Source: an uncultured Hyphomicrobiales bacterium (lineage in GTDB: Bacteria > Pseudomonadota > Alphaproteobacteria > Rhizobiales > Xanthobacteraceae). From it: a stretch of DNA of 63,857 nt. A program made the position numbers and the translations under genes. Numbering within the stretch: the stretch's first letter is position 1; each line of letters starts with the position of its first letter. The stretch covers positions 1 through 63,857 of the forward strand of contig CAITJJ010000317.1 of the NCBI GenBank assembly GCA_903892675.1, read 5' to 3'. Shown here piece after piece: positions 1-63,857 of the stretch. The notes below the pieces were generated by a model that did no database searches, was not told the DNA's origin, and saw only the letters and a list, made by a program, of their open reading frames with translations.

Positions 1-2169
1 CCAGACGACGCCGTCGCTGCCATCGGTTTTGCGGGCGAGGCGGCCGAGCGCAAGATTGTCTGCCACCGTCATGCCGGCAAACAGGCCTCGGCCCTGCGGC
101 ACATAGCCGATGCCCATGCGCGCGATATCGGGAGCGGGGAGACCGGCGATGCTCGTGCCGTCGAACTCGATGGTGCCGGAGGCAGGCACGATCAAGCCGC
201 TCAATGTCTTCAGCAACGTCGATTTGCCGGCGCCATTGCGTCCCAGCAAAGCGACGATCTCGCCGGCGTGCACATCGAGCGTCGCATCGTTGAGGATGTG
301 GCTTTTGCCGTAATAGGAATTGACCTTCTCGAAACGCAGGATGAGGCGCTGTTCGGAATTCTGGGCGGCGCGCCCGGTGACCGGTGGAATGCCGGTGCCA
401 GTGTAGATTTCCTGGACGCGGGCATTGTTGCGAACCTCGTCGGGAGTGCCGGTCATCAGCACCTCGCCCTGATTCATGACCGTGACGCGGTGGGAGAAGC
501 CCAAAACGCGGTCGATGTCGTGTTCGACGATCAGCACCGGGATGTTGGTAGCGATGTTGGTGATAAGGCGTGACACCCGCTCGCGCTCGGCCGCGGCGAG
601 GCCGGCAAGCGGTTCATCGAGCAGCAGAACTTCCGGTTTCGAGCCGAGCGCGATGCCGAGGTCGACCAGCCTTTGCCCACCATAACTAAGGTCCCCACCC
701 GGCACCGTCTCGATGCCTTCCAGGCCGAGAAACTTGATCAGTTCGGCGGTCTCGGCATGCGTCGCCGGGTAGCTGTCGATGTCGCGCCAGATATTGAAGC
801 GGCCAGGGTGACGCGCCTGCAGAGACAAACGGATGTTCTCGTAGATCGTTAGCGTCTTGAACAGGCTGGTAATCTGGAAAGAGCGCGCGAGGCCGCCCTG
901 GCAGACGGCCTGCACCGGCAGGCCCTGAATATCGCGGCCGTGCAGGCGCACCGTACCCTGGCTCGGCGGAAACAGGTTCGAGACGATATTGAACAATGTC
1001 GTTTTGCCGGCGCCGTTCGGGCCGATCAGCGCGTGGATCTCACCGGCGCCGAGTTGCAGGCTGGCGCCGGAAACAGCGCGGATGCCGCCGAAATGTTTCG
1101 ATACGGCAGCGACGTCGAGCACCGTGCCAGTCGCAGCCTTCGGCCGCAGAAAGCCGGGCAGCGGCAAGCCTTCATAGATCTTGCGGTTGCTCATCGCCGC
1201 GCTTTCGTCGGGCGCGGTCGTCCAGCGCTTGCGCAAGGCCTGCCACACGCCGATCAGTCCGCTCGGCGAGAACAGCACGAAGCCGACGAAAATCAAACCG
1301 AACCAGAGCAGCCAGTTTTGCGTCCAGATCGAAAACAGTTCACGAAACAGAATGAAGAACAAGGCGCCGAGCGCCGGGCCGAGGATACTGTGCATGCCGC
1401 CGATGACGACGACGGCCAGAAGCTCGCCGGAAAGCGTGACGGAGGTCGCTTCCGCCGATACCAGATAATTCTGAAATCCGAGCAGCGCGCCGGCCAGCCC
1501 GGTGATGACCGCGGAAATGACAAAGGCGATCAACTTGTAGCGCTCGACCGGATAGCCCTGGAACATCGCGCGCAACTGGTTCTCGCGGATCGCCACCAGC
1601 ACATGGCCGAAAGGCGAACGCACCAGCCGCACCATCACATAAAGCACAGCAAAGGCGATTGCCGCGACGACAGCGTAGTAGAGACGCGAGTCGTCGAAGC
1701 TCCACAATGCGATGCCGCCGCGTTGCAGGCCGCCGAGGCCGTCCTCGCCGCCGGTGACTTCGGTCCAGCGGAAGGAGACGGTGTAGGTCAGCGCCGCGAG
1801 CGCCAACGTCAGCAGCGAGAAATAGACGCCGCGCCGCCGGAGGATCAACGCGCCGGTCACCAGCGACGCGGCCGCGACCAGCAGCATCGACAGGATCAAG
1901 GGAATGAATATCTGGCCCGGAAGCCAGTTCTTCTGAATGAGCCCTGCGGCATAGGCGCCGATGCCGAACCAGGCGCTATGTCCGAATGAAGTAAGTCCGG
2001 TGTAGCCAATCAACAGATTGAGCCCGAGCGCTGCGATCGCCAGAATGACGGCCGCTGTCGCGGTATTGATCGACAGGCCCATGACATGCATGGCGAAGGG
2101 CAGCGCGATCAGCGACGCCGCTCCGATCCACAGCGGGCGATATTTCGTCGATGCGAACGCGCCGGTCAT
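1..2169 (-). CDS. LivM-LivG-LivF triple-fusion ABC transporter protein (partial, 3' end beyond window)
   Basis: One uninterrupted frame of 723 codons that leaves the window at base 1. Residues about 1-310 are a LivM permease (several membrane segments; GLNLLIGYTGLTSFGHSAW; the helix ending FSPSGLIGVWQALRKRW). It continues without a stop into a LivG ATPase (about 345-590: Walker A GPNGAGKTT, signature LSYGGQ, Walker B VLLLDEPLAGL, H-loop VEHD) and then into a LivF ATPase (from about 610: Walker A GRNGAGKST, then GIGYVPQGRGLFAGMTVADN). Normally these are three separate proteins of the branched-chain amino acid (HAAT) importer family. The ATG overlaps the livH stop in ATGA. Substrate is unknown; the linked ThDP enzyme and oxidoreductases suggest an organic acid or amino acid rather than housekeeping Leu/Ile/Val. 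The fusion is read directly; the substrate is inference. Confidence 0.9.
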   Translation of the reverse strand, partial: MTGAFASTKYRPLWIGAASLIALPFAMHVMGLSINTATAAVILAIAALGLNLLIGYTGLTSFGHSAWFGIGAYAAGLIQKNWLPGQIFIPLILSMLLVAAASLVTGALILRRRGVYFSLLTLALAALTYTVSFRWTEVTGGEDGLGGLQRGGIALWSFDDSRLYYAVVAAIAFAVLYVMVRLVRSPFGHVLVAIRENQLRAMFQGYPVERYKLIAFVISAVITGLAGALLGFQNYLVSAEATSVTLSGELLAVVVIGGMHSILGPALGALFFILFRELFSIWTQNWLLWFGLIFVGFVLFSPSGLIGVWQALRKRWTTAPDESAAMSNRKIYEGLPLPGFLRPKAATGTVLDVAAVSKHFGGIRAVSGASLQLGAGEIHALIGPNGAGKTTLFNIVSNLFPPSQGTVRLHGRDIQGLPVQAVCQGGLARSFQITSLFKTLTIYENIRLSLQARHPGRFNIWRDIDSYPATHAETAELIKFLGLEGIETVPGGDLSYGGQRLVDLGIALGSKPEVLLLDEPLAGLAAAERERVSRLITNIATNIPVLIVEHDIDRVLGFSHRVTVMNQGEVLMTGTPDEVRNNARVQEIYTGTGIPPVTGRAAQNSEQRLILRFEKVNSYYGKSHILNDATLDVHAGEIVALLGRNGAGKSTLLKTLSGLIVPASGTIEFDGTSIAGLPAPDIARMGIGYVPQGRGLFAGMTVADNLALGRLARKTDGSDGVVW

Positions 2170-3041
2170 TCGAATTTCTCAATGCGTTCGCCGAGCAGCC
2201 CGCGCGGCCGGAACAGCAGGACCAGGAACATCAGGGCGTAGATCGAGGCTTCGCCCGCCGCCGGCATGAAATGGATGGTCACGCCGCGCACCACGCCGAC
2301 CAGCAGAGCTGCAAGAACGACGCCCCAGAAGCTGCCGAGCCCGCCGATGACTACCACGACGAAGGCGACGATCAGTACATCCGCTCCCATGGCCGGATGC
2401 ACGATGGTGATCGGCGCAAACAATGCGCCGCCGAGCGCGGCCATGCCGACGCCGAGCATCACGATGGTCGTCATATAAGGCTGCAGTCGAATGCCGAGCA
2501 CCGCGACCATATCGGGCCGCTGGATGCCGGCGCGCACGACGCGGCCGAACGAGGTGCGCTGCAGCAGCAACCATAGGCCCAGGAGCACCAGCGCGACGAT
2601 CGCCAGCAGGATCAGCCGGTAACGCGAGAACAGGAATTCGCCGACGATGATCGAGCCCTTCAAGGCCTGCGGCATGATGGCCGATATCGGCGGGGCGCCC
2701 CAGATAATGCGGATCAATTGCTCGACGATCATCGCCAGGCCGAAGGTGACCAGGAGACCGAGGATCGGATCGGCTGAATAGAAGCGGCGCAGGAGGTAGC
2801 GTTCGAACAGAATGCCAAGCAGCGCTACCAGAAGCGGCGAGACAGCCACCGCGGGGCCAAATCCGATATAGCCGGTCAGTTGAACTGAAATATAGGCGCC
2901 CAGCGCATAGAAGGCGCCGTGCGCCAGATTGACGACGCCGCCGACGCTGAAGATCAGCGAAAGGCCGAGCGCAATCAGCAGATAATAGCCGCCGAGCACG
3001 AGGCCATTCACGACTTGTTCAAGCAGGAACACGATCTGCAT
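2166..3041 (-). CDS. livH: Branched-chain amino acid-type ABC transporter permease LivH
   Basis: This 291-residue polytopic inner-membrane permease shows the LivH pattern: the N-terminal QVVNGLVLGGYYLLIALGLS, then GVVNLAHGAFYALGAY, and the loop VVVIGGLGSFWG near residue 235 that forms the coupling region facing the ATPase. It should pair with the LivM part of the downstream fusion to form the translocation pore. Its stop codon overlaps the start of the fusion gene by 4 bases, implying translational coupling. It lies about 105 bases after the binding-protein gene, separated by a perfect hairpin. Length is normal for the family. Confidence 0.93.
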   Translation of the reverse strand: MQIVFLLEQVVNGLVLGGYYLLIALGLSLIFSVGGVVNLAHGAFYALGAYISVQLTGYIGFGPAVAVSPLLVALLGILFERYLLRRFYSADPILGLLVTFGLAMIVEQLIRIIWGAPPISAIMPQALKGSIIVGEFLFSRYRLILLAIVALVLLGLWLLLQRTSFGRVVRAGIQRPDMVAVLGIRLQPYMTTIVMLGVGMAALGGALFAPITIVHPAMGADVLIVAFVVVVIGGLGSFWGVVLAALLVGVVRGVTIHFMPAAGEASIYALMFLVLLFRPRGLLGERIEKFE

Positions 3042-3081
3042 AGTCTATCCAGTGGCCGCAAACTAAAGCTCGATACGAAAG

Positions 3082-3109
3082 CGGCGCCGGCTCTTATGTG
3101 CCGGCGCCG
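3082..3109 (-). terminator. Intercistronic stem-loop between binding-protein gene and livH
   Basis: A perfect inverted repeat of 10-base arms (CGGCGCCGGC / GCCGGCGCCG) with an 8-base loop. In the direction of transcription it follows the binding-protein stop and precedes livH. There is no long T-run, so it is more likely a partial terminator or mRNA-stabilising hairpin than a full terminator. Similar hairpins sit in the same relative place in two other importer operons in this window. Confidence 0.7.
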
Positions 3110-3145
3110 TTACGCCAATAGACGAGAAACGCGCGACGCCGCGCG

Positions 3146-4390
3146 CTACACTTTCATCGCGCAGGGATTTTGCTCTTTGTTCGGATAGATCGATTCAAGC
3201 GGCGCGCTTGCCACCGGAACCGTATCGCCGAGCACCAGCATGTCCCACTGGTCCTTCATGTCCGCCTTGGCCTTCACCGTGAACGGATAGGCCTCCTGGA
3301 CGAGTTGATGATCCCAGGAGCGGAAGTAGGCTTTGCGCGCCTTCATGATGTCGAACTGAGATTCCTTTTCGAAATGCGCGATCAGCGCTTCGCTCTCGGT
3401 CGACTTGGTGTCGGCGATCGCCTGGGCCAGCAGCTTGAGCGTGACGTATTCGATCCAGGCGTGATTTTCCGGCGGCTTGCCGTATTTCTTGGTGAAGTTG
3501 GCGACGAAGGCCTTGGAGGCTGGATTGTCGAGCGTGTGATACCAGACCGTCGGCCAGAAGCCGCTGAGATTGCCGGCACCAGCCGCCCAGGCATCGCCGG
3601 TGTTGAGATTGAAGCCGACCAGCGGGTAGGGGAATCCAAATTCGGCATATTGCTTGACCAGATTGGTTACCTGGTTGCCGGCGAGATTGCAGCACACCAC
3701 ATCCGGCTTCGCCTGGCGGATCTTGAGCAGATAGGGGCTGAAGTCGGTGACGTCGGTAGCGATGAGTTCGTCACCGATAAGGGTGGCGTCATTGGCGGCG
3801 AAGAAGGATTTGGCCGCCTTGAGCAGATCGTGGCCGAATATATAGTCGGCGGTCAGCGTGACGAACTTCTTGCCCTTCACCAGACCCTTTTGATTGAGCG
3901 CGGTGCCGACCGCGTTCACCATCACGGTGTTGGGAATGTCGCAGTGGAAGGAATAGCGGTTGCAGTTCTTGCCGCGCAAGGCGTCGGAGCGGGCGCCGGT
4001 GCTGAAGAAAACTTTCTTGTTGCGCTCGGCCACCTGCATGATGGTCAGCGCCGACGCCGACGAGATTTCACCGAGCAGAACAGCGGCGCCGTCCTGTTCG
4101 ATCATGCGTTGCGCCTTGTTGGCGGCGGTCGCCGGATTGACCGAGTCTTCCGATATCAGGTCGATCTTGCGGCCCATGATGCCGCCGGCCTCATTGATTT
4201 CTTCGGCCGCCAGCTTGACGCCGAGCTGCGCGTAGCTGCCGATCGCGCCGAGAAATCCGGTGAGCGGCACCAGATGGCCGATCTTGATGGTGCTTGCCTG
4301 GGCGCGGACGATTGCCGGAAAGCCCAGGGCCGATGCGCCGGCGAATGCGGCGCTCGCCTTCAACACGTGCCGACGGTTGTAGCTGGTCAT
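3146..4390 (-). CDS. ABC transporter substrate-binding protein, Liv/HAAT type, Tat-exported
   Basis: A periplasmic binding protein of 414 residues with a twin-arginine signal (NRRHVLKAS at 5-13, hydrophobic stretch, then FPAIVRAQA as likely cleavage region). The mature part begins IKIGHLVPLTGFLGAIGS and contains INEAGGIMGRKIDLI, both typical of the type I receptor-ligand-binding fold of LivK-like proteins (about 370 residues mature). Tat rather than Sec export implies folding in the cytoplasm. First gene of the importer operon, upstream of livH and the LivMGF fusion. Ligand cannot be read from the sequence. Confidence 0.92.
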   Translation of the reverse strand: MTSYNRRHVLKASAAFAGASALGFPAIVRAQASTIKIGHLVPLTGFLGAIGSYAQLGVKLAAEEINEAGGIMGRKIDLISEDSVNPATAANKAQRMIEQDGAAVLLGEISSASALTIMQVAERNKKVFFSTGARSDALRGKNCNRYSFHCDIPNTVMVNAVGTALNQKGLVKGKKFVTLTADYIFGHDLLKAAKSFFAANDATLIGDELIATDVTDFSPYLLKIRQAKPDVVCCNLAGNQVTNLVKQYAEFGFPYPLVGFNLNTGDAWAAGAGNLSGFWPTVWYHTLDNPASKAFVANFTKKYGKPPENHAWIEYVTLKLLAQAIADTKSTESEALIAHFEKESQFDIMKARKAYFRSWDHQLVQEAYPFTVKAKADMKDQWDMLVLGDTVPVASAPLESIYPNKEQNPCAMKV

Positions 4391-4508
4391 AGTAATTTTC
4401 CTCCCGGATTGACGCGTTTGCCCCTTTCGGCCTCACCTGGCGCGTATGCGACAATGTGAGATACGTTTTTTTATTGTTGGATGATATTTACGGGGAGGTG
4501 GGCCGCTG

Positions 4509-5447
4509 TCAACGCCTAAGTGGGCTGGCGGTCGTTTCTGAGGATGGCTTTGCGCCAAACTCTTCGGACAAACGGCTGGCGAACGCCTGCACGATTTTCG
4601 TGCGGTCCTTCAGGGTCTGGTTCGACAAGCGCCAGATCGGACCGGAAATTCCCAGCGCACCGATGAACTGGCCGGTAAAGTCCCTGACCGGCACGGCAAG
4701 GCAACGGACCTCCGGATTGAACTCGCCGTCGTCGAGCGCGACCCCGCTGCGCCGGATCGCTTCGATCTCTCGCAGCAGCACCGCAATGTCGGTTATCGAT
4801 TTATCGGTCGATGGCTTCAGGTCGAGGCGGGCGAGAAAGCGCTCGAGCTGGTCGGGACGCAACGCGGCCAGAATGACCTTGCCGAGCGCCGTGCAATGCG
4901 CCGGACGCACCATGCCGACGCGATCGGTCATCTGGAAAGCGCCTGGGCCGCTGGTGCGGGCGATCACCACGACCGTGTCGCCCATGCGAACAGCGAAGTG
5001 GCTGGTCTCGCCGGTCTCGCGGGACATGTCCTCAAGCAACGGCGTTGCGACCTTCACCATCTCGATCTCGTCGAGGGCGCTGGCGGCGAGTGCGAATAGC
5101 GGCCGGCCGATGCGGTACCGCTTGGTGTCTTTTTCCTGGCGGATGTAACCGAGCGAAACCATCGTTTTCGCGAGATGGAACGTCGTCGAGTTGTGAAGGC
5201 CGACGAGTTTGCTCAGATCGGCAAGGCCGATTCCGTCGCGGTGCCGGGCAATTTCTTCCAGGATGCCGAAGGCGCGGCCAAGCGACTGAACGCCGGAGCG
5301 CTGCTTGTCTTCGGCATCGTCGTCGATATCTGAGCCTGCGTCCTTCACCAGCCGGGCGGCCGGCAGCTTGCCGGGCTTTTCCGCTTTGGCGGATTTTGCT
5401 GCTTTGGGCGGTTTTGCCGAAATCTTGGTCTTGGTTTGCGCGCTCAC
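4509..5447 (-). CDS. IclR family transcriptional regulator with Lys/Ala-rich N-terminal extension
   Basis: DNA-binding repressor/activator of small-molecule catabolism. The winged helix follows the words VQSLGRAFGILEEIARH (ADLSKLVGLHNSTTFHLAKTMVSLGYI) and the effector domain runs to the C-terminus (ETGETSHFAVRMGDTVVVI; CTALGKVILAAL; RRSGVALDDGEFNPEVRCLAVPV). I start it at GTG (VSAQTKTKISAK) because a GGAGA lies 8-9 bases upstream; an ATG at 5513 in the same frame lacks such a site. Either way there is a basic, low-complexity tail of over 40 residues before the helix-turn-helix, which is longer than usual (family about 250-260). It lies upstream of the importer in the same direction and probably controls it and/or the ThDP-enzyme operon. 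Confidence 0.88.
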   Translation of the reverse strand: MSAQTKTKISAKPPKAAKSAKAEKPGKLPAARLVKDAGSDIDDDAEDKQRSGVQSLGRAFGILEEIARHRDGIGLADLSKLVGLHNSTTFHLAKTMVSLGYIRQEKDTKRYRIGRPLFALAASALDEIEMVKVATPLLEDMSRETGETSHFAVRMGDTVVVIARTSGPGAFQMTDRVGMVRPAHCTALGKVILAALRPDQLERFLARLDLKPSTDKSITDIAVLLREIEAIRRSGVALDDGEFNPEVRCLAVPVRDFTGQFIGALGISGPIWRLSNQTLKDRTKIVQAFASRLSEEFGAKPSSETTASPLRR

Positions 5448-5600
5448 GTCAGTTGTCTCCGAACAGCGGCGGCCGATTCGTATCGGCTTGGTAGCGAAGG
5501 TGCCGTGTTGCATTCATACAGCGTTCCGGAAGAATTCGCAGCAGTTCCGTCGCTGAACAATATCGTCTTTTTGTCGAGCACGGCCATGATAGGTTTGACG

Positions 5601-5987
5601 CTACATGACGTCATCGGTGACAGGGGAAGTGACAACGAGGAAAACGAGGTCGACCAGTCCGGTATTCGAGATCGCATGATCGACGCCCGGCGGCAGGAAA
5701 ATGTAATCGTGCTTGTGCACCAGATGGTCCTTGCCGTCGATATGCATCAGGCCTTCGCCTTCGAGGACATGATAGACTTGCTCCTGTACCTTGTGTCGAT
5801 GAATCTTCACATAGGCCATCGGCTGGTACATCGAGATGCGATAGTCGATGTGCTGCGAGCCGGCGGTTTCCGGCATGACCAGGGGCTTCGACAGCGCGCC
5901 GCCGAAATGGTCCGGAAACTGGCGCCACGGCACTTCGGCAATGTTGCGGATGAACCATTGGCGTGTCGTCGGCGGTGCGGAATTCAT
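5601..5987 (-). CDS. Cupin-domain protein
   Basis: A single-domain cupin of 128 residues. Motif 1 is seen in HRHKVQEQVYHVLEGEG and motif 2 in KHDYIFLPPGVDHAISNTG, both retaining the His/Glu pattern that binds a metal. I start at the ATG preceded by AAGGAG 8 bases upstream; an in-frame start 15 codons earlier has no such site. Such small cupins act as dioxygenases, isomerases or ligand sensors, so no reaction can be assigned. It is divergent from the ThDP-enzyme operon across about 140 bases, which must hold both promoters. Confidence 0.8.
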   Translation of the reverse strand: MNSAPPTTRQWFIRNIAEVPWRQFPDHFGGALSKPLVMPETAGSQHIDYRISMYQPMAYVKIHRHKVQEQVYHVLEGEGLMHIDGKDHLVHKHDYIFLPPGVDHAISNTGLVDLVFLVVTSPVTDDVM

Positions 5988-6130
5988 GGCGCGCTCCTTC
6001 GCTTCCGGCCTATTTTCCCAAAAGCAAGCCATACCACAATATCAATTGACGTCCAGCATTATGAGAAATACGGTCGCGTGCTGCCGTCAGCCGTGCCTCA
6101 CGCGAAAACGCCCGGTAGGAGACTGAACTG

Positions 6131-7933
6131 ATGCCGACTGGAAATAAACTCAATGGCGCACAGGTCATTGTCGATTATCTGATCCAGGAGAAAGTGCCGC
6201 AAGTGTTCGGCCTGTGCGGCCACGGCAACATCCAGTTCATCGACGCGCTTTACGAGCGCTCGTCCGAGATCAAGACCATCTCGACGCATCATGAAAGCGT
6301 CGCCGGCTTCATGGCGGATTGTTACTACCGCGTGTCGGGCAAGGCGACCGCGACCTTCACCTCGTGCGGTCCGGGTTCGGCCAACCTGCCGATTTCGCTG
6401 GCGACCGCTTATCTCGATTCAGTGCCGTTCCTGGCGGTGACCGGCAATGTGCCGACCAGCCAGTTCAACCGCGGCGCCTTCCAGGAAATGTACCGGCAGA
6501 ATCAGGCCGACTTCCCCTCGACGGTGCGCAGCCTGTGCAAGCGCGTGTTCCAGCCGACGCGCGGCGACATGGTGCCGCTCGCTGTGCGGCAAGCGTGGAA
6601 GACGATGGTGACGGGACGTCCCGGCCCGGTGGTGCTGGACGTGCCGTATGACGTGTTTATGGAGGCGGCGGCCGAGGAAGCGCCGCAGGCAAAGGAATGG
6701 AACGGCAATATCTCCAGCCGTTGCGGCGCCGATCCCGATGGCGTCATCAAGGCCGTCGACATGCTGCTCGGCGCCGAGCGCCCGGTGATTTTTGTCGGCC
6801 AGGCGATTCGCCACGGCGGCGCGGCCAATGAACTGCTGCAGTTGGCCGAACGTCTGCAAATTCCGGTGGCTTCGTCGATGAGCGGGCTGGGCGCCATCGA
6901 CACGCTGCATCCGCTGTCGCTCGGCATGGTCGCGCGCGGCGGCCACTATCAGGCGAACCACGCCACGCGGCAGGCCGATGTACTGCTGTCGCTCGGGGCG
7001 CGTTTCGACGACCGCACCTCGAGTTCGTGGATCCCCGGTTACTCGTTCACCATCCCGCCGACGCAGCTTATTCATGTCGATATCGATCCGGACGAGATTG
7101 GCCGCAACTATCCGGTGGCGCTCGGGCTGATGGCCGACATCCGCACCTTCCTGCGGCAGGTGCTGGCCGAACTCGACCGCCGCAAAGACCTGACGAAGAA
7201 GGCCGAAGCGCGCAAGAAATGGCTGGCGCAGATCGACGGCTACCGCAAGGAGTGGGACGCGCTCGTCGCGCCTGGTTTTACCGACGACACGCAGCCGATC
7301 AATCCGCAGCGCGCCGCGTTCGAAATTCAGCGCGGCCTGCCGGACGACGCGATCCTGGTCAGCGACATCGGCGTGCATCACAACTGGCTGCTCGGTTACA
7401 CCAGGCCGCGCCGCCCGGACTCGCTGATCGGCTGCATGGCCTTCGGCGCAATGGGCTTCGGCGTCGCTGGCGTGATGGGCGCGAAATTCGCCGCGCCGGA
7501 TCGCCCATGCGTATCGGTGTGTGGCGACGGCGCCTTCTTCATGCACGCCAATGTCCTCGGCACCGCGGTCGAATATAATCTGCCGGTCGTCTGGGTGGTG
7601 TGGAACAACTATGCCTATGCGTCAATCCGCGGCTTGCAGCGCGGCTATCTCGACAAGCGCGAACTGGCGACCGATTTCCACAATCCGTTGACGGGCGAGC
7701 GCTACAACCCGGACTTCGCGGCGATGGCGCGGTCCTGCGGCGTCGAAGGCGTGCGCGTCGACCGCGCCGCCGATCTGGCCGAGGCGGTGCGACGCGGCAT
7801 TGCCGCCAACAAGCCCTATCTGATCGACGTCGATATCGCCGCCGACACCAATCCCGCCGGCGCCGGCGTTTGGGAATTGCCGGGTCTCGGCGTCAGCAAG
7901 CCGTCCATCGGCAAGCAGTTCCTGCCGCGCTGA
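6131..7933 (+). CDS. Thiamine diphosphate-dependent enzyme, acetolactate synthase-like
   Basis: A 600-residue protein with the three-domain ThDP fold of the acetolactate synthase/decarboxylase superfamily. The catalytic glutamate that activates ThDP is Glu55 in THHES; the central FAD/regulatory-like domain follows from about 190; the ThDP/Mg motif CGDGAFF with its distal NN is at about 450-490. The substrate cannot be set from the sequence: carboligases, 2-oxoacid decarboxylases and C-C hydrolases share this fold. It is first in a rightward operon with an SDR and an ABM protein and near a Liv-type importer, suggesting catabolism of an imported oxo-acid or amino-acid-like compound. It need not be the housekeeping IlvB, since no IlvN is next to it. 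Confidence 0.88.
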   Translation: MPTGNKLNGAQVIVDYLIQEKVPQVFGLCGHGNIQFIDALYERSSEIKTISTHHESVAGFMADCYYRVSGKATATFTSCGPGSANLPISLATAYLDSVPFLAVTGNVPTSQFNRGAFQEMYRQNQADFPSTVRSLCKRVFQPTRGDMVPLAVRQAWKTMVTGRPGPVVLDVPYDVFMEAAAEEAPQAKEWNGNISSRCGADPDGVIKAVDMLLGAERPVIFVGQAIRHGGAANELLQLAERLQIPVASSMSGLGAIDTLHPLSLGMVARGGHYQANHATRQADVLLSLGARFDDRTSSSWIPGYSFTIPPTQLIHVDIDPDEIGRNYPVALGLMADIRTFLRQVLAELDRRKDLTKKAEARKKWLAQIDGYRKEWDALVAPGFTDDTQPINPQRAAFEIQRGLPDDAILVSDIGVHHNWLLGYTRPRRPDSLIGCMAFGAMGFGVAGVMGAKFAAPDRPCVSVCGDGAFFMHANVLGTAVEYNLPVVWVVWNNYAYASIRGLQRGYLDKRELATDFHNPLTGERYNPDFAAMARSCGVEGVRVDRAADLAEAVRRGIAANKPYLIDVDIAADTNPAGAGVWELPGLGVSKPSIGKQFLPR

Positions 7934-7968
7934 CCGGACCAAACAATAACAAGTCAAGGGGAGAGATT

Positions 7969-8673
7969 ATGTCGCTCGCGGGCAAGAAGGTCGTCGTCGT
8001 CGGTGGTTCGTCCGGTATCGGTCTGGCGACAGCAGCAATGGCGAAAGCGCAAGGCGCCGAGGTGATCATCGCGTCGCGCAGCGCCGAGAAACTCAAGGCC
8101 GCCGCCGCCAAGATCGGCGTTACGGCCATCGCCGCCGACGTCACCAATGATGACAGCGTCGTCGATCTGTTCCGCGAATGCGGCCCGGTCGATCATGTCG
8201 TCGTCACCGCGGCGCAGCTCAAGTCGGGTCCGTTCAAGACTGTGGCCATGGACGATGTGCGTTTGACGATGGAAGGCAAGTTCTGGGGCGCGTGGCGCGT
8301 CGCCCGTACCGCCAACATCATGGCTGGAGGATCGCTGACTTTGGTTTCGGGGTTTCTCAGCGTTCGCCCACGGCCGAACTCGGCGATTGTCGGCGCGGCC
8401 AATGGCGCGATTGAATCGCTGGCGCGCAGTCTCGCGCTCGAACTGGCGCCAGTGCGGGTGAACTGCGTATCGCCAGGCATCATCGATACGCCGATCCGCG
8501 CCGGCATGGAAGAGGCCGCGCGCGTCGATATGCTGCGCAAGATTGCCGCCGGCCTGCCGGTCGGCCGCGTCGGGGTTGCCGAGGACATCGCCGGGCAAAT
8601 CCTTGCCTTTGTGAACAACGGATTTGCCACCGGCTCGATCGTCTATATCGACGGCGGCGCGCTGGTCGCCTGA
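7969..8673 (+). CDS. Short-chain dehydrogenase-like protein lacking the catalytic Tyr and Lys
   Basis: A Rossmann-fold SDR of 234 residues. The nucleotide-binding motif GGSSGIG (12-18) and the C-terminal ELAPVRVNCVSPGIIDTP and GSIVYIDGG are classical. A GGGGAGAG ribosome site precedes the ATG. The Ser of the active site is present (Ser127 in LVSGF), but where Tyr-x-x-x-Lys is expected the protein reads VGAAN (Val141, Asn145), so the usual proton-relay pair is absent; also the NNAG motif is replaced by VTAAQ. It may use another residue, bind nucleotide without ordinary dehydrogenation, or act on an unusual substrate. It follows the ThDP enzyme by about 35 bases. Confidence 0.88.
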   Translation: MSLAGKKVVVVGGSSGIGLATAAMAKAQGAEVIIASRSAEKLKAAAAKIGVTAIAADVTNDDSVVDLFRECGPVDHVVVTAAQLKSGPFKTVAMDDVRLTMEGKFWGAWRVARTANIMAGGSLTLVSGFLSVRPRPNSAIVGAANGAIESLARSLALELAPVRVNCVSPGIIDTPIRAGMEEAARVDMLRKIAAGLPVGRVGVAEDIAGQILAFVNNGFATGSIVYIDGGALVA

Positions 8674-8686
8674 CGAGGATGTCGAC

Positions 8687-8980
8687 ATGAGCTATCACAT
8701 CATTGCGCGGTGGCGCGTTCGCGAAGGCGAATTGGGCAAAGTGGAGGCGGTCCTGCGCGCGCTTGCGCCCGCCATTCGCAACGAGCCGGGCAACGAGCAA
8801 TTTATCGTTCACCGGCTTGCCGATAATCCGAATGAGTTCGTGCTGTACGAAGCTTACGCAAGCGAACAGGCATTCCTCGAACACCGGCAGACGCCGCACT
8901 TTATCAAGCTGGTGCAGGAAACGGCGGCGCCGTTGCTCGACGTGCGCACTGTTGAAAAATTCTCGCTGGCCGACTTTTAG
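8687..8980 (+). CDS. Antibiotic biosynthesis monooxygenase (ABM) domain protein
   Basis: A compact 97-residue ferredoxin-like alpha/beta protein. The pattern ARWRVREGELGKVEAVLRAL, then NEFVLYEAYASEQAFLEHRQTPHF, is that of the ABM/YgiN dimeric barrel family, which includes cofactor-free quinol monooxygenases and many proteins of unknown function. It starts 13 bases after the SDR stop and is the third gene of the operon. An oxygenase or ring-modifying role in the same catabolic route is inference. Confidence 0.85.
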   Translation: MSYHIIARWRVREGELGKVEAVLRALAPAIRNEPGNEQFIVHRLADNPNEFVLYEAYASEQAFLEHRQTPHFIKLVQETAAPLLDVRTVEKFSLADF

Positions 8981-9157
8981 GCAACCACGCAATGTGGCCG
9001 GGGCCAATGGCTTCCTCGGATTGATCGAGCGTCTAGCAAGCTGAAAGCGTTCGATGCGTCCGCATGGTCCGAATTAAAGCCGAGCAGGCGTTGCCTTGAC
9101 TCAACCCATGGCTTCGTTGCCTTATATACAAAATCTGGCGGCGTTTTGGAGGGTATC

Positions 9158-9751
9158 ATGCGAATATTGGCGGCGATCGGCGCGCTTTCGATTTTCGCTG
9201 CTGTCAGCGCGGCGGTGATCTTCTTTGGCGGTTTCTACAACGTCGCCGGTACGGCTGAAGAGCCGGCCATCGTGAAATGGGCGCTGATCCAGGTTCGCAC
9301 GGCATCGATCGACCGCCACGCCAAGGATACTCCGCCGGCCGGCCTTGCCGAACCGGCGAGCGTTCAGGCCGGCGCACGCGCGTTTTTGGAGCATGGCTGC
9401 GCGACCTGTCATGGCGGGCCGGGTGTCGCCTGGATGAAATTTTCGGAAGGCCTGCATCCCGATCCACCGGATCTCAAAGACGTCGTAAACGACCGCACGC
9501 CGGCACAGCTGTTCTGGGTCATCAAGAATGGCATCAACATGACCGGCATGCCGAGTTTCGCGCTTGCCGGCGTCAAGGACGACGATCTGTGGAAGATCGT
9601 AGCGTTTCTGAAGAAACTACCGTCCGTATCCGAAGCGGATTTCAAGACATGGACCGTGCCGGTACCGTCGGCCGCCCCGCCGGTCCCTGCTGCTCCGGCG
9701 GCTCAGCCGGCCGTGGCAGCCCCAACGCCGCCTCCGGAATCGAAGCCTTAA
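9158..9751 (+). CDS. Membrane-anchored c-type cytochrome
   Basis: 197 residues. Start chosen at the ATG 7 bases after GGAGG. An N-terminal hydrophobic segment (about 4-25) anchors it to the inner membrane with the haem domain in the periplasm. Covalent haem site CATCH (Cys81, Cys84, His85), with the likely axial Met in NMTGMPSF (about 131). The C-terminal 35 residues are a Pro/Ala-rich tail. Such monohaem cytochromes carry electrons from periplasmic dehydrogenases to oxidases. It is about 180 bases after the preceding operon and faces the next gene tail to tail, so linkage to the oxidoreductases is uncertain. Confidence 0.88.
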   Translation: MRILAAIGALSIFAAVSAAVIFFGGFYNVAGTAEEPAIVKWALIQVRTASIDRHAKDTPPAGLAEPASVQAGARAFLEHGCATCHGGPGVAWMKFSEGLHPDPPDLKDVVNDRTPAQLFWVIKNGINMTGMPSFALAGVKDDDLWKIVAFLKKLPSVSEADFKTWTVPVPSAAPPVPAAPAAQPAVAAPTPPPESKP

Positions 9752-9755
9752 GGTA

Positions 9756-11207
9756 CTAGCGGTGCAGGCAGGCGTGTATCCGGACGAGACGCCGGGATTC
9801 TTGCGGAATCGCTGTGCTGGCAATTTCACTCGCCTTTGCGGTGGCGCAAGATAGCCAAAAATAACCCGCGCTCGGATCGACCACGAGACGGTCCGGTTTG
9901 AGCCCGGGGGCGACCAGCACCGACAAATACAGCGTCGTGGAATTCCATGCGAGCCGGTTCAGGCTTGAGCCTATCCGCTGTGACGAGATGAATTGCGGAT
10001 CGCCAAGGCCCGGGTCGGCGTTCCTGCCGGTTGCCAGTGCGCGCACTGCGGCCTTGTAGTTGGTCCACATCCAGACAAATTTGGAAGTCTCGACGACATG
10101 CACCAGCATTATCAGCAGGATCGCGCCGGAGATCATGCGCGCATTCGAAGTCCTTTCAAGCGTGATTGCGATCGGCGACAAATACGGAATGGGAGATTTC
10201 CGCCGCGCCGCGTCCGGCATTCCCGACACGGCAGCGAGAACACCCAGGATTGGTGTTGCGATGAGCAGAACCGTGCGGAAATCGTACCGCGCCTCACCAA
10301 GGAGTGATTTGTCGAGCGCCATCCAGTAAACAGCAATTGCGGTGGCGCAGGCAAAGCTTGCGTATGCATAGGCTCTTGCCGGATAGACCTGCCTAAGCAC
10401 AGCGACTGCCGCGCCGTAGCCCAAAAGCGTCGCAAGCAATAACAGGACGGCGGGCTGAAGCAGGTTCCTGATGTCGATAAATTTGAACGCGGCCGCGGCC
10501 AAAACGCCGGCAATATAGTCGTCGGGCCGCACCGTCATCTTGACGGCAAGCCAGATCGTCAGCGCGACGAGAAATGCGGCGGCCGCCCTCGTAAATATCG
10601 AACCGCGCCAGCCGTGCAGAAGCAAAGCGAGAAGTATCCCACCGGAAAGAACAATGGCACCTTCATGTGTGAACACAAGCGCCAGTAAAGCGGCAAACAC
10701 GGCTGCCGCCCCGCGAAAATTGCTTGGGGCACAAAGGCAGATCGCAAGCACCGGCCAGAACAGCGTGTGCGCCATCCACATTTCCGTCGGTGCGCCGAAC
10801 ACCAGCGGACAAAGGCACGCGGTCGAGAGACAGGCATAGCCGAAAATGGTGCGGCCGGGCGTCCGGTCGGCCGCCAACGTAGCAAGCAGGCCGAACAGGG
10901 GGGCTGAGAAAAACAATAACCCATAAACAAAAATGCCGGCACGCGCGTCTTCGGTCAGGGCAACAGCCGTTTCGGCCGGAATATACGCAAAGACGTAAGT
11001 GAACAGGCGGCCGGAGATATTGTGCCAGTGAAACGGCCACGCATCCTGCGCCGCTACGGCGTAAGAGAAGATCGACCCGTCGCCGAACATCTGCAGATCG
11101 GACGAGAGTCCGATCAAGATAAAAAGAATGGACGTAGCGATCCCGATGCTTACGCAAAGAATGTAAAGCCTGCGCCGCGCCGAACAAATTTCATCGGTGG
11201 CACTCAA
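9756..11207 (-). CDS. Polytopic membrane protein, possibly GT-C-like
   Basis: About 483 residues with roughly ten hydrophobic segments and a soluble C-terminal region of about 90 residues. The start is read as TTG, which overlaps the stop of the upstream gene as TTGA; this is the last gene of a four-gene leftward run. I recognise no catalytic signature beyond acidic residues in the first periplasmic loops, an arrangement that resembles GT-C glycosyltransferases and related flippase/polymerase-like proteins. Role in glycan assembly is inferred only from its neighbours (OpgH-like, FkbM). Confidence 0.75.
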   Translation of the reverse strand: MSATDEICSARRRLYILCVSIGIATSILFILIGLSSDLQMFGDGSIFSYAVAAQDAWPFHWHNISGRLFTYVFAYIPAETAVALTEDARAGIFVYGLLFFSAPLFGLLATLAADRTPGRTIFGYACLSTACLCPLVFGAPTEMWMAHTLFWPVLAICLCAPSNFRGAAAVFAALLALVFTHEGAIVLSGGILLALLLHGWRGSIFTRAAAAFLVALTIWLAVKMTVRPDDYIAGVLAAAAFKFIDIRNLLQPAVLLLLATLLGYGAAVAVLRQVYPARAYAYASFACATAIAVYWMALDKSLLGEARYDFRTVLLIATPILGVLAAVSGMPDAARRKSPIPYLSPIAITLERTSNARMISGAILLIMLVHVVETSKFVWMWTNYKAAVRALATGRNADPGLGDPQFISSQRIGSSLNRLAWNSTTLYLSVLVAPGLKPDRLVVDPSAGYFWLSCATAKASEIASTAIPQESRRLVRIHACLHR

Positions 11208-12523
11208 GGCACCGTCCGCCGCTCGGCCGCAACGGCGACTGCGCCGGCAAGGCCGGCAAGGACCGCCCAATAGGCATAGCGAAAATCCGTGGCGACGCCA
11301 ACTGCGAAGAACGTTAGCAAATACACTACGGCCGATCCGCAGATGCTGAGTGCAAAGGCGCCCGACGGCGTGTTGCGCCGGCGCCAGGCGAACAGACACA
11401 CGGCGGCGTCGATAATCAGCCAGGTTCCGGGCCGCAATAGCGGCGTTGGCCTGAGCGCGTGATCCAGCGTCTTAAGTCCCATCAGGCGCGGATTATCCGC
11501 GAAAATGATCTTCGAGGGGTCGTCGAGGTCGCGCGTCCACATTGTCAAGTTCTCGTGGCCAAACAGGAATGTCCACATGAAGACGGCGCGGTGCGACAAA
11601 TAAGCGAGAGGGTGGCTGACGACTGCATGTTTCCAGGCCTCGGTCAGAGCCGGCGAAGCAAAAATGTTGTCCCGCTTTTCGAGGTGCTCCATGACGAATA
11701 GGCATGGCTGCTGGGTCCAATAAATGTCCCACGCGAGCGGTTTGTAGCAGCCATCCGTGATGAGACGGCTTTCTTCCGGGGTCCAGGCGCCGGGAAACAC
11801 ATTCTGTTTGGAAAAATGCGAGATGCCGCCAAGATCGAAAACCATAATCGCATGCAGTGGCTGCTGGCGCGTCGCACCGAGTACTTCGTAATAGACGGCC
11901 TGCACCAGCCCGAAGAGACCCAGAGCCGCGGGCGCAAAAACGAGCGCGGCGCGCTTCCAGGAAAAGCATGCGGGCCATAGTATGTAGGCCGCTAGGATCG
12001 GCGCCGCGGCGAGCGCATTTGGCCGCAACAGCACACCAAATGTGAGCAGGCCAAGGGCAACGAGCTGGCCCGGCACCCGCACACGCTGTCGGCAATCGGC
12101 AACGGCATAGGCAAGACCAGCCGCCAAAAGCCACGCCACGGCAAACAGGATGTCACGCCAGATGATGCCGACCAAGATGAAGGCCGGCGGCGTCAGCGCC
12201 AACACCGGCACGAGGAGCGCAAGCCCAACAGAGCATTGTGCAACGCGCAGGGCGACGATGGCAAAAGCCAGCCAGTAAAGCGCCACGGTCACGAGCAACA
12301 GGCTTGCCGTGCCCGGCGCGATCGGATCGACCATTGACCACAGCACAATCATTACCGGCGACTGCCAGTCGCCGAAAAAGCCGTTGACCATATCCTTGTA
12401 GACGTAGAGCGCGTCAAAAGTCATGACGCCGGGATAAAAGACATAAAGCGTCAGCGCGAAGCCCGCGGCGGTCATTGCGGCAATCGGCAATATTGTCCGG
12501 TTGGCTTTAGCCCAGGCGCGCAT
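11204..12523 (-). CDS. Polytopic membrane protein, GT-C-like, unknown substrate
   Basis: 439 residues when started at the ATG (MRAWAKANRT) that overlaps the end of the FkbM gene by 17 bases; a longer in-frame reading would run deep into that gene. After the first membrane segment comes VFYPGVMTFDALYVYKD followed by GDWQSPVMIVLW. This Asp-bearing first loop and an aromatic/Pro motif are characteristic of a set of bacterial GT-C-like membrane proteins. It has about nine to ten membrane helices. It probably acts with the OpgH-like and FkbM proteins on a surface or periplasmic glycan; no substrate can be named. Confidence 0.78.
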   Translation of the reverse strand: MRAWAKANRTILPIAAMTAAGFALTLYVFYPGVMTFDALYVYKDMVNGFFGDWQSPVMIVLWSMVDPIAPGTASLLLVTVALYWLAFAIVALRVAQCSVGLALLVPVLALTPPAFILVGIIWRDILFAVAWLLAAGLAYAVADCRQRVRVPGQLVALGLLTFGVLLRPNALAAAPILAAYILWPACFSWKRAALVFAPAALGLFGLVQAVYYEVLGATRQQPLHAIMVFDLGGISHFSKQNVFPGAWTPEESRLITDGCYKPLAWDIYWTQQPCLFVMEHLEKRDNIFASPALTEAWKHAVVSHPLAYLSHRAVFMWTFLFGHENLTMWTRDLDDPSKIIFADNPRLMGLKTLDHALRPTPLLRPGTWLIIDAAVCLFAWRRRNTPSGAFALSICGSAVVYLLTFFAVGVATDFRYAYWAVLAGLAGAVAVAAERRTVP

Positions 12524-13253
12524 AGATGTCTCCGGAATTGGCCTCTGGCGGCAGTCCGTCCAGCCAGCGTGCAATGGCATCCTTGCCGATCCATTCGTCA
12601 TGCGCGAATCGTTGGCTCTCTCCCAATATTGCATTGAACCGGGCGTAGCCGAGCGCGCCGCAGCGTTCGAGGCACAAATGCGCAACGTCGCGCTGGATCG
12701 TTGTAAACTCGAACGATAGCGCCGGAACCGCGCGCTCAAGACCGCCGAGCGCCTCGGATTCGAAGCCTTCGACGTCGATTTTGATAAAGGCAGGCATGCC
12801 GTGCCGTGCGATCAATGCGTCGATGGTCGTCACCGGAACGCGCACACGTTTTGGCCATGCCTGGCCGTGCCAACCCGGTGCGCCGGCCGCCGCCGCGATG
12901 AAATCGCTTGAGGCGGTTGAGACGGTTGGATTGTCGATATTGACGTTTAGCGCGACGACGCCCGCCTGACGGCCGACCGCCGCGGCTTCGATGGTCACAT
13001 CGCGGTCGCGGCCATAGAGCAGGCGCAGTGTGGCGACGAGGGCCGACTGTGGCTCGACCGCGATCACCCGCGCCTGCAGCCGCCGGAAGGCGGCGACGCG
13101 ATCGCCGACATGCGCGCCGATGTCGAAGACAAGGTCGCCCGGCCGCACGAACTGGCGATACAACCGGTCCATGGCCGGACCATGCTGCCGGTCGCCATAA
13201 TAGATCCATAAAGACCGGACAATTCCTCGTACTGTTCTGAGGGCATCGAGCAT
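12507..13253 (-). CDS. FkbM family SAM-dependent methyltransferase
   Basis: 248 residues. The SAM-binding motif VFDIGAHVGD lies at about 40-50, then VIAVEPQSALV (post-motif I) and the FkbM-type FIKIDVEGFESEALGG at about 157-172. FkbM enzymes O-methylate sugars or polyketides. It lies 12 bases after the OpgH-like gene, pointing to methylation of a saccharide made by that locus. It overlaps the next gene. No unusual residues are seen. Confidence 0.88.
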   Translation of the reverse strand: MLDALRTVRGIVRSLWIYYGDRQHGPAMDRLYRQFVRPGDLVFDIGAHVGDRVAAFRRLQARVIAVEPQSALVATLRLLYGRDRDVTIEAAAVGRQAGVVALNVNIDNPTVSTASSDFIAAAAGAPGWHGQAWPKRVRVPVTTIDALIARHGMPAFIKIDVEGFESEALGGLERAVPALSFEFTTIQRDVAHLCLERCGALGYARFNAILGESQRFAHDEWIGKDAIARWLDGLPPEANSGDIYARLG

Positions 13254-13265
13254 GCTGGTCTTGGG

Positions 13266-15071
13266 TCAAGCCCGCGCCGGCGGCGCGTTGACCTCTACAG
13301 CAGGCAGATGTAGCGGCGCGAGCGCGGCCGCCACGTCATTTTCTTCAGGAAGCCGGCAGATGCCGATTTGCGCGAACAGACGCCCGACAAGCGGGGAGGC
13401 GGTCGCAACCGCAAACGGTATCGCCAGAATAAGCCCGGCCGTTCCCATCAGCGCGAACCAGAATTCATTTGGCGCTTTCGTGGCGACGACTCCGAGCACC
13501 GTGCACCCGGCGACAGTCTGCGGCCATAGCTGCGTCAAAGCGAGCCGCCATGGCACGGCGTGACTTTGCCGCATCTGACCGCCCCAGCTGACGCCGCGCC
13601 GGAATACAAGAAGACGGGTGAGAAAAATGGTGTGGGTGAGAGCAATCAGCGGCGCCAGCAGAAGCATGAACAGCGTCTCGGCCGCGATGTTAAAGGCAAA
13701 CCGGAAGGCGCCGCCGTAGGATCGCCGTGCCGAACGCGTCAGCAAGACATCGATGATTGTTGCGATCTTAGGCGCGAATGTCATCATCATCATGATGACA
13801 AACAACACTGTGCCTGGGCCGGCCTCGACCGGCACATATTGCGCCGCCGGCGTATTGGAGAGGGCGAGCAGAATAGTGCCCATCGCTGTCATGGCCATCC
13901 ACGCTGGCGAACCGAGATACATCTGGATTGCAAACATCAACTGGAAGCGGCTGACGGGTTTCAATCCGGGCAAACTCAACAGCTGCCAGTATTGCATGTT
14001 GCCCTGGCACCAGCGCAGATCGCGGCGGCTGAATTCCATCAGCGTCGGCGGGTTCTCTTCCCAGCTCAATCCTTCCACCGGCAGAACGCGGACTTCGTAG
14101 CCGGCCCGGCGCATCAGCACGGCCTCGACCTGGTCATGGCTGAGAATGGCACCACTGAGCGGTCCATTGCCGGGCAAAACGGGCATGTGGCAATGCGCGA
14201 TGAAGGGTGCGAGGCGGATGATCGCGTTATGGCCCCAATACGGCCCGCAATCGCCCTGCCACCAGGTGGCGCCGAGGGTATACGAGCGCATGCCGAGCCG
14301 CATGCCGAATTGAAACACGCGCGCGAACGCGCTCACCGAAGGAAGACCGATAATCAAAGTCTGCAAGATGCCCAGCGTCGGATTTGCCTGTGCGATCCGG
14401 ATGAGACGCAACACAGCTTCCGTCGGCATGAAACTGTCGGCGTCGAGCATGATTGCGAATTCGTGGTTGTTGCCCCACCGTTCGCAGAAATCGCGGATGT
14501 TGCCGGACTTGAAGGCGGTGTTGACGGCACGGCGGCGGTAGGTGACCGGGATTGTGCCTTGCCAATTGGCGATAAAGGCGTCGAAGCAGGACGTCTCGTC
14601 GGCGATGATGCCGGGATCGCTGCTGTCGCTGAGCAGATAGACATGAAACAGGTGGGCGACGCTCGACTTCTCAAGGCCGGCCATCAGTGGCTCGAGGTTG
14701 CGCGTGACCTGATCCGGACTTTCGTTGCGGATACACATCAGGATGGCCGTCGATGCGGTCACTGGCTCGTCGCCTCGGATGCTGGCTGCGAGCGGGTTCA
14801 CGGCCGCCGCCGGGTCGCGGGCAAAACGCATGATGACGAAGCCGATTGCGGCGTTCCAGAATCCGATCACCGACCAGGGCAGGGTAACGGCGAAAAGCAC
14901 AAGGAACGCGATAGCGCCGAAACTGCGCGGCGGAACTGCCACGGTCGCCAGCCACAAGACCGCGAGCATGGTGGCGGCAACCAGCACTGCAAAGAGCGCC
15001 CGGCGTCGCTTCAGGGCAGCCGTTCCAGGTGCTTCCGCAATGGAAGCGAGCGCAGTCACTTGATCGGCCAT
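13266..15071 (-). CDS. opgH: Glucan biosynthesis glucosyltransferase H-like membrane GT2
   Basis: A 601-residue inner-membrane family 2 glycosyltransferase. Two N-terminal membrane segments (about 22-80) precede the cytoplasmic GT-A domain: ILMCIRNESPDQVTRNLEPL, the DxD-type FAIMLDADSFM, the general-base motif SHDQVEAVLMRR, and the processive-type motif RRDLRWCQGN. Further membrane helices follow. OpgH (MdoH) polymerises glucose from UDP-glucose into osmoregulated periplasmic glucans. It is shorter than E. coli OpgH (about 850) because the long N-terminal region is reduced. No opgG is adjacent, which is unusual. It is divergent from the dehydrogenase/PTPS-like operon across only 84 bases. Confidence 0.87.
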   Translation of the reverse strand: MADQVTALASIAEAPGTAALKRRRALFAVLVAATMLAVLWLATVAVPPRSFGAIAFLVLFAVTLPWSVIGFWNAAIGFVIMRFARDPAAAVNPLAASIRGDEPVTASTAILMCIRNESPDQVTRNLEPLMAGLEKSSVAHLFHVYLLSDSSDPGIIADETSCFDAFIANWQGTIPVTYRRRAVNTAFKSGNIRDFCERWGNNHEFAIMLDADSFMPTEAVLRLIRIAQANPTLGILQTLIIGLPSVSAFARVFQFGMRLGMRSYTLGATWWQGDCGPYWGHNAIIRLAPFIAHCHMPVLPGNGPLSGAILSHDQVEAVLMRRAGYEVRVLPVEGLSWEENPPTLMEFSRRDLRWCQGNMQYWQLLSLPGLKPVSRFQLMFAIQMYLGSPAWMAMTAMGTILLALSNTPAAQYVPVEAGPGTVLFVIMMMMTFAPKIATIIDVLLTRSARRSYGGAFRFAFNIAAETLFMLLLAPLIALTHTIFLTRLLVFRRGVSWGGQMRQSHAVPWRLALTQLWPQTVAGCTVLGVVATKAPNEFWFALMGTAGLILAIPFAVATASPLVGRLFAQIGICRLPEENDVAAALAPLHLPAVEVNAPPARA

Positions 15072-15155
15072 GGCGTTAAGTAGTCCCCCTGTTTAAAATC
15101 CCCGTTCAGGATATACCCGTAGCAGGATCACAAAGTCCAAGGCGGGAACAGAAAA

Positions 15156-16151
15156 GTGTCCGACGGAGTCACCGAAGCACTATGGTATGTTGGCGCCGGG
15201 CGTGCCGAAATCCGTACCGAGCCGCTTGCCGAGCCCGGGCCGGGGGAGATCAGGGTCCGCGCACTGTATAGTGCCGTCAGCCGCGGCACGGAGCGGCTGG
15301 TGCTGGCCGGTCGCGTTCCGCCGAGCGAGTTTGAGCGCATGCGCGCCCCTTTCATGGCGGGCAGTTTCCCGTTTCCGGTCAAATATGGCTACGCGACCGT
15401 CGGCCGCGTCGAGAGCGGGCCGCCGGGACTTCAGGGGCGCCTCGTCTTCGCACTCCATCCCCATCAAAGTGCATTCAACATTCCAGCCGAAGCGGTCGTA
15501 CCCATACCCGACCGCGTGCCCCCCAGCCGCGCGGTTCTTGCCGCCAATATGGAAACCGCGCTCAACGCTGTGTGGGACGCGCGGCCGGCGGCTGCCGACC
15601 GCGTCGCGGTTGTCGGGGCGGGCGTGGTCGGTTCGCTGGTGGCCTGGTTATGCGGCCAGCTCCCTGGCACTGAGGTCACCCTGGTCGATATTGTGCCGTC
15701 GCGCGGGGAATTGGCGCGCGCCCTCGGGGTTAGCTTTGCATTGCCCAATGCTGCGCCGGGCGAATGCGATCTCGTCGTCCATGCCAGCGCGACCGCCGCA
15801 GGACTTGCGGTTGCTCTCGGGCTCGCCGGCGAGGAGGCTACAGTGCTGGAAATGAGTTGGTACGGCGCGGACGAGGTTTCGGTCCCGCTCGGCGGGGCAT
15901 TCCACAGTCGCCGCCTCAAGCTTTTGTCCAGCCAGGTCGGCCGGATCGCTCCGTCGCACCGGCCACGCTGGACCTTCGGACGCAGGCTTGCCGCTGCGCT
16001 CGACTTGTTGGCGGACAAGCGGCTCGATGCGCTGCTCGCGCCCGCGATCGATTTTCACGAACTTCCAGCGCGGCTACCCGATATACTCGCGCCACGCGGC
16101 GGCGTGCTGTGCCAGGTCGTTACTTATCCCGCGGCCAAAACGGCCGCCTGA
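15156..16151 (+). CDS. Medium-chain dehydrogenase/reductase, zinc-binding alcohol dehydrogenase-like
   Basis: 331 residues. GroES-like N-terminal domain ([40 protein letters not shown]), then a Rossmann domain with the nucleotide loop [16 protein letters not shown] near residue 150. The Cys cluster of the structural zinc is absent and catalytic zinc ligands are incomplete, so it may reduce or oxidise without zinc. The family includes BchC-like dehydrogenases and the alcohol dehydrogenases often seen beside PTPS homologues. First gene of a four-gene rightward operon; the next gene starts 17 bases on. Confidence 0.85.
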
Positions 16152-16168
16152 AACAAAGAGGTCTGCCC

Positions 16169-16570
16169 TTGTTCGCCGTCGAAGTTCGCGACCATATCAT
16201 GATTGCTCATTCTTTCCGCGGGGCGGTATTTGGCCCGGCGCAGGCGTTGCATGGCGCGACCTTTGTCATCGATGCGGCCTTTATGTCGGACGAACTCGAC
16301 GTCAATGGCATCGTTATCGATATCGGACGGGCGCACGAGGCGCTCAAGGCCACGCTTGCGCCGCTCAACTATGGCAACCTCGATACGCTGCCGGAGTTCA
16401 AGGGCGTCAACACGACGACGGAATTTCTGACCAAGCATATTTACGATCGGCTGGCGGACGCCGCGCGCGCGGGTTCGCTCGGCCGCGACGGCCGCGAGCT
16501 CAAGGCGATCCGCGTTACGTTGTCGGAATCGCACGTGGCGCGGGCCTGGTACGAGGCGGCATTGTGGTAG
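16169..16570 (+). CDS. PTPS/QueD-fold protein lacking the catalytic residues
   Basis: 133 residues, start read as TTG with AAGAGG 7 bases upstream. The T-fold of 6-pyruvoyl-tetrahydropterin/6-carboxytetrahydropterin synthases is clear: AHSF (zinc His14), LHG (His28), [27 protein letters not shown] and [11 protein letters not shown] (Glu120, the pterin-anchoring Glu). But the zinc motif HGH reads HGA (Ala30), the catalytic Asp-His of LDH reads LNY (Asn67-Tyr68), and there is no cysteine in the protein, so the catalytic Cys is missing. A dihydroneopterin triphosphate lyase reaction is therefore unlikely; a pterin- or pyrimidine-binding or different-chemistry enzyme is more plausible. Its stop lies inside the next gene. 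Confidence 0.88.
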
Positions 16571-17616
16571 GACGCGTGGCGTTCGCGGTACCGGGCGATC
16601 TTGCGACTCTGACCGGCGGCTATGCCTATGACCGGCGCATGATCGCGGAGCTTGAGGCGCTCGGTTGGGAGATTGATCTCGTCAATCTCGGCGATGGCTT
16701 TCCGCACCCGGGTCAGGAGCAACGCAAGATCGCGCAGGAGCGGCTGGCAGCCATTCCCGCAGGTCGCCCCATCGTCATCGACGGGCTCGCATTTGGTGTT
16801 CTCCCCGAGGTGGCCATGCAGCTCAGTCCGCGGCATCTGCTGATCGCGCTCGTGCATCATCCGCTGGCGATGGAGACGGGACTGACCGCGGCGCAAGCCG
16901 GCGACCTGCTCGCCAGCGAACGCGCCGCGCTGGCAACTGCGAGCCGTGTCGTTGTGACAAGCGCAACCACCGCCACGCTTCTTGTTGTCGATTACGGCGT
17001 GCCGGACGACCGCATCGTCGTTGCATGCCCGGGAACCGATAAGGCGCCAGCGGCGCACGGCAGCGCCGATGGCATCGTGCGTTTGCTGGCTGTCGGCGCG
17101 ATCGTGCCGCGCAAGGGGTTTGACGTGTTGATCGGCGCGCTCGCGACGCTGACCGACCTGCCGTGGCATTTGGCAATCGTCGGGGATCGCGGCCGCGACC
17201 CCGAAGCGGCCGCGCAACTGGATGCGGATATAATGCGTTACGGACTTGGCAGCCGGGTTGCCGTGCCCGGCGCCGTATCGCACGAGCGTCTGGACGAACT
17301 CTACGCCGGCGCCGATCTGTTCACACTGGCTTCGCGCTACGAAGGCTACGGCATGGTCTTTTCCGAAGCGATTGCCCATGGCCTGCCGATCGTTGCGACG
17401 ACAGCGGGCGCTATCCCGGAAACGGTCCCGGTGGGGGCAGCGATGCTGGTCGCGCCCGACGATGCCGCCGCGTTCGCGGCAGCGTTGCGCCGGGCCATAG
17501 AACATCCGGAAGAAAGACGCCGTATGGCGGCATCCGCGCGCGAGTCAGCACTTTCGTTTCCGAACTGGCAGGATTCCGCGAAGCTGTTTGCGAGAGCCCT
17601 CGAGGCCGCCGCATGA
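16564..17616 (+). CDS. Family 4 glycosyltransferase
   Basis: 350 residues with a GT-B fold. Start read as GTG with GAGG 7 bases upstream, overlapping the PTPS-like gene by 7 bases; a GTG 12 bases later is possible. The donor-binding region includes [14 protein letters not shown] at about 185 and the E-x7-E motif [19 protein letters not shown] at about 260. The N-terminal [20 protein letters not shown] is the acceptor-side glycine-rich loop. GT4 enzymes retain the anomeric configuration and use nucleotide sugars. The overlap with both neighbours implies that a sugar is put on the product of this operon, or that the operon serves a glycan. Confidence 0.88.
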
Positions 17617-18422
17617 CCGGCTTTTCCGCGGATTGGCTGGCGCTGCGCGAACCGCATGACCTGCGCGCGCGCAATGCGGCGGTGCTCGATGCGGTTGTTG
17701 CGTCGCAGGCCGGCAATAACGCGATCCGGATCGTCGATCTCGCCTGCGGCACCGGTTCGACGATGCGGGCGCTGGCGCCGCGGTTCTCGGCTCGGCAGAG
17801 TTGGCGGCTTGCCGACAACGATCTCAGTCTGCTGGCGCGCGCGACTGCTTCGGCCCACCCGGACGGCGTCGCCGTCACGGCGGTTCCGCTCGATCTTAAC
17901 CGCGATCTTGAAGCCGCGCTCGATGGCCCGATCGATCTGGTCACGACGTCGGCGTTGCTCGATCTTGTCTCCGAGGCTTGGCTGGATCGGCTGGCGGTCG
18001 AAACCATGTCGCGGGCGATCCCGATCTATGCGGCATTGAGCTATGACGGGCGAATTGAAATCAGCCCGCGCCATTCATTCGATGCCGTGATCACAGCGGC
18101 GGTCAACGCGCATCAACGCGGCGACAAGGGGTTTGGTCCTGCGCTCGGGCCGATGGCGGCGGGCGCTGTGATCGCGCGATTTGAATCCCTGGGCTGCACG
18201 GTCGTTAGTGGCACGGCCGATTGGGTTGTTGGGCCGCTCGACCGGGAGTTTCAACTGGAAATCTTCGCCGGCTGGGCAAGTGCGGCGCGCGACATGCCGA
18301 GCGTAGCGCTGGCCGACACGGTCGAATGGCTGACGTTCCGGCGCGATGAGGTGGACTCCGGAAGATCGTCGTTACGCATCGGTCACGTCGATTTCTTCGC
18401 GCGGCCGACGGGCAGCCGCTGA
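17613..18422 (+). CDS. Class I SAM-dependent methyltransferase
   Basis: 269 residues. Motif I IVDLACGTGSTM at about 39-50 and a later acidic loop (WRLADNDLSLLARA) define a Rossmann methyltransferase; the region LVTTSALLDLVSEAWLD is motif IV-like. The ATG overlaps the glycosyltransferase stop as ATGA. Its 3' end overlaps the convergent RibD-like gene by 40 bases. Target could be the sugar or the heterocycle of the proposed pathway; nothing in the sequence decides this. Confidence 0.85.
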   Translation: MTGFSADWLALREPHDLRARNAAVLDAVVASQAGNNAIRIVDLACGTGSTMRALAPRFSARQSWRLADNDLSLLARATASAHPDGVAVTAVPLDLNRDLEAALDGPIDLVTTSALLDLVSEAWLDRLAVETMSRAIPIYAALSYDGRIEISPRHSFDAVITAAVNAHQRGDKGFGPALGPMAAGAVIARFESLGCTVVSGTADWVVGPLDREFQLEIFAGWASAARDMPSVALADTVEWLTFRRDEVDSGRSSLRIGHVDFFARPTGSR

Positions 18423-19207
18423 GCCGACAGATCGCAGTCGAACAAGATCTCATCGTCGAGCCGAAAGGTCCGCATCGGCGCGCGTAACGCCTGGTCGGCC
18501 CGCTCGACCGGCGGCAGGGCAAAGCTCGGCCGCCCGCTGCCGAGGATAATCGGCGCAACGATGACGTGCAGCCGGTCGAGGCAACCGGCGGCGAGGAAGC
18601 GTGACACCGTTTCGGCTCCGCCCTCGATAAGAATCCGGTGCAATCCCCGTTCGGCTAGCGCTGCAAGGATTGCGGCAGGAGCGATGCGGCCGCCGGGAGC
18701 CGGCATAGTTACGACTTCCACGCCGGCCGACTGCGCCGATGTCGTTTCTTGCGCCGTGATCAGCAGGCGGCGGATGCCATCGTTGCCGAACACCTTGGCG
18801 CTCGCCGGAAGCCGCCCGTTCGGGTCGAGCACGACGCGCGCCGGATGCGGCCCGGCGACCCGCCGTACCGTCAGCAGCGGGTCATCGGCGAGCGCCGTTC
18901 CAACGCCGATGAGGACCGCATCGACCAGCGACCGCAACCTGTGGAGATGAGCCAGACCCGAAGGCCCGTTGATGTATTTCGAGTGTCCGGTTTCGGTCGC
19001 GATACGCCCGTCGAGCGTCTGACCGATCTGCGCGACGACAACCAGACTGTCGACCGTCCCGGTCCGAAGCGGCTCGAACAATTCGGCCCAAAGCGGGGGC
19101 AGAACCTGGTCCGGATCCCGAAAGGACTGCGCGAAGTTGCCCCAGGCATCGCCGCCGCCATCCGGGCTGGCCTCCGCCGTTAGTCTATACGTCGGCTCAA
19201 ATGGCAT
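18383..19207 (-). CDS. RibD C-terminal-type pyrimidine reductase
   Basis: 274 residues with one RibD_C/dihydrofolate-reductase-like domain: AQIGQTLDGRIATETGHSKYI, AVLIGVGTALADDPLLTVR, RVVLDPNGRLP, ILIEGGAETVSRFL. It lacks the zinc deaminase domain of bifunctional RibD. The first 55 residues are an extra region rich in Trp/Gly/Asp that I do not recognise. Family members reduce the ribosyl group of diaminopyrimidinone intermediates to ribityl with NADPH. It is read against its neighbours, converging on the methyltransferase and diverging from the GTP cyclohydrolase across 149 bases, so it likely shares a promoter region with the latter. Confidence 0.88.
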   Translation of the reverse strand: MPFEPTYRLTAEASPDGGGDAWGNFAQSFRDPDQVLPPLWAELFEPLRTGTVDSLVVVAQIGQTLDGRIATETGHSKYINGPSGLAHLHRLRSLVDAVLIGVGTALADDPLLTVRRVAGPHPARVVLDPNGRLPASAKVFGNDGIRRLLITAQETTSAQSAGVEVVTMPAPGGRIAPAAILAALAERGLHRILIEGGAETVSRFLAAGCLDRLHVIVAPIILGSGRPSFALPPVERADQALRAPMRTFRLDDEILFDCDLSAQRLPVGRAKKST

Positions 19208-19356
19208 CGGCGCGCCTTATCATATCATTCGCTTTTCTGGATACGCTGGCACAGAATAATCGAGATTACGACCGGAATGGTCATTGGGGTTGCGGTGTTC
19301 TATCATCAGAGCCTGTGGCAGGCCGCCGTCGGAAATCATGCCGGGAAGTTAATGAA

Positions 19357-20517
19357 ATGAGCGCGACTGGTGGGGACTCGATTTCCGCATTTTTTGGCTT
19401 GAACGGGCAGAACGGCGCTGATCGAGCGGTCGCCGAATTCTTTGCCCGACGGCCGGTGCTGATCGCAGGTGACGGCAAGCGTCTTCTTGCTTTGCCGGTC
19501 GAAGGGCTCGACTCGCAACGGCTGGCCGAATTTGCCGCGCTCAGTGCGCCGATCGCTCCACGCGTGGTCATCACGGCGCGCCGCGCGCAGGCGATCGGAC
19601 TAAGGGCGACGACGCCGGTGGTCTTGAATTCGGGCGCGGACCTCGACGTGGCAATGATTCTCAGGCTTGTGGCCGACGCCGAAACCAATCATCCCGCTGG
19701 CGCAACCGCGGCAGATCCGCTGGCCTCGGCCGCGATCGAGCTTGCGAAATTATCACAAGGTCTGCCCGCCGTGCTGGTCGCTGACATTGCCGCGGGACGA
19801 ACGCTCGATCACCGCATCGTCAGCGTCGACGCGGAGGCGATCGGACGGTTGCTCGACGATATTATCGAGTCGCTTGCCATCGCCAGCAAAGCTTCAGTGC
19901 CGCTTAATTCCGGCGCCCGCGCCGACTTCGTCGTGTTCCGTGATGCCATGGGCGGCAGCCAGGTTGCGATCATTGTCGGAAAGCCTGACTTCTCCGAGCC
20001 TGTCTTGGTGCGCCTGCATTCCGCCTGCCTTACCGGTGACGTCTTCGGTTCAAGGCGTTGCGACTGCGGCGATCAGCTCAATCTCGCGCTGAAGCATCTT
20101 GAGGAAATGGGTGGCGGCGTCGTCCTCTATCTGGCGCAGGAGGGGCGCGGCCTTGGCCTTGCCAACAAGATGCGGACCTATCAGATGCAGGACGACGGGC
20201 TCGACACGGTCGATGCCAACACGACACTTGGCTTTGATGATGACGAGCGGGACTACCGCGTCGCCGCCCGCATGCTACAGATGCTCAATTGCGATCGCGT
20301 GGTTCTGTTGACGAACAATCCGACCAAGCTCGAGGGTCTCGCCAGGTCCGGAATCAATATCACTGGGCGAATGCCGCTTGAAGCGCCCGTTAACGCCGAC
20401 AATCGCCGCTACTTGACGGCGAAGGCCGCTCGCGCCGGACACCGTCTCAACCACCTTGCTAGTTCGCTAATCGAACCGTCCGATACCGAACGTGATGTGA
20501 CGACGCTGGCGCCATGA
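19357..20517 (+). CDS. ribA: GTP cyclohydrolase II with long non-RibB N-terminal domain
   Basis: 386 residues when started at MSATGGDS. The catalytic domain occupies about 190-375: RLHSACLTGDVFGS then RCDCGDQL (zinc Cys224, Cys235, Cys237), AQEGRGLGLANKMRTY, ANTTLGFDDDERDY (Arg298) and LLTNNPTKLEGL. The Tyr whose change to Met makes some homologues stop at the formamide (E. coli Tyr105) is kept as Tyr275, so full conversion of GTP to the diaminopyrimidinone is expected. The N-terminal 185 residues resemble a RibBA layout in size but show no DHBP-synthase motifs. It may be a second, pathway-specific RibA rather than the riboflavin housekeeping copy; the symbol refers to activity. Confidence 0.9.
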   Translation: MSATGGDSISAFFGLNGQNGADRAVAEFFARRPVLIAGDGKRLLALPVEGLDSQRLAEFAALSAPIAPRVVITARRAQAIGLRATTPVVLNSGADLDVAMILRLVADAETNHPAGATAADPLASAAIELAKLSQGLPAVLVADIAAGRTLDHRIVSVDAEAIGRLLDDIIESLAIASKASVPLNSGARADFVVFRDAMGGSQVAIIVGKPDFSEPVLVRLHSACLTGDVFGSRRCDCGDQLNLALKHLEEMGGGVVLYLAQEGRGLGLANKMRTYQMQDDGLDTVDANTTLGFDDDERDYRVAARMLQMLNCDRVVLLTNNPTKLEGLARSGINITGRMPLEAPVNADNRRYLTAKAARAGHRLNHLASSLIEPSDTERDVTTLAP

Positions 20518-20590
20518 TATCGACAGGATCGGTGCATTCGCTGCAGGTGCTACGGATGCGATTCGATGGGGCTAAGGAACGGTAACAATC

Positions 20591-21382
20591 ATGTCAGACG
20601 TCGGTCCGAGTCGATTGATCGGTGAACTGACCTTCCTGGAAATTTCAAAGTTTCTGAGCGAGGGATCGATCCTGTGCATCCCGATCGGATCGATCGAGCA
20701 GCATGGCCCACATCTGCCGCTCAATACTGATGTCGTATTGGCTGAAGCCTTTACGCGCCTTATCGTTTCCCGGTGGGGTCAAGCTTTTGATCTTTGGCAG
20801 CTTCCAACGGTGTCGGTCAGTCTCGCCCGCGAACATGAATGGGCGCCCGGCACGATGTCGTTGTCGATCCAGACCTTGACGGCCCTCATGCGTGACCTTG
20901 CGCGCGAAATCGCCCGCTCGCTGCCGGCGCGCAATCTCATGATCATCAACGGCCATGGCGGTAACAGGGGGATACTGGAGGCACTGGTTCACGATATGCG
21001 TTCCGACTTTGGTTTCAATGCCTGCGTCCTGCATCCCGCCGAATTTGCGCCGATCGACGAACATGCCGCGGTGCCGGAAATTCACGGAGGTAGAAACGAG
21101 ACGTCTATTATGTTGGCGATTGCACCGCATTTGGTTCGACAGGATCGCATTGCCCAGCTGAAAAATCCGCCTGATGGCGAGGCCGTCGCCATGGCGATCC
21201 TGCAGAAGGGGGTGACGTGGCCCTGGACGACCGACGGTCGGCGGCTCGCCGACATCGGCGTCATCGGAGACGCTCAGGCCGCTTCGGCGGCGTTCGGGCA
21301 ACGTATCATCGATCATGTCGTTGAGACCGCCGGCGGGGTTCTCAAACAACTACTGGACAATCAGCGAGTGCCGGGCCACTAG
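20591..21382 (+). CDS. Creatininase-family amidohydrolase (ArfB/MftE-like)
   Basis: 263 residues. Metal ligands sit in GSIEQHGPHLPLNTD (Glu36, His38, Asp47), NGHGGN (about 120-125) and HGGRNETS (Glu170). The NGHGGN form groups it with formamide hydrolases and peptidases such as archaeal ArfB (deformylase acting just after GTP cyclohydrolase) and MftE, rather than true creatininase. In HGGRNETS the usual first Glu of HAGExET is Arg, so metal binding may differ. It starts 73 bases after the GTP cyclohydrolase gene, in the same direction, which fits an amide or formamide hydrolysis on a pyrimidine/pterin intermediate; that link is inference. Confidence 0.85.
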   Translation: MSDVGPSRLIGELTFLEISKFLSEGSILCIPIGSIEQHGPHLPLNTDVVLAEAFTRLIVSRWGQAFDLWQLPTVSVSLAREHEWAPGTMSLSIQTLTALMRDLAREIARSLPARNLMIINGHGGNRGILEALVHDMRSDFGFNACVLHPAEFAPIDEHAAVPEIHGGRNETSIMLAIAPHLVRQDRIAQLKNPPDGEAVAMAILQKGVTWPWTTDGRRLADIGVIGDAQAASAAFGQRIIDHVVETAGGVLKQLLDNQRVPGH

Positions 21383-21446
21383 ATATTCCACAAGCGCGAA
21401 GCGCGGCGGACGCGATGACAACATTCTACCGGGGGGTAGGAAAAAA

Positions 21447-23219
21447 TTGACCGACGGCACGCCGGGACAAGTCACGAGATTTGCCTCTGGCAAACGGTAT
21501 CTGGACGCTTGGTCCGCGACGGGCGCCGATTGGATCGGCCGTTTTGCGCCAGGCGGAGCGATTTCCCGTCGCCATATGGTGGCCCTCTGGATCGTCGCCG
21601 CCGTTCATCTGGCGGCCTTGATCATCATGGCCGATACCGAAGGCGATCTGGTCGCCAAGACGGCATTCCTGCTCGCGTGGATGCTGCTCAACCTGTTTTG
21701 GCTCGCACTGTTGCGGCGTCCGGTCGTGGCGGCGATCATCTCGATCGAACTCGTCATCACGCTTATCTTGCTGTCCCGATTCAAATACGACATGCTCTGG
21801 ATGACCGCCGATTTCGTCGACTTGATGATCATCGACGCGGACACCTCTGATTTTCTGTTGAAAGCAATTCCGTCGCTGAAAGGCTGGATTGCGTTTGGCG
21901 CCGTGGTGACGGTCGCAATGGTGATTGCGGCCTGGAAGCTCGATCCACTTCGCCTGCGCATCCGCAATTGCGTCATCGGCGGTTCGGCGGGCATGAGCGG
22001 ACTCGTTGTCCTGTCGCTGACGTTTCCGACCGGTCTCACCGAGGACTTTAACGGCGAACGATATATTTCAAAAATCGCGCGCACGGGCGTCGAGTCCATG
22101 CACGAACTCATTACGCACGGCTATTTGGAATCGGATGCCGTTGCGACGGAAAGTCTCAAGGCAATGCCATTCGCGGCCTGCAATCCTGCGGCCAAGCTGC
22201 CGCACATTGTTCTGCTGCACGATGAATCGAACTTTGACATCACCGCGGTCCCGGGCGTGAAAGTGCCGCCAGGCTATCATCGTCATTTTCGGTCTCTGGA
22301 TGGCAAAGCGCGCAAGCTTGTTGTGGAAGGTGCCGGTGGCCCAAGCTGGTTTACCGAATACAACGTGCTTACCGGCCTCGCGTCCCGTTCCTATGGTCGC
22401 TTTGCCACTTCGGTGACGCGGATCGCTGCCGGCCGTGTCGGCCGCGGGCTGCCGCTATCATTGAGCCGTTGCGGCTACAAAACCTTCACGCTTTATCCGT
22501 TCTACGGCGCATTTCTTGGCTCGCGAGCCTTCCAGACGACGGCCGGGGTCGAGCGCTATCTGGACATGAACGATCTTGGCACGCGCAATTTTGAGCCGGA
22601 CAGTTTTTATTTCAACCAGGCCGCCGACATCATCGGTCGCGAGCGCTCGAACGGCCCGCTCTTTCTGTACGTTTACACCGTTGCCAATCATTTTCCATGG
22701 GACAAGCGGCTGCGTCCCGAGTTGACCCCGGATTGGCGCGATCTCGGCAATGCGCCGGATCCTGAAGAATATATCCGCCGTCAGGGAATGACGGCGCATG
22801 ACTATAGCGCGTTTCTGAATCGGCTGGCGCGCGAGAATCCGGGCGAGTCATTTCTGATCGTGCGGTACGGCGATCATCTGCCGCACTTTGGGCTGCGCAT
22901 GGTCGATCCGGCCATCAGCGAAACGGAGCTTGCGCGCCGTCTCAACGCGCAGGACCCGCGCTATTTCACGACTTACTATGCGATCGACGCCGTAAATTTC
23001 AAGCCGGTCGATTTGTCCACCGCGCTCGACACGCTTGACGGGCCGTACCTGCCGCTCATCGTCCTGGACGCAGCTGGAGTTCCGCTTGACCAAAGCTTCA
23101 CCGAACAGAAGAAAATACTGAAACGGTGCCACGGCCTGTTCTATCGCTGTGCGGGCGGCGCGGAGGCCCGGCGTTTCAATCGGCTCCTCATCGATGCTGG
23201 CCTGATAAAGGGGCTATAG
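21447..23219 (+). CDS. Membrane sulfatase / LTA-synthase-like phosphoglycerol transferase
   Basis: About 590 residues; I start at TTG, which has GGGGGTAGG just upstream, because an earlier in-frame ATG lies inside the creatininase gene. Four or five N-terminal membrane helices (about 30-190) are followed by a periplasmic alkaline-phosphatase-fold domain: IVLLHDESNFDITA, GAGGPSWFTEYNVLTGL (nucleophile Ser/Thr region) and metal motif VRYGDHLPHFG. This family includes LtaS, EptA-like and OpgB enzymes that transfer phosphoglycerol or phosphoethanolamine to lipids and periplasmic glucans. With an OpgH-like gene in the same region, modification of a glucan or glycolipid is plausible. Confidence 0.82.
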   Translation: MTDGTPGQVTRFASGKRYLDAWSATGADWIGRFAPGGAISRRHMVALWIVAAVHLAALIIMADTEGDLVAKTAFLLAWMLLNLFWLALLRRPVVAAIISIELVITLILLSRFKYDMLWMTADFVDLMIIDADTSDFLLKAIPSLKGWIAFGAVVTVAMVIAAWKLDPLRLRIRNCVIGGSAGMSGLVVLSLTFPTGLTEDFNGERYISKIARTGVESMHELITHGYLESDAVATESLKAMPFAACNPAAKLPHIVLLHDESNFDITAVPGVKVPPGYHRHFRSLDGKARKLVVEGAGGPSWFTEYNVLTGLASRSYGRFATSVTRIAAGRVGRGLPLSLSRCGYKTFTLYPFYGAFLGSRAFQTTAGVERYLDMNDLGTRNFEPDSFYFNQAADIIGRERSNGPLFLYVYTVANHFPWDKRLRPELTPDWRDLGNAPDPEEYIRRQGMTAHDYSAFLNRLARENPGESFLIVRYGDHLPHFGLRMVDPAISETELARRLNAQDPRYFTTYYAIDAVNFKPVDLSTALDTLDGPYLPLIVLDAAGVPLDQSFTEQKKILKRCHGLFYRCAGGAEARRFNRLLIDAGLIKGL

Positions 23220-23246
23220 GCGAGAGAGGGCCGATTGTCGAAGCGG

Positions 23247-23813
23247 TCATCGGCTATTTATCGCTTCAAGAAACAGACGAACCGCGTTTTCAGGCGCACC
23301 AGCATTGTTGATGGTAAGATCCGGCTCGAAATCGGCGAAGATGTCGTTCCGCTTGATGCGAAGCTCAAGCTTTCCGTCGCTGCCGCGAGATCGGCCGGCA
23401 AGCCGCGCGGCCAGGATATCCGGCGGTGCCGTCACCACGACAACAAGAACGTTGGTGAAACGCGCACGAACGTCCACCACGATGGCGCGCGAAATGTTGC
23501 ATACGATTGTGCGGCCGGCGCGACTATCATCCTCGACGCTGCGTTGGATTCCATATTTGAGCCCGTGCGCCTGCCACCAGAAAGAAAAGCTGCCAGCTTT
23601 CACAGCCTGGTCGAAAGCTGCCTCGTCGAGGCTGTCGTGCTCCTCGGCGCTTGACATGGGGCGGGTCACGACGCGCCGCGGAAACACGACCATGGAGTTG
23701 CCATTGCAAGCCGACTTGGTGCCCGCAATTATCGTGTCCTTGCCGGCGCCGCTCGGCCCGACAACGATAACGAGCCGCCCGGGCCCGATCTTTTCCTGAG
23801 TGGGCGCGGTCAT
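23247..23813 (-). CDS. phnN: Ribose 1,5-bisphosphate phosphokinase PhnN
   Basis: 188 residues, P-loop kinase with Walker A VVGPSGAGKDT at about 17-27, similar to guanylate kinases; VVTRPMSSAEEHD corresponds to the nucleoside-monophosphate-binding segment. It converts ribosyl 1,5-bisphosphate from the C-P lyase route to PRPP, returning the ribose phosphate to nucleotide synthesis. Last gene of the leftward phn arm; its ATG overlaps the phnM stop by 4 bases. Confidence 0.92.
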   Translation of the reverse strand: MTAPTQEKIGPGRLVIVVGPSGAGKDTIIAGTKSACNGNSMVVFPRRVVTRPMSSAEEHDSLDEAAFDQAVKAGSFSFWWQAHGLKYGIQRSVEDDSRAGRTIVCNISRAIVVDVRARFTNVLVVVVTAPPDILAARLAGRSRGSDGKLELRIKRNDIFADFEPDLTINNAGAPENAVRLFLEAINSR

Positions 23814-24967
23814 GCGACGCGGCGGCCGCCGCTCCAGACGCTGCGCACTGCGACGCCGTGGTCTGACTGATGCACCTGGATGAAGTCGGCGCGCTTGCCG
23901 GCGACGATTTCGCCGCGATCGGTAAGGCCGACAGCCTCGGCCGGGGTCTTGCTGACGGTGCGCAACGCGGCCGGCAAATCGTATTTATCGGATTCAGCGG
24001 GTAGCCGCAGCGCGGCGATCAACAGGCTGGACGGAACATAATCGGAAGACATCAGATCGAGCAGGCCGGCGCGCGCCAGTTCGGCGGTCGCGACATTGCC
24101 GGAATGCGAGCCGCCACGCACAAGATTCGGCGCGCCCATCATCACCTTGATTCCATTCGCATGAAGCGCGGCGGCGGCGCCGGCAGTGGTCGGAAATTCA
24201 GCAATCGCCACGCGGTCGTTGATCGCCTGTTCGACGTGCTCGGACGTCGTGTCGTCGTGGCTCGCCAGCGGGGTGCCGTACCGGTTAGCGAGTTCGACAA
24301 GGCCCTTGTAGTTGTCGACAGCATATTTCTCCGCGTTCGAAATGCGGCGGGCAAACATTTCATCAAGCTCGAAATCGGTCATCCCACCGCTCTTGCCGCG
24401 ATAATACTCGCGCAATTTCTGGGGATCCTGGAACTGGCGTTGACCTGGGGTATGATCCATCAGCGACACCAGCCGAACATCCGGCCGATTGATAAGCCCG
24501 GCGGTGTCGCCGACGACGTTCGGCATCGGCACTTCACAGCGCAGATGCAGGAAGTGGTCGATGCGCAGCAGGCCAGCGGCGCGGGCGCGGTCTATGGCGC
24601 CAGACAGCATCTCGGCCTGGCCATCGACACCCTCGGCGTTGGCTTCCTCACGCCAAACACGAAGAGAATCGAGTACGGTCGTGATTCCGCTGGTAGCGAT
24701 CTGGGCGTCATAAGAGACAACCGCCGACACGGCGTCCCACTGCACTTTCGGGCGTGGCTGAATGTGGGCTTCGATGTGGTCGGTGTGTAGCTCGACCAGT
24801 CCGGGAAGCAACAGATCGCCGCCGAGGTCCTGGCCGCGTTCGGGCGGGCTGCCTTCGCCAACTTCCACGATATGACCATTGTCGACGACGACATAGCCGC
24901 GCTCGATGACCGCCTCGGCAAGAACGATACGGGCATTCGCAAGGATCATGGTGCCGCTGTCTGACAT
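23810..24967 (-). CDS. phnM: Alpha-D-ribose 1-methylphosphonate 5-triphosphate diphosphatase PhnM
   Basis: 385-residue amidohydrolase-fold enzyme that removes pyrophosphate from the ribosylated phosphonate before C-P cleavage. The orthologue motifs are complete: GLVELHTDHIEAH (metal His), LMDHTPGQRQF, ASHDDTT, AEFPTT, MGAPNLVRGGSHSGN and SSDYVPSSLL. Matches canonical PhnM throughout, unlike the second PhnM-like gene at 31530. It lies six bases after phnL and overlaps phnN. Confidence 0.93.
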   Translation of the reverse strand: MSDSGTMILANARIVLAEAVIERGYVVVDNGHIVEVGEGSPPERGQDLGGDLLLPGLVELHTDHIEAHIQPRPKVQWDAVSAVVSYDAQIATSGITTVLDSLRVWREEANAEGVDGQAEMLSGAIDRARAAGLLRIDHFLHLRCEVPMPNVVGDTAGLINRPDVRLVSLMDHTPGQRQFQDPQKLREYYRGKSGGMTDFELDEMFARRISNAEKYAVDNYKGLVELANRYGTPLASHDDTTSEHVEQAINDRVAIAEFPTTAGAAAALHANGIKVMMGAPNLVRGGSHSGNVATAELARAGLLDLMSSDYVPSSLLIAALRLPAESDKYDLPAALRTVSKTPAEAVGLTDRGEIVAGKRADFIQVHQSDHGVAVRSVWSGGRRVA

Positions 24968-24973
24968 ATTGCT

Positions 24974-25669
24974 TTACGCTGCCGTAGCGAAATAAGTGAC
25001 GTCGACGCCGACATCGGCGATTTCGTCGCGGACGCTTTCATCGTGGACGATAGCGATGATGGCGGCGCTTTGCGCCTTGCGCTCGCGGATGATGTCGACG
25101 ACGACGGCGCGATTATTGGCGTCGAGTGAGGCGGTCGGCTCGTCGAGCAGCAGAATCGGATGCTCAGGCAAGAGGCCACGCGCCAGATTGATGCGCTGCT
25201 GCTCGCCGCCGGAAAAGGTCGCCGGCGGCAGGCTCCAAAGCCGCTCCGGCACATTGAAGCGGCGCAGCATCATCGCGGCGCGTGCGGTCGCGTCCTCGCG
25301 CGGCGTCCCCTTCAGGATCAAGGGTTCGGCGACGATATCGAGCGCCGACACGCGCGGCACCGCGCGCAGGAATTGGGTGACGTAGCCGAGCGCTCGCTGG
25401 CGCAGCGCGAGGATTTCCCGCGGCTCAGCCAGTGCGATATCGACGGGACTGCCGCCCGCCGATACCAGAATATGGCCGCTGTCGCAGCGGTAATTGCCGT
25501 AAATCAGCTTGAGGATCGACGACTTGCCGGCGCCTGACGGGCCTGTGAGCACGACGCACTCGCCGGGCGCGGCGGCGAAGCTGACATTTCGCAGCACCGG
25601 CAGGCGCAGGCCACCCTGCAGGTGCATGGTGAAGGTCTTGGTCACGTCCGATAGCGTGAGTGCGGTCAT
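24974..25669 (-). CDS. phnL: C-P lyase ATPase subunit PhnL
   Basis: About 231 residues of ABC-type ATPase without membrane segments. Walker A LTGPSGAGKSS, signature FSGGEQQRINLARG, Walker B PILLLDEPTASLD. PhnL binds the PhnGHIJ core with PhnK and is needed for its turnover rather than for transport. Two ATG codons lie six bases apart; I choose the second because GAGG then has a spacing of 6-7 bases. Within the phnGHIJ-(acetyltransferase)-KLMN operon. Confidence 0.92.
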   Translation of the reverse strand: MTALTLSDVTKTFTMHLQGGLRLPVLRNVSFAAAPGECVVLTGPSGAGKSSILKLIYGNYRCDSGHILVSAGGSPVDIALAEPREILALRQRALGYVTQFLRAVPRVSALDIVAEPLILKGTPREDATARAAMMLRRFNVPERLWSLPPATFSGGEQQRINLARGLLPEHPILLLDEPTASLDANNRAVVVDIIRERKAQSAAIIAIVHDESVRDEIADVGVDVTYFATAA

Positions 25670-25677
25670 CGTCATCC

Positions 25678-26457
25678 TCACGCCGGCAAGATCGAAGAGA
25701 CGAGCAACTGGGTGTAAGGCTGGTGCGGGTCGTCGAGCACCTGGTCGGTAAGGCCGGCCTCGATCACCTGGCCGTCCTTCATCACCATAATGCGGTTCGA
25801 CAGGAGCCGCGCGACCGCGAGATCGTGCGTGACGATGATGGCGGCGATTCGCATCTCCGCCACGATCCGCCGCAAAAGGTCGAGCAGTCGGGCCTGCACC
25901 GACACGTCGAGGCCGCCGGTCGGCTCGTCCATGAAGATTAGCCGCGGCGCCGTCACGAGGTTGCGCGCAATCTGCAGGCGCTGACGCATACCGCCGGAAT
26001 AGGTGCGCGGCGTATTGTCGATACGGCTCCGCGGAATTTCGACGCGGCTGAGCCAGTCGGCGGCGGTGGCGCGAATGTCGCCGTAATGCCGCTGCCCGAC
26101 AGCCATCAGCCGTTCGCCGACATTGCCGCCGGCCGACACGCCCATGCGCAGGCCGAGTTGCGGGTCCTGATGCACATAGCCCCAGTCGGTACGCAACAGG
26201 AAGCGCCGCGCCGGCTCGCTCATGGTCCAGAGATCCTGCACCGACCCGTCGCGCATCCGGTACAGGAGGACGCGGCCGGCGGATGGCTCGATCTGAGTCG
26301 ACAGCATTTGTAACAGCGTGGTCTTGCCGGAGCCGCTTTCGCCGACCACGGCCATGACTTCGCCTTCGTAGAGTTCGAGCGACGCGTCGCGGCAGCCGAG
26401 CCGGCGGCCATAGTACTTGGTCAGGCCTTCGGCGATGAGCAGTGGTTCGTCGTTCAC
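25678..26457 (-). CDS. phnK: C-P lyase ATPase subunit PhnK
   Basis: 259 residues, ABC-type ATPase that docks on PhnJ in the C-P lyase complex. Walker A VVGESGSGKTT, PhnK-specific WGYVHQDPQLGLRMGVSAG, signature TYSGGMRQRLQIARNL, Walker B RLIFMDEPTGGLD, then VTHDLAVARLL. Its start overlaps the preceding acetyltransferase stop by 4 bases. Confidence 0.93.
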   Translation of the reverse strand: MNDEPLLIAEGLTKYYGRRLGCRDASLELYEGEVMAVVGESGSGKTTLLQMLSTQIEPSAGRVLLYRMRDGSVQDLWTMSEPARRFLLRTDWGYVHQDPQLGLRMGVSAGGNVGERLMAVGQRHYGDIRATAADWLSRVEIPRSRIDNTPRTYSGGMRQRLQIARNLVTAPRLIFMDEPTGGLDVSVQARLLDLLRRIVAEMRIAAIIVTHDLAVARLLSNRIMVMKDGQVIEAGLTDQVLDDPHQPYTQLLVSSILPA

Positions 26458-26924
26458 GCCGGCACCTGTTCGAGCAAAACGCGGAACGAGAAGCCGTGGC
26501 GCTCGAAGCCGAGCGATTCATAAAAGCTGTGCGCGCGCTCGCGCCTGGCGTTCGACGACAGAACGATCTTGTAGCAGTGCTTTTCACTGGCGCGCGCCAT
26601 GGCATAGCGAAGCATGGCGCGGCCGACGCCGCGGCCGTGCAATACCGGTCCGACCGCGACGTCCTCGACAATTGCTGACGGCGCGCCGAGATGGCCGAGA
26701 TTGTCCATGATCAGCAGAGCGAAAGTGCCGACGATGCGGCCGTCCAGTTCGGCGACATAGAGTTTGTAGTCGGGATAGCGGGCAAAGCGCGCGAAAATGC
26801 GTTCGGCGTCGTGTAACGGCAGGATCGCGCCATCGTCCAGATCGGGCTGGGCGTATAGCGCCAGCACACCGGCAAGGTCGTGGCTGTCGGCGTCGCGAAT
26901 AACCAGACCATCGATTTCAGCCAT
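26454..26924 (-). CDS. GNAT acetyltransferase within the phn operon
   Basis: 156 residues with a complete GNAT fold: IRDADSHDLAGVLALY, VEDVAVGPVLHGRGVGRAML (acetyl-CoA pyrophosphate loop) and NARRERAHSFYESLGFERHG. It is inserted between phnJ and phnK and overlaps both by 4 to 8 bases, so it is made with the C-P lyase core. By place it may be a PhnO-like aminoalkylphosphonate N-acetyltransferase, though the sequence alone does not set the substrate. Confidence 0.85.
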   Translation of the reverse strand: MAEIDGLVIRDADSHDLAGVLALYAQPDLDDGAILPLHDAERIFARFARYPDYKLYVAELDGRIVGTFALLIMDNLGHLGAPSAIVEDVAVGPVLHGRGVGRAMLRYAMARASEKHCYKIVLSSNARRERAHSFYESLGFERHGFSFRVLLEQVPA

Positions 26925-27795
26925 CCGCCGGCTCCTTTTGGGTGGCGGCGATTGGCCCGTGGCCTAGCGCGCGGCGATGTTCGCAATAGTCGGTGTCGGA
27001 GCAGACGAACATGCGATTACCCTGGTCGTCGGTGATGACTTCGTCGAGATAGCTGTCGGTTGCTGCGCATAATTCGCACGAAGCATCGTGGCGATAGGGC
27101 TCGAACGGGTGATCGTCGAAGTCGAGCGACGTCACGCGCGTGTAAGGCGGAATGGCGTAGATGCGCTTTTCACGGCCGGCGCCAAACAACTGCAAAGCCG
27201 GGCAGTTGGAAAGTTTAGGATTGTCAAATTTCGGGATCGGCGAGGGGTCCATTACATAGCGGCTGGCGACCTGTACGGGGTAGGCGTAAGCCGTGGCGAT
27301 GTGGCCGTGCCGCGCGATGTCTTCGTAGAGCTTCACATGCATCAGGCCGTATTCGGACAAAGCATGCATGCGGCGCGTTTCGGTTTCGCGCGGCTCAAGA
27401 AAGCGCAACGGCTCCGGAATCGGCACTTGATAAACCAGCACCTGGTCCGCGGAGAGCGCGGCTTCCGGTACGCGATGGCGTGTTTGAATAACGGTCGCTT
27501 CCAGCGTCGCCGTCGTGGTGCGCACACCGGCGGTGCGGGTGAAGAACTTGCGGATCGAGACCGCGTTGGTGGTGTCGTCGGAGCCCTGGTCGATGACCTT
27601 GAGCACATCCTGCGGCCCGAGGATCGCGGCGGTGACCTGCACGCCGCCGGTGCCCCAGCCATAAGGCATCGGCATTTCGCGGCTAGCGAACGGCACCTGA
27701 TAACCGGGAATGGCGATCGCCTTGAGGATGGCGCGGCGGATCATGCGCTTGGTCTGTTCGTCGAGATAGGCGAAGTTGTAGACGGGCGCGGTCAT
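26917..27795 (-). CDS. phnJ: C-P lyase catalytic subunit PhnJ (radical SAM)
   Basis: 292 residues. PhnJ cleaves the carbon-phosphorus bond through a 4Fe-4S/SAM radical mechanism. The unusual cysteine set is intact near the C-terminus: CELC, then 21 residues, then CSDTDYC (C-x2-C-x21-C-x5-C). The N-terminal YNFAYLDEQTKRMIRRAILKA and the PMPYGWGTGGVQ segment are typical. ATGA overlap with phnI upstream and an 8-base overlap with the acetyltransferase downstream. Confidence 0.95.
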   Translation of the reverse strand: MTAPVYNFAYLDEQTKRMIRRAILKAIAIPGYQVPFASREMPMPYGWGTGGVQVTAAILGPQDVLKVIDQGSDDTTNAVSIRKFFTRTAGVRTTTATLEATVIQTRHRVPEAALSADQVLVYQVPIPEPLRFLEPRETETRRMHALSEYGLMHVKLYEDIARHGHIATAYAYPVQVASRYVMDPSPIPKFDNPKLSNCPALQLFGAGREKRIYAIPPYTRVTSLDFDDHPFEPYRHDASCELCAATDSYLDEVITDDQGNRMFVCSDTDYCEHRRALGHGPIAATQKEPADG

Positions 27796-28907
27796 TCGGC
27801 GGCGTCCTGCATTATCGCTTCTTTGGGCGTCCCGGATTGCGCTTGGCGCTCGAAGAATTCGGCTTGCAGCTTGCGCAGCAGGCCAAGCTCGGCCTGGAAA
27901 TCGACATAGTGCGGCAGCTTCAGGTGCTCGACGAAGCCGGTGGCTTGTACATTGTCCGAGTGGCTGAGCACGAATTCCTCGTCCTGCGCCGGGCTGCCGG
28001 TTTCTTCGCCCAATTCCTTGGCGCGCAATGCGCGATCGACCAAAGCCATCGCCATCGACTTGCGTTCGTTCTGGCCGAATGAAATGCCGTAGCCGCGCGT
28101 GAAGCGCGGCGCTTGCGTCGCCGAGCCGGTGAACTGGTTGACCATCTGGCATTCGGTAAGTGCGATGGCGCCGAGCGGCACGGCAAAGCCGGCATCCTCG
28201 GCGAAAAACTCGACTTCGACCTCGCCGTAACGAATTTCGCCGGCAAAAGGATGATTGCGGCCGAAGCCGCGCTGCGTCGAATAGGCCAGCGCCAGCAGAA
28301 ATCCTTCATCGCCGCGTGCCAGGTTTTGCAGGCGCAGATCGCGGCCGGCGGGAAACGACAGAGGCTCGCGGGTGAGGTCGCCGACCTCGCCGGATGCCTC
28401 CGCTTGGCCTTCAATCAGGCCGCTGCCGGCCAGGAGATCGGCGACCGAGCGGAAGGTGGCTTGGTCGGCCGGCGCCGTCGCAGCCGGGGCGATATCGCTG
28501 TCGGACGTCAAAGTATGGTCGAGCAGGCGGTGCGTGTAGTCGAAGGTTGGCCCCAGCACCTGACCGCCGGGCAGATCCTTGAAAGTCGCCGAAATGCGGC
28601 GGCGAATATCCATGGCGCCGGTGTTGATCGACTCCGACGCGCCGAAGCGCGGCAGCGTCGTGCGATAGGCGCGCAGCAGGAAGATCGCCTCGATCATATC
28701 ACCGCGCGCCTGCTTGATGGCGAGCGCCGCCAGTTCGCGGTCGTACAGCGAACCTTCGCACATCACCCGGTCGACACCCAACGCCAATTGATGGTCGATC
28801 TGGTCGAGCGAAATCGCCGGCACATCGCGGTCGCCGCGCCGACGGTCGGCGAGCAAGGCGTGGGCATTGTCGATGGCGCGTTCGCCGCCTTTGACCGCGA
28901 CATACAT
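27792..28907 (-). CDS. phnI: C-P lyase core subunit PhnI
   Basis: 371 residues. PhnI is the nucleosidase/transferase of the pathway and, with PhnG, H and L, attaches the phosphonate to ribose triphosphate from ATP. Family features include MYVAVKGGERAIDNAH at the start, LALGVDRVMCEGSLYD, and HVKHLKLPHYVDFQAEL-type words near the end (here FVEHLKLPHYVDFQAEL). It follows phnH by two bases and overlaps phnJ. Confidence 0.94.
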   Translation of the reverse strand: MYVAVKGGERAIDNAHALLADRRRGDRDVPAISLDQIDHQLALGVDRVMCEGSLYDRELAALAIKQARGDMIEAIFLLRAYRTTLPRFGASESINTGAMDIRRRISATFKDLPGGQVLGPTFDYTHRLLDHTLTSDSDIAPAATAPADQATFRSVADLLAGSGLIEGQAEASGEVGDLTREPLSFPAGRDLRLQNLARGDEGFLLALAYSTQRGFGRNHPFAGEIRYGEVEVEFFAEDAGFAVPLGAIALTECQMVNQFTGSATQAPRFTRGYGISFGQNERKSMAMALVDRALRAKELGEETGSPAQDEEFVLSHSDNVQATGFVEHLKLPHYVDFQAELGLLRKLQAEFFERQAQSGTPKEAIMQDAAE

Positions 28908-28909
28908 GG

Positions 28910-29491
28910 CTAGCGTTCCTCGACGATGCGCACCGAGCGTGGCAGCGCCGCGATCGCCTGGCCGGTGACGAAGACGAGATCGACGCCGCGCGGAAACATT
29001 TCGCGGTTGTCGCGCAGGCGTTGGGCGAAGTCGGCCGGCAACGGCGCGGCGGCGAAATCGCGGGTCGTCTCGATGCCGGGGCCTTGCAGCGTCAGCGCCG
29101 GCCCGGCGAAACGTTCGACCTGGACGATAATCGTCGTCGAGCGGTCCGGGTATTCCTCGCTGCCTTGCGCGAATTTCAGAAAAGTTGGCATTGCCAGAGA
29201 ATCGGCGACGAGGGCAAATGCCGCTTTGTCCGGTGCGGCGACTATCGGCGCCCCGGTGTGAAACTTGATCCACTCGGCAATGGCCGGGGCGGCGGCGAAG
29301 GCCGGATCGAGCCAGATCGGCGATTCGTAATCGGCAAGACTGCGCACCAATGCGGCGGTTGCCGGCGCCATTGGCGGGGGAGCGCCGACACCTTCGAGTG
29401 TCCTGATCTCACCCGGCCGCGACAGGCACTCCATCAGCGCACGAAACGCTGCCTGGCTGGCGAATGCCATGCCGAATGCCGGCGCGCTCAT
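28910..29491 (-). CDS. phnH: C-P lyase core subunit PhnH
   Basis: 193 residues, non-catalytic-looking PLP-transferase-like fold found only in C-P lyase operons. Start FGMAFASQAAFRALMECLSRPGEI is distinctive; GPGIETTRDF and VFVTGQAIAALPRSVRI are near the end. PhnH binds PhnI/PhnJ in the core complex. It overlaps phnG by 4 bases. Confidence 0.92.
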   Translation of the reverse strand: MSAPAFGMAFASQAAFRALMECLSRPGEIRTLEGVGAPPPMAPATAALVRSLADYESPIWLDPAFAAAPAIAEWIKFHTGAPIVAAPDKAAFALVADSLAMPTFLKFAQGSEEYPDRSTTIIVQVERFAGPALTLQGPGIETTRDFAAAPLPADFAQRLRDNREMFPRGVDLVFVTGQAIAALPRSVRIVEER

Positions 29492-29982
29492 CGTTCGTCC
29501 TCGCCGCGCACCAGCGTGAAGAAATCGACGCGCGTCGCCGCGGTCTGCGCTTGTGCGAGGGCGCGGCGCTCCTGTTGCTGTTGTCGCAGCGGCGCAATGA
29601 TATGGTCTTCGACCGACTTGCGTTTTGCCTCGCTCTGCCAGAGTGCGTCGCAGAGGGCGGCAAGCCGCGCCTTCTCGCGGTCGCGGCCAAGCACATAGCC
29701 AAAGCCGGTCTCGCCGGTTTCCAACTGCACCGCCGCCCGCGTGACCGTGGCTTCTCCGATATTGAACGGCGCGCCGTCGCCACCGATGCGGCCCCGCAGC
29801 ATGACCAGCCCGATTTCCGCCGGACGCGCATCGGTGAACGCAACGTCGCTGCCAATGTCCGCGAGGCCGCGCGCAATGTCGGCGGCCTTGGCTTTCGCCA
29901 GGACCGCCATCGCCGCACGCCGCTGAGCAAGCGACTCTCGCGCAGCGTCGTTGCCGCGGTCTTGACTGTTGATCGTCGACAT
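29488..29982 (-). CDS. phnG: C-P lyase core subunit PhnG
   Basis: 164 residues, first gene of the leftward phn operon. PhnG words include RAAMAVLAKA, GLVMLRGRIGGDGAPFNIGEATVTRA (written in part here) and GFGYVLGRDREKARLAAL. It forms the PhnGI core. The start lies downstream of a phnF-type palindrome and a Pho box, so phosphate and PhnF control are likely. Confidence 0.92.
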   Translation of the reverse strand: MSTINSQDRGNDAARESLAQRRAAMAVLAKAKAADIARGLADIGSDVAFTDARPAEIGLVMLRGRIGGDGAPFNIGEATVTRAAVQLETGETGFGYVLGRDREKARLAALCDALWQSEAKRKSVEDHIIAPLRQQQQERRALAQAQTAATRVDFFTLVRGEDER

Positions 29983-29997
29983 GAAGCTTGCGCCAAG

Positions 29998-30017
29998 TTG
30001 TCTAGTTCAATAGACAA
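29998..30017. promoter_or_regulatory. Probable PhnF operator palindrome
   Basis: A perfect palindrome TTGTCTA-GTTCAA-TAGACAA sits 15 bases upstream of phnG and about 43 bases upstream of phnF, between the divergent genes. GntR/HutC-type PhnF regulators bind such inverted repeats, so it is the likely autoregulatory operator. Seen directly; binding is inferred. Confidence 0.75.
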
Positions 30018-30034
30018 GTGATAGATCGCATCCC

Positions 30035-30052
30035 ATGACGCTTTGATGACGG
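30035..30052 (-). promoter_or_regulatory. Pho box upstream of phnG
   Basis: On the phnG strand there are two 7-mers, CCGTCAT and GCGTCAT, separated by 4 bases (CAAA). This matches the PhoB-binding layout of CTGTCAT-type repeats on an 11-base period and points in the direction of phnG transcription. Confidence 0.7.
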
Positions 30053-30059
30053 GCCAACG

Positions 30060-30815
30060 ATGCTCACAAGAACGCCGCGTAGCTCATCGGATAAAAATAG
30101 CTTGCTGGCGCGCGGCGTCATGCTGTGGCGCTGCATTGCCGATGAATACGAACAGACCATTCTGGTCGGCAAGTACGAGAACGGCGCCAAGCTGCCCCCT
30201 GAATCAGAAATTGCCGCGCGCTATGGCGTCAACCGCCATACAGTACGGCGCGCAATAGCTGAACTCGGCGCGCGCGGCCTCGTGCGCACCGAGCGCGGCA
30301 GCGGAACCTATGTCAAGACCGACAAACTTGATTACCGCATCGGCCAGCGCACGCGTTTCTCCGAGATTGTCGCTGCGGCGGGCCACGAAGCCGAAGGCCG
30401 CTTGCAAGGGCATAGACATGAGCCGGCAAGCGAGGAAATCGCCGCGCGGCTCGGCCTAAAGGCCGGCGCCGACGTGGTGCGGCTGGAAATCCTGCGGGCT
30501 GCCGATCGCGTGCCTATTTCGGTGGCAACGACATGGCTATCGGCGCAGCGATATCCGGATGCTGCTAAAATTTTTCGCCAGTTGCGCTCGATCACGCGCA
30601 CGCTCGACCGTTATGGAATCACCGGGTATGCGCGAAAATGGACGCGCATCAGCGCCGGTTTCACCGATGCCGTCGATGCCGGGCGGCTACGGCTGTCGGT
30701 ACACCGGCCAATTCTTGTCGTGGAAAGTCTTGACGTGGCGGCCGATGGCGAGCCGATCCTGACCTCGCGCGGCCGCTTCGCCGCGGACCGGGTCGCGCTT
30801 ATTGTGGAGAGTTGA
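30060..30815 (+). CDS. phnF: Phosphonate-operon regulator PhnF (GntR/HutC family)
   Basis: 251 residues. N-terminal winged helix (KLPPESEIAARYGVNRHTVRRAIAELGARGLV at about 45-75) and C-terminal UTRA effector domain (EEIAARLGLKAGADVVRLEILR; PISVATTWLSAQRYP). Divergent from phnG with a palindromic operator between. Expected to repress phn genes and to be released by a phosphonate or a pathway intermediate. A Pho box lies just after its stop, so the downstream genes may have their own promoter. Confidence 0.92.
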   Translation: MLTRTPRSSSDKNSLLARGVMLWRCIADEYEQTILVGKYENGAKLPPESEIAARYGVNRHTVRRAIAELGARGLVRTERGSGTYVKTDKLDYRIGQRTRFSEIVAAAGHEAEGRLQGHRHEPASEEIAARLGLKAGADVVRLEILRAADRVPISVATTWLSAQRYPDAAKIFRQLRSITRTLDRYGITGYARKWTRISAGFTDAVDAGRLRLSVHRPILVVESLDVAADGEPILTSRGRFAADRVALIVES

Positions 30816-30820
30816 CCGTG

Positions 30821-30838
30821 CTGTCATGCGGCTGTCGT
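30821..30838 (+). promoter_or_regulatory. Pho box between phnF and the hexapeptide acyltransferase gene
   Basis: CTGTCAT-GCGG-CTGTCGT, 7-4-7 spacing, on the plus strand 23 bases before the next start codon. This is the closest match to the PhoB consensus in the window and suggests a phosphate-starvation promoter for the rightward phn arm. Confidence 0.8.
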
Positions 30839-30861
30839 CAACATGTCGTTTTTAGATCGCC

Positions 30862-31521
30862 ATGTCAGGAAAGCTCTCCGTTACGCCGCTGGTCGATGCG
30901 ACCGCTTCATTGTCGTCGGTGACGCTCGGCGTCTACACAGAAGTCGGCGCCCGCACCAAGCTGCAAGAGGTGACGCTTGGTGACTACTCCTATGTCGTCA
31001 ACGACAGCGATATAGCCTACGCGACCATCGGCAAATTCACCTCGATCGCGGCGATGACCAGGATCAATCCCGGCAATCACCCGATTAACCGGGCGAGCCA
31101 GTCGCATTTCACCTATCGCGCCAGCGCCTATTTCGACGGCGCTCAGGATGAAAGCGAGTTTTTCGCCTGGCGCCGCTCGCATCATGTCAGCATCGGCCAC
31201 GATGTTTGGATCGGCCACGGGGCTATTGTGCTGGCAGGCCGAACTATCGGCAATGGCGCGGTGATCGGGGCCGGCGCGGTGGTGACCAAGGACATTCCAG
31301 CCTATTCAATCGCGGTCGGCAATCCCGCGCGCGTATTGCGACCGCGCTTTGCGCCAGATGTTGCTGCCGGTCTTGAGGCGCTGGCCTGGTGGGATTGGCC
31401 GCACGAGCGGCTCCATACAGCATTGGTAGATTTCCGCGCGCTTTCGGCCGAGCAATTTCTTGCCAGGTACGAAGCGGCGGTGCCGGTGCCGGTGCCGCAT
31501 CTCATCGCCGCCGCGCACTGA
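30862..31521 (+). CDS. Phosphonate-operon hexapeptide-repeat acyltransferase
   Basis: 219 residues. Left-handed beta-helix acetyltransferase of the xenobiotic/CAT type: [72 protein letters not shown] subfamily of these is found specifically in C-P lyase loci. Acetylation of an aminophosphonate or of an intermediate is likely but not shown. Two other possible acyl acceptor enzymes (the GNAT) are in the same locus. Confidence 0.87.
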
Positions 31522-31529
31522 GGCCATGC

Positions 31530-32675
31530 ATGCGCATTCAGGGTGGCAAGACACTCATTGACGGCGAGTTTGTCGAGGCCGATGTCCGGATCGATGCGGC
31601 GGCGGGCGTCATCGAGGCCATCGGCACCGATGGCGGCAATGGCCGCGCCTTCGATGCGCGCGGGCTCTATGTGCTTCCTGGCATCGTCGACATCCACGGC
31701 GATGCCTTCGAGCGGCAGCTCATGCCGCGTCCCGGTGTGGGCTTTCCGATCGATGTAGCGCTGGTGGACAGCGACCGGCAGGCCGTCGCCAACGGCATCA
31801 CCACCATATTCCACGGCGTGACATGGTCATGGGAACCCGGCCTGCGCGGCGCCGACAATGCGCGCGGCATGGTGGAGGCGATTGAGACCCTGCGGCCCGA
31901 ACTCGGTGCAGACACGCATTGTCATCTTCGCTTTGAGACCTTTAATCTCGACGCCGAGACGGAGGTAACCGAATGGCTGGTGCAGCGTCGGATCGGCATG
32001 CTCGGCTTCAACGATCACATGCCGGGCGACAATACGCCGCCACGCACGCGCAAGGTGGCGCAAATGGCGGAGCGGGCGGGTCTTTCGCCCGAGGACTTTA
32101 CCGTGCTGGTGGCGCGGCTGCGCGCGCGTTCCAACGAAGTGCCGGGTTCGATTGCGCGGCTGGCGGCGGCCGCCAATGCGGCCAAAGTCGCAACGCTGTC
32201 GCACGACGACATGTCGCCGGAGCAGCGCCGCTGGTTTCGCGATCTCGATTGCCGCCTGGCCGAGTTCCCGACCACGCTGGAGACGGCGGCGGATGCCATT
32301 CAAGCCGGCGACGATGTCGTCATGGGTGCGCCCAATGTGGTGCGCGGTGGCAGTCATATCGGCTGGATCGGCGCCGCCGACATGATCGGGCGTGGCTTTT
32401 GCACAATCCTCGCGTCGGATTATTATTATCCGGCCTTGCTGCTGGCTGCATTCCGGCTGGCAGCCGACGATGTCGTGCCGCTTCAAAAAGCATGGGCCTT
32501 TGTCTCGGAACATCCCGCGCGCGCGGCGGGCTTGCGTGATCGCGGTGTGCTTGCCGCGGGCCGGCGCGCCGACGTGATCGTGGTCGATGGTTCGGATTCG
32601 CTGCGGCCTAAAGCGGTTGCGGCCATCGCGAACGGCCGAATCGTGCATCTCCTGGACACCGCGAGATTGCATTGA
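31530..32675 (+). CDS. Second PhnM-like amidohydrolase
   Basis: 381 residues, PhnM superfamily: YVLPGIVDIHGDAFERQ, LGFNDHMPGDN, TLSHDDMS, AEFPTT, MGAPNVVRGGSHIGW, LASDYYYPAL. Compared with PhnM at 23810 the core HTD motif is HGD and MDHTPGQ is NDHMPGD, so metal and substrate contacts differ. It might take a different triphosphate or serve as a second diphosphatase. Start chosen at the second of two nearby ATGs, in the frame that follows the acyltransferase by 8 bases. Confidence 0.88.
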   Translation: MRIQGGKTLIDGEFVEADVRIDAAAGVIEAIGTDGGNGRAFDARGLYVLPGIVDIHGDAFERQLMPRPGVGFPIDVALVDSDRQAVANGITTIFHGVTWSWEPGLRGADNARGMVEAIETLRPELGADTHCHLRFETFNLDAETEVTEWLVQRRIGMLGFNDHMPGDNTPPRTRKVAQMAERAGLSPEDFTVLVARLRARSNEVPGSIARLAAAANAAKVATLSHDDMSPEQRRWFRDLDCRLAEFPTTLETAADAIQAGDDVVMGAPNVVRGGSHIGWIGAADMIGRGFCTILASDYYYPALLLAAFRLAADDVVPLQKAWAFVSEHPARAAGLRDRGVLAAGRRADVIVVDGSDSLRPKAVAAIANGRIVHLLDTARLH

Positions 32676-32685
32676 GCATCATATC

Positions 32686-33405
32686 ATGAACGCGATGCCG
32701 CGCTATGCCATCTACTTCGTTCCCGCCGCGGAGAGCAGCCTGTATCGCTTCGGCGCTGCGGTGCTCGGCTACGACGCCTATAGCGGCGAACCGCGCCACA
32801 TTGAGGGCGCCTCGGACGATTGGAACGACATTACGCAGGGGCCGGGCGTCTACGGCTTTCACGCCACGCTCAAGCCGCCTTTTGTTCTCGCCGATGGCTA
32901 TGACGAAGCCAGTCTGGCGGCCGCCGTTGGCGGTTTTGCTGCCGGCCATGGCACCGTTACCATCGGCGAAATGCGGGTGAGCGAGCTTGGCTCCTTCGTC
33001 GCGCTGGTGCCGCAATCGGCGCAGCCGGGGCTCCATGTGCTGGCGGAGGCCTGCCTGCGCGACTTCGACCGCTTTCGGGCGCCGATGAGCGAGCAGGAAC
33101 GCCAGCGCCGCCTGACGCCCGGTCTGTCCGACCGCCAAATCTTCAACCTGGCGCGCTGGGGGTACCCTTTTGTCTGCGAGGATTTCCGCTTTCATATGAC
33201 ATTGACCGGCGCGCTGCCGTTACCAAAGCGCAGCCGCGCGCTGCGGTTCCTCTGCGAAAAATATGAGCAGGTGCTGGACGTCGCATCAGTGAAGCTGGAC
33301 CAGCTTGTCCTGGTCCGGCAAGCCGAGACGGCGACGCCGTTTCGGGTCATCGCCGTCGCCCCATTGGGCCGGTCGCCTTACCGGCCTTTCGCCGCTTCCT
33401 GCTGA
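32686..33405 (+). CDS. DUF1045 phosphonate-operon protein, 2H phosphoesterase-like
   Basis: 239 residues. Two HxT motifs, FHATLKPPF at about 57-65 and FHMTLTG at about 170-176, mark a 2H phosphoesterase fold (family associated with phn loci). Such enzymes open cyclic nucleotide or sugar phosphodiesters. No phnP is present in this locus, so this protein may open the ribosyl 1,2-cyclic phosphate made by PhnJ; that replacement is inference. Follows the PhnM-like gene by 10 bases. Confidence 0.85.
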   Translation: MNAMPRYAIYFVPAAESSLYRFGAAVLGYDAYSGEPRHIEGASDDWNDITQGPGVYGFHATLKPPFVLADGYDEASLAAAVGGFAAGHGTVTIGEMRVSELGSFVALVPQSAQPGLHVLAEACLRDFDRFRAPMSEQERQRRLTPGLSDRQIFNLARWGYPFVCEDFRFHMTLTGALPLPKRSRALRFLCEKYEQVLDVASVKLDQLVLVRQAETATPFRVIAVAPLGRSPYRPFAASC

Positions 33406-33464
33406 TCGCCCCCGGCCTTTGGTCGCTGTGGAGGAGAGGGGAAAGGCCCTACGGCTTCACTCCA

Positions 33465-33496
33465 CTGTCACACGCCGTTGTTAGCGATTGTGACAG
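33465..33496. promoter_or_regulatory. Inverted Pho half-sites upstream of phnC
   Basis: CTGTCAC and its exact complement GTGACAG face each other 18 bases apart, just before the phnC ribosome site. Each equals one half of a Pho box, but the direct-repeat layout is incomplete, so PhoB binding is possible rather than clear. Confidence 0.45.
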
Positions 33497-33512
33497 CAGA
33501 GGAGGGTGCCGC

Positions 33513-34418
33513 TTGTCATCGCAAATCATGATCGATGCCAGAGGTATCTCAAAATCGTACCAGCGCGGCATGCCCGTGCTGGATAACGTCACGGTGTCAT
33601 TGCGTCGCGGCGAAATGGTTGCGCTGATCGGCGCCTCCGGTTCTGGCAAGTCGACCCTGATCCGCGCCATTGCCGGATTGACGCCGATCGATGGCCGCGA
33701 CGGCAAGGGCGGCCGCATTGAGATGATGGGCGAGCCGATCCAGCGCAATGGCCGCCTCAACACCAGCCGCGCTCTGCGCGCCCGCATCGGCGTGATTTTT
33801 CAGCAGTTCAATTTGGTGCCGCGGCTGTCGCTGTTGACCAATGTCTGTTTCGGTCTGCTCGGCCGTCTGCCGATTGTGCGCGGTACGCTCGGCCAGTTCA
33901 ACGACGCCGACAAGCGCGTCGCCATGCAGGCCTTGGCGCGCGTCGGCATCGCCGAACATGCGCTCAAGCGCGCCAACGAACTCTCCGGCGGCCAGCAGCA
34001 GCGCGCGGCGATTGCGCGTTCGCTGGTGCAGGGCGCGGAGTTGTTGATCGCCGACGAACCGATCGCCTCGCTCGATCCGGCCTCGTCGCGCCGGGTTATG
34101 GATCTGCTTGCGGACATGAACCGGAAAGACGGCCTGACCGTTTTCGTATCGTTGCATCAGGTCGAGTATGCCTTGAAGTATTGCCCGCGCACGATCGCGC
34201 TCAAGGCCGGCAAGGTTGCCTATGACGGGCCGTCGAGCGCGTTGACGCCGGCATTCCTTAATCAGCTCTACGGCGCCGAGTCGGAAGAATTGTTCTTGTC
34301 GCCGTTCGAACAACCGTCACACGACGCGCCTAAGAATGGCGCTGGCGAGCTGCCGGCCGCGGTCGCCGCGATGGCCGCGGTCCAGCATGCGATCGAGATC
34401 GAGCGGATATCCGCCTGA
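33513..34418 (+). CDS. phnC: Phosphonate ABC transporter ATP-binding protein PhnC
   Basis: 301 residues. Start read as TTG because GGAGG lies 8 bases upstream; an ATG five codons later has no site at a usable distance. Walker A LIGASGSGKST, FQQFNLVPRLSLLTNV, signature ELSGGQQQRAAIAR, Walker B LLIADEPIASLD. The C-terminal 40 residues are an extension beyond the ATPase fold. Couples ATP hydrolysis to phosphonate import through PhnE. Confidence 0.93.
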   Translation: MSSQIMIDARGISKSYQRGMPVLDNVTVSLRRGEMVALIGASGSGKSTLIRAIAGLTPIDGRDGKGGRIEMMGEPIQRNGRLNTSRALRARIGVIFQQFNLVPRLSLLTNVCFGLLGRLPIVRGTLGQFNDADKRVAMQALARVGIAEHALKRANELSGGQQQRAAIARSLVQGAELLIADEPIASLDPASSRRVMDLLADMNRKDGLTVFVSLHQVEYALKYCPRTIALKAGKVAYDGPSSALTPAFLNQLYGAESEELFLSPFEQPSHDAPKNGAGELPAAVAAMAAVQHAIEIERISA

Positions 34419-34489
34419 AGACGCGGCGCTTCGCTCGCGCGTGACGTCACGAGAAGAAACAAAAACTTAGTCAAAACAGGAGATGCGAC

Positions 34490-35602
34490 ATGCGGAAGCT
34501 AGCATTGATCGGCGCGGTATTGGCCGCGGCGGCGGGCATGACGGCCAATGTGGCCCAGGCCGAGACCGAACTTAACTTCGGCATCATCTCGACCGAGGCC
34601 TCGGCCAACCAGAAGAAGAACTGGGAACCCTTCCTCGAAGCGATGACCAAGGCCACCGGCCTCAAGGTCAACGGCTTTTACGCCAGCGACTATGCCGGCG
34701 TCATCGAAGCCATGCGCTTCAACAAGGTGCAGGTTGCCTGGTACGGCAACAAGTCGGCGATGGAAGCGGTTGACCGCTCGAACGCCGAAGTGTTCGCGCA
34801 GACCGTCTCCAAGGACGGCAGCACCGGCTATTACGCGCACATCATCGTCAATACCGACAGCCCGTACACCAAGCTCGACGATATCCTCAAGTGCGACAAG
34901 TCGATCGATTTCAGCATCGGCGATCCGAACTCGACCTCGGGCTTCCTGGTGCCGACATCCTACATTTTTGCCGCCAAGAACATCGACCCGAAGAACTGCT
35001 TCAAGACGTTGCGCAACGCCAGCCACCAGGCCAATTCCATGGCGGTCGCCAACAAGCAGGTTGCCGCCGCCACCAACAACAGCGAAGACCTGACCCGCAT
35101 GGAAGGGACTGCGCCGGACGCGCGCAAGAAGATCCGCATCATCTGGACCTCGCCGATCATCCCGCTCGATCCGTTGACCTGGCGCAAGGATCTCGACCCG
35201 GCCGTCAAGAGCAAGCTGTACACCTTCCTGATGAACTACGGCCGCGTCGGCACACCGGAAGAAGTGAAAGCGGCGCGCGAAATTCTCGCCAACCTCGTCT
35301 GGTCGCCGTTCAAGCCATCGAACAACGATCAGTTGCTGCCGATCCGCATTCTCGAAGCCAACAAGTCGATCATGAAGATCAACGGCGACGACAAGCTGAC
35401 GGCTGAACAGAAAGCCGAGCAGATCGCGCCGCTGCAGGCCGCGCTTAAGAAGGCCGAGGCCGGCACCGTCAAGGCCGAAGGCGGCGCCTTCAAGAAGCAG
35501 GTCGCGGCCTTTGTCGAAACCGACAAGACCGGTGACCAGGCTGCGATCAAGAAGATGATCGGCGAATTCGCGGCGCATGCCGTGACCACGCCGACCAACT
35601 AA
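34490..35602 (+). CDS. phnD: Phosphonate ABC transporter substrate-binding protein PhnD, copy 1
   Basis: 370 residues with a Sec signal peptide (1-23, cleavage after NVAQA). The mature protein starts ETELNFGIISTEAS and carries FYASDYAGVIEAMRFNKVQVAWYG and GDPNSTSGFLVPTSYIF, where the phosphonate phosphate is bound by Ser/Thr-rich loops. The C-terminal 80 residues are Lys/Glu/Ala-rich helices, longer than E. coli PhnD (about 338). Followed closely by a second copy. Confidence 0.93.
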   Translation: MRKLALIGAVLAAAAGMTANVAQAETELNFGIISTEASANQKKNWEPFLEAMTKATGLKVNGFYASDYAGVIEAMRFNKVQVAWYGNKSAMEAVDRSNAEVFAQTVSKDGSTGYYAHIIVNTDSPYTKLDDILKCDKSIDFSIGDPNSTSGFLVPTSYIFAAKNIDPKNCFKTLRNASHQANSMAVANKQVAAATNNSEDLTRMEGTAPDARKKIRIIWTSPIIPLDPLTWRKDLDPAVKSKLYTFLMNYGRVGTPEEVKAAREILANLVWSPFKPSNNDQLLPIRILEANKSIMKINGDDKLTAEQKAEQIAPLQAALKKAEAGTVKAEGGAFKKQVAAFVETDKTGDQAAIKKMIGEFAAHAVTTPTN

Positions 35603-35671
35603 GGCCCTCGTCACGACGGTTAAGTGCGAACTTGCGTACTAGATCCAGGCGGCTCAAACAGGAGGTGCGAT

Positions 35672-36787
35672 ATGCGGAAACTTGCTCTGTTCGGCGCAGT
35701 ACTGGCCGTGGCAACCGGCATCACGGTAACGGTTGCCCGTGCCCAGGCAACCGAACTCAATTTCGGCATCATCGCAACCGAGTCGAGCAGCAACCTCAAG
35801 ACGATCTGGGATCCCTACCTCGAAGCAATGGCGAAAGGCGTTGGTCTCAAGATCAACGCCTTTTATGCCTCCGATTATGCCGGCGTGATCGAGGCCATGC
35901 GCTTCGGTAAGGTACAGGCCGCCCGGTTCGGCAACAAATCGGCGATGGAAGCTGTCAATCGCTCGAACGGCGAACTATTCGCGTTAGCCGTCGATTCCGA
36001 TGGCAGCCCCGGCTACTGGTCGCACCTCATCGTGCATAAAGACTCGCCGCTGCACAACGTCGAAGACGTGCTGAAGTGCGACAAGTCGCTGGATCTCGGC
36101 ATCGGCGATCCGAATTCGACGTCGGGCTTCCTGGTACCGATCGCCTATGTCTTCGCTCCCAAGAACATCGATCCTAAAAACTGTTTCAAGGTCGTGCGCA
36201 ATGCTTCGCACGAAGCCAACGGCATGGCGATCGTGCACAAGCAGGTCGATGTCGCCACCATTAACGATAAAATCTTGCGGCGGCTGGAAGTGACCGCGCC
36301 GGAAGCCCGGAAGAGTATCCGTGTCATCTGGACTTCGCCGCTTATCACGAACGATCCGGTGGTCTGGCGCAAGGATCTGGCGGCGGACATCAAGATGCGC
36401 CTCTATACGTGGCACCTGAGCTATGGCCGCATCGGCACGCCGGAAGAGATCGCCGCCGCGCGCAAAATCCTGGCCGCAATGCTTCGGGCGCCGTTCAATC
36501 CGACCAACGACAATCAACTCCTGCCGATCCGTATCCTCGAGGCCAACCAGGCGATCATGAAAATACAGGCCGACGGCAAATTCTCGCCTGAGGAAAAGGC
36601 AGCCAAAATTGCCCCGCTGCGAGCCGAGGTCCAGAAGGCCCAGGAGCTGTCGGACAAGGCCGAGCACAGTGAGTTCAAGAAGAACGTCGAGGCGTTTATG
36701 GAAGCCGACAAAGCCGGCGACCAGGCCAAGCTCAAAGCCATGATCGCCACCTTCGCGGCCAATGCCGTGAATGTTCCGACCAACTAA
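35672..36787 (+). CDS. phnD: Phosphonate ABC transporter substrate-binding protein PhnD, copy 2
   Basis: 371 residues, clear tandem paralogue of copy 1 along its whole length; GGAGG lies 7 bases before the ATG. Signal peptide ends near TVARAQA. Ligand-site differences are visible: VQVAWYGNKSAMEAV becomes VQAARFGNKSAMEAV, and YYAHIIVNTDSPY becomes YWSHLIVHKDSPL, whereas FYASDYAGVIEAMRF and GDPNSTSGFLVP are the same. So copy 2 probably has a changed ligand range. It is followed by a strong hairpin before phnE. Confidence 0.92.
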   Translation: MRKLALFGAVLAVATGITVTVARAQATELNFGIIATESSSNLKTIWDPYLEAMAKGVGLKINAFYASDYAGVIEAMRFGKVQAARFGNKSAMEAVNRSNGELFALAVDSDGSPGYWSHLIVHKDSPLHNVEDVLKCDKSLDLGIGDPNSTSGFLVPIAYVFAPKNIDPKNCFKVVRNASHEANGMAIVHKQVDVATINDKILRRLEVTAPEARKSIRVIWTSPLITNDPVVWRKDLAADIKMRLYTWHLSYGRIGTPEEIAAARKILAAMLRAPFNPTNDNQLLPIRILEANQAIMKIQADGKFSPEEKAAKIAPLRAEVQKAQELSDKAEHSEFKKNVEAFMEADKAGDQAKLKAMIATFAANAVNVPTN

Positions 36788-36794
36788 CGCCTGA

Positions 36795-36826
36795 GAAGGG
36801 CGCCGGCCTCAAACCCGGCGCCCTTC
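36795..36826 (+). terminator. Intercistronic stem-loop between phnD copy 2 and phnE
   Basis: Perfect 12-base arms GAAGGGCGCCGG / CCGGCGCCCTTC with an 8-base loop. No T-run follows. It ends 15 bases before the phnE ATG, so it could partly end transcription or protect the 3' end of phnD mRNA, giving more binding protein than permease. Confidence 0.75.
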
Positions 36827-36841
36827 GTGCGTTTGGAAGCC

Positions 36842-37669
36842 ATGACAGACATTCCCTTTCAGAAGCCGGCGTCTCCTTCCGTGACGGATGATCCTATCCC
36901 GCGGCCGCCATTGGCGTCGCGCATGCGCGGCTGGCTCGGCTGGCTGTTCGTCATCGCGCTGCTGGCCTGGAGCTGGTCGCCGTCCGAGATGTTCCGCGTC
37001 TCTGCGCTGTTCACTGACTGGCGCAATATGGCCGAATTCGGCGGTGGTTTTCTGCATCCGAATTTCCACGAATGGCGTCAGTATGTCACCGTCATGGTGG
37101 TGACGATCCAGATCGCAATCTGGGGCACGGCCTTGGCCGTTGTTTTCGGCATTCCTTTCGCCATCCTGTCGTCGGCCAATGTCTGCCCGGCTTGGATCGT
37201 CCAGCCGATCCGCCGGCTGATGGACGCCTGCCGGGCGATCAACGAAATCGTCTTTGCGCTGCTGTTCGTCGTCGCCGTCGGCCTGGGACCGTTTGCCGGC
37301 GTAATGGCGCTGTTCGTTCACAACCTAGGCGTCTTCGCCAAGCTGTTTTCCGAAGCGGTCGAGTCCGTCGATCCGCGGCCGGTCGAGGGCATCCGCGTCA
37401 CTGGCGCGGTGCGCGTCCAGGAAGTCATCTTTGGCGTCATTCCGCAGGTGATGCCGCTATGGAGTTCGTTCACGCTGTACCGGCTGGAAACCAATGTGCG
37501 TTCGGCCACCACGCTCGGCATTGTCGGCGCCGGCGGCATCGGGCAGACGCTCTATGAGAGTATCCGCAGCTTTCAGTATGGCGAGACCGCGGCGCAGATC
37601 ATCATCGTCGTCGTCACCGTCATGGTGCTCGATGTCATCAGCGCCCGCATTCGCAAGGCTTTGGTGTAG
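36842..37669 (+). CDS. phnE: Phosphonate ABC transporter permease PhnE
   Basis: 275 residues, five to six membrane helices. The ATPase-coupling loop reads FSEAVESVDPRPVEGIRVTGA, and the C-terminus carries GVIPQVMPLWSSFTLYRLETNVRSA (in part) typical of PhnE. A GTG five codons earlier is possible, but the ATG has GGAAG close by. Only one permease gene is present, so it likely works as a homodimer with PhnC. Confidence 0.92.
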   Translation: MTDIPFQKPASPSVTDDPIPRPPLASRMRGWLGWLFVIALLAWSWSPSEMFRVSALFTDWRNMAEFGGGFLHPNFHEWRQYVTVMVVTIQIAIWGTALAVVFGIPFAILSSANVCPAWIVQPIRRLMDACRAINEIVFALLFVVAVGLGPFAGVMALFVHNLGVFAKLFSEAVESVDPRPVEGIRVTGAVRVQEVIFGVIPQVMPLWSSFTLYRLETNVRSATTLGIVGAGGIGQTLYESIRSFQYGETAAQIIIVVVTVMVLDVISARIRKALV

Positions 37670-37767
37670 CGGCCTGGTCTGCGACAATTATTGCCACGAT
37701 CGCGTCGCGCCATTGTCATGGGAGCATTCTAATCCCGCCGTGAGCACATTGGAAACGGAAACGGCGC

Positions 37768-37976
37768 ATGGAAGACTTCGATGAACTATCACGCCGCGAA
37801 TTATTTGCTTTACGGGAAATCCGGTCTATGGGCCGGACGACGGATCGCCCGATGGAGATCCAATTGCTCAACGACGATATGATTATCAAAGCGCAGGACA
37901 ATTGTCTTCAGTTGAGCGCCAAGGGCGGCGAATGTTGGTGCGCGGTTCGCCGTTGCTTTGGGATATTGCATCGTAA
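37768..37976 (+). pseudogene. Small unknown protein, apparent one-base frameshift
   Basis: From the ATG the frame reads MEDFDELSRRELFALREI, MGRTTDRPMEIQLLNDDM, then LQLSAKGG. At about 37927 the coherent reading moves by one base: the shifted frame gives RMLVRGSPLLWDIAS and a TAA at 37974, whereas the original frame runs on as the antisense of the next gene. Restoring one missing base gives a 69-residue protein ending AKGRRMLVRGSPLLWDIAS. I recall small alphaproteobacterial proteins of this kind with no known function, but could not compare. It may be a real decay event or a sequencing error. Confidence 0.55.
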
Positions 37977-38013
37977 GTATCGGGTTCAATCACCTTGTAA
38001 AAACGATTGGGAT

Positions 38014-39594
38014 TCAAGCGACCTTGCTGCGCCAGCGTTCGACCATTGCCAATTCTGCATCGGGGCGCTCTGCGACGATCTCGCAGCGGCCGAGATAGAT
38101 CGCACCGGCTTCGCCGTCGATCGAAAGCCAGTCACCTTCCTTTATGATTTTGCCGGTGAGGTGCGCGGCGCGGCCGCTGGCGTCGATCGACAAGGCGGAG
38201 CAACCGACCACGCAGGGTTTGCCCATTTGCCGAGCGACCAAAGCGGCGTGCGCGGTTCGGCCGCCGACGGCGGTGATGATGCCGTCAGCGGCAATAAATC
38301 CGGCGATGTCGGCGGTACTGGTATCGGGGCGCACGAGAATGACCGGGTCGCCACCCGCCGCGAGTTTAACAGCGCTGTCGGAGTCGAAAGTGGCGCGTCC
38401 GACTGCGATGCCGGCCGACGCGCCGGTGCCGCGTGCAATTGGTTCATGCCGCTCGGCAAAATGCTGCCGTGCTAGCTGGTCGAGGGCGACGCCTTGCAGG
38501 CTCAGTAGCGCCTCGGCCGGCGTTATCATTCCCTCGCGCACGAAATCGATGGCAAAACACAGCGCGGCCAGGGGTGTGCGCTTGGCAGCGCGCGTCTGCA
38601 AGATCCACAGCTTGCCGTCATCGATGGTGAATTCGACGTCCTGGACATCGGCAAAGTCCCGCTCCAGCGCGATCAAGGTCTTGCGTAGTTGCTGCGCCAC
38701 CGCCGGCAAAGTTATGACGATGGCGGATTCCGTGTCGGGCGTGCGGTCGCCCGAGACGACATCTTCGCCTTGCGCGCCAAACAGCACGTCGATGACCGGC
38801 TCTGGCGTGCCGGTCGAGGGATCGCGCGAAAAGGCGACGCCGGCGCCCGACAGTCGATTGCGATTGCCATAGACCATGGCCTGCACCGTCACCGCGGTGC
38901 CTCGCAAATCCGCCAGGTTTTGCAGCTTGCGATAGGTCGCCGCGCGCGGGCTGGTCCAGGAGCGGTATACGGCGCGCGCCGCTTCTTCGAGTTGCCGGAT
39001 CGGATCGTCGGGAATAGCGGCGTCGGCGTCGTCGACGATGGCGCGGTAGTCGGCGGCCAGCCGTTCGAACGCCTCGCTGTCGAGCGCCTGTTCGCCGTCG
39101 GCGCGTTCGGATGCAATCAAAGCCGCAAGGCAGTCGACGAAAGGCGCGGGCGCAAGACCTTGCACGACACAGGCGTAACTCTGCAGAAAGCGCCGCCGGC
39201 AATCCCAGGCAAAGCGCGGATTACCGCTCATGCGGATGAGGCCGCTTACGGCGTCGACGGTGCAGCCGACATCGAGCACGGTGTCGAGCATGCCGGGCAT
39301 AGAGCGCGCGGCGCCCGAGCGCACCGACACCAGCAACGGATCGCGGCGGGCGCCGAATTGGCGGCCCGTGGCGCTTTCGAGAAAGGCTATGCCTTCGCGC
39401 AATCCGGCGGCCAGGCTTTGCATGGCCCCGGGGTCGCCGGCGACGATGGCCGCGCACAGATCGATCGGCAGTACAAAGGCCGGTGGCACAGGCAGCCCAA
39501 GAGCGGCGATGCGCGCCAGATTGGCCGCCTTGCCGCCGATGGCGCCGGCGGAAGGCCGTTTGGTGGAACCGCCGCCGATGCGAATGATCTGCAT
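38014..39594 (-). CDS. PPDK-like protein with ATP-grasp and phosphohistidine domains, no PEP/pyruvate barrel
   Basis: 526 residues. The N-terminal ATP-grasp shows GGKAANLARIAALGLPVPPAF and LVSVRSGAARSMPGMLDTVL, with GAQGEDVVSGDRTP, all as in pyruvate phosphate dikinase. The swivelling domain holds the phosphorylated His in GGRTAHAALVARQMGKPCV at about residue 450. The chain ends at about the point where the 360-residue PEP/pyruvate TIM barrel should begin (full PPDK is about 870-890). It can thus make phosphohistidine from ATP but lacks the usual acceptor domain. The gene before it (39610) is 15 bases away and may encode the acceptor or target. Confidence 0.85.
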   Translation of the reverse strand: MQIIRIGGGSTKRPSAGAIGGKAANLARIAALGLPVPPAFVLPIDLCAAIVAGDPGAMQSLAAGLREGIAFLESATGRQFGARRDPLLVSVRSGAARSMPGMLDTVLDVGCTVDAVSGLIRMSGNPRFAWDCRRRFLQSYACVVQGLAPAPFVDCLAALIASERADGEQALDSEAFERLAADYRAIVDDADAAIPDDPIRQLEEAARAVYRSWTSPRAATYRKLQNLADLRGTAVTVQAMVYGNRNRLSGAGVAFSRDPSTGTPEPVIDVLFGAQGEDVVSGDRTPDTESAIVITLPAVAQQLRKTLIALERDFADVQDVEFTIDDGKLWILQTRAAKRTPLAALCFAIDFVREGMITPAEALLSLQGVALDQLARQHFAERHEPIARGTGASAGIAVGRATFDSDSAVKLAAGGDPVILVRPDTSTADIAGFIAADGIITAVGGRTAHAALVARQMGKPCVVGCSALSIDASGRAAHLTGKIIKEGDWLSIDGEAGAIYLGRCEIVAERPDAELAMVERWRSKVA

Positions 39595-39609
39595 GGGAGT
39601 CGTCTCCGT

Positions 39610-41547
39610 TCAGGTCGATAGATCGGCGAGCACGCGCGCGCGCAGCAGATGGCCGAAACCGGCGAGCCGGTCGGTCGCGCGCTCGATGGCGCGCGCCAGA
39701 TCGAGCACCGACAGCGCGGTCTTGAGATCGAAGTCGCCCCGCAACACCGTCGCGGTGATCATGCGCTCGGCGCGGTCACCGGCATGTTCGGCCGCAATCA
39801 GACGGTCGGCAGCGGCAAGGGCATCTTCAGAATCGACGCGGCGGCCATCCAGAACATCGGCGGCGGCGGCGGCGCCGGTGGCGGCGGCTTCCGCACCCGC
39901 AACGGCGGCGGTGCTCAGCTCGGCGAGCGACACCAGTAATTCGGAACCGAGCGACTCCGGAACCAGCGAGGCAATGAAGGCCGCCTGTTCGAGTTCGTCG
40001 ATGGCTTGCTCTGCCTGGTTCACAAGCCGCTCGATTGACGCATCTGCTTCGAAGCGTTCGATTTCCTGACGTGCGTCGAGCGCAATCCGGTCGGCCTTCT
40101 CCTCGATGCGCTGCGCCTTTCTCGCCAGGGCGGCGCGATCGGAAGTCCGGCCGGCCTGCCGCTCGACGATGAATTCGGCAATACCGGCGGCAATGTCGCG
40201 CGCCAGGCCGGCCTGCCGGACGACAATGGCCAGCAACAGACGGTCGGCCCGCTGCAGATGGCGCACCAGATCGGCCTCGATGCGGTCGCGCGCCAGCCGC
40301 ACCGATCCGCCTTCGAGCAGCGCTTCGGCGGAGACGCGCAACACGGTCTTGAGAAAATCCACCGCGGCGTCGCGCCCGAGCGCACGGTCAAGCCGGTCGC
40401 CAAACCCGATGCGGGTCGGCGTCGCGTGATGCACGGCAGACGCAACAAGTTCGTCGCCGCCAAGCGCGAGGAAGCCGCGCTGGCCGACGCGATGGCGCGC
40501 CGCCCAGTCGAGAATGGTTACGGCGTCAGCCTTGGAAACCCAGTTGCGCAGAACCTTGCGCGCCTTGTTCCAGTCGATCAGGAAAACCAGCGAAGACCCG
40601 ACCGCGTCGAGAAACGCATCGCGTGCAGCCGCGTCAACTGCGCAAAAGCGTCCGGTGACGAGGTAGAACACGCCGTCGTCACCGAGACCTTCGACATTCT
40701 GCCGGTCGAGCCCGCTCCATTGCACCGAATAATCCCGCAACAGCCCGGTAAAAAATCGTGCGCGGGGAAGATGCACGTCGGTATAGGTGACCGTCACCGC
40801 GTTCTGCTCGACGGCGACGACCACAACGTGAGCGTCGGTTTCGCCGATGTCGTTTTGGATGACAAGGCGGACGCCGGCGCGCGCCGCCGTGGTCGAAAGG
40901 CCGGGATGATCGAATTTCAGTTTGCGGGTCGATTCGACACCGCGCATAAAAGCTTCGATCGCCGGCCTGTCTTGCGGCGTTAGCCCGTAGACATGGGCGC
41001 CGGCCAGCACTTCCTCGGCATGGCTGGCCGCCAGCCGGTTGAGCGCCTTGTGCAGGTCCATCACCAGGCGATGCAGACTGCCGCCATTGCCGCCATTGCC
41101 GCCGGAGATGTCGGCGAGGCGTCCGATATGTGTGAGTTCGAGCGTGTCGTTCGGCTGCGCCGTGGCCGCCGCGTGCAGTACCGCCAGACGCTGGCCGGCG
41201 CTGTCGCCCTCGGCGGCATCGCCGGCCTTAACCGCGTCAATCATGGCTTCAACGTCGTTCCAGATCGCTGCTTCCAATTTGCCGAGCCCATCTGCAACGA
41301 TCCGCTCACCGGCGATGATGGCCGCGCCGGCGACCAACGCCTCCATGGCCATCGCGTCGATGCCGGCAAGACGGCATTCCTCGCTCAAATCGAAGCGGCT
41401 GCGCAGCGAATCGCGCGCATGGCGGACCGCCGCCTGCAACACACTGAGCCTCACCTTGACCCGGTCGTTGGCTGCGAGCCCTTGCGCGATCAGCGCGGGC
41501 AACAGGATCTCGGTCTGACCGAGCTCTTTTATGATCTGTGATTTCAT
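39610..41547 (-). CDS. Unrecognised large protein with PhoU/DUF47-like helical tail, paired with truncated PPDK
   Basis: 645 residues, no signal peptide or membrane segment. N-terminal 190 residues are mainly helical and include a Gly/Asn run (SGGNGGNGGS) near 150. A mixed region (about 200-330: RLVIQNDIGETDAHVVVVAVEQNAVTV is part) follows. The last 220 residues are long acidic/Arg helices such as KAQRIEEKADRIALDARQEI, similar in style to PhoU and the DUF47 phosphate-transport accessory family. I do not recognise the family as a whole. It is the first gene of a pair with the PPDK-like protein, suggesting that the two act together in a phosphotransfer or phosphate-related process. Confidence 0.75.
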   Translation of the reverse strand: MKSQIIKELGQTEILLPALIAQGLAANDRVKVRLSVLQAAVRHARDSLRSRFDLSEECRLAGIDAMAMEALVAGAAIIAGERIVADGLGKLEAAIWNDVEAMIDAVKAGDAAEGDSAGQRLAVLHAAATAQPNDTLELTHIGRLADISGGNGGNGGSLHRLVMDLHKALNRLAASHAEEVLAGAHVYGLTPQDRPAIEAFMRGVESTRKLKFDHPGLSTTAARAGVRLVIQNDIGETDAHVVVVAVEQNAVTVTYTDVHLPRARFFTGLLRDYSVQWSGLDRQNVEGLGDDGVFYLVTGRFCAVDAAARDAFLDAVGSSLVFLIDWNKARKVLRNWVSKADAVTILDWAARHRVGQRGFLALGGDELVASAVHHATPTRIGFGDRLDRALGRDAAVDFLKTVLRVSAEALLEGGSVRLARDRIEADLVRHLQRADRLLLAIVVRQAGLARDIAAGIAEFIVERQAGRTSDRAALARKAQRIEEKADRIALDARQEIERFEADASIERLVNQAEQAIDELEQAAFIASLVPESLGSELLVSLAELSTAAVAGAEAAATGAAAAADVLDGRRVDSEDALAAADRLIAAEHAGDRAERMITATVLRGDFDLKTALSVLDLARAIERATDRLAGFGHLLRARVLADLST

Positions 41548-42149
41548 GCATATGCCCGCCGCTAGGCGATGATAGATGCATAGGTAGATGTTGCTGGCTT
41601 TGCGCTAGATCAGTCATCGAAACGTCATAATTTCAGCGCGTCGCCACGCGCGCGATACGTAAGGATATTTAAATTGATTTTGCATTTTGCGTTTCGCATC
41701 GCTCGCCACCGCGTCGCCGCCCGCAAAATGCGCTGACGCTCATTTCCGACAGATCAAACCGTGCCGATTTGAAGCCTCTGCGTGAGGTGGTGCGCCGTTC
41801 GGCGGTCGCACGGACCTGTGCCTCGTTTGTTTTTCGGGATGGCAGGGTTGGATCGAGCCATTCACCGGACTGGAAATGAGCGCGAATAGGCATTAATGAG
41901 TGGTAATTGGCCCAATTTGGCCGATTGCCAGCGCCGAATCCCGGCGTAGTAGCCTCGGAAAATGCTGCAAAGTCGCTTCTCAATCGCCCCGATGATGGAT
42001 GGCGTCTGTTGGTCTGGATTATCGCCGCCGCGCCAATCACTTAGGTGACGTTCATTTGGGCCATGTTGTAGCGCTTGGTGTACTTTTTCCTCAACCCTGT
42101 CATCCGCTATAAATGGTCGTTTTATCATTAGTGGTCGTTCACAGTCAGA
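41548..42149. other. Gene-free stretch holding a dusA 5' relic and a weak Pho-box-like repeat
   Basis: No credible complete gene in 600 bases. On the plus strand at 41611-41628 there is CAGTCAT-CGAA-ACGTCAT with Pho-box spacing, but it points away from the gene at 41547, so its role is doubtful. From about 41880 the sequence resembles the upstream flank of dusA (a TAGGCATTAA word about 95 bases before the relic), then comes the dusA-like start at 41962. After that the sequence is unassigned up to the amidohydrolase fragment. Confidence 0.5.
41962..42000 (+). repeat. Relic of the dusA 5' end, probable attachment site 1
   Basis: ATG followed in frame by LQSRFSIAPMMD, parallel to the intact dusA start (LDNNRQLSIAPMMD). 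It contains ATCGCCCCGATGATGGA, the 17 bases shared with the true dusA at 53935 and with the relic at 44666. Homology stops directly after the MMD codons, where the dusA Trp-Thr should follow. dusA 5' ends are known integration targets for genomic islands. Confidence 0.8.
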
Positions 42150-42150
42150 G

Positions 42151-42597
42151 TTGCGGCGATTGCGGAACCCAGAAAACTTTCTATTGCGGCTCAACGGGAC
42201 GCTCAGCCGTTTCCCCGACATCAAGTTCATATTTTCGAACGCCGGCGGCACCATCCCGATTCTGGCTGACCGGCTTTCCCGCCTTGATCGCCGGCCGGAC
42301 TGCAAGCGTCACATTCCGGACGGTGTGATCGCGGCTTTGAAGCGCCTTTATTATGAAACCGCGCTGTCGGCCAACCGCCCTGCGATGAATGCGTTGTTCG
42401 GTCTGGTGCCACCAACGCAGGTTCTGTTCGGCAGCGACTATCCCTATGCGCCGGAAGAAGCGATGCTGGGGACGGTGAAGGGGCTGAGCGCCTTGAACCT
42501 TCTGGCCGCCGACCTCGCGGCAGTCGAACGGACGAATGCGATCAGGCTGATGCCATCGATTCAAGCGAACGATTCGATGGAAGAACGACCCCATTAG
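42151..42597 (+). pseudogene. C-terminal fragment of an amidohydrolase-family (ACMSD-like) protein
   Basis: About 140 codons coding for the C-terminal third of a metal-dependent amidohydrolase/decarboxylase: LNGTLSRFPDIKFIFSNAGG, LYYETALSANRPAMNALF and VLFGSDYPYAPEEAMLG, the last with the conserved Asp. The N-terminal HxH metal motif and over 150 residues are missing, and the upstream DNA does not supply them. It lies just beyond dusA relic 1, so it was probably cut during the insertion events. Confidence 0.75.
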
Positions 42598-42606
42598 ATC
42601 TAAACT

Positions 42607-43500
42607 TCAAACCTCATGACCAGAGCGTAGGAAGTCGAGCATCAAATCGTTAAACCGGTGGGCTCGTTCGTAGTACGCTGCATGTCCTGCGCCTTTGAAC
42701 AATATTGCGCGACCGTTCGGAAATAAACGCGCGAGGTCTTCGAGCTCCACGGCGGCAAACAGCGGATCCTCCGTTCCGCCAACAACGAGTACCGGAAACT
42801 GCACTGCGGCCGCATCTTTGTCGGCAACCGGGTGAGCGTGAAAACAGAGAAGTAAATCGACTGTATTTGGTCCGCCGGCTGAAGCCATGATTTCGGCATA
42901 GAGGAAAGTGAGCGCCGGAGAATCGAGATGCATCGCCTCGCCGACGGGCCCGTAGGGGTGATAGGCGACCGCGAAACGTTCGAACTCGCCGGGGCTGCGC
43001 ACGGGCGGTACGCGTCGTTTGGCGTTCAAGTCCGCCGGGCGCGGCGCGTCAGAAGTCAGCTGCTTATGACGCGCGTTCATGCGCTCATAGCGTCGCTTCC
43101 AACTTTCCTCGATCAACGGCGTTGTAGCGCCTCCCGTCCCGCACACTAACACCAGTTTGTCGATCTGGTCCTTATGCGTCATTGCAAATTGTAGGGCAGG
43201 TCCAGTGCCGAGCGACGCCCCCACGATGCTGATCTTCTCCTGGAATCCGACATGTTCGATCAAATCGCAGAGATCCTGGTAGAGGACGTTACCGTCGCCA
43301 ATATTGTAAGGCTCCGTCGGATGCGATTTACCAAAGCCGCGCTGATCGTAGATCAAACATGAATAATGATGTCGGAGTTCCGCGACCTGCTGCCACCAAG
43401 TCAGGTGGGTTCCGCTTGCGCCGTGAATGAACACAACTGGCGGACCCTCGCCGTGCAGCTCGTAGTAGAGCTCCACGCCATTTAACTTCAAAATCGACAT
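42607..43500 (-). CDS. Alpha/beta hydrolase
   Basis: 297 residues. Oxyanion region VVFIHGASGTHLTWW, LIYDQRGFGKSHPTE, nucleophile elbow VGASLGTGPAL (Ser at about 95), acid in GGTEDPLFA and catalytic His in GAGHAAYYE. Such enzymes hydrolyse esters or C-C bonds in catabolic routes. Faces the amidohydrolase fragment tail to tail and lies downstream of a GntR regulator; substrate unknown. Confidence 0.87.
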   Translation of the reverse strand: MSILKLNGVELYYELHGEGPPVVFIHGASGTHLTWWQQVAELRHHYSCLIYDQRGFGKSHPTEPYNIGDGNVLYQDLCDLIEHVGFQEKISIVGASLGTGPALQFAMTHKDQIDKLVLVCGTGGATTPLIEESWKRRYERMNARHKQLTSDAPRPADLNAKRRVPPVRSPGEFERFAVAYHPYGPVGEAMHLDSPALTFLYAEIMASAGGPNTVDLLLCFHAHPVADKDAAAVQFPVLVVGGTEDPLFAAVELEDLARLFPNGRAILFKGAGHAAYYERAHRFNDLMLDFLRSGHEV

Positions 43501-43771
43501 GATAGAATCCTGATGAAAGCGTAGGGCTTGGCTTAGCCGGTAGGCGAGAAATTGGTTGCGCGCTCGTTTGCTAGAGAGTCGCGCTAAACTCGTCGCAGTT
43601 TCCGAAGCCGAAGGCGGGAGAAGTCATTACTTCGCGCGGAGATTGGAGCTTCAAACTCTCTTTTGCACTGTGACAGTGGCTAGCTTAGTGCCCATCAGCG
43701 GGCGACATGATTAAGGATCATTTGAGCCGGCACAGCATTGCTCCATCTCGTTCGAACGGCTGCGCAGGTTG

Positions 43772-44452
43772 TCATCCTTTCATGCATTTGAGAATATTTT
43801 TGCAGGTACGCTGGATGTGCTTCTCCAGGAGCTGGCATGCCTTGTCGGCGTTGTGCGTGAGCGTGGCATCGGCAATGGCGCGGTGCTCGCCGGCCACATC
43901 CCGGTCGGGTTGGTAGGTAGAAAGAAACAGGCGGCGGTAGCGGTCATTCAGTTCGTGAAGCTGCGCGCAGAACTGAAGTAAGATCGGGGAGTTACAGGCG
44001 CTGGTCAGCGCGCCATGAAAGGCGTGGTGCCATCGCTCCCATTGTTCGACTTCGTCAGGTTCCCAGCGACGGTCTTCGAATTTGCTGAGGCGATGATGCG
44101 CGGTGAGCACCTCGGTCTCCCAGGCATCGTCGCCATTCTCGATGGAAGCCCGCAGCGCCATTGGCTCCAGCGTCGTGCGCAGACGGATAATGTCTTCCAA
44201 CTCCGCCCTCGACACGGGAGCGACTCGGTTGCCGCGCTGACCTTCCGTGATAATCAGCCCTTCGGCCGCAAGTCGGGATAGCGCCTCGCGGATCGGGCTC
44301 CAACTCACTTCAAATTCGCCCTTGAGGTCGTCAAGCCTGAGTTTCGTTCCGGGCTTGCGCCGTCCCGACAAGATATCGGCGCGGATGCGCTCACAGATGC
44401 TCTGCGCCAGCGTAGGCGCCGCTCCCGTGATAACTTCGGCCGTACCACCCAT
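43772..44452 (-). CDS. GntR family regulator with FCD ligand domain
   Basis: 226 residues. Winged helix LAQSICERIRADILSGRRKPG then VSWSPIREALSRLAAEGLI, followed by an all-helical FCD domain (RLRTTLEPMALRASIENG; WHHAFHGALTSACNSPIL; EHRAIADATLTHNADKA) with the Asp/His pattern that binds metal and a carboxylate effector. It lies 271 bases upstream of the hydrolase in the same direction and probably controls it. Confidence 0.88.
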   Translation of the reverse strand: MGGTAEVITGAAPTLAQSICERIRADILSGRRKPGTKLRLDDLKGEFEVSWSPIREALSRLAAEGLIITEGQRGNRVAPVSRAELEDIIRLRTTLEPMALRASIENGDDAWETEVLTAHHRLSKFEDRRWEPDEVEQWERWHHAFHGALTSACNSPILLQFCAQLHELNDRYRRLFLSTYQPDRDVAGEHRAIADATLTHNADKACQLLEKHIQRTCKNILKCMKG

Positions 44453-44772
44453 GACGAGTCCGATCCTTAAAGTCGTTTGTGGCTACCGTCGCAGCGGGGT
44501 GGTTTGCTTGTGTGTATGCGATCTTTCTGGCTTGTTTGATACCTGCCGGGGCCGTATAGGCCTTAGCGCCGCCTTCGCGATGCATATTGTAATTTATAAT
44601 GCAGCACCGACCGCGCGAAACCGTCAGCGTCCACGCAAATGATTGATTTAGATAGATAATTCTCAATCGCCCCGATGATGGAGAGGGTGGGGTGAACGGA
44701 AATTTCTATTATTATATAATTGCTTAGCGTGGGTGCACGAATTCGATGTCGTGCCGCTCGGCGTACTTTTCA
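44453..44772. other. Intergenic stretch with duplicated dusA upstream flank
   Basis: No gene. Around 44530-44600 the sequence matches the flank before the true dusA at 53805-53870, for example CTTGTTTGAT and GCCGTATAGGC words at the same spacing; on the minus strand both copies can be read as AYTAPxGIKQ. It leads directly into relic 2. The last 60 bases adjoin the end of the LivG gene. Confidence 0.6.
44639..44683 (+). repeat. Relic of the dusA 5' end, probable attachment site 2
   Basis: Fifteen codons align one to one with the start of dusA at 53908: same ATG, codon 3 GAT, codon 6 AGA, then ATCGCCCCGATGATGGA. Codon 7 CAA is TAA here, so the relic cannot be translated as DusA. Homology ends after GATGGA. 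The stretch of 23 bases ending there is the same as in relic 1. Confidence 0.82.
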
Positions 44773-45570
44773 CTACGGAAGGGGAGTAGCCTGTACGATT
44801 GTGCTCTGAACGGTCTCCGTTCCCAAATATGCGACCAGAACGTTCGGATCGGAAAGGACAGCGTCAGGCTTGCCGTCTGCGATAGTGCGCCCGTAATCGA
44901 GCACATGAATACGGTCGGCGAGGTCTGCGATCATCTGCATATCGTGTTCGATCCAGACGATAGTCATCTTCAGTTCTTGCTTGATGCGGAGAATAAAGCG
45001 AGCGAGGTCTTCGCGTTCCTCGCGGTTGAGTCCGGCGGAAGGCTCGTCCAGCAACATCACGGTGGGCTCGAGAGCCAGCGCGCGGGCGAAGCCGACGAGT
45101 TTTTGCACGCCGAACGGCAAGGCGCCGACTGGCGCGTGACGAAAGCGCTCCAGTTCGACCAGATCAATGATGCGCTCGATCGCTCCGCGGTGGGCGACCT
45201 CGGCGCGCCGCACGCTCGGCAGGAACAGCATCTCCGCCAGCGGATTTGTGCCGACGCGGGCATGGCGGCCGGTGAGGAGATTTTCCAGCACGCTCATCTG
45301 CGGGAACAGTTCCCCGTGCTGAAAGGTGCGGGCGACCCCAAGGCGAGCGATATCGTGCGGAGCAAGGCCCGCAATATCTTTGCCGCGCAAGCGGATTGCG
45401 CCACTGCCGCGATAGATGCCGCTGATGCAATTGAGCGCGCTGGTCTTGCCGGCGCCATTTGGTCCTATCAGCGCCATCAACTCGCCGGGCTCCACCGTAA
45501 ACGACACGTTGTCCAGCACGGTGAGACCGCCGAAGCGCAGGCTCAGGTTTTCTATCGCGAGTTCAGCCAT
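44773..45570 (-). CDS. livG: Liv-type ABC transporter ATP-binding protein LivG
   Basis: 265 residues. Start taken at MAELAIENLSLRFGG with GGAGG upstream. Walker A LIGPNGAGKTSALN, signature region PFGVQKLVGFARAL (the LSGGQ motif is replaced by LPFGVQ, common in this branch), Walker B VMLLDEPSAGL, H-loop IEHDMQM. Last gene of the accessory importer operon; start overlaps livF. Confidence 0.88.
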   Translation of the reverse strand: MAELAIENLSLRFGGLTVLDNVSFTVEPGELMALIGPNGAGKTSALNCISGIYRGSGAIRLRGKDIAGLAPHDIARLGVARTFQHGELFPQMSVLENLLTGRHARVGTNPLAEMLFLPSVRRAEVAHRGAIERIIDLVELERFRHAPVGALPFGVQKLVGFARALALEPTVMLLDEPSAGLNREEREDLARFILRIKQELKMTIVWIEHDMQMIADLADRIHVLDYGRTIADGKPDAVLSDPNVLVAYLGTETVQSTIVQATPLP

Positions 45571-46375
45571 ACCACCTCCGCGATCGGCGATATTGCTTGA
45601 TGTCGCGGTAGGAGCGGCGCGCGCCGCCCTCAGCGCTTCCTTTGCCGAGATAAAACTCCTGCACGTCCTTGTGGCCTTTGAGACGCTCGCGGTCGCCATC
45701 GAGCACGATACGGCCGTTTTCCATCACATAGGCATAGTCGGCGATTTCCAGCGCCACGGCGGCACTCTGCTCGACCAGCAAGATGGCGATACCGAGTTCG
45801 TCGCGGATCGCGCAAAGCCTGCGGACGAGGTCGCCGGCCACGACCGGCGCGAGGCCAAGCGACAGTTCGTCGATCAACAGCAGCTTCGGACGGCACATCA
45901 AGGCGCTGGCGATCGCGAGCATCTGGCGTTCGCCGCCGGAGAGCAGCCCGCCGGTACGGTCGCGCAGTTCGGCGAGGCGGGGAAAGAAATGATAGATGTG
46001 TTCTTCGTGCGGTCGCCGATCACGCGCCTTCGTGCCGCGGGCAACCGGGGCGGCGAGGTTTTCGGCCACGGTGAGGTTGGGGAACACCTTTTCGCGCTCG
46101 GGCACCAGCACAACACCGCGCCCGGCAATTTCATGCGGCGGGCGGTTCTGCAACGCCGCACCATCAAACGTTATGCTGCCTTCGGTTACGACGGCGTCGT
46201 CGAGTCCGAGGAAGCCGGAAATCGCCCGCAGCGTCGTCGACTTGCCGGCGCCGTTGGTGCCTAGCAGCGCCACGATCTGTCCTTGCGGCACGGCCAAAGT
46301 CACGCCCTGCACGGCCGTGATGACGCGCTTGTAGACCACTTCGATCTGTTCGACCTGGAGCAGGGGAGCGCTCAT
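45563..46375 (-). CDS. livF: Liv-type ABC transporter ATP-binding protein LivF
   Basis: 270 residues. Start at MSAPLLQVEQ, overlapping the livM stop as ATGA. Walker A LLGTNGAGKST, signature LLSGGERQMLAIASAL, Walker B LLLIDELSLGLAP. The C-terminal 25 residues are Arg/Tyr-rich (RRSYRDIKQYRRSRRWYG), an unusual tail. Confidence 0.88.
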   Translation of the reverse strand: MSAPLLQVEQIEVVYKRVITAVQGVTLAVPQGQIVALLGTNGAGKSTTLRAISGFLGLDDAVVTEGSITFDGAALQNRPPHEIAGRGVVLVPEREKVFPNLTVAENLAAPVARGTKARDRRPHEEHIYHFFPRLAELRDRTGGLLSGGERQMLAIASALMCRPKLLLIDELSLGLAPVVAGDLVRRLCAIRDELGIAILLVEQSAAVALEIADYAYVMENGRIVLDGDRERLKGHKDVQEFYLGKGSAEGGARRSYRDIKQYRRSRRWYG

Positions 46376-47460
46376 TTGCGCGTGCCCGCCAGCGGCTTGT
46401 ATTTGAATGGCCACAGCAGAAAGTAATTCTGCAGCCGCCGCCAGATGCCGACCAGGCCCAGCGGCTCCAGGATAAGGAACAGGATCATCACTACGCCGAA
46501 TGAGGCGTAGTTGACGGCGAAAATATCCCCGGCGAGCTTTTGCACATTCGGCAGCAGCTTGAGGAGGGCCTCAATTGCATAGGGAAAAACGGTTACGAAG
46601 GCGGCGCCGAGCAAGGCTCCCAGGAGAGACCCCATGCCGCCGATGATGATCATGGCGACGTACTGGATCGACAGGAACAGGTCGAAGGCTTCGATCGAGA
46701 CGACACCACGGTAGTAGGCGAACAGGCACCCTGCGACGGATGTCATCGCCGACGAGATCACGAAGGCGAGCAGCTTGTAGCCGGAGATGCTGATGCCAAG
46801 GGCTTCGGCGACCGTTTCGCGCGCATGGATGGCGCGCCAGGCGCGTCCGCTGCGGCTGCGCAGCAGATTGACGCAGATCAGCAACGTCGCAGCCGCAAAT
46901 ATCAGCAGAACGAAGTACCAGGCGCGGCCGTCGGTCAGCTTGAAGCCGCCGAGGCTGGGCTTCTCGATCAGGATGCCGGTCGAGAAGCCGCGCTTGGTTT
47001 CGTATTCGCCACCGAGATAGATGACGATGAAATGCAGTGCCAGCGTGCTGACGGCGAGATAGAGCCCGCGCAGACGTAGCGACGGCAGGCCAAAGACGAG
47101 CCCCAGGACAACGCCGGTCAGAGCCGAAGCTGGCAAGGTGAGCCAGAAGGGTGCATGAATTTCGCGCGTCAGGATGCCTGTTGTGAAGGCGCCGGCGGCG
47201 ATCAGTCCGGCGTGCCCGAGCGAAATCTGGCCGGCATATCCAGTGAGCAGCATCAGCGACAACGCGCCGATCGAGGCCAGAAATACCTGGCAGGCGAGAT
47301 CGAGCAAGAAGGGCGTTGCGACGAAAGGCAATGTCACCAGTATGGCGACCAATGCGGCAAGGCCGATGCGCTCGGCGCGCGTCTGCAGCAGCGCAAGGTC
47401 CTGCGCATAATCGGTACGGAAATAGCCGCTGGCGCGCGGTGTCGGCCTAAACACGGTCAA
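46372..47460 (-). CDS. livM: Liv-type ABC transporter permease LivM
   Basis: 362 residues, about nine membrane helices; GYAGQISLGHAGLIAAGAF near 75, coupling loop IIGGMGSLLGALLGA near 275. A separate polypeptide, unlike the fusion at the start of the window. Its start overlaps livH by 14 bases. Confidence 0.9.
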   Translation of the reverse strand: MTVFRPTPRASGYFRTDYAQDLALLQTRAERIGLAALVAILVTLPFVATPFLLDLACQVFLASIGALSLMLLTGYAGQISLGHAGLIAAGAFTTGILTREIHAPFWLTLPASALTGVVLGLVFGLPSLRLRGLYLAVSTLALHFIVIYLGGEYETKRGFSTGILIEKPSLGGFKLTDGRAWYFVLLIFAAATLLICVNLLRSRSGRAWRAIHARETVAEALGISISGYKLLAFVISSAMTSVAGCLFAYYRGVVSIEAFDLFLSIQYVAMIIIGGMGSLLGALLGAAFVTVFPYAIEALLKLLPNVQKLAGDIFAVNYASFGVVMILFLILEPLGLVGIWRRLQNYFLLWPFKYKPLAGTRK

Positions 47461-48319
47461 GTTCCTCGCGCGTACCGAACAGGCCCCAGGGCCGCACGAA
47501 CAGCATGGCGACCAGCACCAGGAAGGGCACCACGTCCGACAAGAGCGGGTCGACGTAATAGATAAGCAGCACCTCGGCGCCGGCGACGATCAGCGCGCCG
47601 ATCAATGCGCCGCCCAGGCTGTCGAGCCCGCCAACCAACGCAGCCGGGAAGGCTTTGAGCGCGATCACCGGCATGCTGCCGGTCACGCCGGAATCCAGCG
47701 CCATCAAAATACCGGCAAGCGCGCCCGTCAGCGTCGACAGGCTCCAGGCCAAGGCATAGACGCCATGGAGATTAATGCCGCGCTGCGCGGCGAGCAGCGG
47801 ATTTTGCCCGGCGGCGCGCATGCGCATGCCCCAACGGCCGAAGCGCAGGAAGCCGAACAGCGCGCCGTAAGCGGCAAGGTTGGTGAGCACCAGCACCAGC
47901 GACCACAGGGAGATGTGCCCGTCGCCGGGCAGGGTGAAGGTCGGGTTGGAGATACCCAGTGCCTGCGCCGGGTACTGCTGCTGCGACGACCAGACCAGGA
48001 CGACAACGCCGCGGACCAGAATGCCGAGCGCGACCGTGGTGAGAATGGCGGCCAGCACCATCTCGCCAGTCATCTTGCGCATCAGAAAGATATAGACCAG
48101 CGCGCCGGTAACGATGCTCAAGATCACGGCAGCGCAGAGCGCCATGACGGGATGGCCGGCAAACAAAGAGGAGCAGGCCAGCACCAGATAGGCGCCGAAC
48201 ATCATCAGTTCGCCGTGCGCGAGATTGAGCACGCGGCTGACGCGATAGATCAAGACGTAACCGCAGGCGATCAGGGCGTAGATCGAGGCGAGGACGACGA
48301 TGTTGATGAGGAGTTGCAA
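47447..48319 (-). CDS. livH: Liv-type ABC transporter permease LivH
   Basis: 290 residues. N-terminal SIYALIACGYVLIYRVSRVLNLAHGE and coupling loop ALVGGLDSLGGALIGAL are typical. The first permease after the binding-protein gene, from which it is separated by 109 bases with a hairpin. Confidence 0.9.
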   Translation of the reverse strand: MQLLINIVVLASIYALIACGYVLIYRVSRVLNLAHGELMMFGAYLVLACSSLFAGHPVMALCAAVILSIVTGALVYIFLMRKMTGEMVLAAILTTVALGILVRGVVVLVWSSQQQYPAQALGISNPTFTLPGDGHISLWSLVLVLTNLAAYGALFGFLRFGRWGMRMRAAGQNPLLAAQRGINLHGVYALAWSLSTLTGALAGILMALDSGVTGSMPVIALKAFPAALVGGLDSLGGALIGALIVAGAEVLLIYYVDPLLSDVVPFLVLVAMLFVRPWGLFGTREELDRV

Positions 48320-48378
48320 AGAGCGGGCTTCCGAATGGCGCTAAAAATCGGATAAATTTGAAGCGGCGGCGGATTGAA

Positions 48379-48401
48379 CCCTCCCCCTTTAGGGGGGAGG
48401 G
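48379..48401 (-). terminator. Intercistronic stem-loop after the accessory binding-protein gene
   Basis: Perfect 9-base arms CCCTCCCCC / GGGGGAGGG with a 5-base loop, about 28 bases after the binding-protein stop in the direction of transcription. Same position as the hairpins at 3082 and 36795. Confidence 0.7.
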
Positions 48402-48428
48402 AAAGTTAGTGATGCGCTGCGGCGTTCT

Positions 48429-49583
48429 TCACTTCACGTCGTATGACTTCCAATCCTGAACCCGGGAAATCTTGTCGCCCGACCAGGTGTAAACCCGGTA
48501 GTAAAGCTTGGTGCGGAAGTGGTTGTCCTTGGTCCATTCGATCGGCCCGCCGCGCAGACCCTTGGTGTCAACCTTGAGGTTCTCCATCGAAGCCTTCAGC
48601 TTGGCCGGATCCGCCGGCCAACCCGCGCCTTTGAGCGCGGCTTCGATCGCCATGCCGGCGATCCAGCCTTCGGCCATGGTGGCGGCTGGATATTTCGAGC
48701 CGGCCTTTTTGGCGGCTTCTTCGATTTCCTTGTGGATCGGCAAGGCTTCCTGGAAAAGCGCGTTCGAGTTGACGACAAAGAATTTGCCGTCCTTGAGCCG
48801 CGACAATTCGCTTTCCGCTTCGAGATGGCCCCAAGCGACGTAATCGTCCTGCCAGCCGAGTTTGCGCAGGGCTTCCAGCGTGCGCACCTGCGTCACCCAC
48901 GGTGCCCACGAATAGACCCAATTAGGGCCCGCGTCCTTAAGTTTGGTGGCGAACGATGTGTAGTCAGCCGTCGGCGGCGGGATCACTTCCTTGTCGACCG
49001 GGGTCATGCCCATCTCTTTCGACAGATTTTCGGCATAGTCGATCTCGCCCCGCGACAACGGGATAGCCATCGCCGAGAAGCCGATCTTCACCGGGCCTTT
49101 CGCGCGCGCCTTGATGAAGTCGAGCGTCGCCTGACTGTCGTAGTTCGCGGCAAAGCCGGTGGTGCAGAACTGCAACGGTTCGGCCGGCGGATAGACGCTC
49201 TTCGGGCAGACCGAGCTTGCAAACAGCAACGGCACACCGGCGGCCTGGGTCTCCGCGATGACCGGTGCGTAGGTCGAGGACAGGCTGGCGTTGAGGATCA
49301 GCACCGCCTTGTCCTGCGTGATCAGCTTTTTGGTGTTGGCCGCCGCCTTTGACGGCTGCGCGCCGTCGTCTTCGAGAATGAGCTGGATCTTCTTGCCGTT
49401 GACGCCGCCGGCCGCGTTGACGCGGTCGATGTAGAGGCCGAGGGCATCGACCGCGGGCGCATAGGTGCTGGAGGGCGGGCCGGTGAGCGCACCGGTCAGG
49501 CCGACTACATAGGCATCCTGAGCGGACGCCGGAATCGTCAAGGCGCAAATCGCTATTGCGCCGAGCAGGGTCCTCTTGAGCAT
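48429..49583 (-). CDS. Liv-type ABC transporter substrate-binding protein
   Basis: About 384 residues with a Sec signal (MLKRTLLGAIAICALTIPASAQ). Mature part AYVVGLTGALTGPPSSTYAP, INxAGGVNGKK-type word (VNAAGGVNGKKIQLILEDDG), and CTTGFAANYDSQATLDF. Among three close ATGs I take the one 7 bases after GGAGG. Linked acyl-CoA ligase suggests that the ligand is a carboxylic acid that is activated after uptake. Confidence 0.88.
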   Translation of the reverse strand: MLKRTLLGAIAICALTIPASAQDAYVVGLTGALTGPPSSTYAPAVDALGLYIDRVNAAGGVNGKKIQLILEDDGAQPSKAAANTKKLITQDKAVLILNASLSSTYAPVIAETQAAGVPLLFASSVCPKSVYPPAEPLQFCTTGFAANYDSQATLDFIKARAKGPVKIGFSAMAIPLSRGEIDYAENLSKEMGMTPVDKEVIPPPTADYTSFATKLKDAGPNWVYSWAPWVTQVRTLEALRKLGWQDDYVAWGHLEAESELSRLKDGKFFVVNSNALFQEALPIHKEIEEAAKKAGSKYPAATMAEGWIAGMAIEAALKGAGWPADPAKLKASMENLKVDTKGLRGGPIEWTKDNHFRTKLYYRVYTWSGDKISRVQDWKSYDVK

Positions 49584-49629
49584 TTTCATTCCTCCCGTTT
49601 TCGTCTTGTTGAGCTTTTTCATTGCCGCA

Positions 49630-51516
49630 TTATCCCGCCAGAACGCCGCCGACGCCGGCGGCGATCAGGCGTTCGTCGCTGTCGTCATACATTCCCTCGA
49701 TCAGCACCTTGAAGCGCTCGTACATCAGCTTGCGCTTGACTTTGCGGGTCGGGGTCACCGGCTCGCCTTCTTCTTCCGGATCGAGCGCCTTGGGCAGAAT
49801 GCGGAAAGATTTGATCTGCTCGACCCGCGCCAGCGATGCATTGGCCTTGTCGATTTCGATCTCGATCAGCCGCGCGATACGCGGGTGCGCCGTCAGGCTG
49901 GTGAAGCCCGTATAGGCGACGTCGTTGGCGCGCGCCCAGTCGGCGACGGTGTCGAAGTCGATCTCGATAATCGCAGTAAGATATTTTCGGCCGTGTCCGA
50001 AGACCACTGCTTCCGCCACATAGGGGCTGGCGCGCAGGGTATTCTCGATGAAGGAGGGCGAAATGGTCTTGCCGCCGGCGGTGACCATGAAATCGCGCGC
50101 GCGATCGATCAGCCGCAAGGCGCCGCCGCGCCATTCGCCGACATCGCCGGTGCGCAGCCAGCCGTCGGCGCCCTTGACCTCCCGCGTCGCCTCGTCGTTG
50201 CGCCAATAGCCGTCGAACAGGTCGGGACTGCGCACCAGTACCTCACCGTCTTCGGCGAGCCGGACGTCGATGCCATCGACCGCCGTGCCGACATTGCCGG
50301 GCCGCGGGAAGGGACCGCGCTGACCGGCGATGATGCCGCCAGCTTCCTCGGTCTGGCCGTACATCTCGACGACATTGACGCCGTAGACATGCCAAAGCGC
50401 CATGGTTTCGGCCGGCAGCGAAGCGCCGCCGCTCACCACCAGTTCCAGCTGGTCGAAGCCGAGCTTGTTGAGGATCGGCTTGAACACCGCCAATCGAACA
50501 AGCCGATAGATCGCGTCCTGCACGATATTGGAGCCGCCATTCCAGCGTCGGGTGGCATAGGGGCGGGCAAAGCGCATGGCGAAGTCATGGGCGGCGCGCT
50601 TGATCCGGCTCGAATTGAGAATGCCGACCAGTACGTGTGAAGCAAATTTTTGCAGATAGCGCGGCACCATGAACAGCACGGTCGGCGCCACTTCGAACAA
50701 GGTGACGGCAAAATCCTCGGGGTCCTCGCCGAAATGCGGCACAAGCTGCGAAATCAGCGGCAGCGTGATGGCGACGTCGCGGCCGAGCACGTGGCACATT
50801 GGCAGGAACACCACGGTCCGGTGCGGCTTCTCGCGAAGGGTCGGATAGTGCGAAACCACGGTGTCGGTCGCGGCGAGATGTTTGCCGTGGCTGACCAGCG
50901 CGCCTTTCGGGTGGCCGGTGGTGCCGGAGGTGTAGACGATGAAAGCGGGATCATCGGCTGAAACCAATGCAACCTGCGCTTCGAGCCAGCCGAGATCGGC
51001 TTTTGCCACGGCGTCGAGAAGTTCACCAAACCGGCGCAACTTCGGGTGTTCGTATCCAAACATGGCCGAATCGTCGAGCACCACGATCGTGCGCAGATCC
51101 GGCAACTGATCGGCGAAAGGCAAGATGCGATCAACATATTCCTGGTCTTCGGCAATGAACACGCAGGCGCCGCCATCGCGCATCTGATACTCGACCTCAG
51201 CCGCCGACGCGGTCGGATAGATGCCGTAGACGATGGCGCCGAGCGATTGGGCGGCAAGATCGCAAATCATCCATTCTTCGCAAACATCGCCCATGATGGC
51301 GACTCGTTCGCCGCGCCCGATGCCGAGCGATTGCAGGGCGCTCGCGGCGTGCGCCACCAGCGCGGCATAGTCGCGCCAGCGCCGTTCGCGATAGATGCCG
51401 AAATGCTTTGAACGGAAGGCAACGGAATCCGGCGTCACGCGCGCACGCTCACACAACAAATGCGGAGCGGTGGTGCGGCGCAAGCGTTCTCGATAGACCG
51501 TGGCGGACGCGGTCAT
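49630..51516 (-). CDS. Long-chain acyl-CoA synthetase-like AMP-forming ligase
   Basis: 628 residues of the ANL superfamily. P-loop AFIVYTSGTTGHPKGALVSH at about 190-210, A5 motif VVEMYGQTEEAGG, A7/A8 GWLRTGDVGEWRGGALRLID and RARDFMVTAGGKTISP. A conserved C-terminal Lys domain carries TPTRKVKRKLM. It activates a carboxylic acid to its CoA thioester through an acyl-AMP. It is first in the operon with the Liv importer, 46 bases before the binding-protein start, with a shared regulatory site upstream. Confidence 0.9.
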   Translation of the reverse strand: MTASATVYRERLRRTTAPHLLCERARVTPDSVAFRSKHFGIYRERRWRDYAALVAHAASALQSLGIGRGERVAIMGDVCEEWMICDLAAQSLGAIVYGIYPTASAAEVEYQMRDGGACVFIAEDQEYVDRILPFADQLPDLRTIVVLDDSAMFGYEHPKLRRFGELLDAVAKADLGWLEAQVALVSADDPAFIVYTSGTTGHPKGALVSHGKHLAATDTVVSHYPTLREKPHRTVVFLPMCHVLGRDVAITLPLISQLVPHFGEDPEDFAVTLFEVAPTVLFMVPRYLQKFASHVLVGILNSSRIKRAAHDFAMRFARPYATRRWNGGSNIVQDAIYRLVRLAVFKPILNKLGFDQLELVVSGGASLPAETMALWHVYGVNVVEMYGQTEEAGGIIAGQRGPFPRPGNVGTAVDGIDVRLAEDGEVLVRSPDLFDGYWRNDEATREVKGADGWLRTGDVGEWRGGALRLIDRARDFMVTAGGKTISPSFIENTLRASPYVAEAVVFGHGRKYLTAIIEIDFDTVADWARANDVAYTGFTSLTAHPRIARLIEIEIDKANASLARVEQIKSFRILPKALDPEEEGEPVTPTRKVKRKLMYERFKVLIEGMYDDSDERLIAAGVGGVLAG

Positions 51517-51548
51517 ACGGCGCTCTTCTCGCGTGTTTCCTCTGATAT

Positions 51549-51564
51549 AATTCTATAGCTCAAT
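51549..51564. promoter_or_regulatory. Probable TetR operator, upstream of the acyl-CoA ligase
   Basis: AATTCTATAGCTCAAT lies 33 bases before the ligase start. It matches, at 12 or so of 16 positions, the complement of 52351-52367 near the divergent TetR and MetE-like genes. Shared words in front of both units suggest a common regulator. Confidence 0.5.
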
Positions 51565-51604
51565 CGAATTTTAAATTCCATAGCCAATCGACCGGCCGGT
51601 GCGC

Positions 51605-52243
51605 TCAGCGGCGGCTGGGTCGTCGCTTGGCGGGCCGTATGGCCAGGCCATCGATAACGAGGTTCGAAAATTCCGCAGCGATGGCTGGCACGCCCTTGTT
51701 TTCCTTCAAGTACCAGCTCGATGCTGCATTGCACATGCCGAGGACGGCGAGTGTGACCAACCGTGCGTCAAGGCCGGCCCGGAATTCACCGGCGGCAACT
51801 CCTTCCTCGATGACCTGTTCGAAAATGCGCTCCAGCCCGCGTGACCAGCGACCGATCCGCCGGCGGCTTTCGGTCGGTAGATGCTGGCGTTCGTTGAGGA
51901 AGACCTTGACGAAATTACCCCGATCCAGCATCGGCGAAAGATGCGAACTGATCAACAATGACAGTCTTTTTTGAGCGGACTCGGGCCGCGCGGCAATCGC
52001 CTTGCCGGTTTCGAAGAAGCCTTCCACGCCGCGCAGGCAAACCAATTCCAGCGCTGCTTCCTTGGAGGAGAAATAATAGTACAGACTTGCCTGGCGGATG
52101 CCGAGCACGTCGGCGATGTCCTGGGTCGTCGCGCCATGGAAACCGCGCTCGGCAAAGACCATGGCCGTGGCTTCAATAATCTGGGGTGCGCGGCGGCGCG
52201 GGCTGGCGCTGCGGCGGGAAGTTGGGAGAGTGGCGACTGTCAT
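51605..52243 (-). CDS. TetR family transcriptional regulator
   Basis: 212 residues when started at MTVATLPTSRRS. DNA-binding domain APQIIEATAMVFAERGFHG then DIADVLGIRQASLYYYFSSKEA. The C-terminal ligand domain resembles fatty-acid/acyl-CoA-responsive regulators (TetR_C_KstR2/FadR type), which fits the adjacent acyl-CoA ligase. Arg-rich ends on both sides. Divergent from the MetE-like gene. Confidence 0.88.
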   Translation of the reverse strand: MTVATLPTSRRSASPRRRAPQIIEATAMVFAERGFHGATTQDIADVLGIRQASLYYYFSSKEAALELVCLRGVEGFFETGKAIAARPESAQKRLSLLISSHLSPMLDRGNFVKVFLNERQHLPTESRRRIGRWSRGLERIFEQVIEEGVAAGEFRAGLDARLVTLAVLGMCNAASSWYLKENKGVPAIAAEFSNLVIDGLAIRPAKRRPSRR

Positions 52244-52341
52244 GCCGATCACTTCGCTCCTGCAGCAAATTACCGGGAAGCCGGCTAAAAAGCTTCCGGC
52301 CGTTCTTTTGGCCATTGTGTTCTGCCACGATACCAATCTAA

Positions 52342-52367
52342 ATTCTATCTATCGACCTATAGAATAA
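52342..52367. promoter_or_regulatory. Probable TetR operator between tetR and the MetE-like gene
   Basis: Inverted repeat ATTCTAT ... ATAGAAT with a 10-base centre, about 25 bases before the MetE-like start codon. On the minus strand it includes TTATTCTATAGGTCGAT, similar to the site before the ligase gene. Confidence 0.6.
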
Positions 52368-52389
52368 GTCGCCCGAGGGAGAATTCGCC

Positions 52390-53502
52390 ATGGCTACGTC
52401 GACGAAAGGCCGCCCCCCATTCCGCGCCGATCATGTTGGCAGCCTGTTGCGCCCGCCGGCTTTGCGTCAGGCGTTTCGCCGTCACGCCACCAAGGAAATC
52501 GGCGACGCCGAATTCGACAAACTGCAGGATCAATGCATCCGCGATGTGGTCGCCCTACAAGCCGAAGTTGGCTTGCAAGTGGTCACCGACGGAGAATTCC
52601 GCCGCGGCTCGTACTGGGGTCGCTTCGTCGAGCGGATCGAGGGGTTTGAGATAAAGACCGCCTCATTCAAATTTCGCAACGATCAGGGCCACGAAGTCGA
52701 ATTTACCGCGCCTTATGCGAACGCCGCGATCAAGCGCAAGCAGCCGCTGGCGCTCGACGAATATCAATTCCTGCACAGTGTCACCAAATTAACCGGCAAG
52801 ATCACGCTGCCGGCGCCGTCGACCATGCATTTCTACCGCTGCAACGACTATGCCGACACCGCCGTCTATCCAGACGTTAAAGAGTTTTTTGCCGACCTCG
52901 CCAATGTCTTCAAACAGGAGATCGGCGAACTTGCGAAGGCGGGCTGCCGCTATATCCAACTCGACGAAGTCGCTGTCGCTCTGCTGTGTGACCCTGGAAT
53001 CCGACAGCAAATCGCCGCCTCGGGCAGCGATCCCGATAAACTGGTCGACCTCTATATTGACAGTATCAACGAAGCCGTTGCCGGCGCGCCGGCAGACGTG
53101 ATCTTCGGCGTCCACATGTGCCGCGGCAATTTCAAAGGGCATTACCTTGGGGCTGGCGGCTATGAATCGGTCGCCGAGCGGTTTTTCGCCAACACCAAGG
53201 TCAATCACTTCCTGCTTGAGTACGATACCGCCCGCGCCGGCGACTTCGCGCCACTGCGCTTTGTGCCGAAGGATCGCGGCGTCGTCCTCGGTCTTGTCAG
53301 CTCGAAAACGCCGGTGCTGGAGAGCCTCGATCTTTTGAAGCGCCGGACTGAGGAAGCGACGCACTATATCGACCTCGATCGGTTGGCGATCAGCCCGCAA
53401 TGCGGCTTCGCCAGTACTGTCGCGGGTAATCCTCTCACCGAAGCGGACGAGCGGGCAAAGCTTGCGCTTGTGGTCGAGGCGGCTGACGCGATTTGGGGTT
53501 GA
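52390..53502 (+). CDS. Cobalamin-independent methionine synthase-like (MetE C-terminal domain) protein
   Basis: 370 residues, one MetE-type TIM barrel. Zinc ligands are seen in FGVHMCRGN (His, Cys), FLLEYDTARAG (Glu) and ISPQCGFAST (Cys); the start RADHVGSLLRPPALR is typical of the stand-alone branch. The N-terminal half of full MetE is absent, as in the core/YxjG-like methyltransferases that move methyl groups among thiols and other donors. It is divergent from the TetR gene and shares the operator region. Confidence 0.87.
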   Translation: MATSTKGRPPFRADHVGSLLRPPALRQAFRRHATKEIGDAEFDKLQDQCIRDVVALQAEVGLQVVTDGEFRRGSYWGRFVERIEGFEIKTASFKFRNDQGHEVEFTAPYANAAIKRKQPLALDEYQFLHSVTKLTGKITLPAPSTMHFYRCNDYADTAVYPDVKEFFADLANVFKQEIGELAKAGCRYIQLDEVAVALLCDPGIRQQIAASGSDPDKLVDLYIDSINEAVAGAPADVIFGVHMCRGNFKGHYLGAGGYESVAERFFANTKVNHFLLEYDTARAGDFAPLRFVPKDRGVVLGLVSSKTPVLESLDLLKRRTEEATHYIDLDRLAISPQCGFASTVAGNPLTEADERAKLALVVEAADAIWG

Positions 53503-53907
53503 TCAATAAGCGTGCACCTGCTGCGTCGGTATGGGCCGGATTCCGGTCGGTAATCCCGCCTCACAATTAATCATCTGTCGCGCCAGACCCGCGCCATGGC
53601 GAGTTGATCCGTGGAATTTCTGCTGATGGCACAGAGCGGACATAGCGAATATTGCGTTTTTTGATTTTGGCACCGACCCGGTCGCCGGTGCCGGGTTTCC
53701 AAATGTAAATGGGTGCACTCGCCATCTTGTCGTACTGTGGTCGTACCGTAGCCGTTGCGCACAATCGCGGCACTGAGCACCGCGTCTAAACCCCGGTAAC
53801 CTCCGCCTTGTTTGATGCCGTGCGGAGCCGTATAGGCATTAAAGTCGTCCTTGCGATTGCATCGTGTCTGGACTTCCAACGTGCGACCTGGAATGAAAAT
53901 ACACTAA
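53503..53907. other. Gene-free stretch upstream of dusA
   Basis: About 400 bases with no gene that I can support. Three overlapping minus-strand readings look weakly protein-like but none has a start, ribosome site or known motif; I searched for tyrosine recombinase words and saw none. The last 110 bases are the flank that is also found before dusA relic 2 (and in traces before relic 1). Confidence 0.5.
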
Positions 53908-54921
53908 ATGCTTGATAATAATAGACAACTCTCTATCGCCCCGATGATGGATTGGACCGACCGGCATTGCCGGTTCTTCCATCGCCTGCTGACGCGCCGG
54001 GCGCTTCTCTATACCGAGATGCTGACCACCGGCGCCATTCTGCATGGCGACCGCGAGAGGCTGCTCGGCTTTAACGCCGCCGAACACCCGGTGGCGCTGC
54101 AGCTTGGCGGAAGCGATCCGGCGGCGCTTGCCGAATGTGCCCGCATCGGCGAAGGATTCGGCTACGACGAGATAAATCTCAATGTCGGCTGTCCGTCCGA
54201 CCGCGTACAGGAAGGCCGCTTCGGCGCCTGCCTGATGCTGGAGCCTGCTTTGGTCGGCGACTGCGTCGCGGCGATGAAGGCCGCCGTGAAAATTCCGGTC
54301 ACCGTCAAATGCCGTATCGGCGTCGACGAACAGGACCCGGAGCAGGCGCTGTTCTCCTTTACTGACACAGTAAAGTCAGCCGGCGCGGATGCGCTCATCG
54401 TGCATGCCCGCAAGGCCTGGCTCAAGGGTCTGTCGCCGCGCGAAAACCGCGAAGTGCCGCCGCTCGATTATGCCATCGTGCACCGGCTCAAGGCCGCCCA
54501 TCCGAATCTTGCCGTCATCCTCAACGGCGGCATCGCCAGCGTCGAGCAGGCGCAAGAACAACTGAATGCGGAACTGGGCGCCCTCGACGGTGTAATGATG
54601 GGCCGCGCCGCCTATCAGGAACCGTGGCGGCTGCTTTCCGTCGATGCCGCCTTCTATGGCGAGGCGCCGGCCTTTGCCACGCCGAAGGAGGCGGCGTTCG
54701 CGCTCATTCCCTATATCGAACGTGAAATGGCCCGGGGCGTGCGGCTGAACTCGATCACCCGACACGTCCTCGGCCTGTTCCGCGCAGTACCCGGCGCGCG
54801 TGCTTTTCGGCGTCACCTTTCAGTCGAGACTGTCCGGCCGGGGGCAGCGGCGTCTGTGCTGGCCGATGCGCTGGCGCTGGTGGTGGACAGCGCCGCCGAT
54901 ACGGCGCACATCGCCGCCTGA
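53908..54921 (+). CDS. dusA: tRNA-dihydrouridine synthase A
   Basis: 337 residues. FMN-dependent enzyme that reduces U20/U20a in the tRNA D-loop. SIAPMMDWTDRHCRFFHRLL at the start, LGGSDPAALAECARIGE, INLNVGCPSDRVQEGRFGACLM (catalytic Cys in NVGCPSDR), PVTVKCRIGVDE and VIVHARKAWLKGL-type segment, NGGI near 205 and MMGRAAYQEPW. The first 15 codons are the attachment region repeated at 41962 and 44639, and its last 20 codons are repeated as a relic at 57501. Confidence 0.95.
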   Translation: MLDNNRQLSIAPMMDWTDRHCRFFHRLLTRRALLYTEMLTTGAILHGDRERLLGFNAAEHPVALQLGGSDPAALAECARIGEGFGYDEINLNVGCPSDRVQEGRFGACLMLEPALVGDCVAAMKAAVKIPVTVKCRIGVDEQDPEQALFSFTDTVKSAGADALIVHARKAWLKGLSPRENREVPPLDYAIVHRLKAAHPNLAVILNGGIASVEQAQEQLNAELGALDGVMMGRAAYQEPWRLLSVDAAFYGEAPAFATPKEAAFALIPYIEREMARGVRLNSITRHVLGLFRAVPGARAFRRHLSVETVRPGAAASVLADALALVVDSAADTAHIAA

Positions 54922-54952
54922 TTTGGCGCGCAAGAGCTTTATTGAAAGAGCT

Positions 54953-56140
54953 TTATTGATTGCCCAGCGCGCCGCCGACGAGCGTGAACGGACTGGCAAT
55001 CGCGCTGCCGAACGACGAAAAGATGAATGCGCCGGCCTGGCCGAAGTCGCCGCCCGCGTGTCGCCGCTCCATTCCACCGAGCCGCGAATAGAGCGTGGCG
55101 TAGATGACATAGCCGTCGTGATTGAGCGGATCCGGCGATTTCAGATTCGATATGTCGATGATCCTTATATTCGCCGCGCGCGCGGCATCCTGCACGCCGG
55201 GATTGTCGACGTCGAGCGCCCCCAGCCGTTTGCGATCGCCGGCAACGCTGCCGGCAAAGGCGAGCGCCTTGTCGTCGCGCGATACAAGAACTGTCATCGG
55301 CGGTGTGAGCGGGCCGATCACGCGCGTTTGCGCGCTGAACACGTCAAGATCGATATCCGGCGCAGCGAGGATCACCTTGAGACCGGCGATCGTCGCGCTC
55401 CGGCCGGTCATGCGCAACTGGCGCAAGGCCTCGACGGTCAGCCAAGCGCCCATGCTGTGCGCCAAGAGCGTCACGTCGCCGGGCTTGCGGTCGCGCGTCA
55501 ACTGCGTCAGCAGTTGCGCCAGCGCGTCGCGCGAATAGGTCGCCGCTTCCTTGTCGCCGACATAGCCCACCAGTTTGTCGTCCGCGGGCCAGGCGAACAG
55601 GATCGGAATGCCGTCGATGTCGGCATCCGACGCCATCTGCGCCAGGCGGAAAACGGATTCCTGGAAATTGACATTATACCCATGGATAAAGACGCCAGCC
55701 TTGCGTCCGTCGCGACCGGGTGCGCGCGCCGATACCTTTTGGGCGAATTCGGCGCCAGACAGAATGCGCTGTTGCACGGTGACGAAATCGCTCTCGGGAT
55801 CGGGCGTGCCGGCCGGCCATTCTATTTCACCGGGCTTGTGGCGCGGTGGAATGGCGATGGTGAACTCGGCATAATTCAGCGTCGGGGCACGGCCGGTGGT
55901 GTAGACAATGGCGCTGTCCGGCTGGCGTACGCGGGTCGTCGCCACGTAGACAGTGACGAGTTTGGCGCCGGGCGTTATCGCCTCGGTCGGAATGAGGACG
56001 CCAGGCCCCGGACGGGCGCAACTGGCCAGTCCGCAAGACAAGGCGGCAATTAGGAGCAAGGGCCAAAGCGGGTTTCGGGGGCGCGTGAAACCGTTTTCGC
56101 CGGCGGTGTATTCGGCGATGGATCGATTGGCGTAGACCAT
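54953..56140 (-). CDS. Lipoprotein alpha/beta hydrolase of the DUF900 type
   Basis: 395 residues. N-terminal membrane segment ending in a lipobox (CGLASCARP), so it is probably a lipid-anchored periplasmic protein. Hydrolase core: TVYVATTRVRQP, GVFIHGYNVNFQESVFRLAQ, nucleophile LLAHSMGAWLTVEAL (Ser) and NHDGYVIYATLYSRLGG (His). The family is wide-spread in Rhizobiales and of unknown substrate. Convergent with dusA; between them the word AAGAGCTTTATTGA occurs twice in tandem. Confidence 0.87.
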   Translation of the reverse strand: MVYANRSIAEYTAGENGFTRPRNPLWPLLLIAALSCGLASCARPGPGVLIPTEAITPGAKLVTVYVATTRVRQPDSAIVYTTGRAPTLNYAEFTIAIPPRHKPGEIEWPAGTPDPESDFVTVQQRILSGAEFAQKVSARAPGRDGRKAGVFIHGYNVNFQESVFRLAQMASDADIDGIPILFAWPADDKLVGYVGDKEAATYSRDALAQLLTQLTRDRKPGDVTLLAHSMGAWLTVEALRQLRMTGRSATIAGLKVILAAPDIDLDVFSAQTRVIGPLTPPMTVLVSRDDKALAFAGSVAGDRKRLGALDVDNPGVQDAARAANIRIIDISNLKSPDPLNHDGYVIYATLYSRLGGMERRHAGGDFGQAGAFIFSSFGSAIASPFTLVGGALGNQ

Positions 56141-56348
56141 TATCGATATGAAGTTCCGGTATTGTCGTGCATACGGGGAATTGCGGACTCACGGAATTGA
56201 GACGATGTGAATCGACGAAGGCCGCCTGAGCAAGCCTTACCACTTCTGCCGCCGAAAGCTTGGATAATATTCGCCGGCCGCCAGCCGGCAGGTGTGCCCC
56301 CATAATCGAGAATGGCGACCGATACGCGGGCGGAAGGAATGCCGGAGC

Positions 56349-57341
56349 ATGACTGAGCGAGGCAAAAGGCCGCCGGGTGCCGCCACCGGAGCCGCATTTC
56401 TGCTGGCGGTGGTGTCAGCGACGGCGCTGGCGGCCGTGGCGGTCTGGTTCCAGGTCAAGCCGCCTTATGGCTGGCTCTGGATCGCCGCGATCGCCGTGGC
56501 GGCCATAGTCCTTATTGGCGCCGGCCGGCGGCGGTGGAAAGCCGGTTGGGCCGGGCTGGCGATCGCGTGTCTCGTCGGCGTGGCTTGGTGGACGTCGATC
56601 GCGCCGTCGAACGATCGGGACTGGGCGCCGGACGTCGCCCGTGGCGTGACCGCCGACATCGCCGGGCCGAATGTCATCCTGCACAACGTGCGGAATTTCG
56701 ACTGGCGAAGCGATACAGATTTCACGCCGCGTTGGGAGACGCGGCGCTATTCGCTCGACCGGCTTACATCGGTCGATCTGGTGAGTTCGGTGTGGGGCAG
56801 TCCGGCCATCGCCCACACTCTTATCAGCTTCGGCTTCGCCGATGGCGGCCACGTCGTGTTCTCGGCCGAAGTCCGGCGCGAACGCGGTGAGGCGTTCTCC
56901 GAAATCGGCGGGTTCTTCAAGCAGTTCGAACTGGTGATGATCGCCGCCGACGAAAAGGACATTATCCGCCTGCGCACCAATATACGGCGCGAGGACGTAA
57001 CGTTGCTGCCGCTGAAATTGAATGGCGCCCAGGCGCGAGCGTTGTTTCTCGGCTTTGCCGGCCGCGCCAACGATCTGGCCAGGACAGCGCAGTTCTATCA
57101 GACCGTGACGACTAACTGCACGACGGTGATCTTCGAACTGGCGCGCCACATCGATCGTCGCGTGCCGCTGGACTGGCGTATTCTGTTTTCCGGCTATCTG
57201 CCGGGTTATCTGTACGAGTTGGGCATCATCCGAACCGACATCCCGCTCGATCAGGTCTTGCAACAGGCCGCCATCAGCCTGCGGGCGCAGGACGCGCCGG
57301 CGGCAGCGGATTATTCGCAGGTCATCAGGGCCGGAAACTAG
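56349..57341 (+). CDS. DUF4105 membrane protein
   Basis: 330 residues when started at MTERGKRPPG. Three N-terminal membrane helices (about 10-85) and a periplasmic domain with the DUF4105 pattern: NVRNFDWRSDTDFTPRWETR, FGFADGGHVVFSAEVRRE and TVTTNCTTVIFELARHI, whose Asn-Cys and His suggest a cysteine-peptidase-like centre. Unknown role, often near lipoproteins and phospholipases. Its stop codon lies within a palindromic repeat. Confidence 0.83.
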   Translation: MTERGKRPPGAATGAAFLLAVVSATALAAVAVWFQVKPPYGWLWIAAIAVAAIVLIGAGRRRWKAGWAGLAIACLVGVAWWTSIAPSNDRDWAPDVARGVTADIAGPNVILHNVRNFDWRSDTDFTPRWETRRYSLDRLTSVDLVSSVWGSPAIAHTLISFGFADGGHVVFSAEVRRERGEAFSEIGGFFKQFELVMIAADEKDIIRLRTNIRREDVTLLPLKLNGAQARALFLGFAGRANDLARTAQFYQTVTTNCTTVIFELARHIDRRVPLDWRILFSGYLPGYLYELGIIRTDIPLDQVLQQAAISLRAQDAPAAADYSQVIRAGN

Positions 57342-57415
57342 TGTCGCCGAATTGAAGTTCCTGCATCACTTGCCGCAAGTTCATTCAGGAACTTCAAATC
57401 GATAAGCGGCACTAG
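57338..57415. repeat. Palindromic intergenic repeat, CTAGTG...CACTAG
   Basis: Outer arms CTAGTGTCGC / GCGGCACTAG (9 of 10) and inner arms TTGAAGTTCCTG / CAGGAACTTCAA (12 of 12), with a third small hairpin ACTTGCCGCAAGT in the centre. The left edge includes the DUF4105 stop codon. It has the build of a REP/MITE-like element; another CACTAG is found at 57488, directly before the dusA 3' relic. Confidence 0.75.
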
Positions 57416-57500
57416 AATCAAATACTTGGATTTGACGTTCGCATAAGATATTCGCGGCAAACGGGTAGCGAACGTTAAATCCGCTCCACTAGTTTCTCCG

Positions 57501-57566
57501 GTCATGGCTGATGCGCTGGCGCTGGTGCTGGAAACGCCAGATGATATGGCGCACATCGCGGCTTAG
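57501..57566 (+). pseudogene. Relic of the dusA 3' end
   Basis: Reads VMADALALVLETPDDMAHIAA and TAG, against VLADALALVVDSAADTAHIAA and TGA at the end of intact dusA, the same length and about 70 percent identical in protein. Nothing upstream continues dusA. The TSUP gene that often directly follows dusA in this group starts 28 bases on, so this is probably the original dusA end left in place. Confidence 0.85.
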
Positions 57567-57594
57567 TCCTCCCACCTTTCAGTGCGGATTTTTC

Positions 57595-58425
57595 ATGCTG
57601 CTGGGATATCCGATCTCCGAGATTGTCTGGCTCGTGCTGCTGATCCTGGCCGGCGGCGTCGTCACCGGAATATTGGCGGGCCTGTTCGGCATCGGCGGCG
57701 GCGGCGTTATCGTGCCGGTGCTGTATGAGGTCTTCGGACTGATTCACGTGCCCGACAATCTGCGTATGCAGCTGTGCATCGGCACCTCGCTCGCCATTAT
57801 CGTGCCGACGACGTTGCGTTCCTATATCGGTCACAAGCGCAAGGGCGCGGTTATTCCCGACGTGGTGCGGGTCTGGACTCTGCCGGCCGTCATTGGCGTC
57901 GTGATCGGCTCGGTGACAGCGGCTTACGCGCCGGGCGCGGTATTCAAGATCGCCTTCGTTGTCTTCACCGCCTTCATCAGCGCCAAGATGCTGTTTGCCG
58001 GCGACCGCTGGAATGTCAGCGACCGACTGCCCGGCCGCGGTCTGATGTGGGTCTATGGCTTTATCACCGGCCTGATTTCATCGCTGGTCGGCGTTTCCGG
58101 CGGCGCGGTGTCGAACGCGGTACTGACCATGTATGGCCAGCCGATGCAGCGGGCGGTGGCGACCTCGGCCGGCATCGGCGTGCCGATCACCATTGTCGGC
58201 GCCATCGGCTACGCCATCGCCGGCTGGCCGCACCTCCAGCAATTGCCGCCGCTGTCGCTTGGTTTTATCTCGGTGCTCGGCTTTGTCCTGATGGCGCCGG
58301 TGTCGAGCTACACCGCCAGCTACGGCGTGCGGCTGGCGCACTGGCTGCCGCGCCGCGGCCTAGAAATCGGCTTCGGCGTTTTCCTGATGCTGGTGTCGCT
58401 GCGCTTTATCGTCAGTCTAATCTGA
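57595..58425 (+). CDS. TSUP family sulfite/organosulfonate exporter (TauE/SafE)
   Basis: 276 residues, about eight membrane helices. Two repeats of the TSUP signature: ILAGLFGIGGGGVIVPVLYE near 25 and ITGLISSLVGVSGGAVSNAVL near 165. Starts at MLLGYPISEI; no strong ribosome site. Substrate could be sulfite, sulfoacetate or another small anion. Confidence 0.88.
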   Translation: MLLGYPISEIVWLVLLILAGGVVTGILAGLFGIGGGGVIVPVLYEVFGLIHVPDNLRMQLCIGTSLAIIVPTTLRSYIGHKRKGAVIPDVVRVWTLPAVIGVVIGSVTAAYAPGAVFKIAFVVFTAFISAKMLFAGDRWNVSDRLPGRGLMWVYGFITGLISSLVGVSGGAVSNAVLTMYGQPMQRAVATSAGIGVPITIVGAIGYAIAGWPHLQQLPPLSLGFISVLGFVLMAPVSSYTASYGVRLAHWLPRRGLEIGFGVFLMLVSLRFIVSLI

Positions 58426-58435
58426 TACTGACGCG

Positions 58436-60574
58436 CTACGACGCCTTGCGCACGTCCGACAGGAAGGCTTCGACCTCGATCCGCAACTGTGACGAACTGC
58501 GCGCGACCTCGGTGGCCGAGGCCAGCAATTCGTTGGCGACGTGACCGGTCTCCATCGCCGCCTGTTGCACCTCGGCGATATTTTGCGTGACGTCGTCGGT
58601 GCCGAACGCGGCTTCGCCGATCTTGTCGGCAATCTCCTGGGTCGCGGTTTGTTGCTGGCTGATGGCCTGCGCGACCGCCTTGGAAATGGTGTCGACTTCG
58701 AGAATGGCGGCATCCATGTTGCGGATCGCCGCCACGGTCTCGCCGGTGGCACTCTGGATTTGCGCGATTTGCGCATTGATCTGATCCGTTGCCTTCGCGG
58801 TTTGCCCGGCGAGCAGCTTGACCTCGGCGGCGACCACGGAGAATCCGCGCCCGGCATCGCCGGCGCGTGCCGCCTCGATGGTGGCATTGAGCGCCAGAAG
58901 GTTCGTCTGCTGCGCGACGTTGCTGATCAGCTTGACGACCTCACCAATTTGATCGGCGGCGGCAATCAGCGCCGTAATGGTAGTGTCGGTGTGGCGCGAA
59001 TATTCGACCGCGTTGCGGGTGATGCGGGAGGACATCGCCACCCGCTCGCCAATATCCTGCGCCGAACGCGCCAGTTCGCCGGTCGCGGCTGCGACAATCT
59101 GGGCGCTTTCCGAGGCCTGCCACGCCGCGATGGTGACCTTGTGAGACAGCTTATTGGTATGTTCGGCGCTGACCGACAGCGATCGCGAGGTTGCCTCCAG
59201 TTCGGTGGAGGATGATTCGAACGATTCCGCGACGCCAGTGACCTTGTGTTCGAAGGCGCTGGCGAGGGCTTCGAGCGCCGCTGCGCGGCTTTCCTTGGCG
59301 GCGCGTTCGGCGTCGCGATTGGCGGCCATGTCATTGGCCTCAATCAAGTGCGATTTGAAGAAATCGACCGCGCGGGCGACCTCGCCAATTTCGTCATTGC
59401 GGCCCGTGTCGGAGATTGCGACATCCAGTTTTCCCGATGCGAGAGAGCGCACCACGCTGCTCAGGCGCGCCAGCGGATAAGTCACCCGCCTGACGACGAC
59501 CAGAAAGCAGGCGGCGGTCGCGCCGATTGCCAGAAAGATGCCTGTGATCCTGCCGACGAGTTCCCGAAATACAGTGGTTTCCAATCGAACGGTATGCTGC
59601 TCACCGGCGTCGGCCGCGGCGTCCAGGATTTCAAGAAAGGAATTGATCGCCGGATCCGTTTGCGCGAGCCAGTCCGTCAGGGAAACACTGCGGGCATCCA
59701 GGTTTTGCGCCGGTTGCAGCATCTGATCGACGCGCGGCCGAAACGTGCCGAAATACTGATGCTTGGCTTTTTCGATCGCCGCTTTAATCGGCGACGACTC
59801 GCTTTCGCCGTTGGAAAGCTCGACGAGGAGCCGCCAGCCGAATTCAATCTGGGCCCGTCCGGTTGCGATTGTGCGGACGCCATCCGGCGTAACTTGTCCG
59901 GAGCCGGTAATTGTTGCGGCCACCACTGAACGTTCGATACCGGCGATTTCACGGAGTTTAAAGCTTATGCTCTTGATGCGGGAAAAACGCATCAGCATCG
60001 GATCGTTCAGAGTGTCGAGTTGACTGGCTGCCAGCCACAGTTCGTCTGCTGCCTTGATCAACGCAACCATCGCGGAATTATATTCCGTCAATGCGGCTTG
60101 TTCGCGCTGCGCGGATTGTCGCGTGAGCGATTCGTCTATTTTAATTCTGGCGGCTTGAACTCTTCGCAGTGCGCTTCCAATGCCGTCGGCGATGACCGGT
60201 TTGTTTGAAAAATTCAGCGCCAGCAGTTGCGGAACGCTGTCGCTAAACTTGTCCTCGGCGGCGGCTCGGTGGTCGCTAATACGCTTGCCAACGTCGGCAA
60301 GCGCCGGGACGGGTAACTTGAATGCAAAGTTGGTGGTTGGCTGTTCGCGCAGCAGGAAATAAATGCCGTTGACCAAGCGATTGCCGGCGTGGTCGGCGTT
60401 GCGCACCGTCTTCGCGTACTGGAATTTCTCCCAGGCTTTGATGCCGTCGAGCGTGAGCTCAACGACCAGTATCGACGCCACGCAGCCAGTCGCGAACAGC
60501 AGGGTGAATTTCAGCGTCCTGAGACGAGACAGGAACGAACCGAAGGTCGCGGATGGGATGGATGCAAGGGCCAT
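58436..60574 (-). CDS. Methyl-accepting chemotaxis protein
   Basis: 712 residues. Two membrane helices (about 20-40 and 345-365) enclose a helical periplasmic sensor of about 300 residues. HAMP ([20 protein letters not shown]) follows, then the signalling domain with hairpin tip [20 protein letters not shown] and [17 protein letters not shown]. No C-terminal receptor pentapeptide for CheR/CheB docking. Ligand unknown. Convergent with the TSUP gene. Confidence 0.92.
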
Positions 60575-60711
60575 TAAAATCGTCTTGGACGCGGTAAGTA
60601 ATTGGGTAATCGTCGGCGATTTTGGTTAATAAATACAAATTTTGCATGTCAATATAGATTGTCGCTTTAGGCGGTGTCCGGACGCTAACGACATTGTTTG
60701 CCGCGGCTTGG

Positions 60712-61413
60712 CTAAGGCGTCCCGCGCATGCGCAATTTGTCGCCGCGCACTTCCCAGCTGTCGAGCCTGTTGAGGAAACTCATTCCCAACAGGTTGGTCC
60801 GCAGTTGCCCGCTTTGCGCCACCAACGCCGGCACCGACCGTTCGATGACGCCGCCGATGGCGAGGCGGTCGAGCGTCACCGGCGCCGCATGGGTGCGTCC
60901 GTTGGCAGTGTCGACGTTGACCGTGTAGGTCAGGACCTCGATCGGCAGGCCGGCGGCCTTGGCGGCGGCTTGCGTCAGCACCACGGCGCTTGCGCCGGTG
61001 TCGAGCACCATCGGCACCCGCGCGCCATTGATATGGGCGATCAACGCGAAGTCGCCGCCGTGGCCGCGCACGACCTCGGCGTTCTGGCCGCGGCTGGCGA
61101 CATGGCCGGGAATGAGTTCGGCGATGACGCGGTCGGCGGCGTCGCGCAGCTCGAAGCGATAGGAATAGCCGACGACCAGCAACAGGCCGATCACCACCCA
61201 GAACAGCATCGCCTCGAGGGCCTTTGACAGTCTGTCGCGGAAGATCACCAGCACCAGCCCGCCGGTAAAAATCGCCAGCGCGATCTTGATCGTCAGCGAG
61301 CCGATGTCGTGGCGCAACAAGGTCGCAATGGCGTCCTGGTCATTGGTCGCGATCAGCGCCGCCAGCGACAGCGCGACACCGAGGACAAAAACCCAGGTCA
61401 GGCGGCGTGTCAT
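60712..61413 (-). CDS. Membrane-anchored retroviral-type aspartic protease (TIGR02281-like)
   Basis: 233 residues. Three hydrophobic stretches in the first 95 residues, then a single-lobe aspartyl protease: MVLDTGASAVVLTQAAAKAAG at about 135-155 and LLGMSFLNRLDSWEVRGDKLRM at the end. As in retropepsins, it must dimerise to be active. Common in Rhizobiales; target unknown. Directly follows the DUF1289 gene. Confidence 0.88.
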   Translation of the reverse strand: MTRRLTWVFVLGVALSLAALIATNDQDAIATLLRHDIGSLTIKIALAIFTGGLVLVIFRDRLSKALEAMLFWVVIGLLLVVGYSYRFELRDAADRVIAELIPGHVASRGQNAEVVRGHGGDFALIAHINGARVPMVLDTGASAVVLTQAAAKAAGLPIEVLTYTVNVDTANGRTHAAPVTLDRLAIGGVIERSVPALVAQSGQLRTNLLGMSFLNRLDSWEVRGDKLRMRGTP

Positions 61414-61417
61414 TGTG

Positions 61418-61612
61418 TCAGCCCGCCGCTTTGGCTGGCAGGACGAGCCCGGCGGCGCTCATGCGCGCCGGCAGTTCGGCCATGATCTCGGCGCGCCGCG
61501 CCGGCGTAAACGTGCTCCAGCCGGCGACCTCGTCGATCGTGCGGCCGCAGCCCATGCACAGATGCGTGCGGGCGTCGATCGAGCAGATATTGATGCAAGG
61601 TGACTGGATCAT
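61418..61612 (-). CDS. DUF1289 small cysteine-rich protein
   Basis: 64 residues. Four cysteines in [21 protein letters not shown] (Cys6, Cys10, Cys19, Cys22) followed by the family words [20 protein letters not shown]. Probably binds a metal or Fe-S cluster; no function known. Ends 4 bases before the protease start, so the two are co-transcribed. Confidence 0.87.
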
Positions 61613-61700
61613 GCCGGTTTCAACGACGCCGATTCAAGGCCCGAACATAGGTGGCGCGGGGGCGAACGCAATCGCGGAATAGACTAAAAAGAAGCCGTCT

Positions 61701-63284
<1,584 letters not shown>

Positions 63285-63472
63285 GAAAGGGATACGCCGT
63301 TACGCATGGAACCAGCCGGCAAAGTCGCGCAAATTCCTTAAGGCCTTGCTTAAGTTGACCGCCGCTGAAGGCCCGTCTTGCACCGCGGTTAACAACGATT
63401 AACCATACCTTTGACAGGGAATCCGGTCTGTGTTCGGTTGACGTCATCATAGACGGCCGGGGAGACGAAATT

Positions 63473-63857
63473 ATGAAGCTTTACGACACCAAAACCGCGC
63501 CGAACCCGCGCCGCACCCGTATTTTCCTGGCCGAGAAAGGCATCACCGTGCCGACCGAGCAGGTCGACATGACGACCTTCCAGCACCGCACGCCGGAATA
63601 CACCGCGCTTAATCCGTTCCAGCGCATGCCGGCTTTGGTGCTCGACGACGGCACGGTGATCACCGAGTCGATGGCGATCTGCCGCTATTTCGAGATGCTG
63701 CAGCCGCAGCCGGCTCTGTTCGGCGAGGGCGCAAAGGAGATCGCGCTGGTCGAGATGTGGAACAGGCGCTGCGAGATCAATTTCTTCGCCAATGTCGCGG
63801 CGGTGTTTCGCCATCTGCATCCGGCGATGAAGGAGTACGAAATTCCGCAAGTGCCGG
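63473..63857 (+). CDS. Glutathione S-transferase (partial, runs off the window end)
   Basis: First 128 residues of a GST. Thioredoxin-like N-terminal domain: MKLYDTKTAPNPRRTRIFLAEKGI, then NPFQRMPALVLDDG and ITESMAICRYFE (the glutathione-binding Glu-Ser at 67-68), followed by the start of the helical domain. GGAGA lies 7 bases before the ATG. The end is outside the window. Confidence 0.9.
   Translation, partial: MKLYDTKTAPNPRRTRIFLAEKGITVPTEQVDMTTFQHRTPEYTALNPFQRMPALVLDDGTVITESMAICRYFEMLQPQPALFGEGAKEIALVEMWNRRCEINFFANVAAVFRHLHPAMKEYEIPQVP

Follow-up and report, generated by a model that had tools for sequence, protein, structure and literature searches.

Conserved clustering of GTP cyclohydrolase II, RibD_C reductase and PTPS-IV genes with glycosyltransferase and methyltransferase genes: a candidate GTP-derived pathway

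Seven genes lying side by side at positions 15156-21382 of the window (the whole stretch of 63,857 nucleotides that was analysed) form a conserved association, and their clustering is not due to chance. That association is observed directly; the chemical steps we infer. The reading that we favour, and consider probable, is that the genes specify a dedicated route from GTP, which would part from riboflavin synthesis after the first step and lead to a glycosylated and methylated pterin-like product. This may be a natural product or a cofactor that has so far been overlooked. The gene set, built around one PTPS subfamily, persists in genomes of 1.4-1.6 Mb and spans proteobacteria, actinobacteria and a haloarchaeon. 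It links several orphan annotations (PTPS-IV, stand-alone RibD_C, GTP cyclohydrolase II paralogues and a creatininase-like enzyme) and offers a defined, testable set of genes for discovering a new GTP-derived compound.

The cluster opens on the forward strand with an MDR-family, BchC-like dehydrogenase (ADH, 15156..16151), on which Pfam is silent at 0.001 and NCBIfam gives weak matches to BchC/MDR-like models. The T-fold protein of the PTPS-IV subfamily follows 17 nt downstream, probably from a TTG start (about 16169..16570; PF01242, 4e-21), and then, on the same strand, a GT4 glycosyltransferase with a GTG start (16564..17616; PF00534, 1e-31) and a class I SAM methyltransferase (MT, 17613..18422; PF13649, 1e-7). 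The RibD_C-type reductase (RibD, 18383..19207; PF01872, 1e-42) lies on the reverse strand, while RibA, a GTP cyclohydrolase II (GCHII, 19357..20517; PF00925, 7e-54), and a creatininase-family amidohydrolase (20591..21382; PF02633, 3e-54) are again on the forward strand. All seven open reading frames and domains of the original prediction were confirmed in place. The overlaps behind its claim of translational coupling are real, with 7 nt shared by the PTPS stop and the GT4 start at 16564 and a 4-nt ATGA shared by GT4 and MT at 17613, but they couple three genes (PTPS, GT4 and MT) and not four. RibD converges on MT, their 3' ends overlapping, and diverges from RibA, so the seven genes do not make up a single transcript. 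A scan for promoters and terminators returned 3 and 6, against 1.4 and 5.2 expected.

The locus itself extends beyond these seven genes. An FkbM-family methyltransferase (12507..13253) and an MdoH/OpgH-like membrane glucosyltransferase of family GT2 (13266..15071), both on the reverse strand, and a membrane protein of the sulfatase/alkaline-phosphatase superfamily on the forward strand (about 21429..23219, its start uncertain) are peripheral members that recur alongside the set elsewhere. The predicted structure of the sulfatase-family protein is useless (pLDDT 34).

The description of the T-fold protein as a dead-site PTPS has held up. A catalytic PTPS or QueD has three zinc histidines and, upstream of an HGH motif, a cysteine that we take to be catalytic; aligned to the PTPS homologue 2dj6, the window protein has HGA for HGH and LNY for LDH, and both the cysteine and the third zinc histidine are lost. 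HGA likewise replaces HGH in 77 of 79 rows of cluster PTPS. Neither CxxxHG nor CxxxxxHG occurs in any of the 79, two of which are of an HAH type that these patterns could not match and have no cysteine there in the alignment. The window protein thus differs from QueD and the biopterin PTPS in its active site, and it shares with them the T-fold and a retained, putatively pterin-anchoring glutamate. Its nearest solved relative is SCO6650 of S. coelicolor (PDB 3d7j, 2.4e-48), which is said to lack both zinc and PTPS activity. SCO6650 and a second homologue from that organism, the GCHII paralogue SCO6655, have reportedly been studied in isolation, the latter reportedly yielding a formylated (FAPy) product. 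The available portion of PMC2853524 gives the expression of SCO6655, annotated there to riboflavin, as anticorrelated with predicted flux (-0.61).

The window protein also bears FGPAQ, the signature of subfamily PTPS-IV of COG0720 (PMC5445326, in the part available), and FG[PS]AQ is present in 75 of the 79 cluster PTPS collected. In the available text of that 2017 neighbourhood study, PTPS-IV is node 62 of the network, with 561 sequences, and is seen next to PF01872 (RibD_C) and PF00925 (GCHII, there termed GTP cyclohydrolase I/FolE2); genes of both families adjoin PTPS in the window as well. The same text names neither pathway nor product for node 62 and mentions no ADH, GT4, methyltransferase, creatininase or CDP-alcohol phosphotransferase neighbours. 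We recognised no description of the whole gene set, or of its product, among the open-licence PMC papers searched. The original term "undescribed" is therefore apt for the pathway, but not for the neighbourhood of PTPS-IV, GCHII and RibD_C, which the portion of PMC5445326 at hand already contains.

RibA is extended at its N terminus by some 175 residues and, like its close relatives, keeps both the GCHII zinc motif (CLTGDVFGSRRCDC) and, within NKMRTY, the Tyr, at what we take to be the zinc-cysteine and catalytic positions. RibD consists of RibD_C alone, with no deaminase domain found by Pfam search. Its best PDB matches, 6p8c and 2azn, are reductases of the diaminopyrimidine 2,5-diamino-6-(5-phosphoribosylamino)pyrimidin-4-one. 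Among NCBIfam models, RibD scores higher on the general one for the RibD C-terminal region, with 130 bits, than on the archaeal diamino-reductase one, with 107 of the 186 needed. The creatininase-family protein passes the Pfam family cut-off and has intact EQHGPHLPLNTD, NGHGGN and HGGRNETS motifs, which presumably hold the catalytic residues. Its assignment to an ArfB/MftE type stands only loosely, in that MftE is the best NCBIfam model: the score is 124 bits against a cut-off of 172, with 94 of 235 for creatininase. ArfB, the deformylase of the archaeal riboflavin route, is also a creatininase-family enzyme, but the window protein reaches only 27 bits of the 180 set for that model. In ADH, S-x-G-T-E and GY motifs replace the Cys and His that we assume to be the usual zinc-ligand positions of zinc dehydrogenases. 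The predicted structure of MT is good (pLDDT 92), and Foldseek matched it to assorted class I methyltransferases that indicate no substrate.

Strong evidence that these neighbours belong together came from other genomes, as had been predicted. All seven genes, identical in order and strand, were found in 9 of 11 related Rhizobiales loci; one locus (L014) has six, with an ankyrin-repeat ORF and no creatininase in the 1.3 kb past RibA. The same scan brought up six gamma- and betaproteobacterial loci where MT, GT4, RibA, RibD and ADH are present but rearranged, with a divergent PTPS in five. PTPS-IV occurs in 45 of 385 sampled alphaproteobacterial genomes, about one in nine. Leaving out the window's own genome gives 44 loci, none of which supplied a profile seed, and around PTPS-IV in these lie ADH (43), GT4 (42), MT (38), RibD (35), RibA (18, one of them, at L154, the zinc-less kind near ribH) and creatininase (8). 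Among the peripheral genes, MdoH-like proteins are found at 10 of the 44, FkbM at 6 and the sulfatase at 5, and a cytochrome b561-like protein at 10. RibA, creatininase and the sulfatase, being present at a minority of loci, are perhaps optional members. Three genomes of 1.4-1.6 Mb (loci L165, L167 and L169) retain exactly the seven-gene set.

Most core genes are also found in other Pseudomonadota, in actinobacteria and in one haloarchaeon, whose PTPS is divergent. At loci outside Alphaproteobacteria, ADH, GT4, MT and a CDP-alcohol phosphotransferase are present in 11 of 11 and RibD in 10, and MT is fused to GT4 in six. Fourteen plasmid stretches picked by their PTPS hold ADH (12), GT4 (11), MT (11), RibD (8) and RibA (5); two Streptomyces plasmids (L085 and L091) have PTPS-IV and none of the partner genes. 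By comparison, 63 other GCHII loci used as a control gave no ADH, no MT, three GT4 and a single PTPS match of 25 bits. Pairwise distances, uncorrected for the species tree, correlate among ADH, PTPS and RibD (r 0.78-0.86) and between GT4 and MT (r 0.82); those of PTPS and RibA gave r 0.37, within the range of permutations (maximum 0.45).

In the pathway that we favour, RibA, with its motifs intact, would convert GTP to 2,5-diamino-6-(5-phosphoribosylamino)pyrimidin-4-one. The reductase, judging by its best solved matches, would then turn the ribosyl into a ribityl chain and, because it has no deaminase domain, leave the 2-amino group in place. PTPS-IV and the BchC-like dehydrogenase, in an order that we do not specify, may bind or convert this 2-amino-4-oxo intermediate to a pterin-like core, which GT4 and then the methyltransferase would glycosylate and methylate, as the natural GT4-MT fusions suggest. 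The creatininase-family enzyme might finally strip an acyl or amide group or, alternatively, deformylate a FAPy-type intermediate where RibA cannot. The predicted class of product, a glycosylated and methylated pterin, pyrimidine or flavin-like molecule, thus stands, and the presumed retention of the 2-amino group would favour a pterin or pyrimidine over a flavin.

There is some indication, weakly supported, that the product resides in or beyond the membrane, since its partners include a CDP-alcohol phosphotransferase or MdoH-like protein, a flippase-like protein and a sulfatase-family protein. As a special case of the dedicated pathway, the CDP-alcohol phosphotransferase could attach a lipid to the product, at its ribityl phosphate or at an alcohol group, after which the conjugate would be flipped and serve outside the cell, with an MdoH-type version present in the window; we regard this as possible but less likely than not to apply. 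A cluster-specific subfamily of the phosphotransferase occurs in 17 of 37 PTPS-IV genomes and in none of 24 without PTPS-IV, and at split loci its gene adjoins RibA (G175, G271) or RibD (G028). What we take to be its catalytic motif is kept in 34 of 35 sequences, its distances track those of ADH, PTPS and RibD (r 0.83-0.86), and a flippase-like gene accompanies 10 of 11 loci outside Alphaproteobacteria. Yet the phosphotransferase gives no match in the genome of the window, nor in 20 of the 37 PTPS-IV genomes, the three small seven-gene genomes included, and flippase-like matches number 0 at the 44 alphaproteobacterial loci. At two loci (L166 and L168) FkbM is fused to the phosphotransferase.

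A bolder extension, which we hold to be quite improbable, would cast the product as an envelope-located redox cofactor of a new class: a quinone-like glycosylated and methylated pterin made from GTP by a branch off the riboflavin route, lipid-attached in the CDP-alcohol phosphotransferase version or handled by an MdoH-like transferase as in the window, exchanging electrons via the cytochrome b561-like protein and common to proteobacteria, actinobacteria and haloarchaea.

The first two steps are, by family, those of bacterial and archaeal riboflavin biosynthesis (RibA and RibD; ArfB and ArfC), and RibA and RibD could simply serve that pathway while lying by chance beside a glycan gene cluster. 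We think this unlikely. The window adds a T-fold protein, GT4, MT and ADH, and riboflavin synthesis is not known to use PTPS, ADH, GT4 or MT. No lumazine synthase, riboflavin synthase or deaminase domain was noticed in the locus, and no match to lumazine (DMRL) synthase, RibH, was found anywhere in the window's own assembly (85.5% complete); with RibD reduced to RibD_C alone, this bears out the original view that the cluster is no ordinary riboflavin operon. A second RibD_C was not found in that assembly either, and the evidence on copy number comes from other genomes. At least two RibD_C genes of at least 100 bits each are present in 31 of 37 PTPS-IV genomes, against none of 40 genomes without PTPS-IV, a control that includes small genomes and nine with no RibD_C at all; the cluster RibD, deaminase-less, is therefore usually an additional copy. 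Where RibD is absent from the PTPS-IV locus (9 of 44), an extra RibD_C of at least 100 bits lies elsewhere in five of eight genomes scanned; in G231 and G233 the second match is weak, and G096 has a single match overall. One genome that is 96% complete (G161) retains all seven genes, yet no RibH was found there.

For RibA the case is different. Of 15 scanned genomes with RibA at the locus, 11 have no GCHII match above 150 bits other than the cluster copy, which may therefore often supply riboflavin synthesis as well, or even belong mainly to it. Next to ribH, the RibBA homologue has no zinc-cysteine motif in the 13 genomes inspected, and the window's own genome offers, besides the cluster RibA, just two further copies: C175, which is RibBA-like but degenerate, and C106, which is atypical. 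In the other four of the 15 (G015, G161, G216 and G382) a second GCHII gene exceeds 150 bits and the cluster RibA is itself extra. The outcome for separate housekeeping copies is thus mixed: they usually exist for RibD but often not for RibA, and a plain riboflavin role, rejected for RibD, PTPS, ADH, GT4 and MT, may apply to RibA. An FMN riboswitch was found neither in the window nor in seven cluster loci with RibA, and it was found in one (L189) of 16 other GCHII stretches, a comparison that is uninformative.

A pathway for modifying nucleic acids, of the queuosine or deazapurine type, is suggested by the many records that annotate the T-fold protein as 6-carboxytetrahydropterin synthase, but it is highly improbable, given the loss of the QueD-type Cys and third His, a QueD model score of 33 bits where the cut-off is 89, and the absence of QueC, QueE and tRNA transglycosylase near PTPS in the 12 annotated of the 14 plasmid stretches.

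Six of the window's seven genes recur on a plasmid of Streptomyces fungicidicus (L090), where ADH, PTPS, GT4, MT, creatininase and RibA lie together with a CDP-alcohol phosphotransferase and a flippase-like gene; RibD was not found at that locus. Its RibA has Met at the position of the Tyr that the window RibA keeps.

The seven-gene locus at 15156-21382 is most readily classed as a new form of GTP-derived pteridine/flavin biosynthesis, a prediction made from its genes alone. A neighborhood of GCHII, RibD_C and PTPS-IV, the PTPS subfamily for which the same source gives FGPAQ as signature, was reported in 2017, in a paper whose relevant part offers no pathway (PMC5445326), and no description of the full gene set was found in the open-licence PMC literature. 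All seven genes lie where the original prediction had placed them and have the domains it had named: a dehydrogenase (ADH), PTPS, the sugar transferase GT4, a methyltransferase (MT), RibD (RibD_C), RibA (GCHII) and a creatininase-family protein. Translational coupling, proposed for at least four of them, stood for only three, PTPS, GT4 and MT, where the stop of one gene overlaps the start of the next, by 7 nt at 16564 and by 4 nt at 17613; ADH lies upstream, 17 nt from the probable PTPS start. RibD lies on the minus strand, convergent with MT and divergent from RibA. About 175 residues at the RibA N terminus form an extension (19357-19880) that aligned full length in close relatives.

The wider locus also takes in FkbM and MdoH-like genes on the upstream side and a sulfatase-family gene on the downstream side, which are found again next to the core in other loci. 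Phosphonate C-P lyase-like genes on the minus strand (23247-29273; PhnN, PhnM and neighbors, identified by eye from the ORFs) also adjoin it, and among the fetched relatives only locus L004 gave PhnN and PhnM matches at the corresponding site. Most Rhizobiales relatives conserve, next to the cluster, two large ORFs that in the window lie on the minus strand at 9756-12739 (family F7 in 9 loci, F9 in 8); these gave no match in a Pfam search.

As the original prediction anticipated, the partners recur in other genomes, around RibA and around the PTPS subfamily alike. GTDB genome contigs were scanned with the window RibA and the best 80 of 88 relatives kept; among these, nine of 11 Rhizobiales relatives have all seven genes in identical order and on identical strands. 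The locus of L012 is cut by a contig end, and L014 has six of the seven genes, with an ankyrin-repeat ORF at the creatininase's place. Six gamma- and betaproteobacterial loci of the same 80 hold MT, GT4, RibA, RibD and ADH in a different arrangement, five with a divergent PTPS and the other (L062) ending before the PTPS position. The remaining 63 GCHII loci of the best 80 served as a control: by profile, ADH and MT were found in none, GT4 in three, PTPS in one (at 25 bits), CDP-alcohol phosphotransferase and flippase-like genes in one each, and RibD in 27, as riboflavin genes would give.

The PTPS subfamily was present in 45 of 385 drawn alphaproteobacterial genomes, the window's own included. 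Neighborhoods of the other 44 were fetched (10 shortened by contig ends), and none of these loci supplied profile seeds. Around PTPS lie ADH in 43, GT4 in 42, MT in 38 and RibD in 35; RibA is found at 18 (L154's copy being zinc-less), CDP-alcohol phosphotransferase at 15 (FkbM-fused in two), cytochrome b561-like and MdoH-like genes at 10 each, creatininase at eight, FkbM at six, sulfatase-family genes at five and, by profile, a flippase-like gene at none. The full set occurs in five of the 44; three of the five, L165, L167 and L169, come from genomes that measure 1.4-1.6 Mb. A further draw, of 398 Pseudomonadota genomes, gave PTPS in 27, four already in the set, and 20 of the 23 new loci were fetched: all 11 outside Alphaproteobacteria and nine from the window's order or family. 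ADH, GT4, MT and CDP-alcohol phosphotransferase are each present in all 11, RibD and a flippase-like gene in 10 each, creatininase in five and RibA in four; the nine have ADH and GT4 throughout, RibD and MT in seven each and RibA in four. PTPS also matched 21 plasmid records by tblastn, and in 14 of these tblastn with window proteins found ADH in 12, GT4 and MT in 11 each, RibD in eight and RibA in five. A plasmid stretch of the archaeon Natronorubrum brings together CDP-alcohol phosphotransferase, ADH, a divergent PTPS, GT4 and MT; the same search did not find RibD there. Two Streptomyces plasmids (L085, L091) carry PTPS-IV without any partner.

Whether the cluster simply serves riboflavin synthesis turns on gene copies, counted in 37 of the 44 PTPS-IV genomes (G053, G064, G184, G205, G236, G260 and G326 were left out), 36 of which have RibH. 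A ribD apart from the cluster, which the original prediction made a point to check, is evident in most genomes: at least two RibD_C matches of at least 100 bits occur in 31 of the 37, as against none of 40 genomes without PTPS-IV (nine of these lacking any RibD_C match), so the cluster RibD is usually an additional gene. The window's own assembly (85.5% complete) has one RibD_C only, and RibH was not found in it; the 1.6 Mb genome of L165 (G161, 96% complete) likewise has all seven genes, no RibH match and the cluster copy as its only RibD_C. RibD is absent from the locus in eight scanned genomes, five of which hold an extra RibD_C elsewhere. A separate ribA was found less often. RibA sits at the locus in 15 of the scanned genomes, of which four have a second GCHII above 150 bits (G015, G161, G216, G382) and 11 have none; the cluster RibA is thus an extra copy in a few genomes. 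All 13 RibBA homologues fetched beside ribH lack the zinc-cysteine motif, as does the degenerate RibBA-like copy (C175) of the window's own genome. Given these zinc-less copies and the 11 genomes with no other such GCHII, the cluster RibA is often probably the only working GCHII and shared with riboflavin synthesis. The motif is present in the stand-alone RibA of L190, L191 and L192; in L185 the cysteines appear by eye to be there, with Glu for Asp, and the motif pattern does not match.

The window PTPS carries FGPAQ, and its nearest solved structure is S. coelicolor SCO6650 (3d7j, 2.4e-48). In alignment with the PTPS homologue 2dj6, Ala takes the place of the third His of HGH, and Asn and Tyr usually that of the Asp-His of LDH; by pattern, none of 79 PTPS rows has a Cys in PTPS or QueD spacing. 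E123, a Glu that we take to be the pterin-ring anchor, is invariant across the PTPS-IV alignment. No deaminase domain was found in the window RibD, whose best solved matches, 6p8c (6e-24) and 2azn (2e-23), belong to reductases of the 2,5-diamino compound or to a homologue from archaea, with bacterial RibD behind at 5e-20; in an NCBIfam scan the general RibD C-terminal model ranks first instead. ADH has Ser-x-Gly-Thr-Glu and GY motifs at what are presumably the Cys and His positions of zinc alcohol dehydrogenases.

In the creatininase-family protein the metal-ligand motifs are intact, but it scores below every curated NCBIfam cut-off. SCO6655, with a change at the RibA Tyr position, is reported to make a formylated compound, and a creatininase-family deformylase is known in archaea; were the RibA product formylated, such a deformylase would be needed as it is there. 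This role would apply where RibA has Met for Tyr, as at L090, a Streptomyces fungicidicus plasmid locus that also has a creatininase gene. The window RibA keeps the zinc cysteines, the Tyr position and QEGRG, so the argument does not fix the role of the window creatininase. In L132 and L139, alphaproteobacterial loci with creatininase, RibA has QEGCG where others have QEGRG, and both genomes own a second high-scoring GCHII.

In the simplest order, which like the chemistry of every step we infer, RibA would act first, then RibD_C, then PTPS-IV and ADH on a 2-amino-4-oxo core, and then GT4 and MT. Successive action of GT4 and MT is supported by their fusions and by the correlation of their distances (r 0.82). 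Distances also correlate among ADH, PTPS, RibD and the CDP-alcohol phosphotransferase, as a group apart (r 0.78-0.86), permutation maxima for all these pairs being at most 0.41 and the values uncorrected for the species tree; PTPS-RibA distances gave r 0.37, below the permutation maximum of 0.45. GT4 and MT share one open frame in six of the 11 loci outside Alphaproteobacteria (L206, L207, L209, L210, L212, L215), and both Pfam domains were confirmed in the L206 frame.

Envelope partners near the cluster hint at export of the product from the cytosol. Of 37 PTPS-IV genomes, 17 have the CDP-alcohol phosphotransferase subfamily, versus none of 24 without PTPS-IV, and in split loci the phosphotransferase adjoins RibA (G175, G271) or RibD (G028). 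Across the 44 alphaproteobacterial loci it (15 loci) and the MdoH-like gene (10 loci) never share a locus, and it was found in none of the nine MdoH-version genomes scanned; the window has the MdoH version, and its genome gave no match to the phosphotransferase. The two are not strict alternatives, since four of the 11 loci outside Alphaproteobacteria hold both (L209, L210, L214, L215). CDP-alcohol phosphotransferase and FkbM lie in one open frame at L166:6183-7919 and L168:4371-8054, with both Pfam domains confirmed for L166. An ORF family of MdoG (periplasmic glucan biosynthesis) adjoins the cluster in L206, L209, L210, L212, L214 and L215, the L206 member matching Pfam PF04349 at 2e-186.
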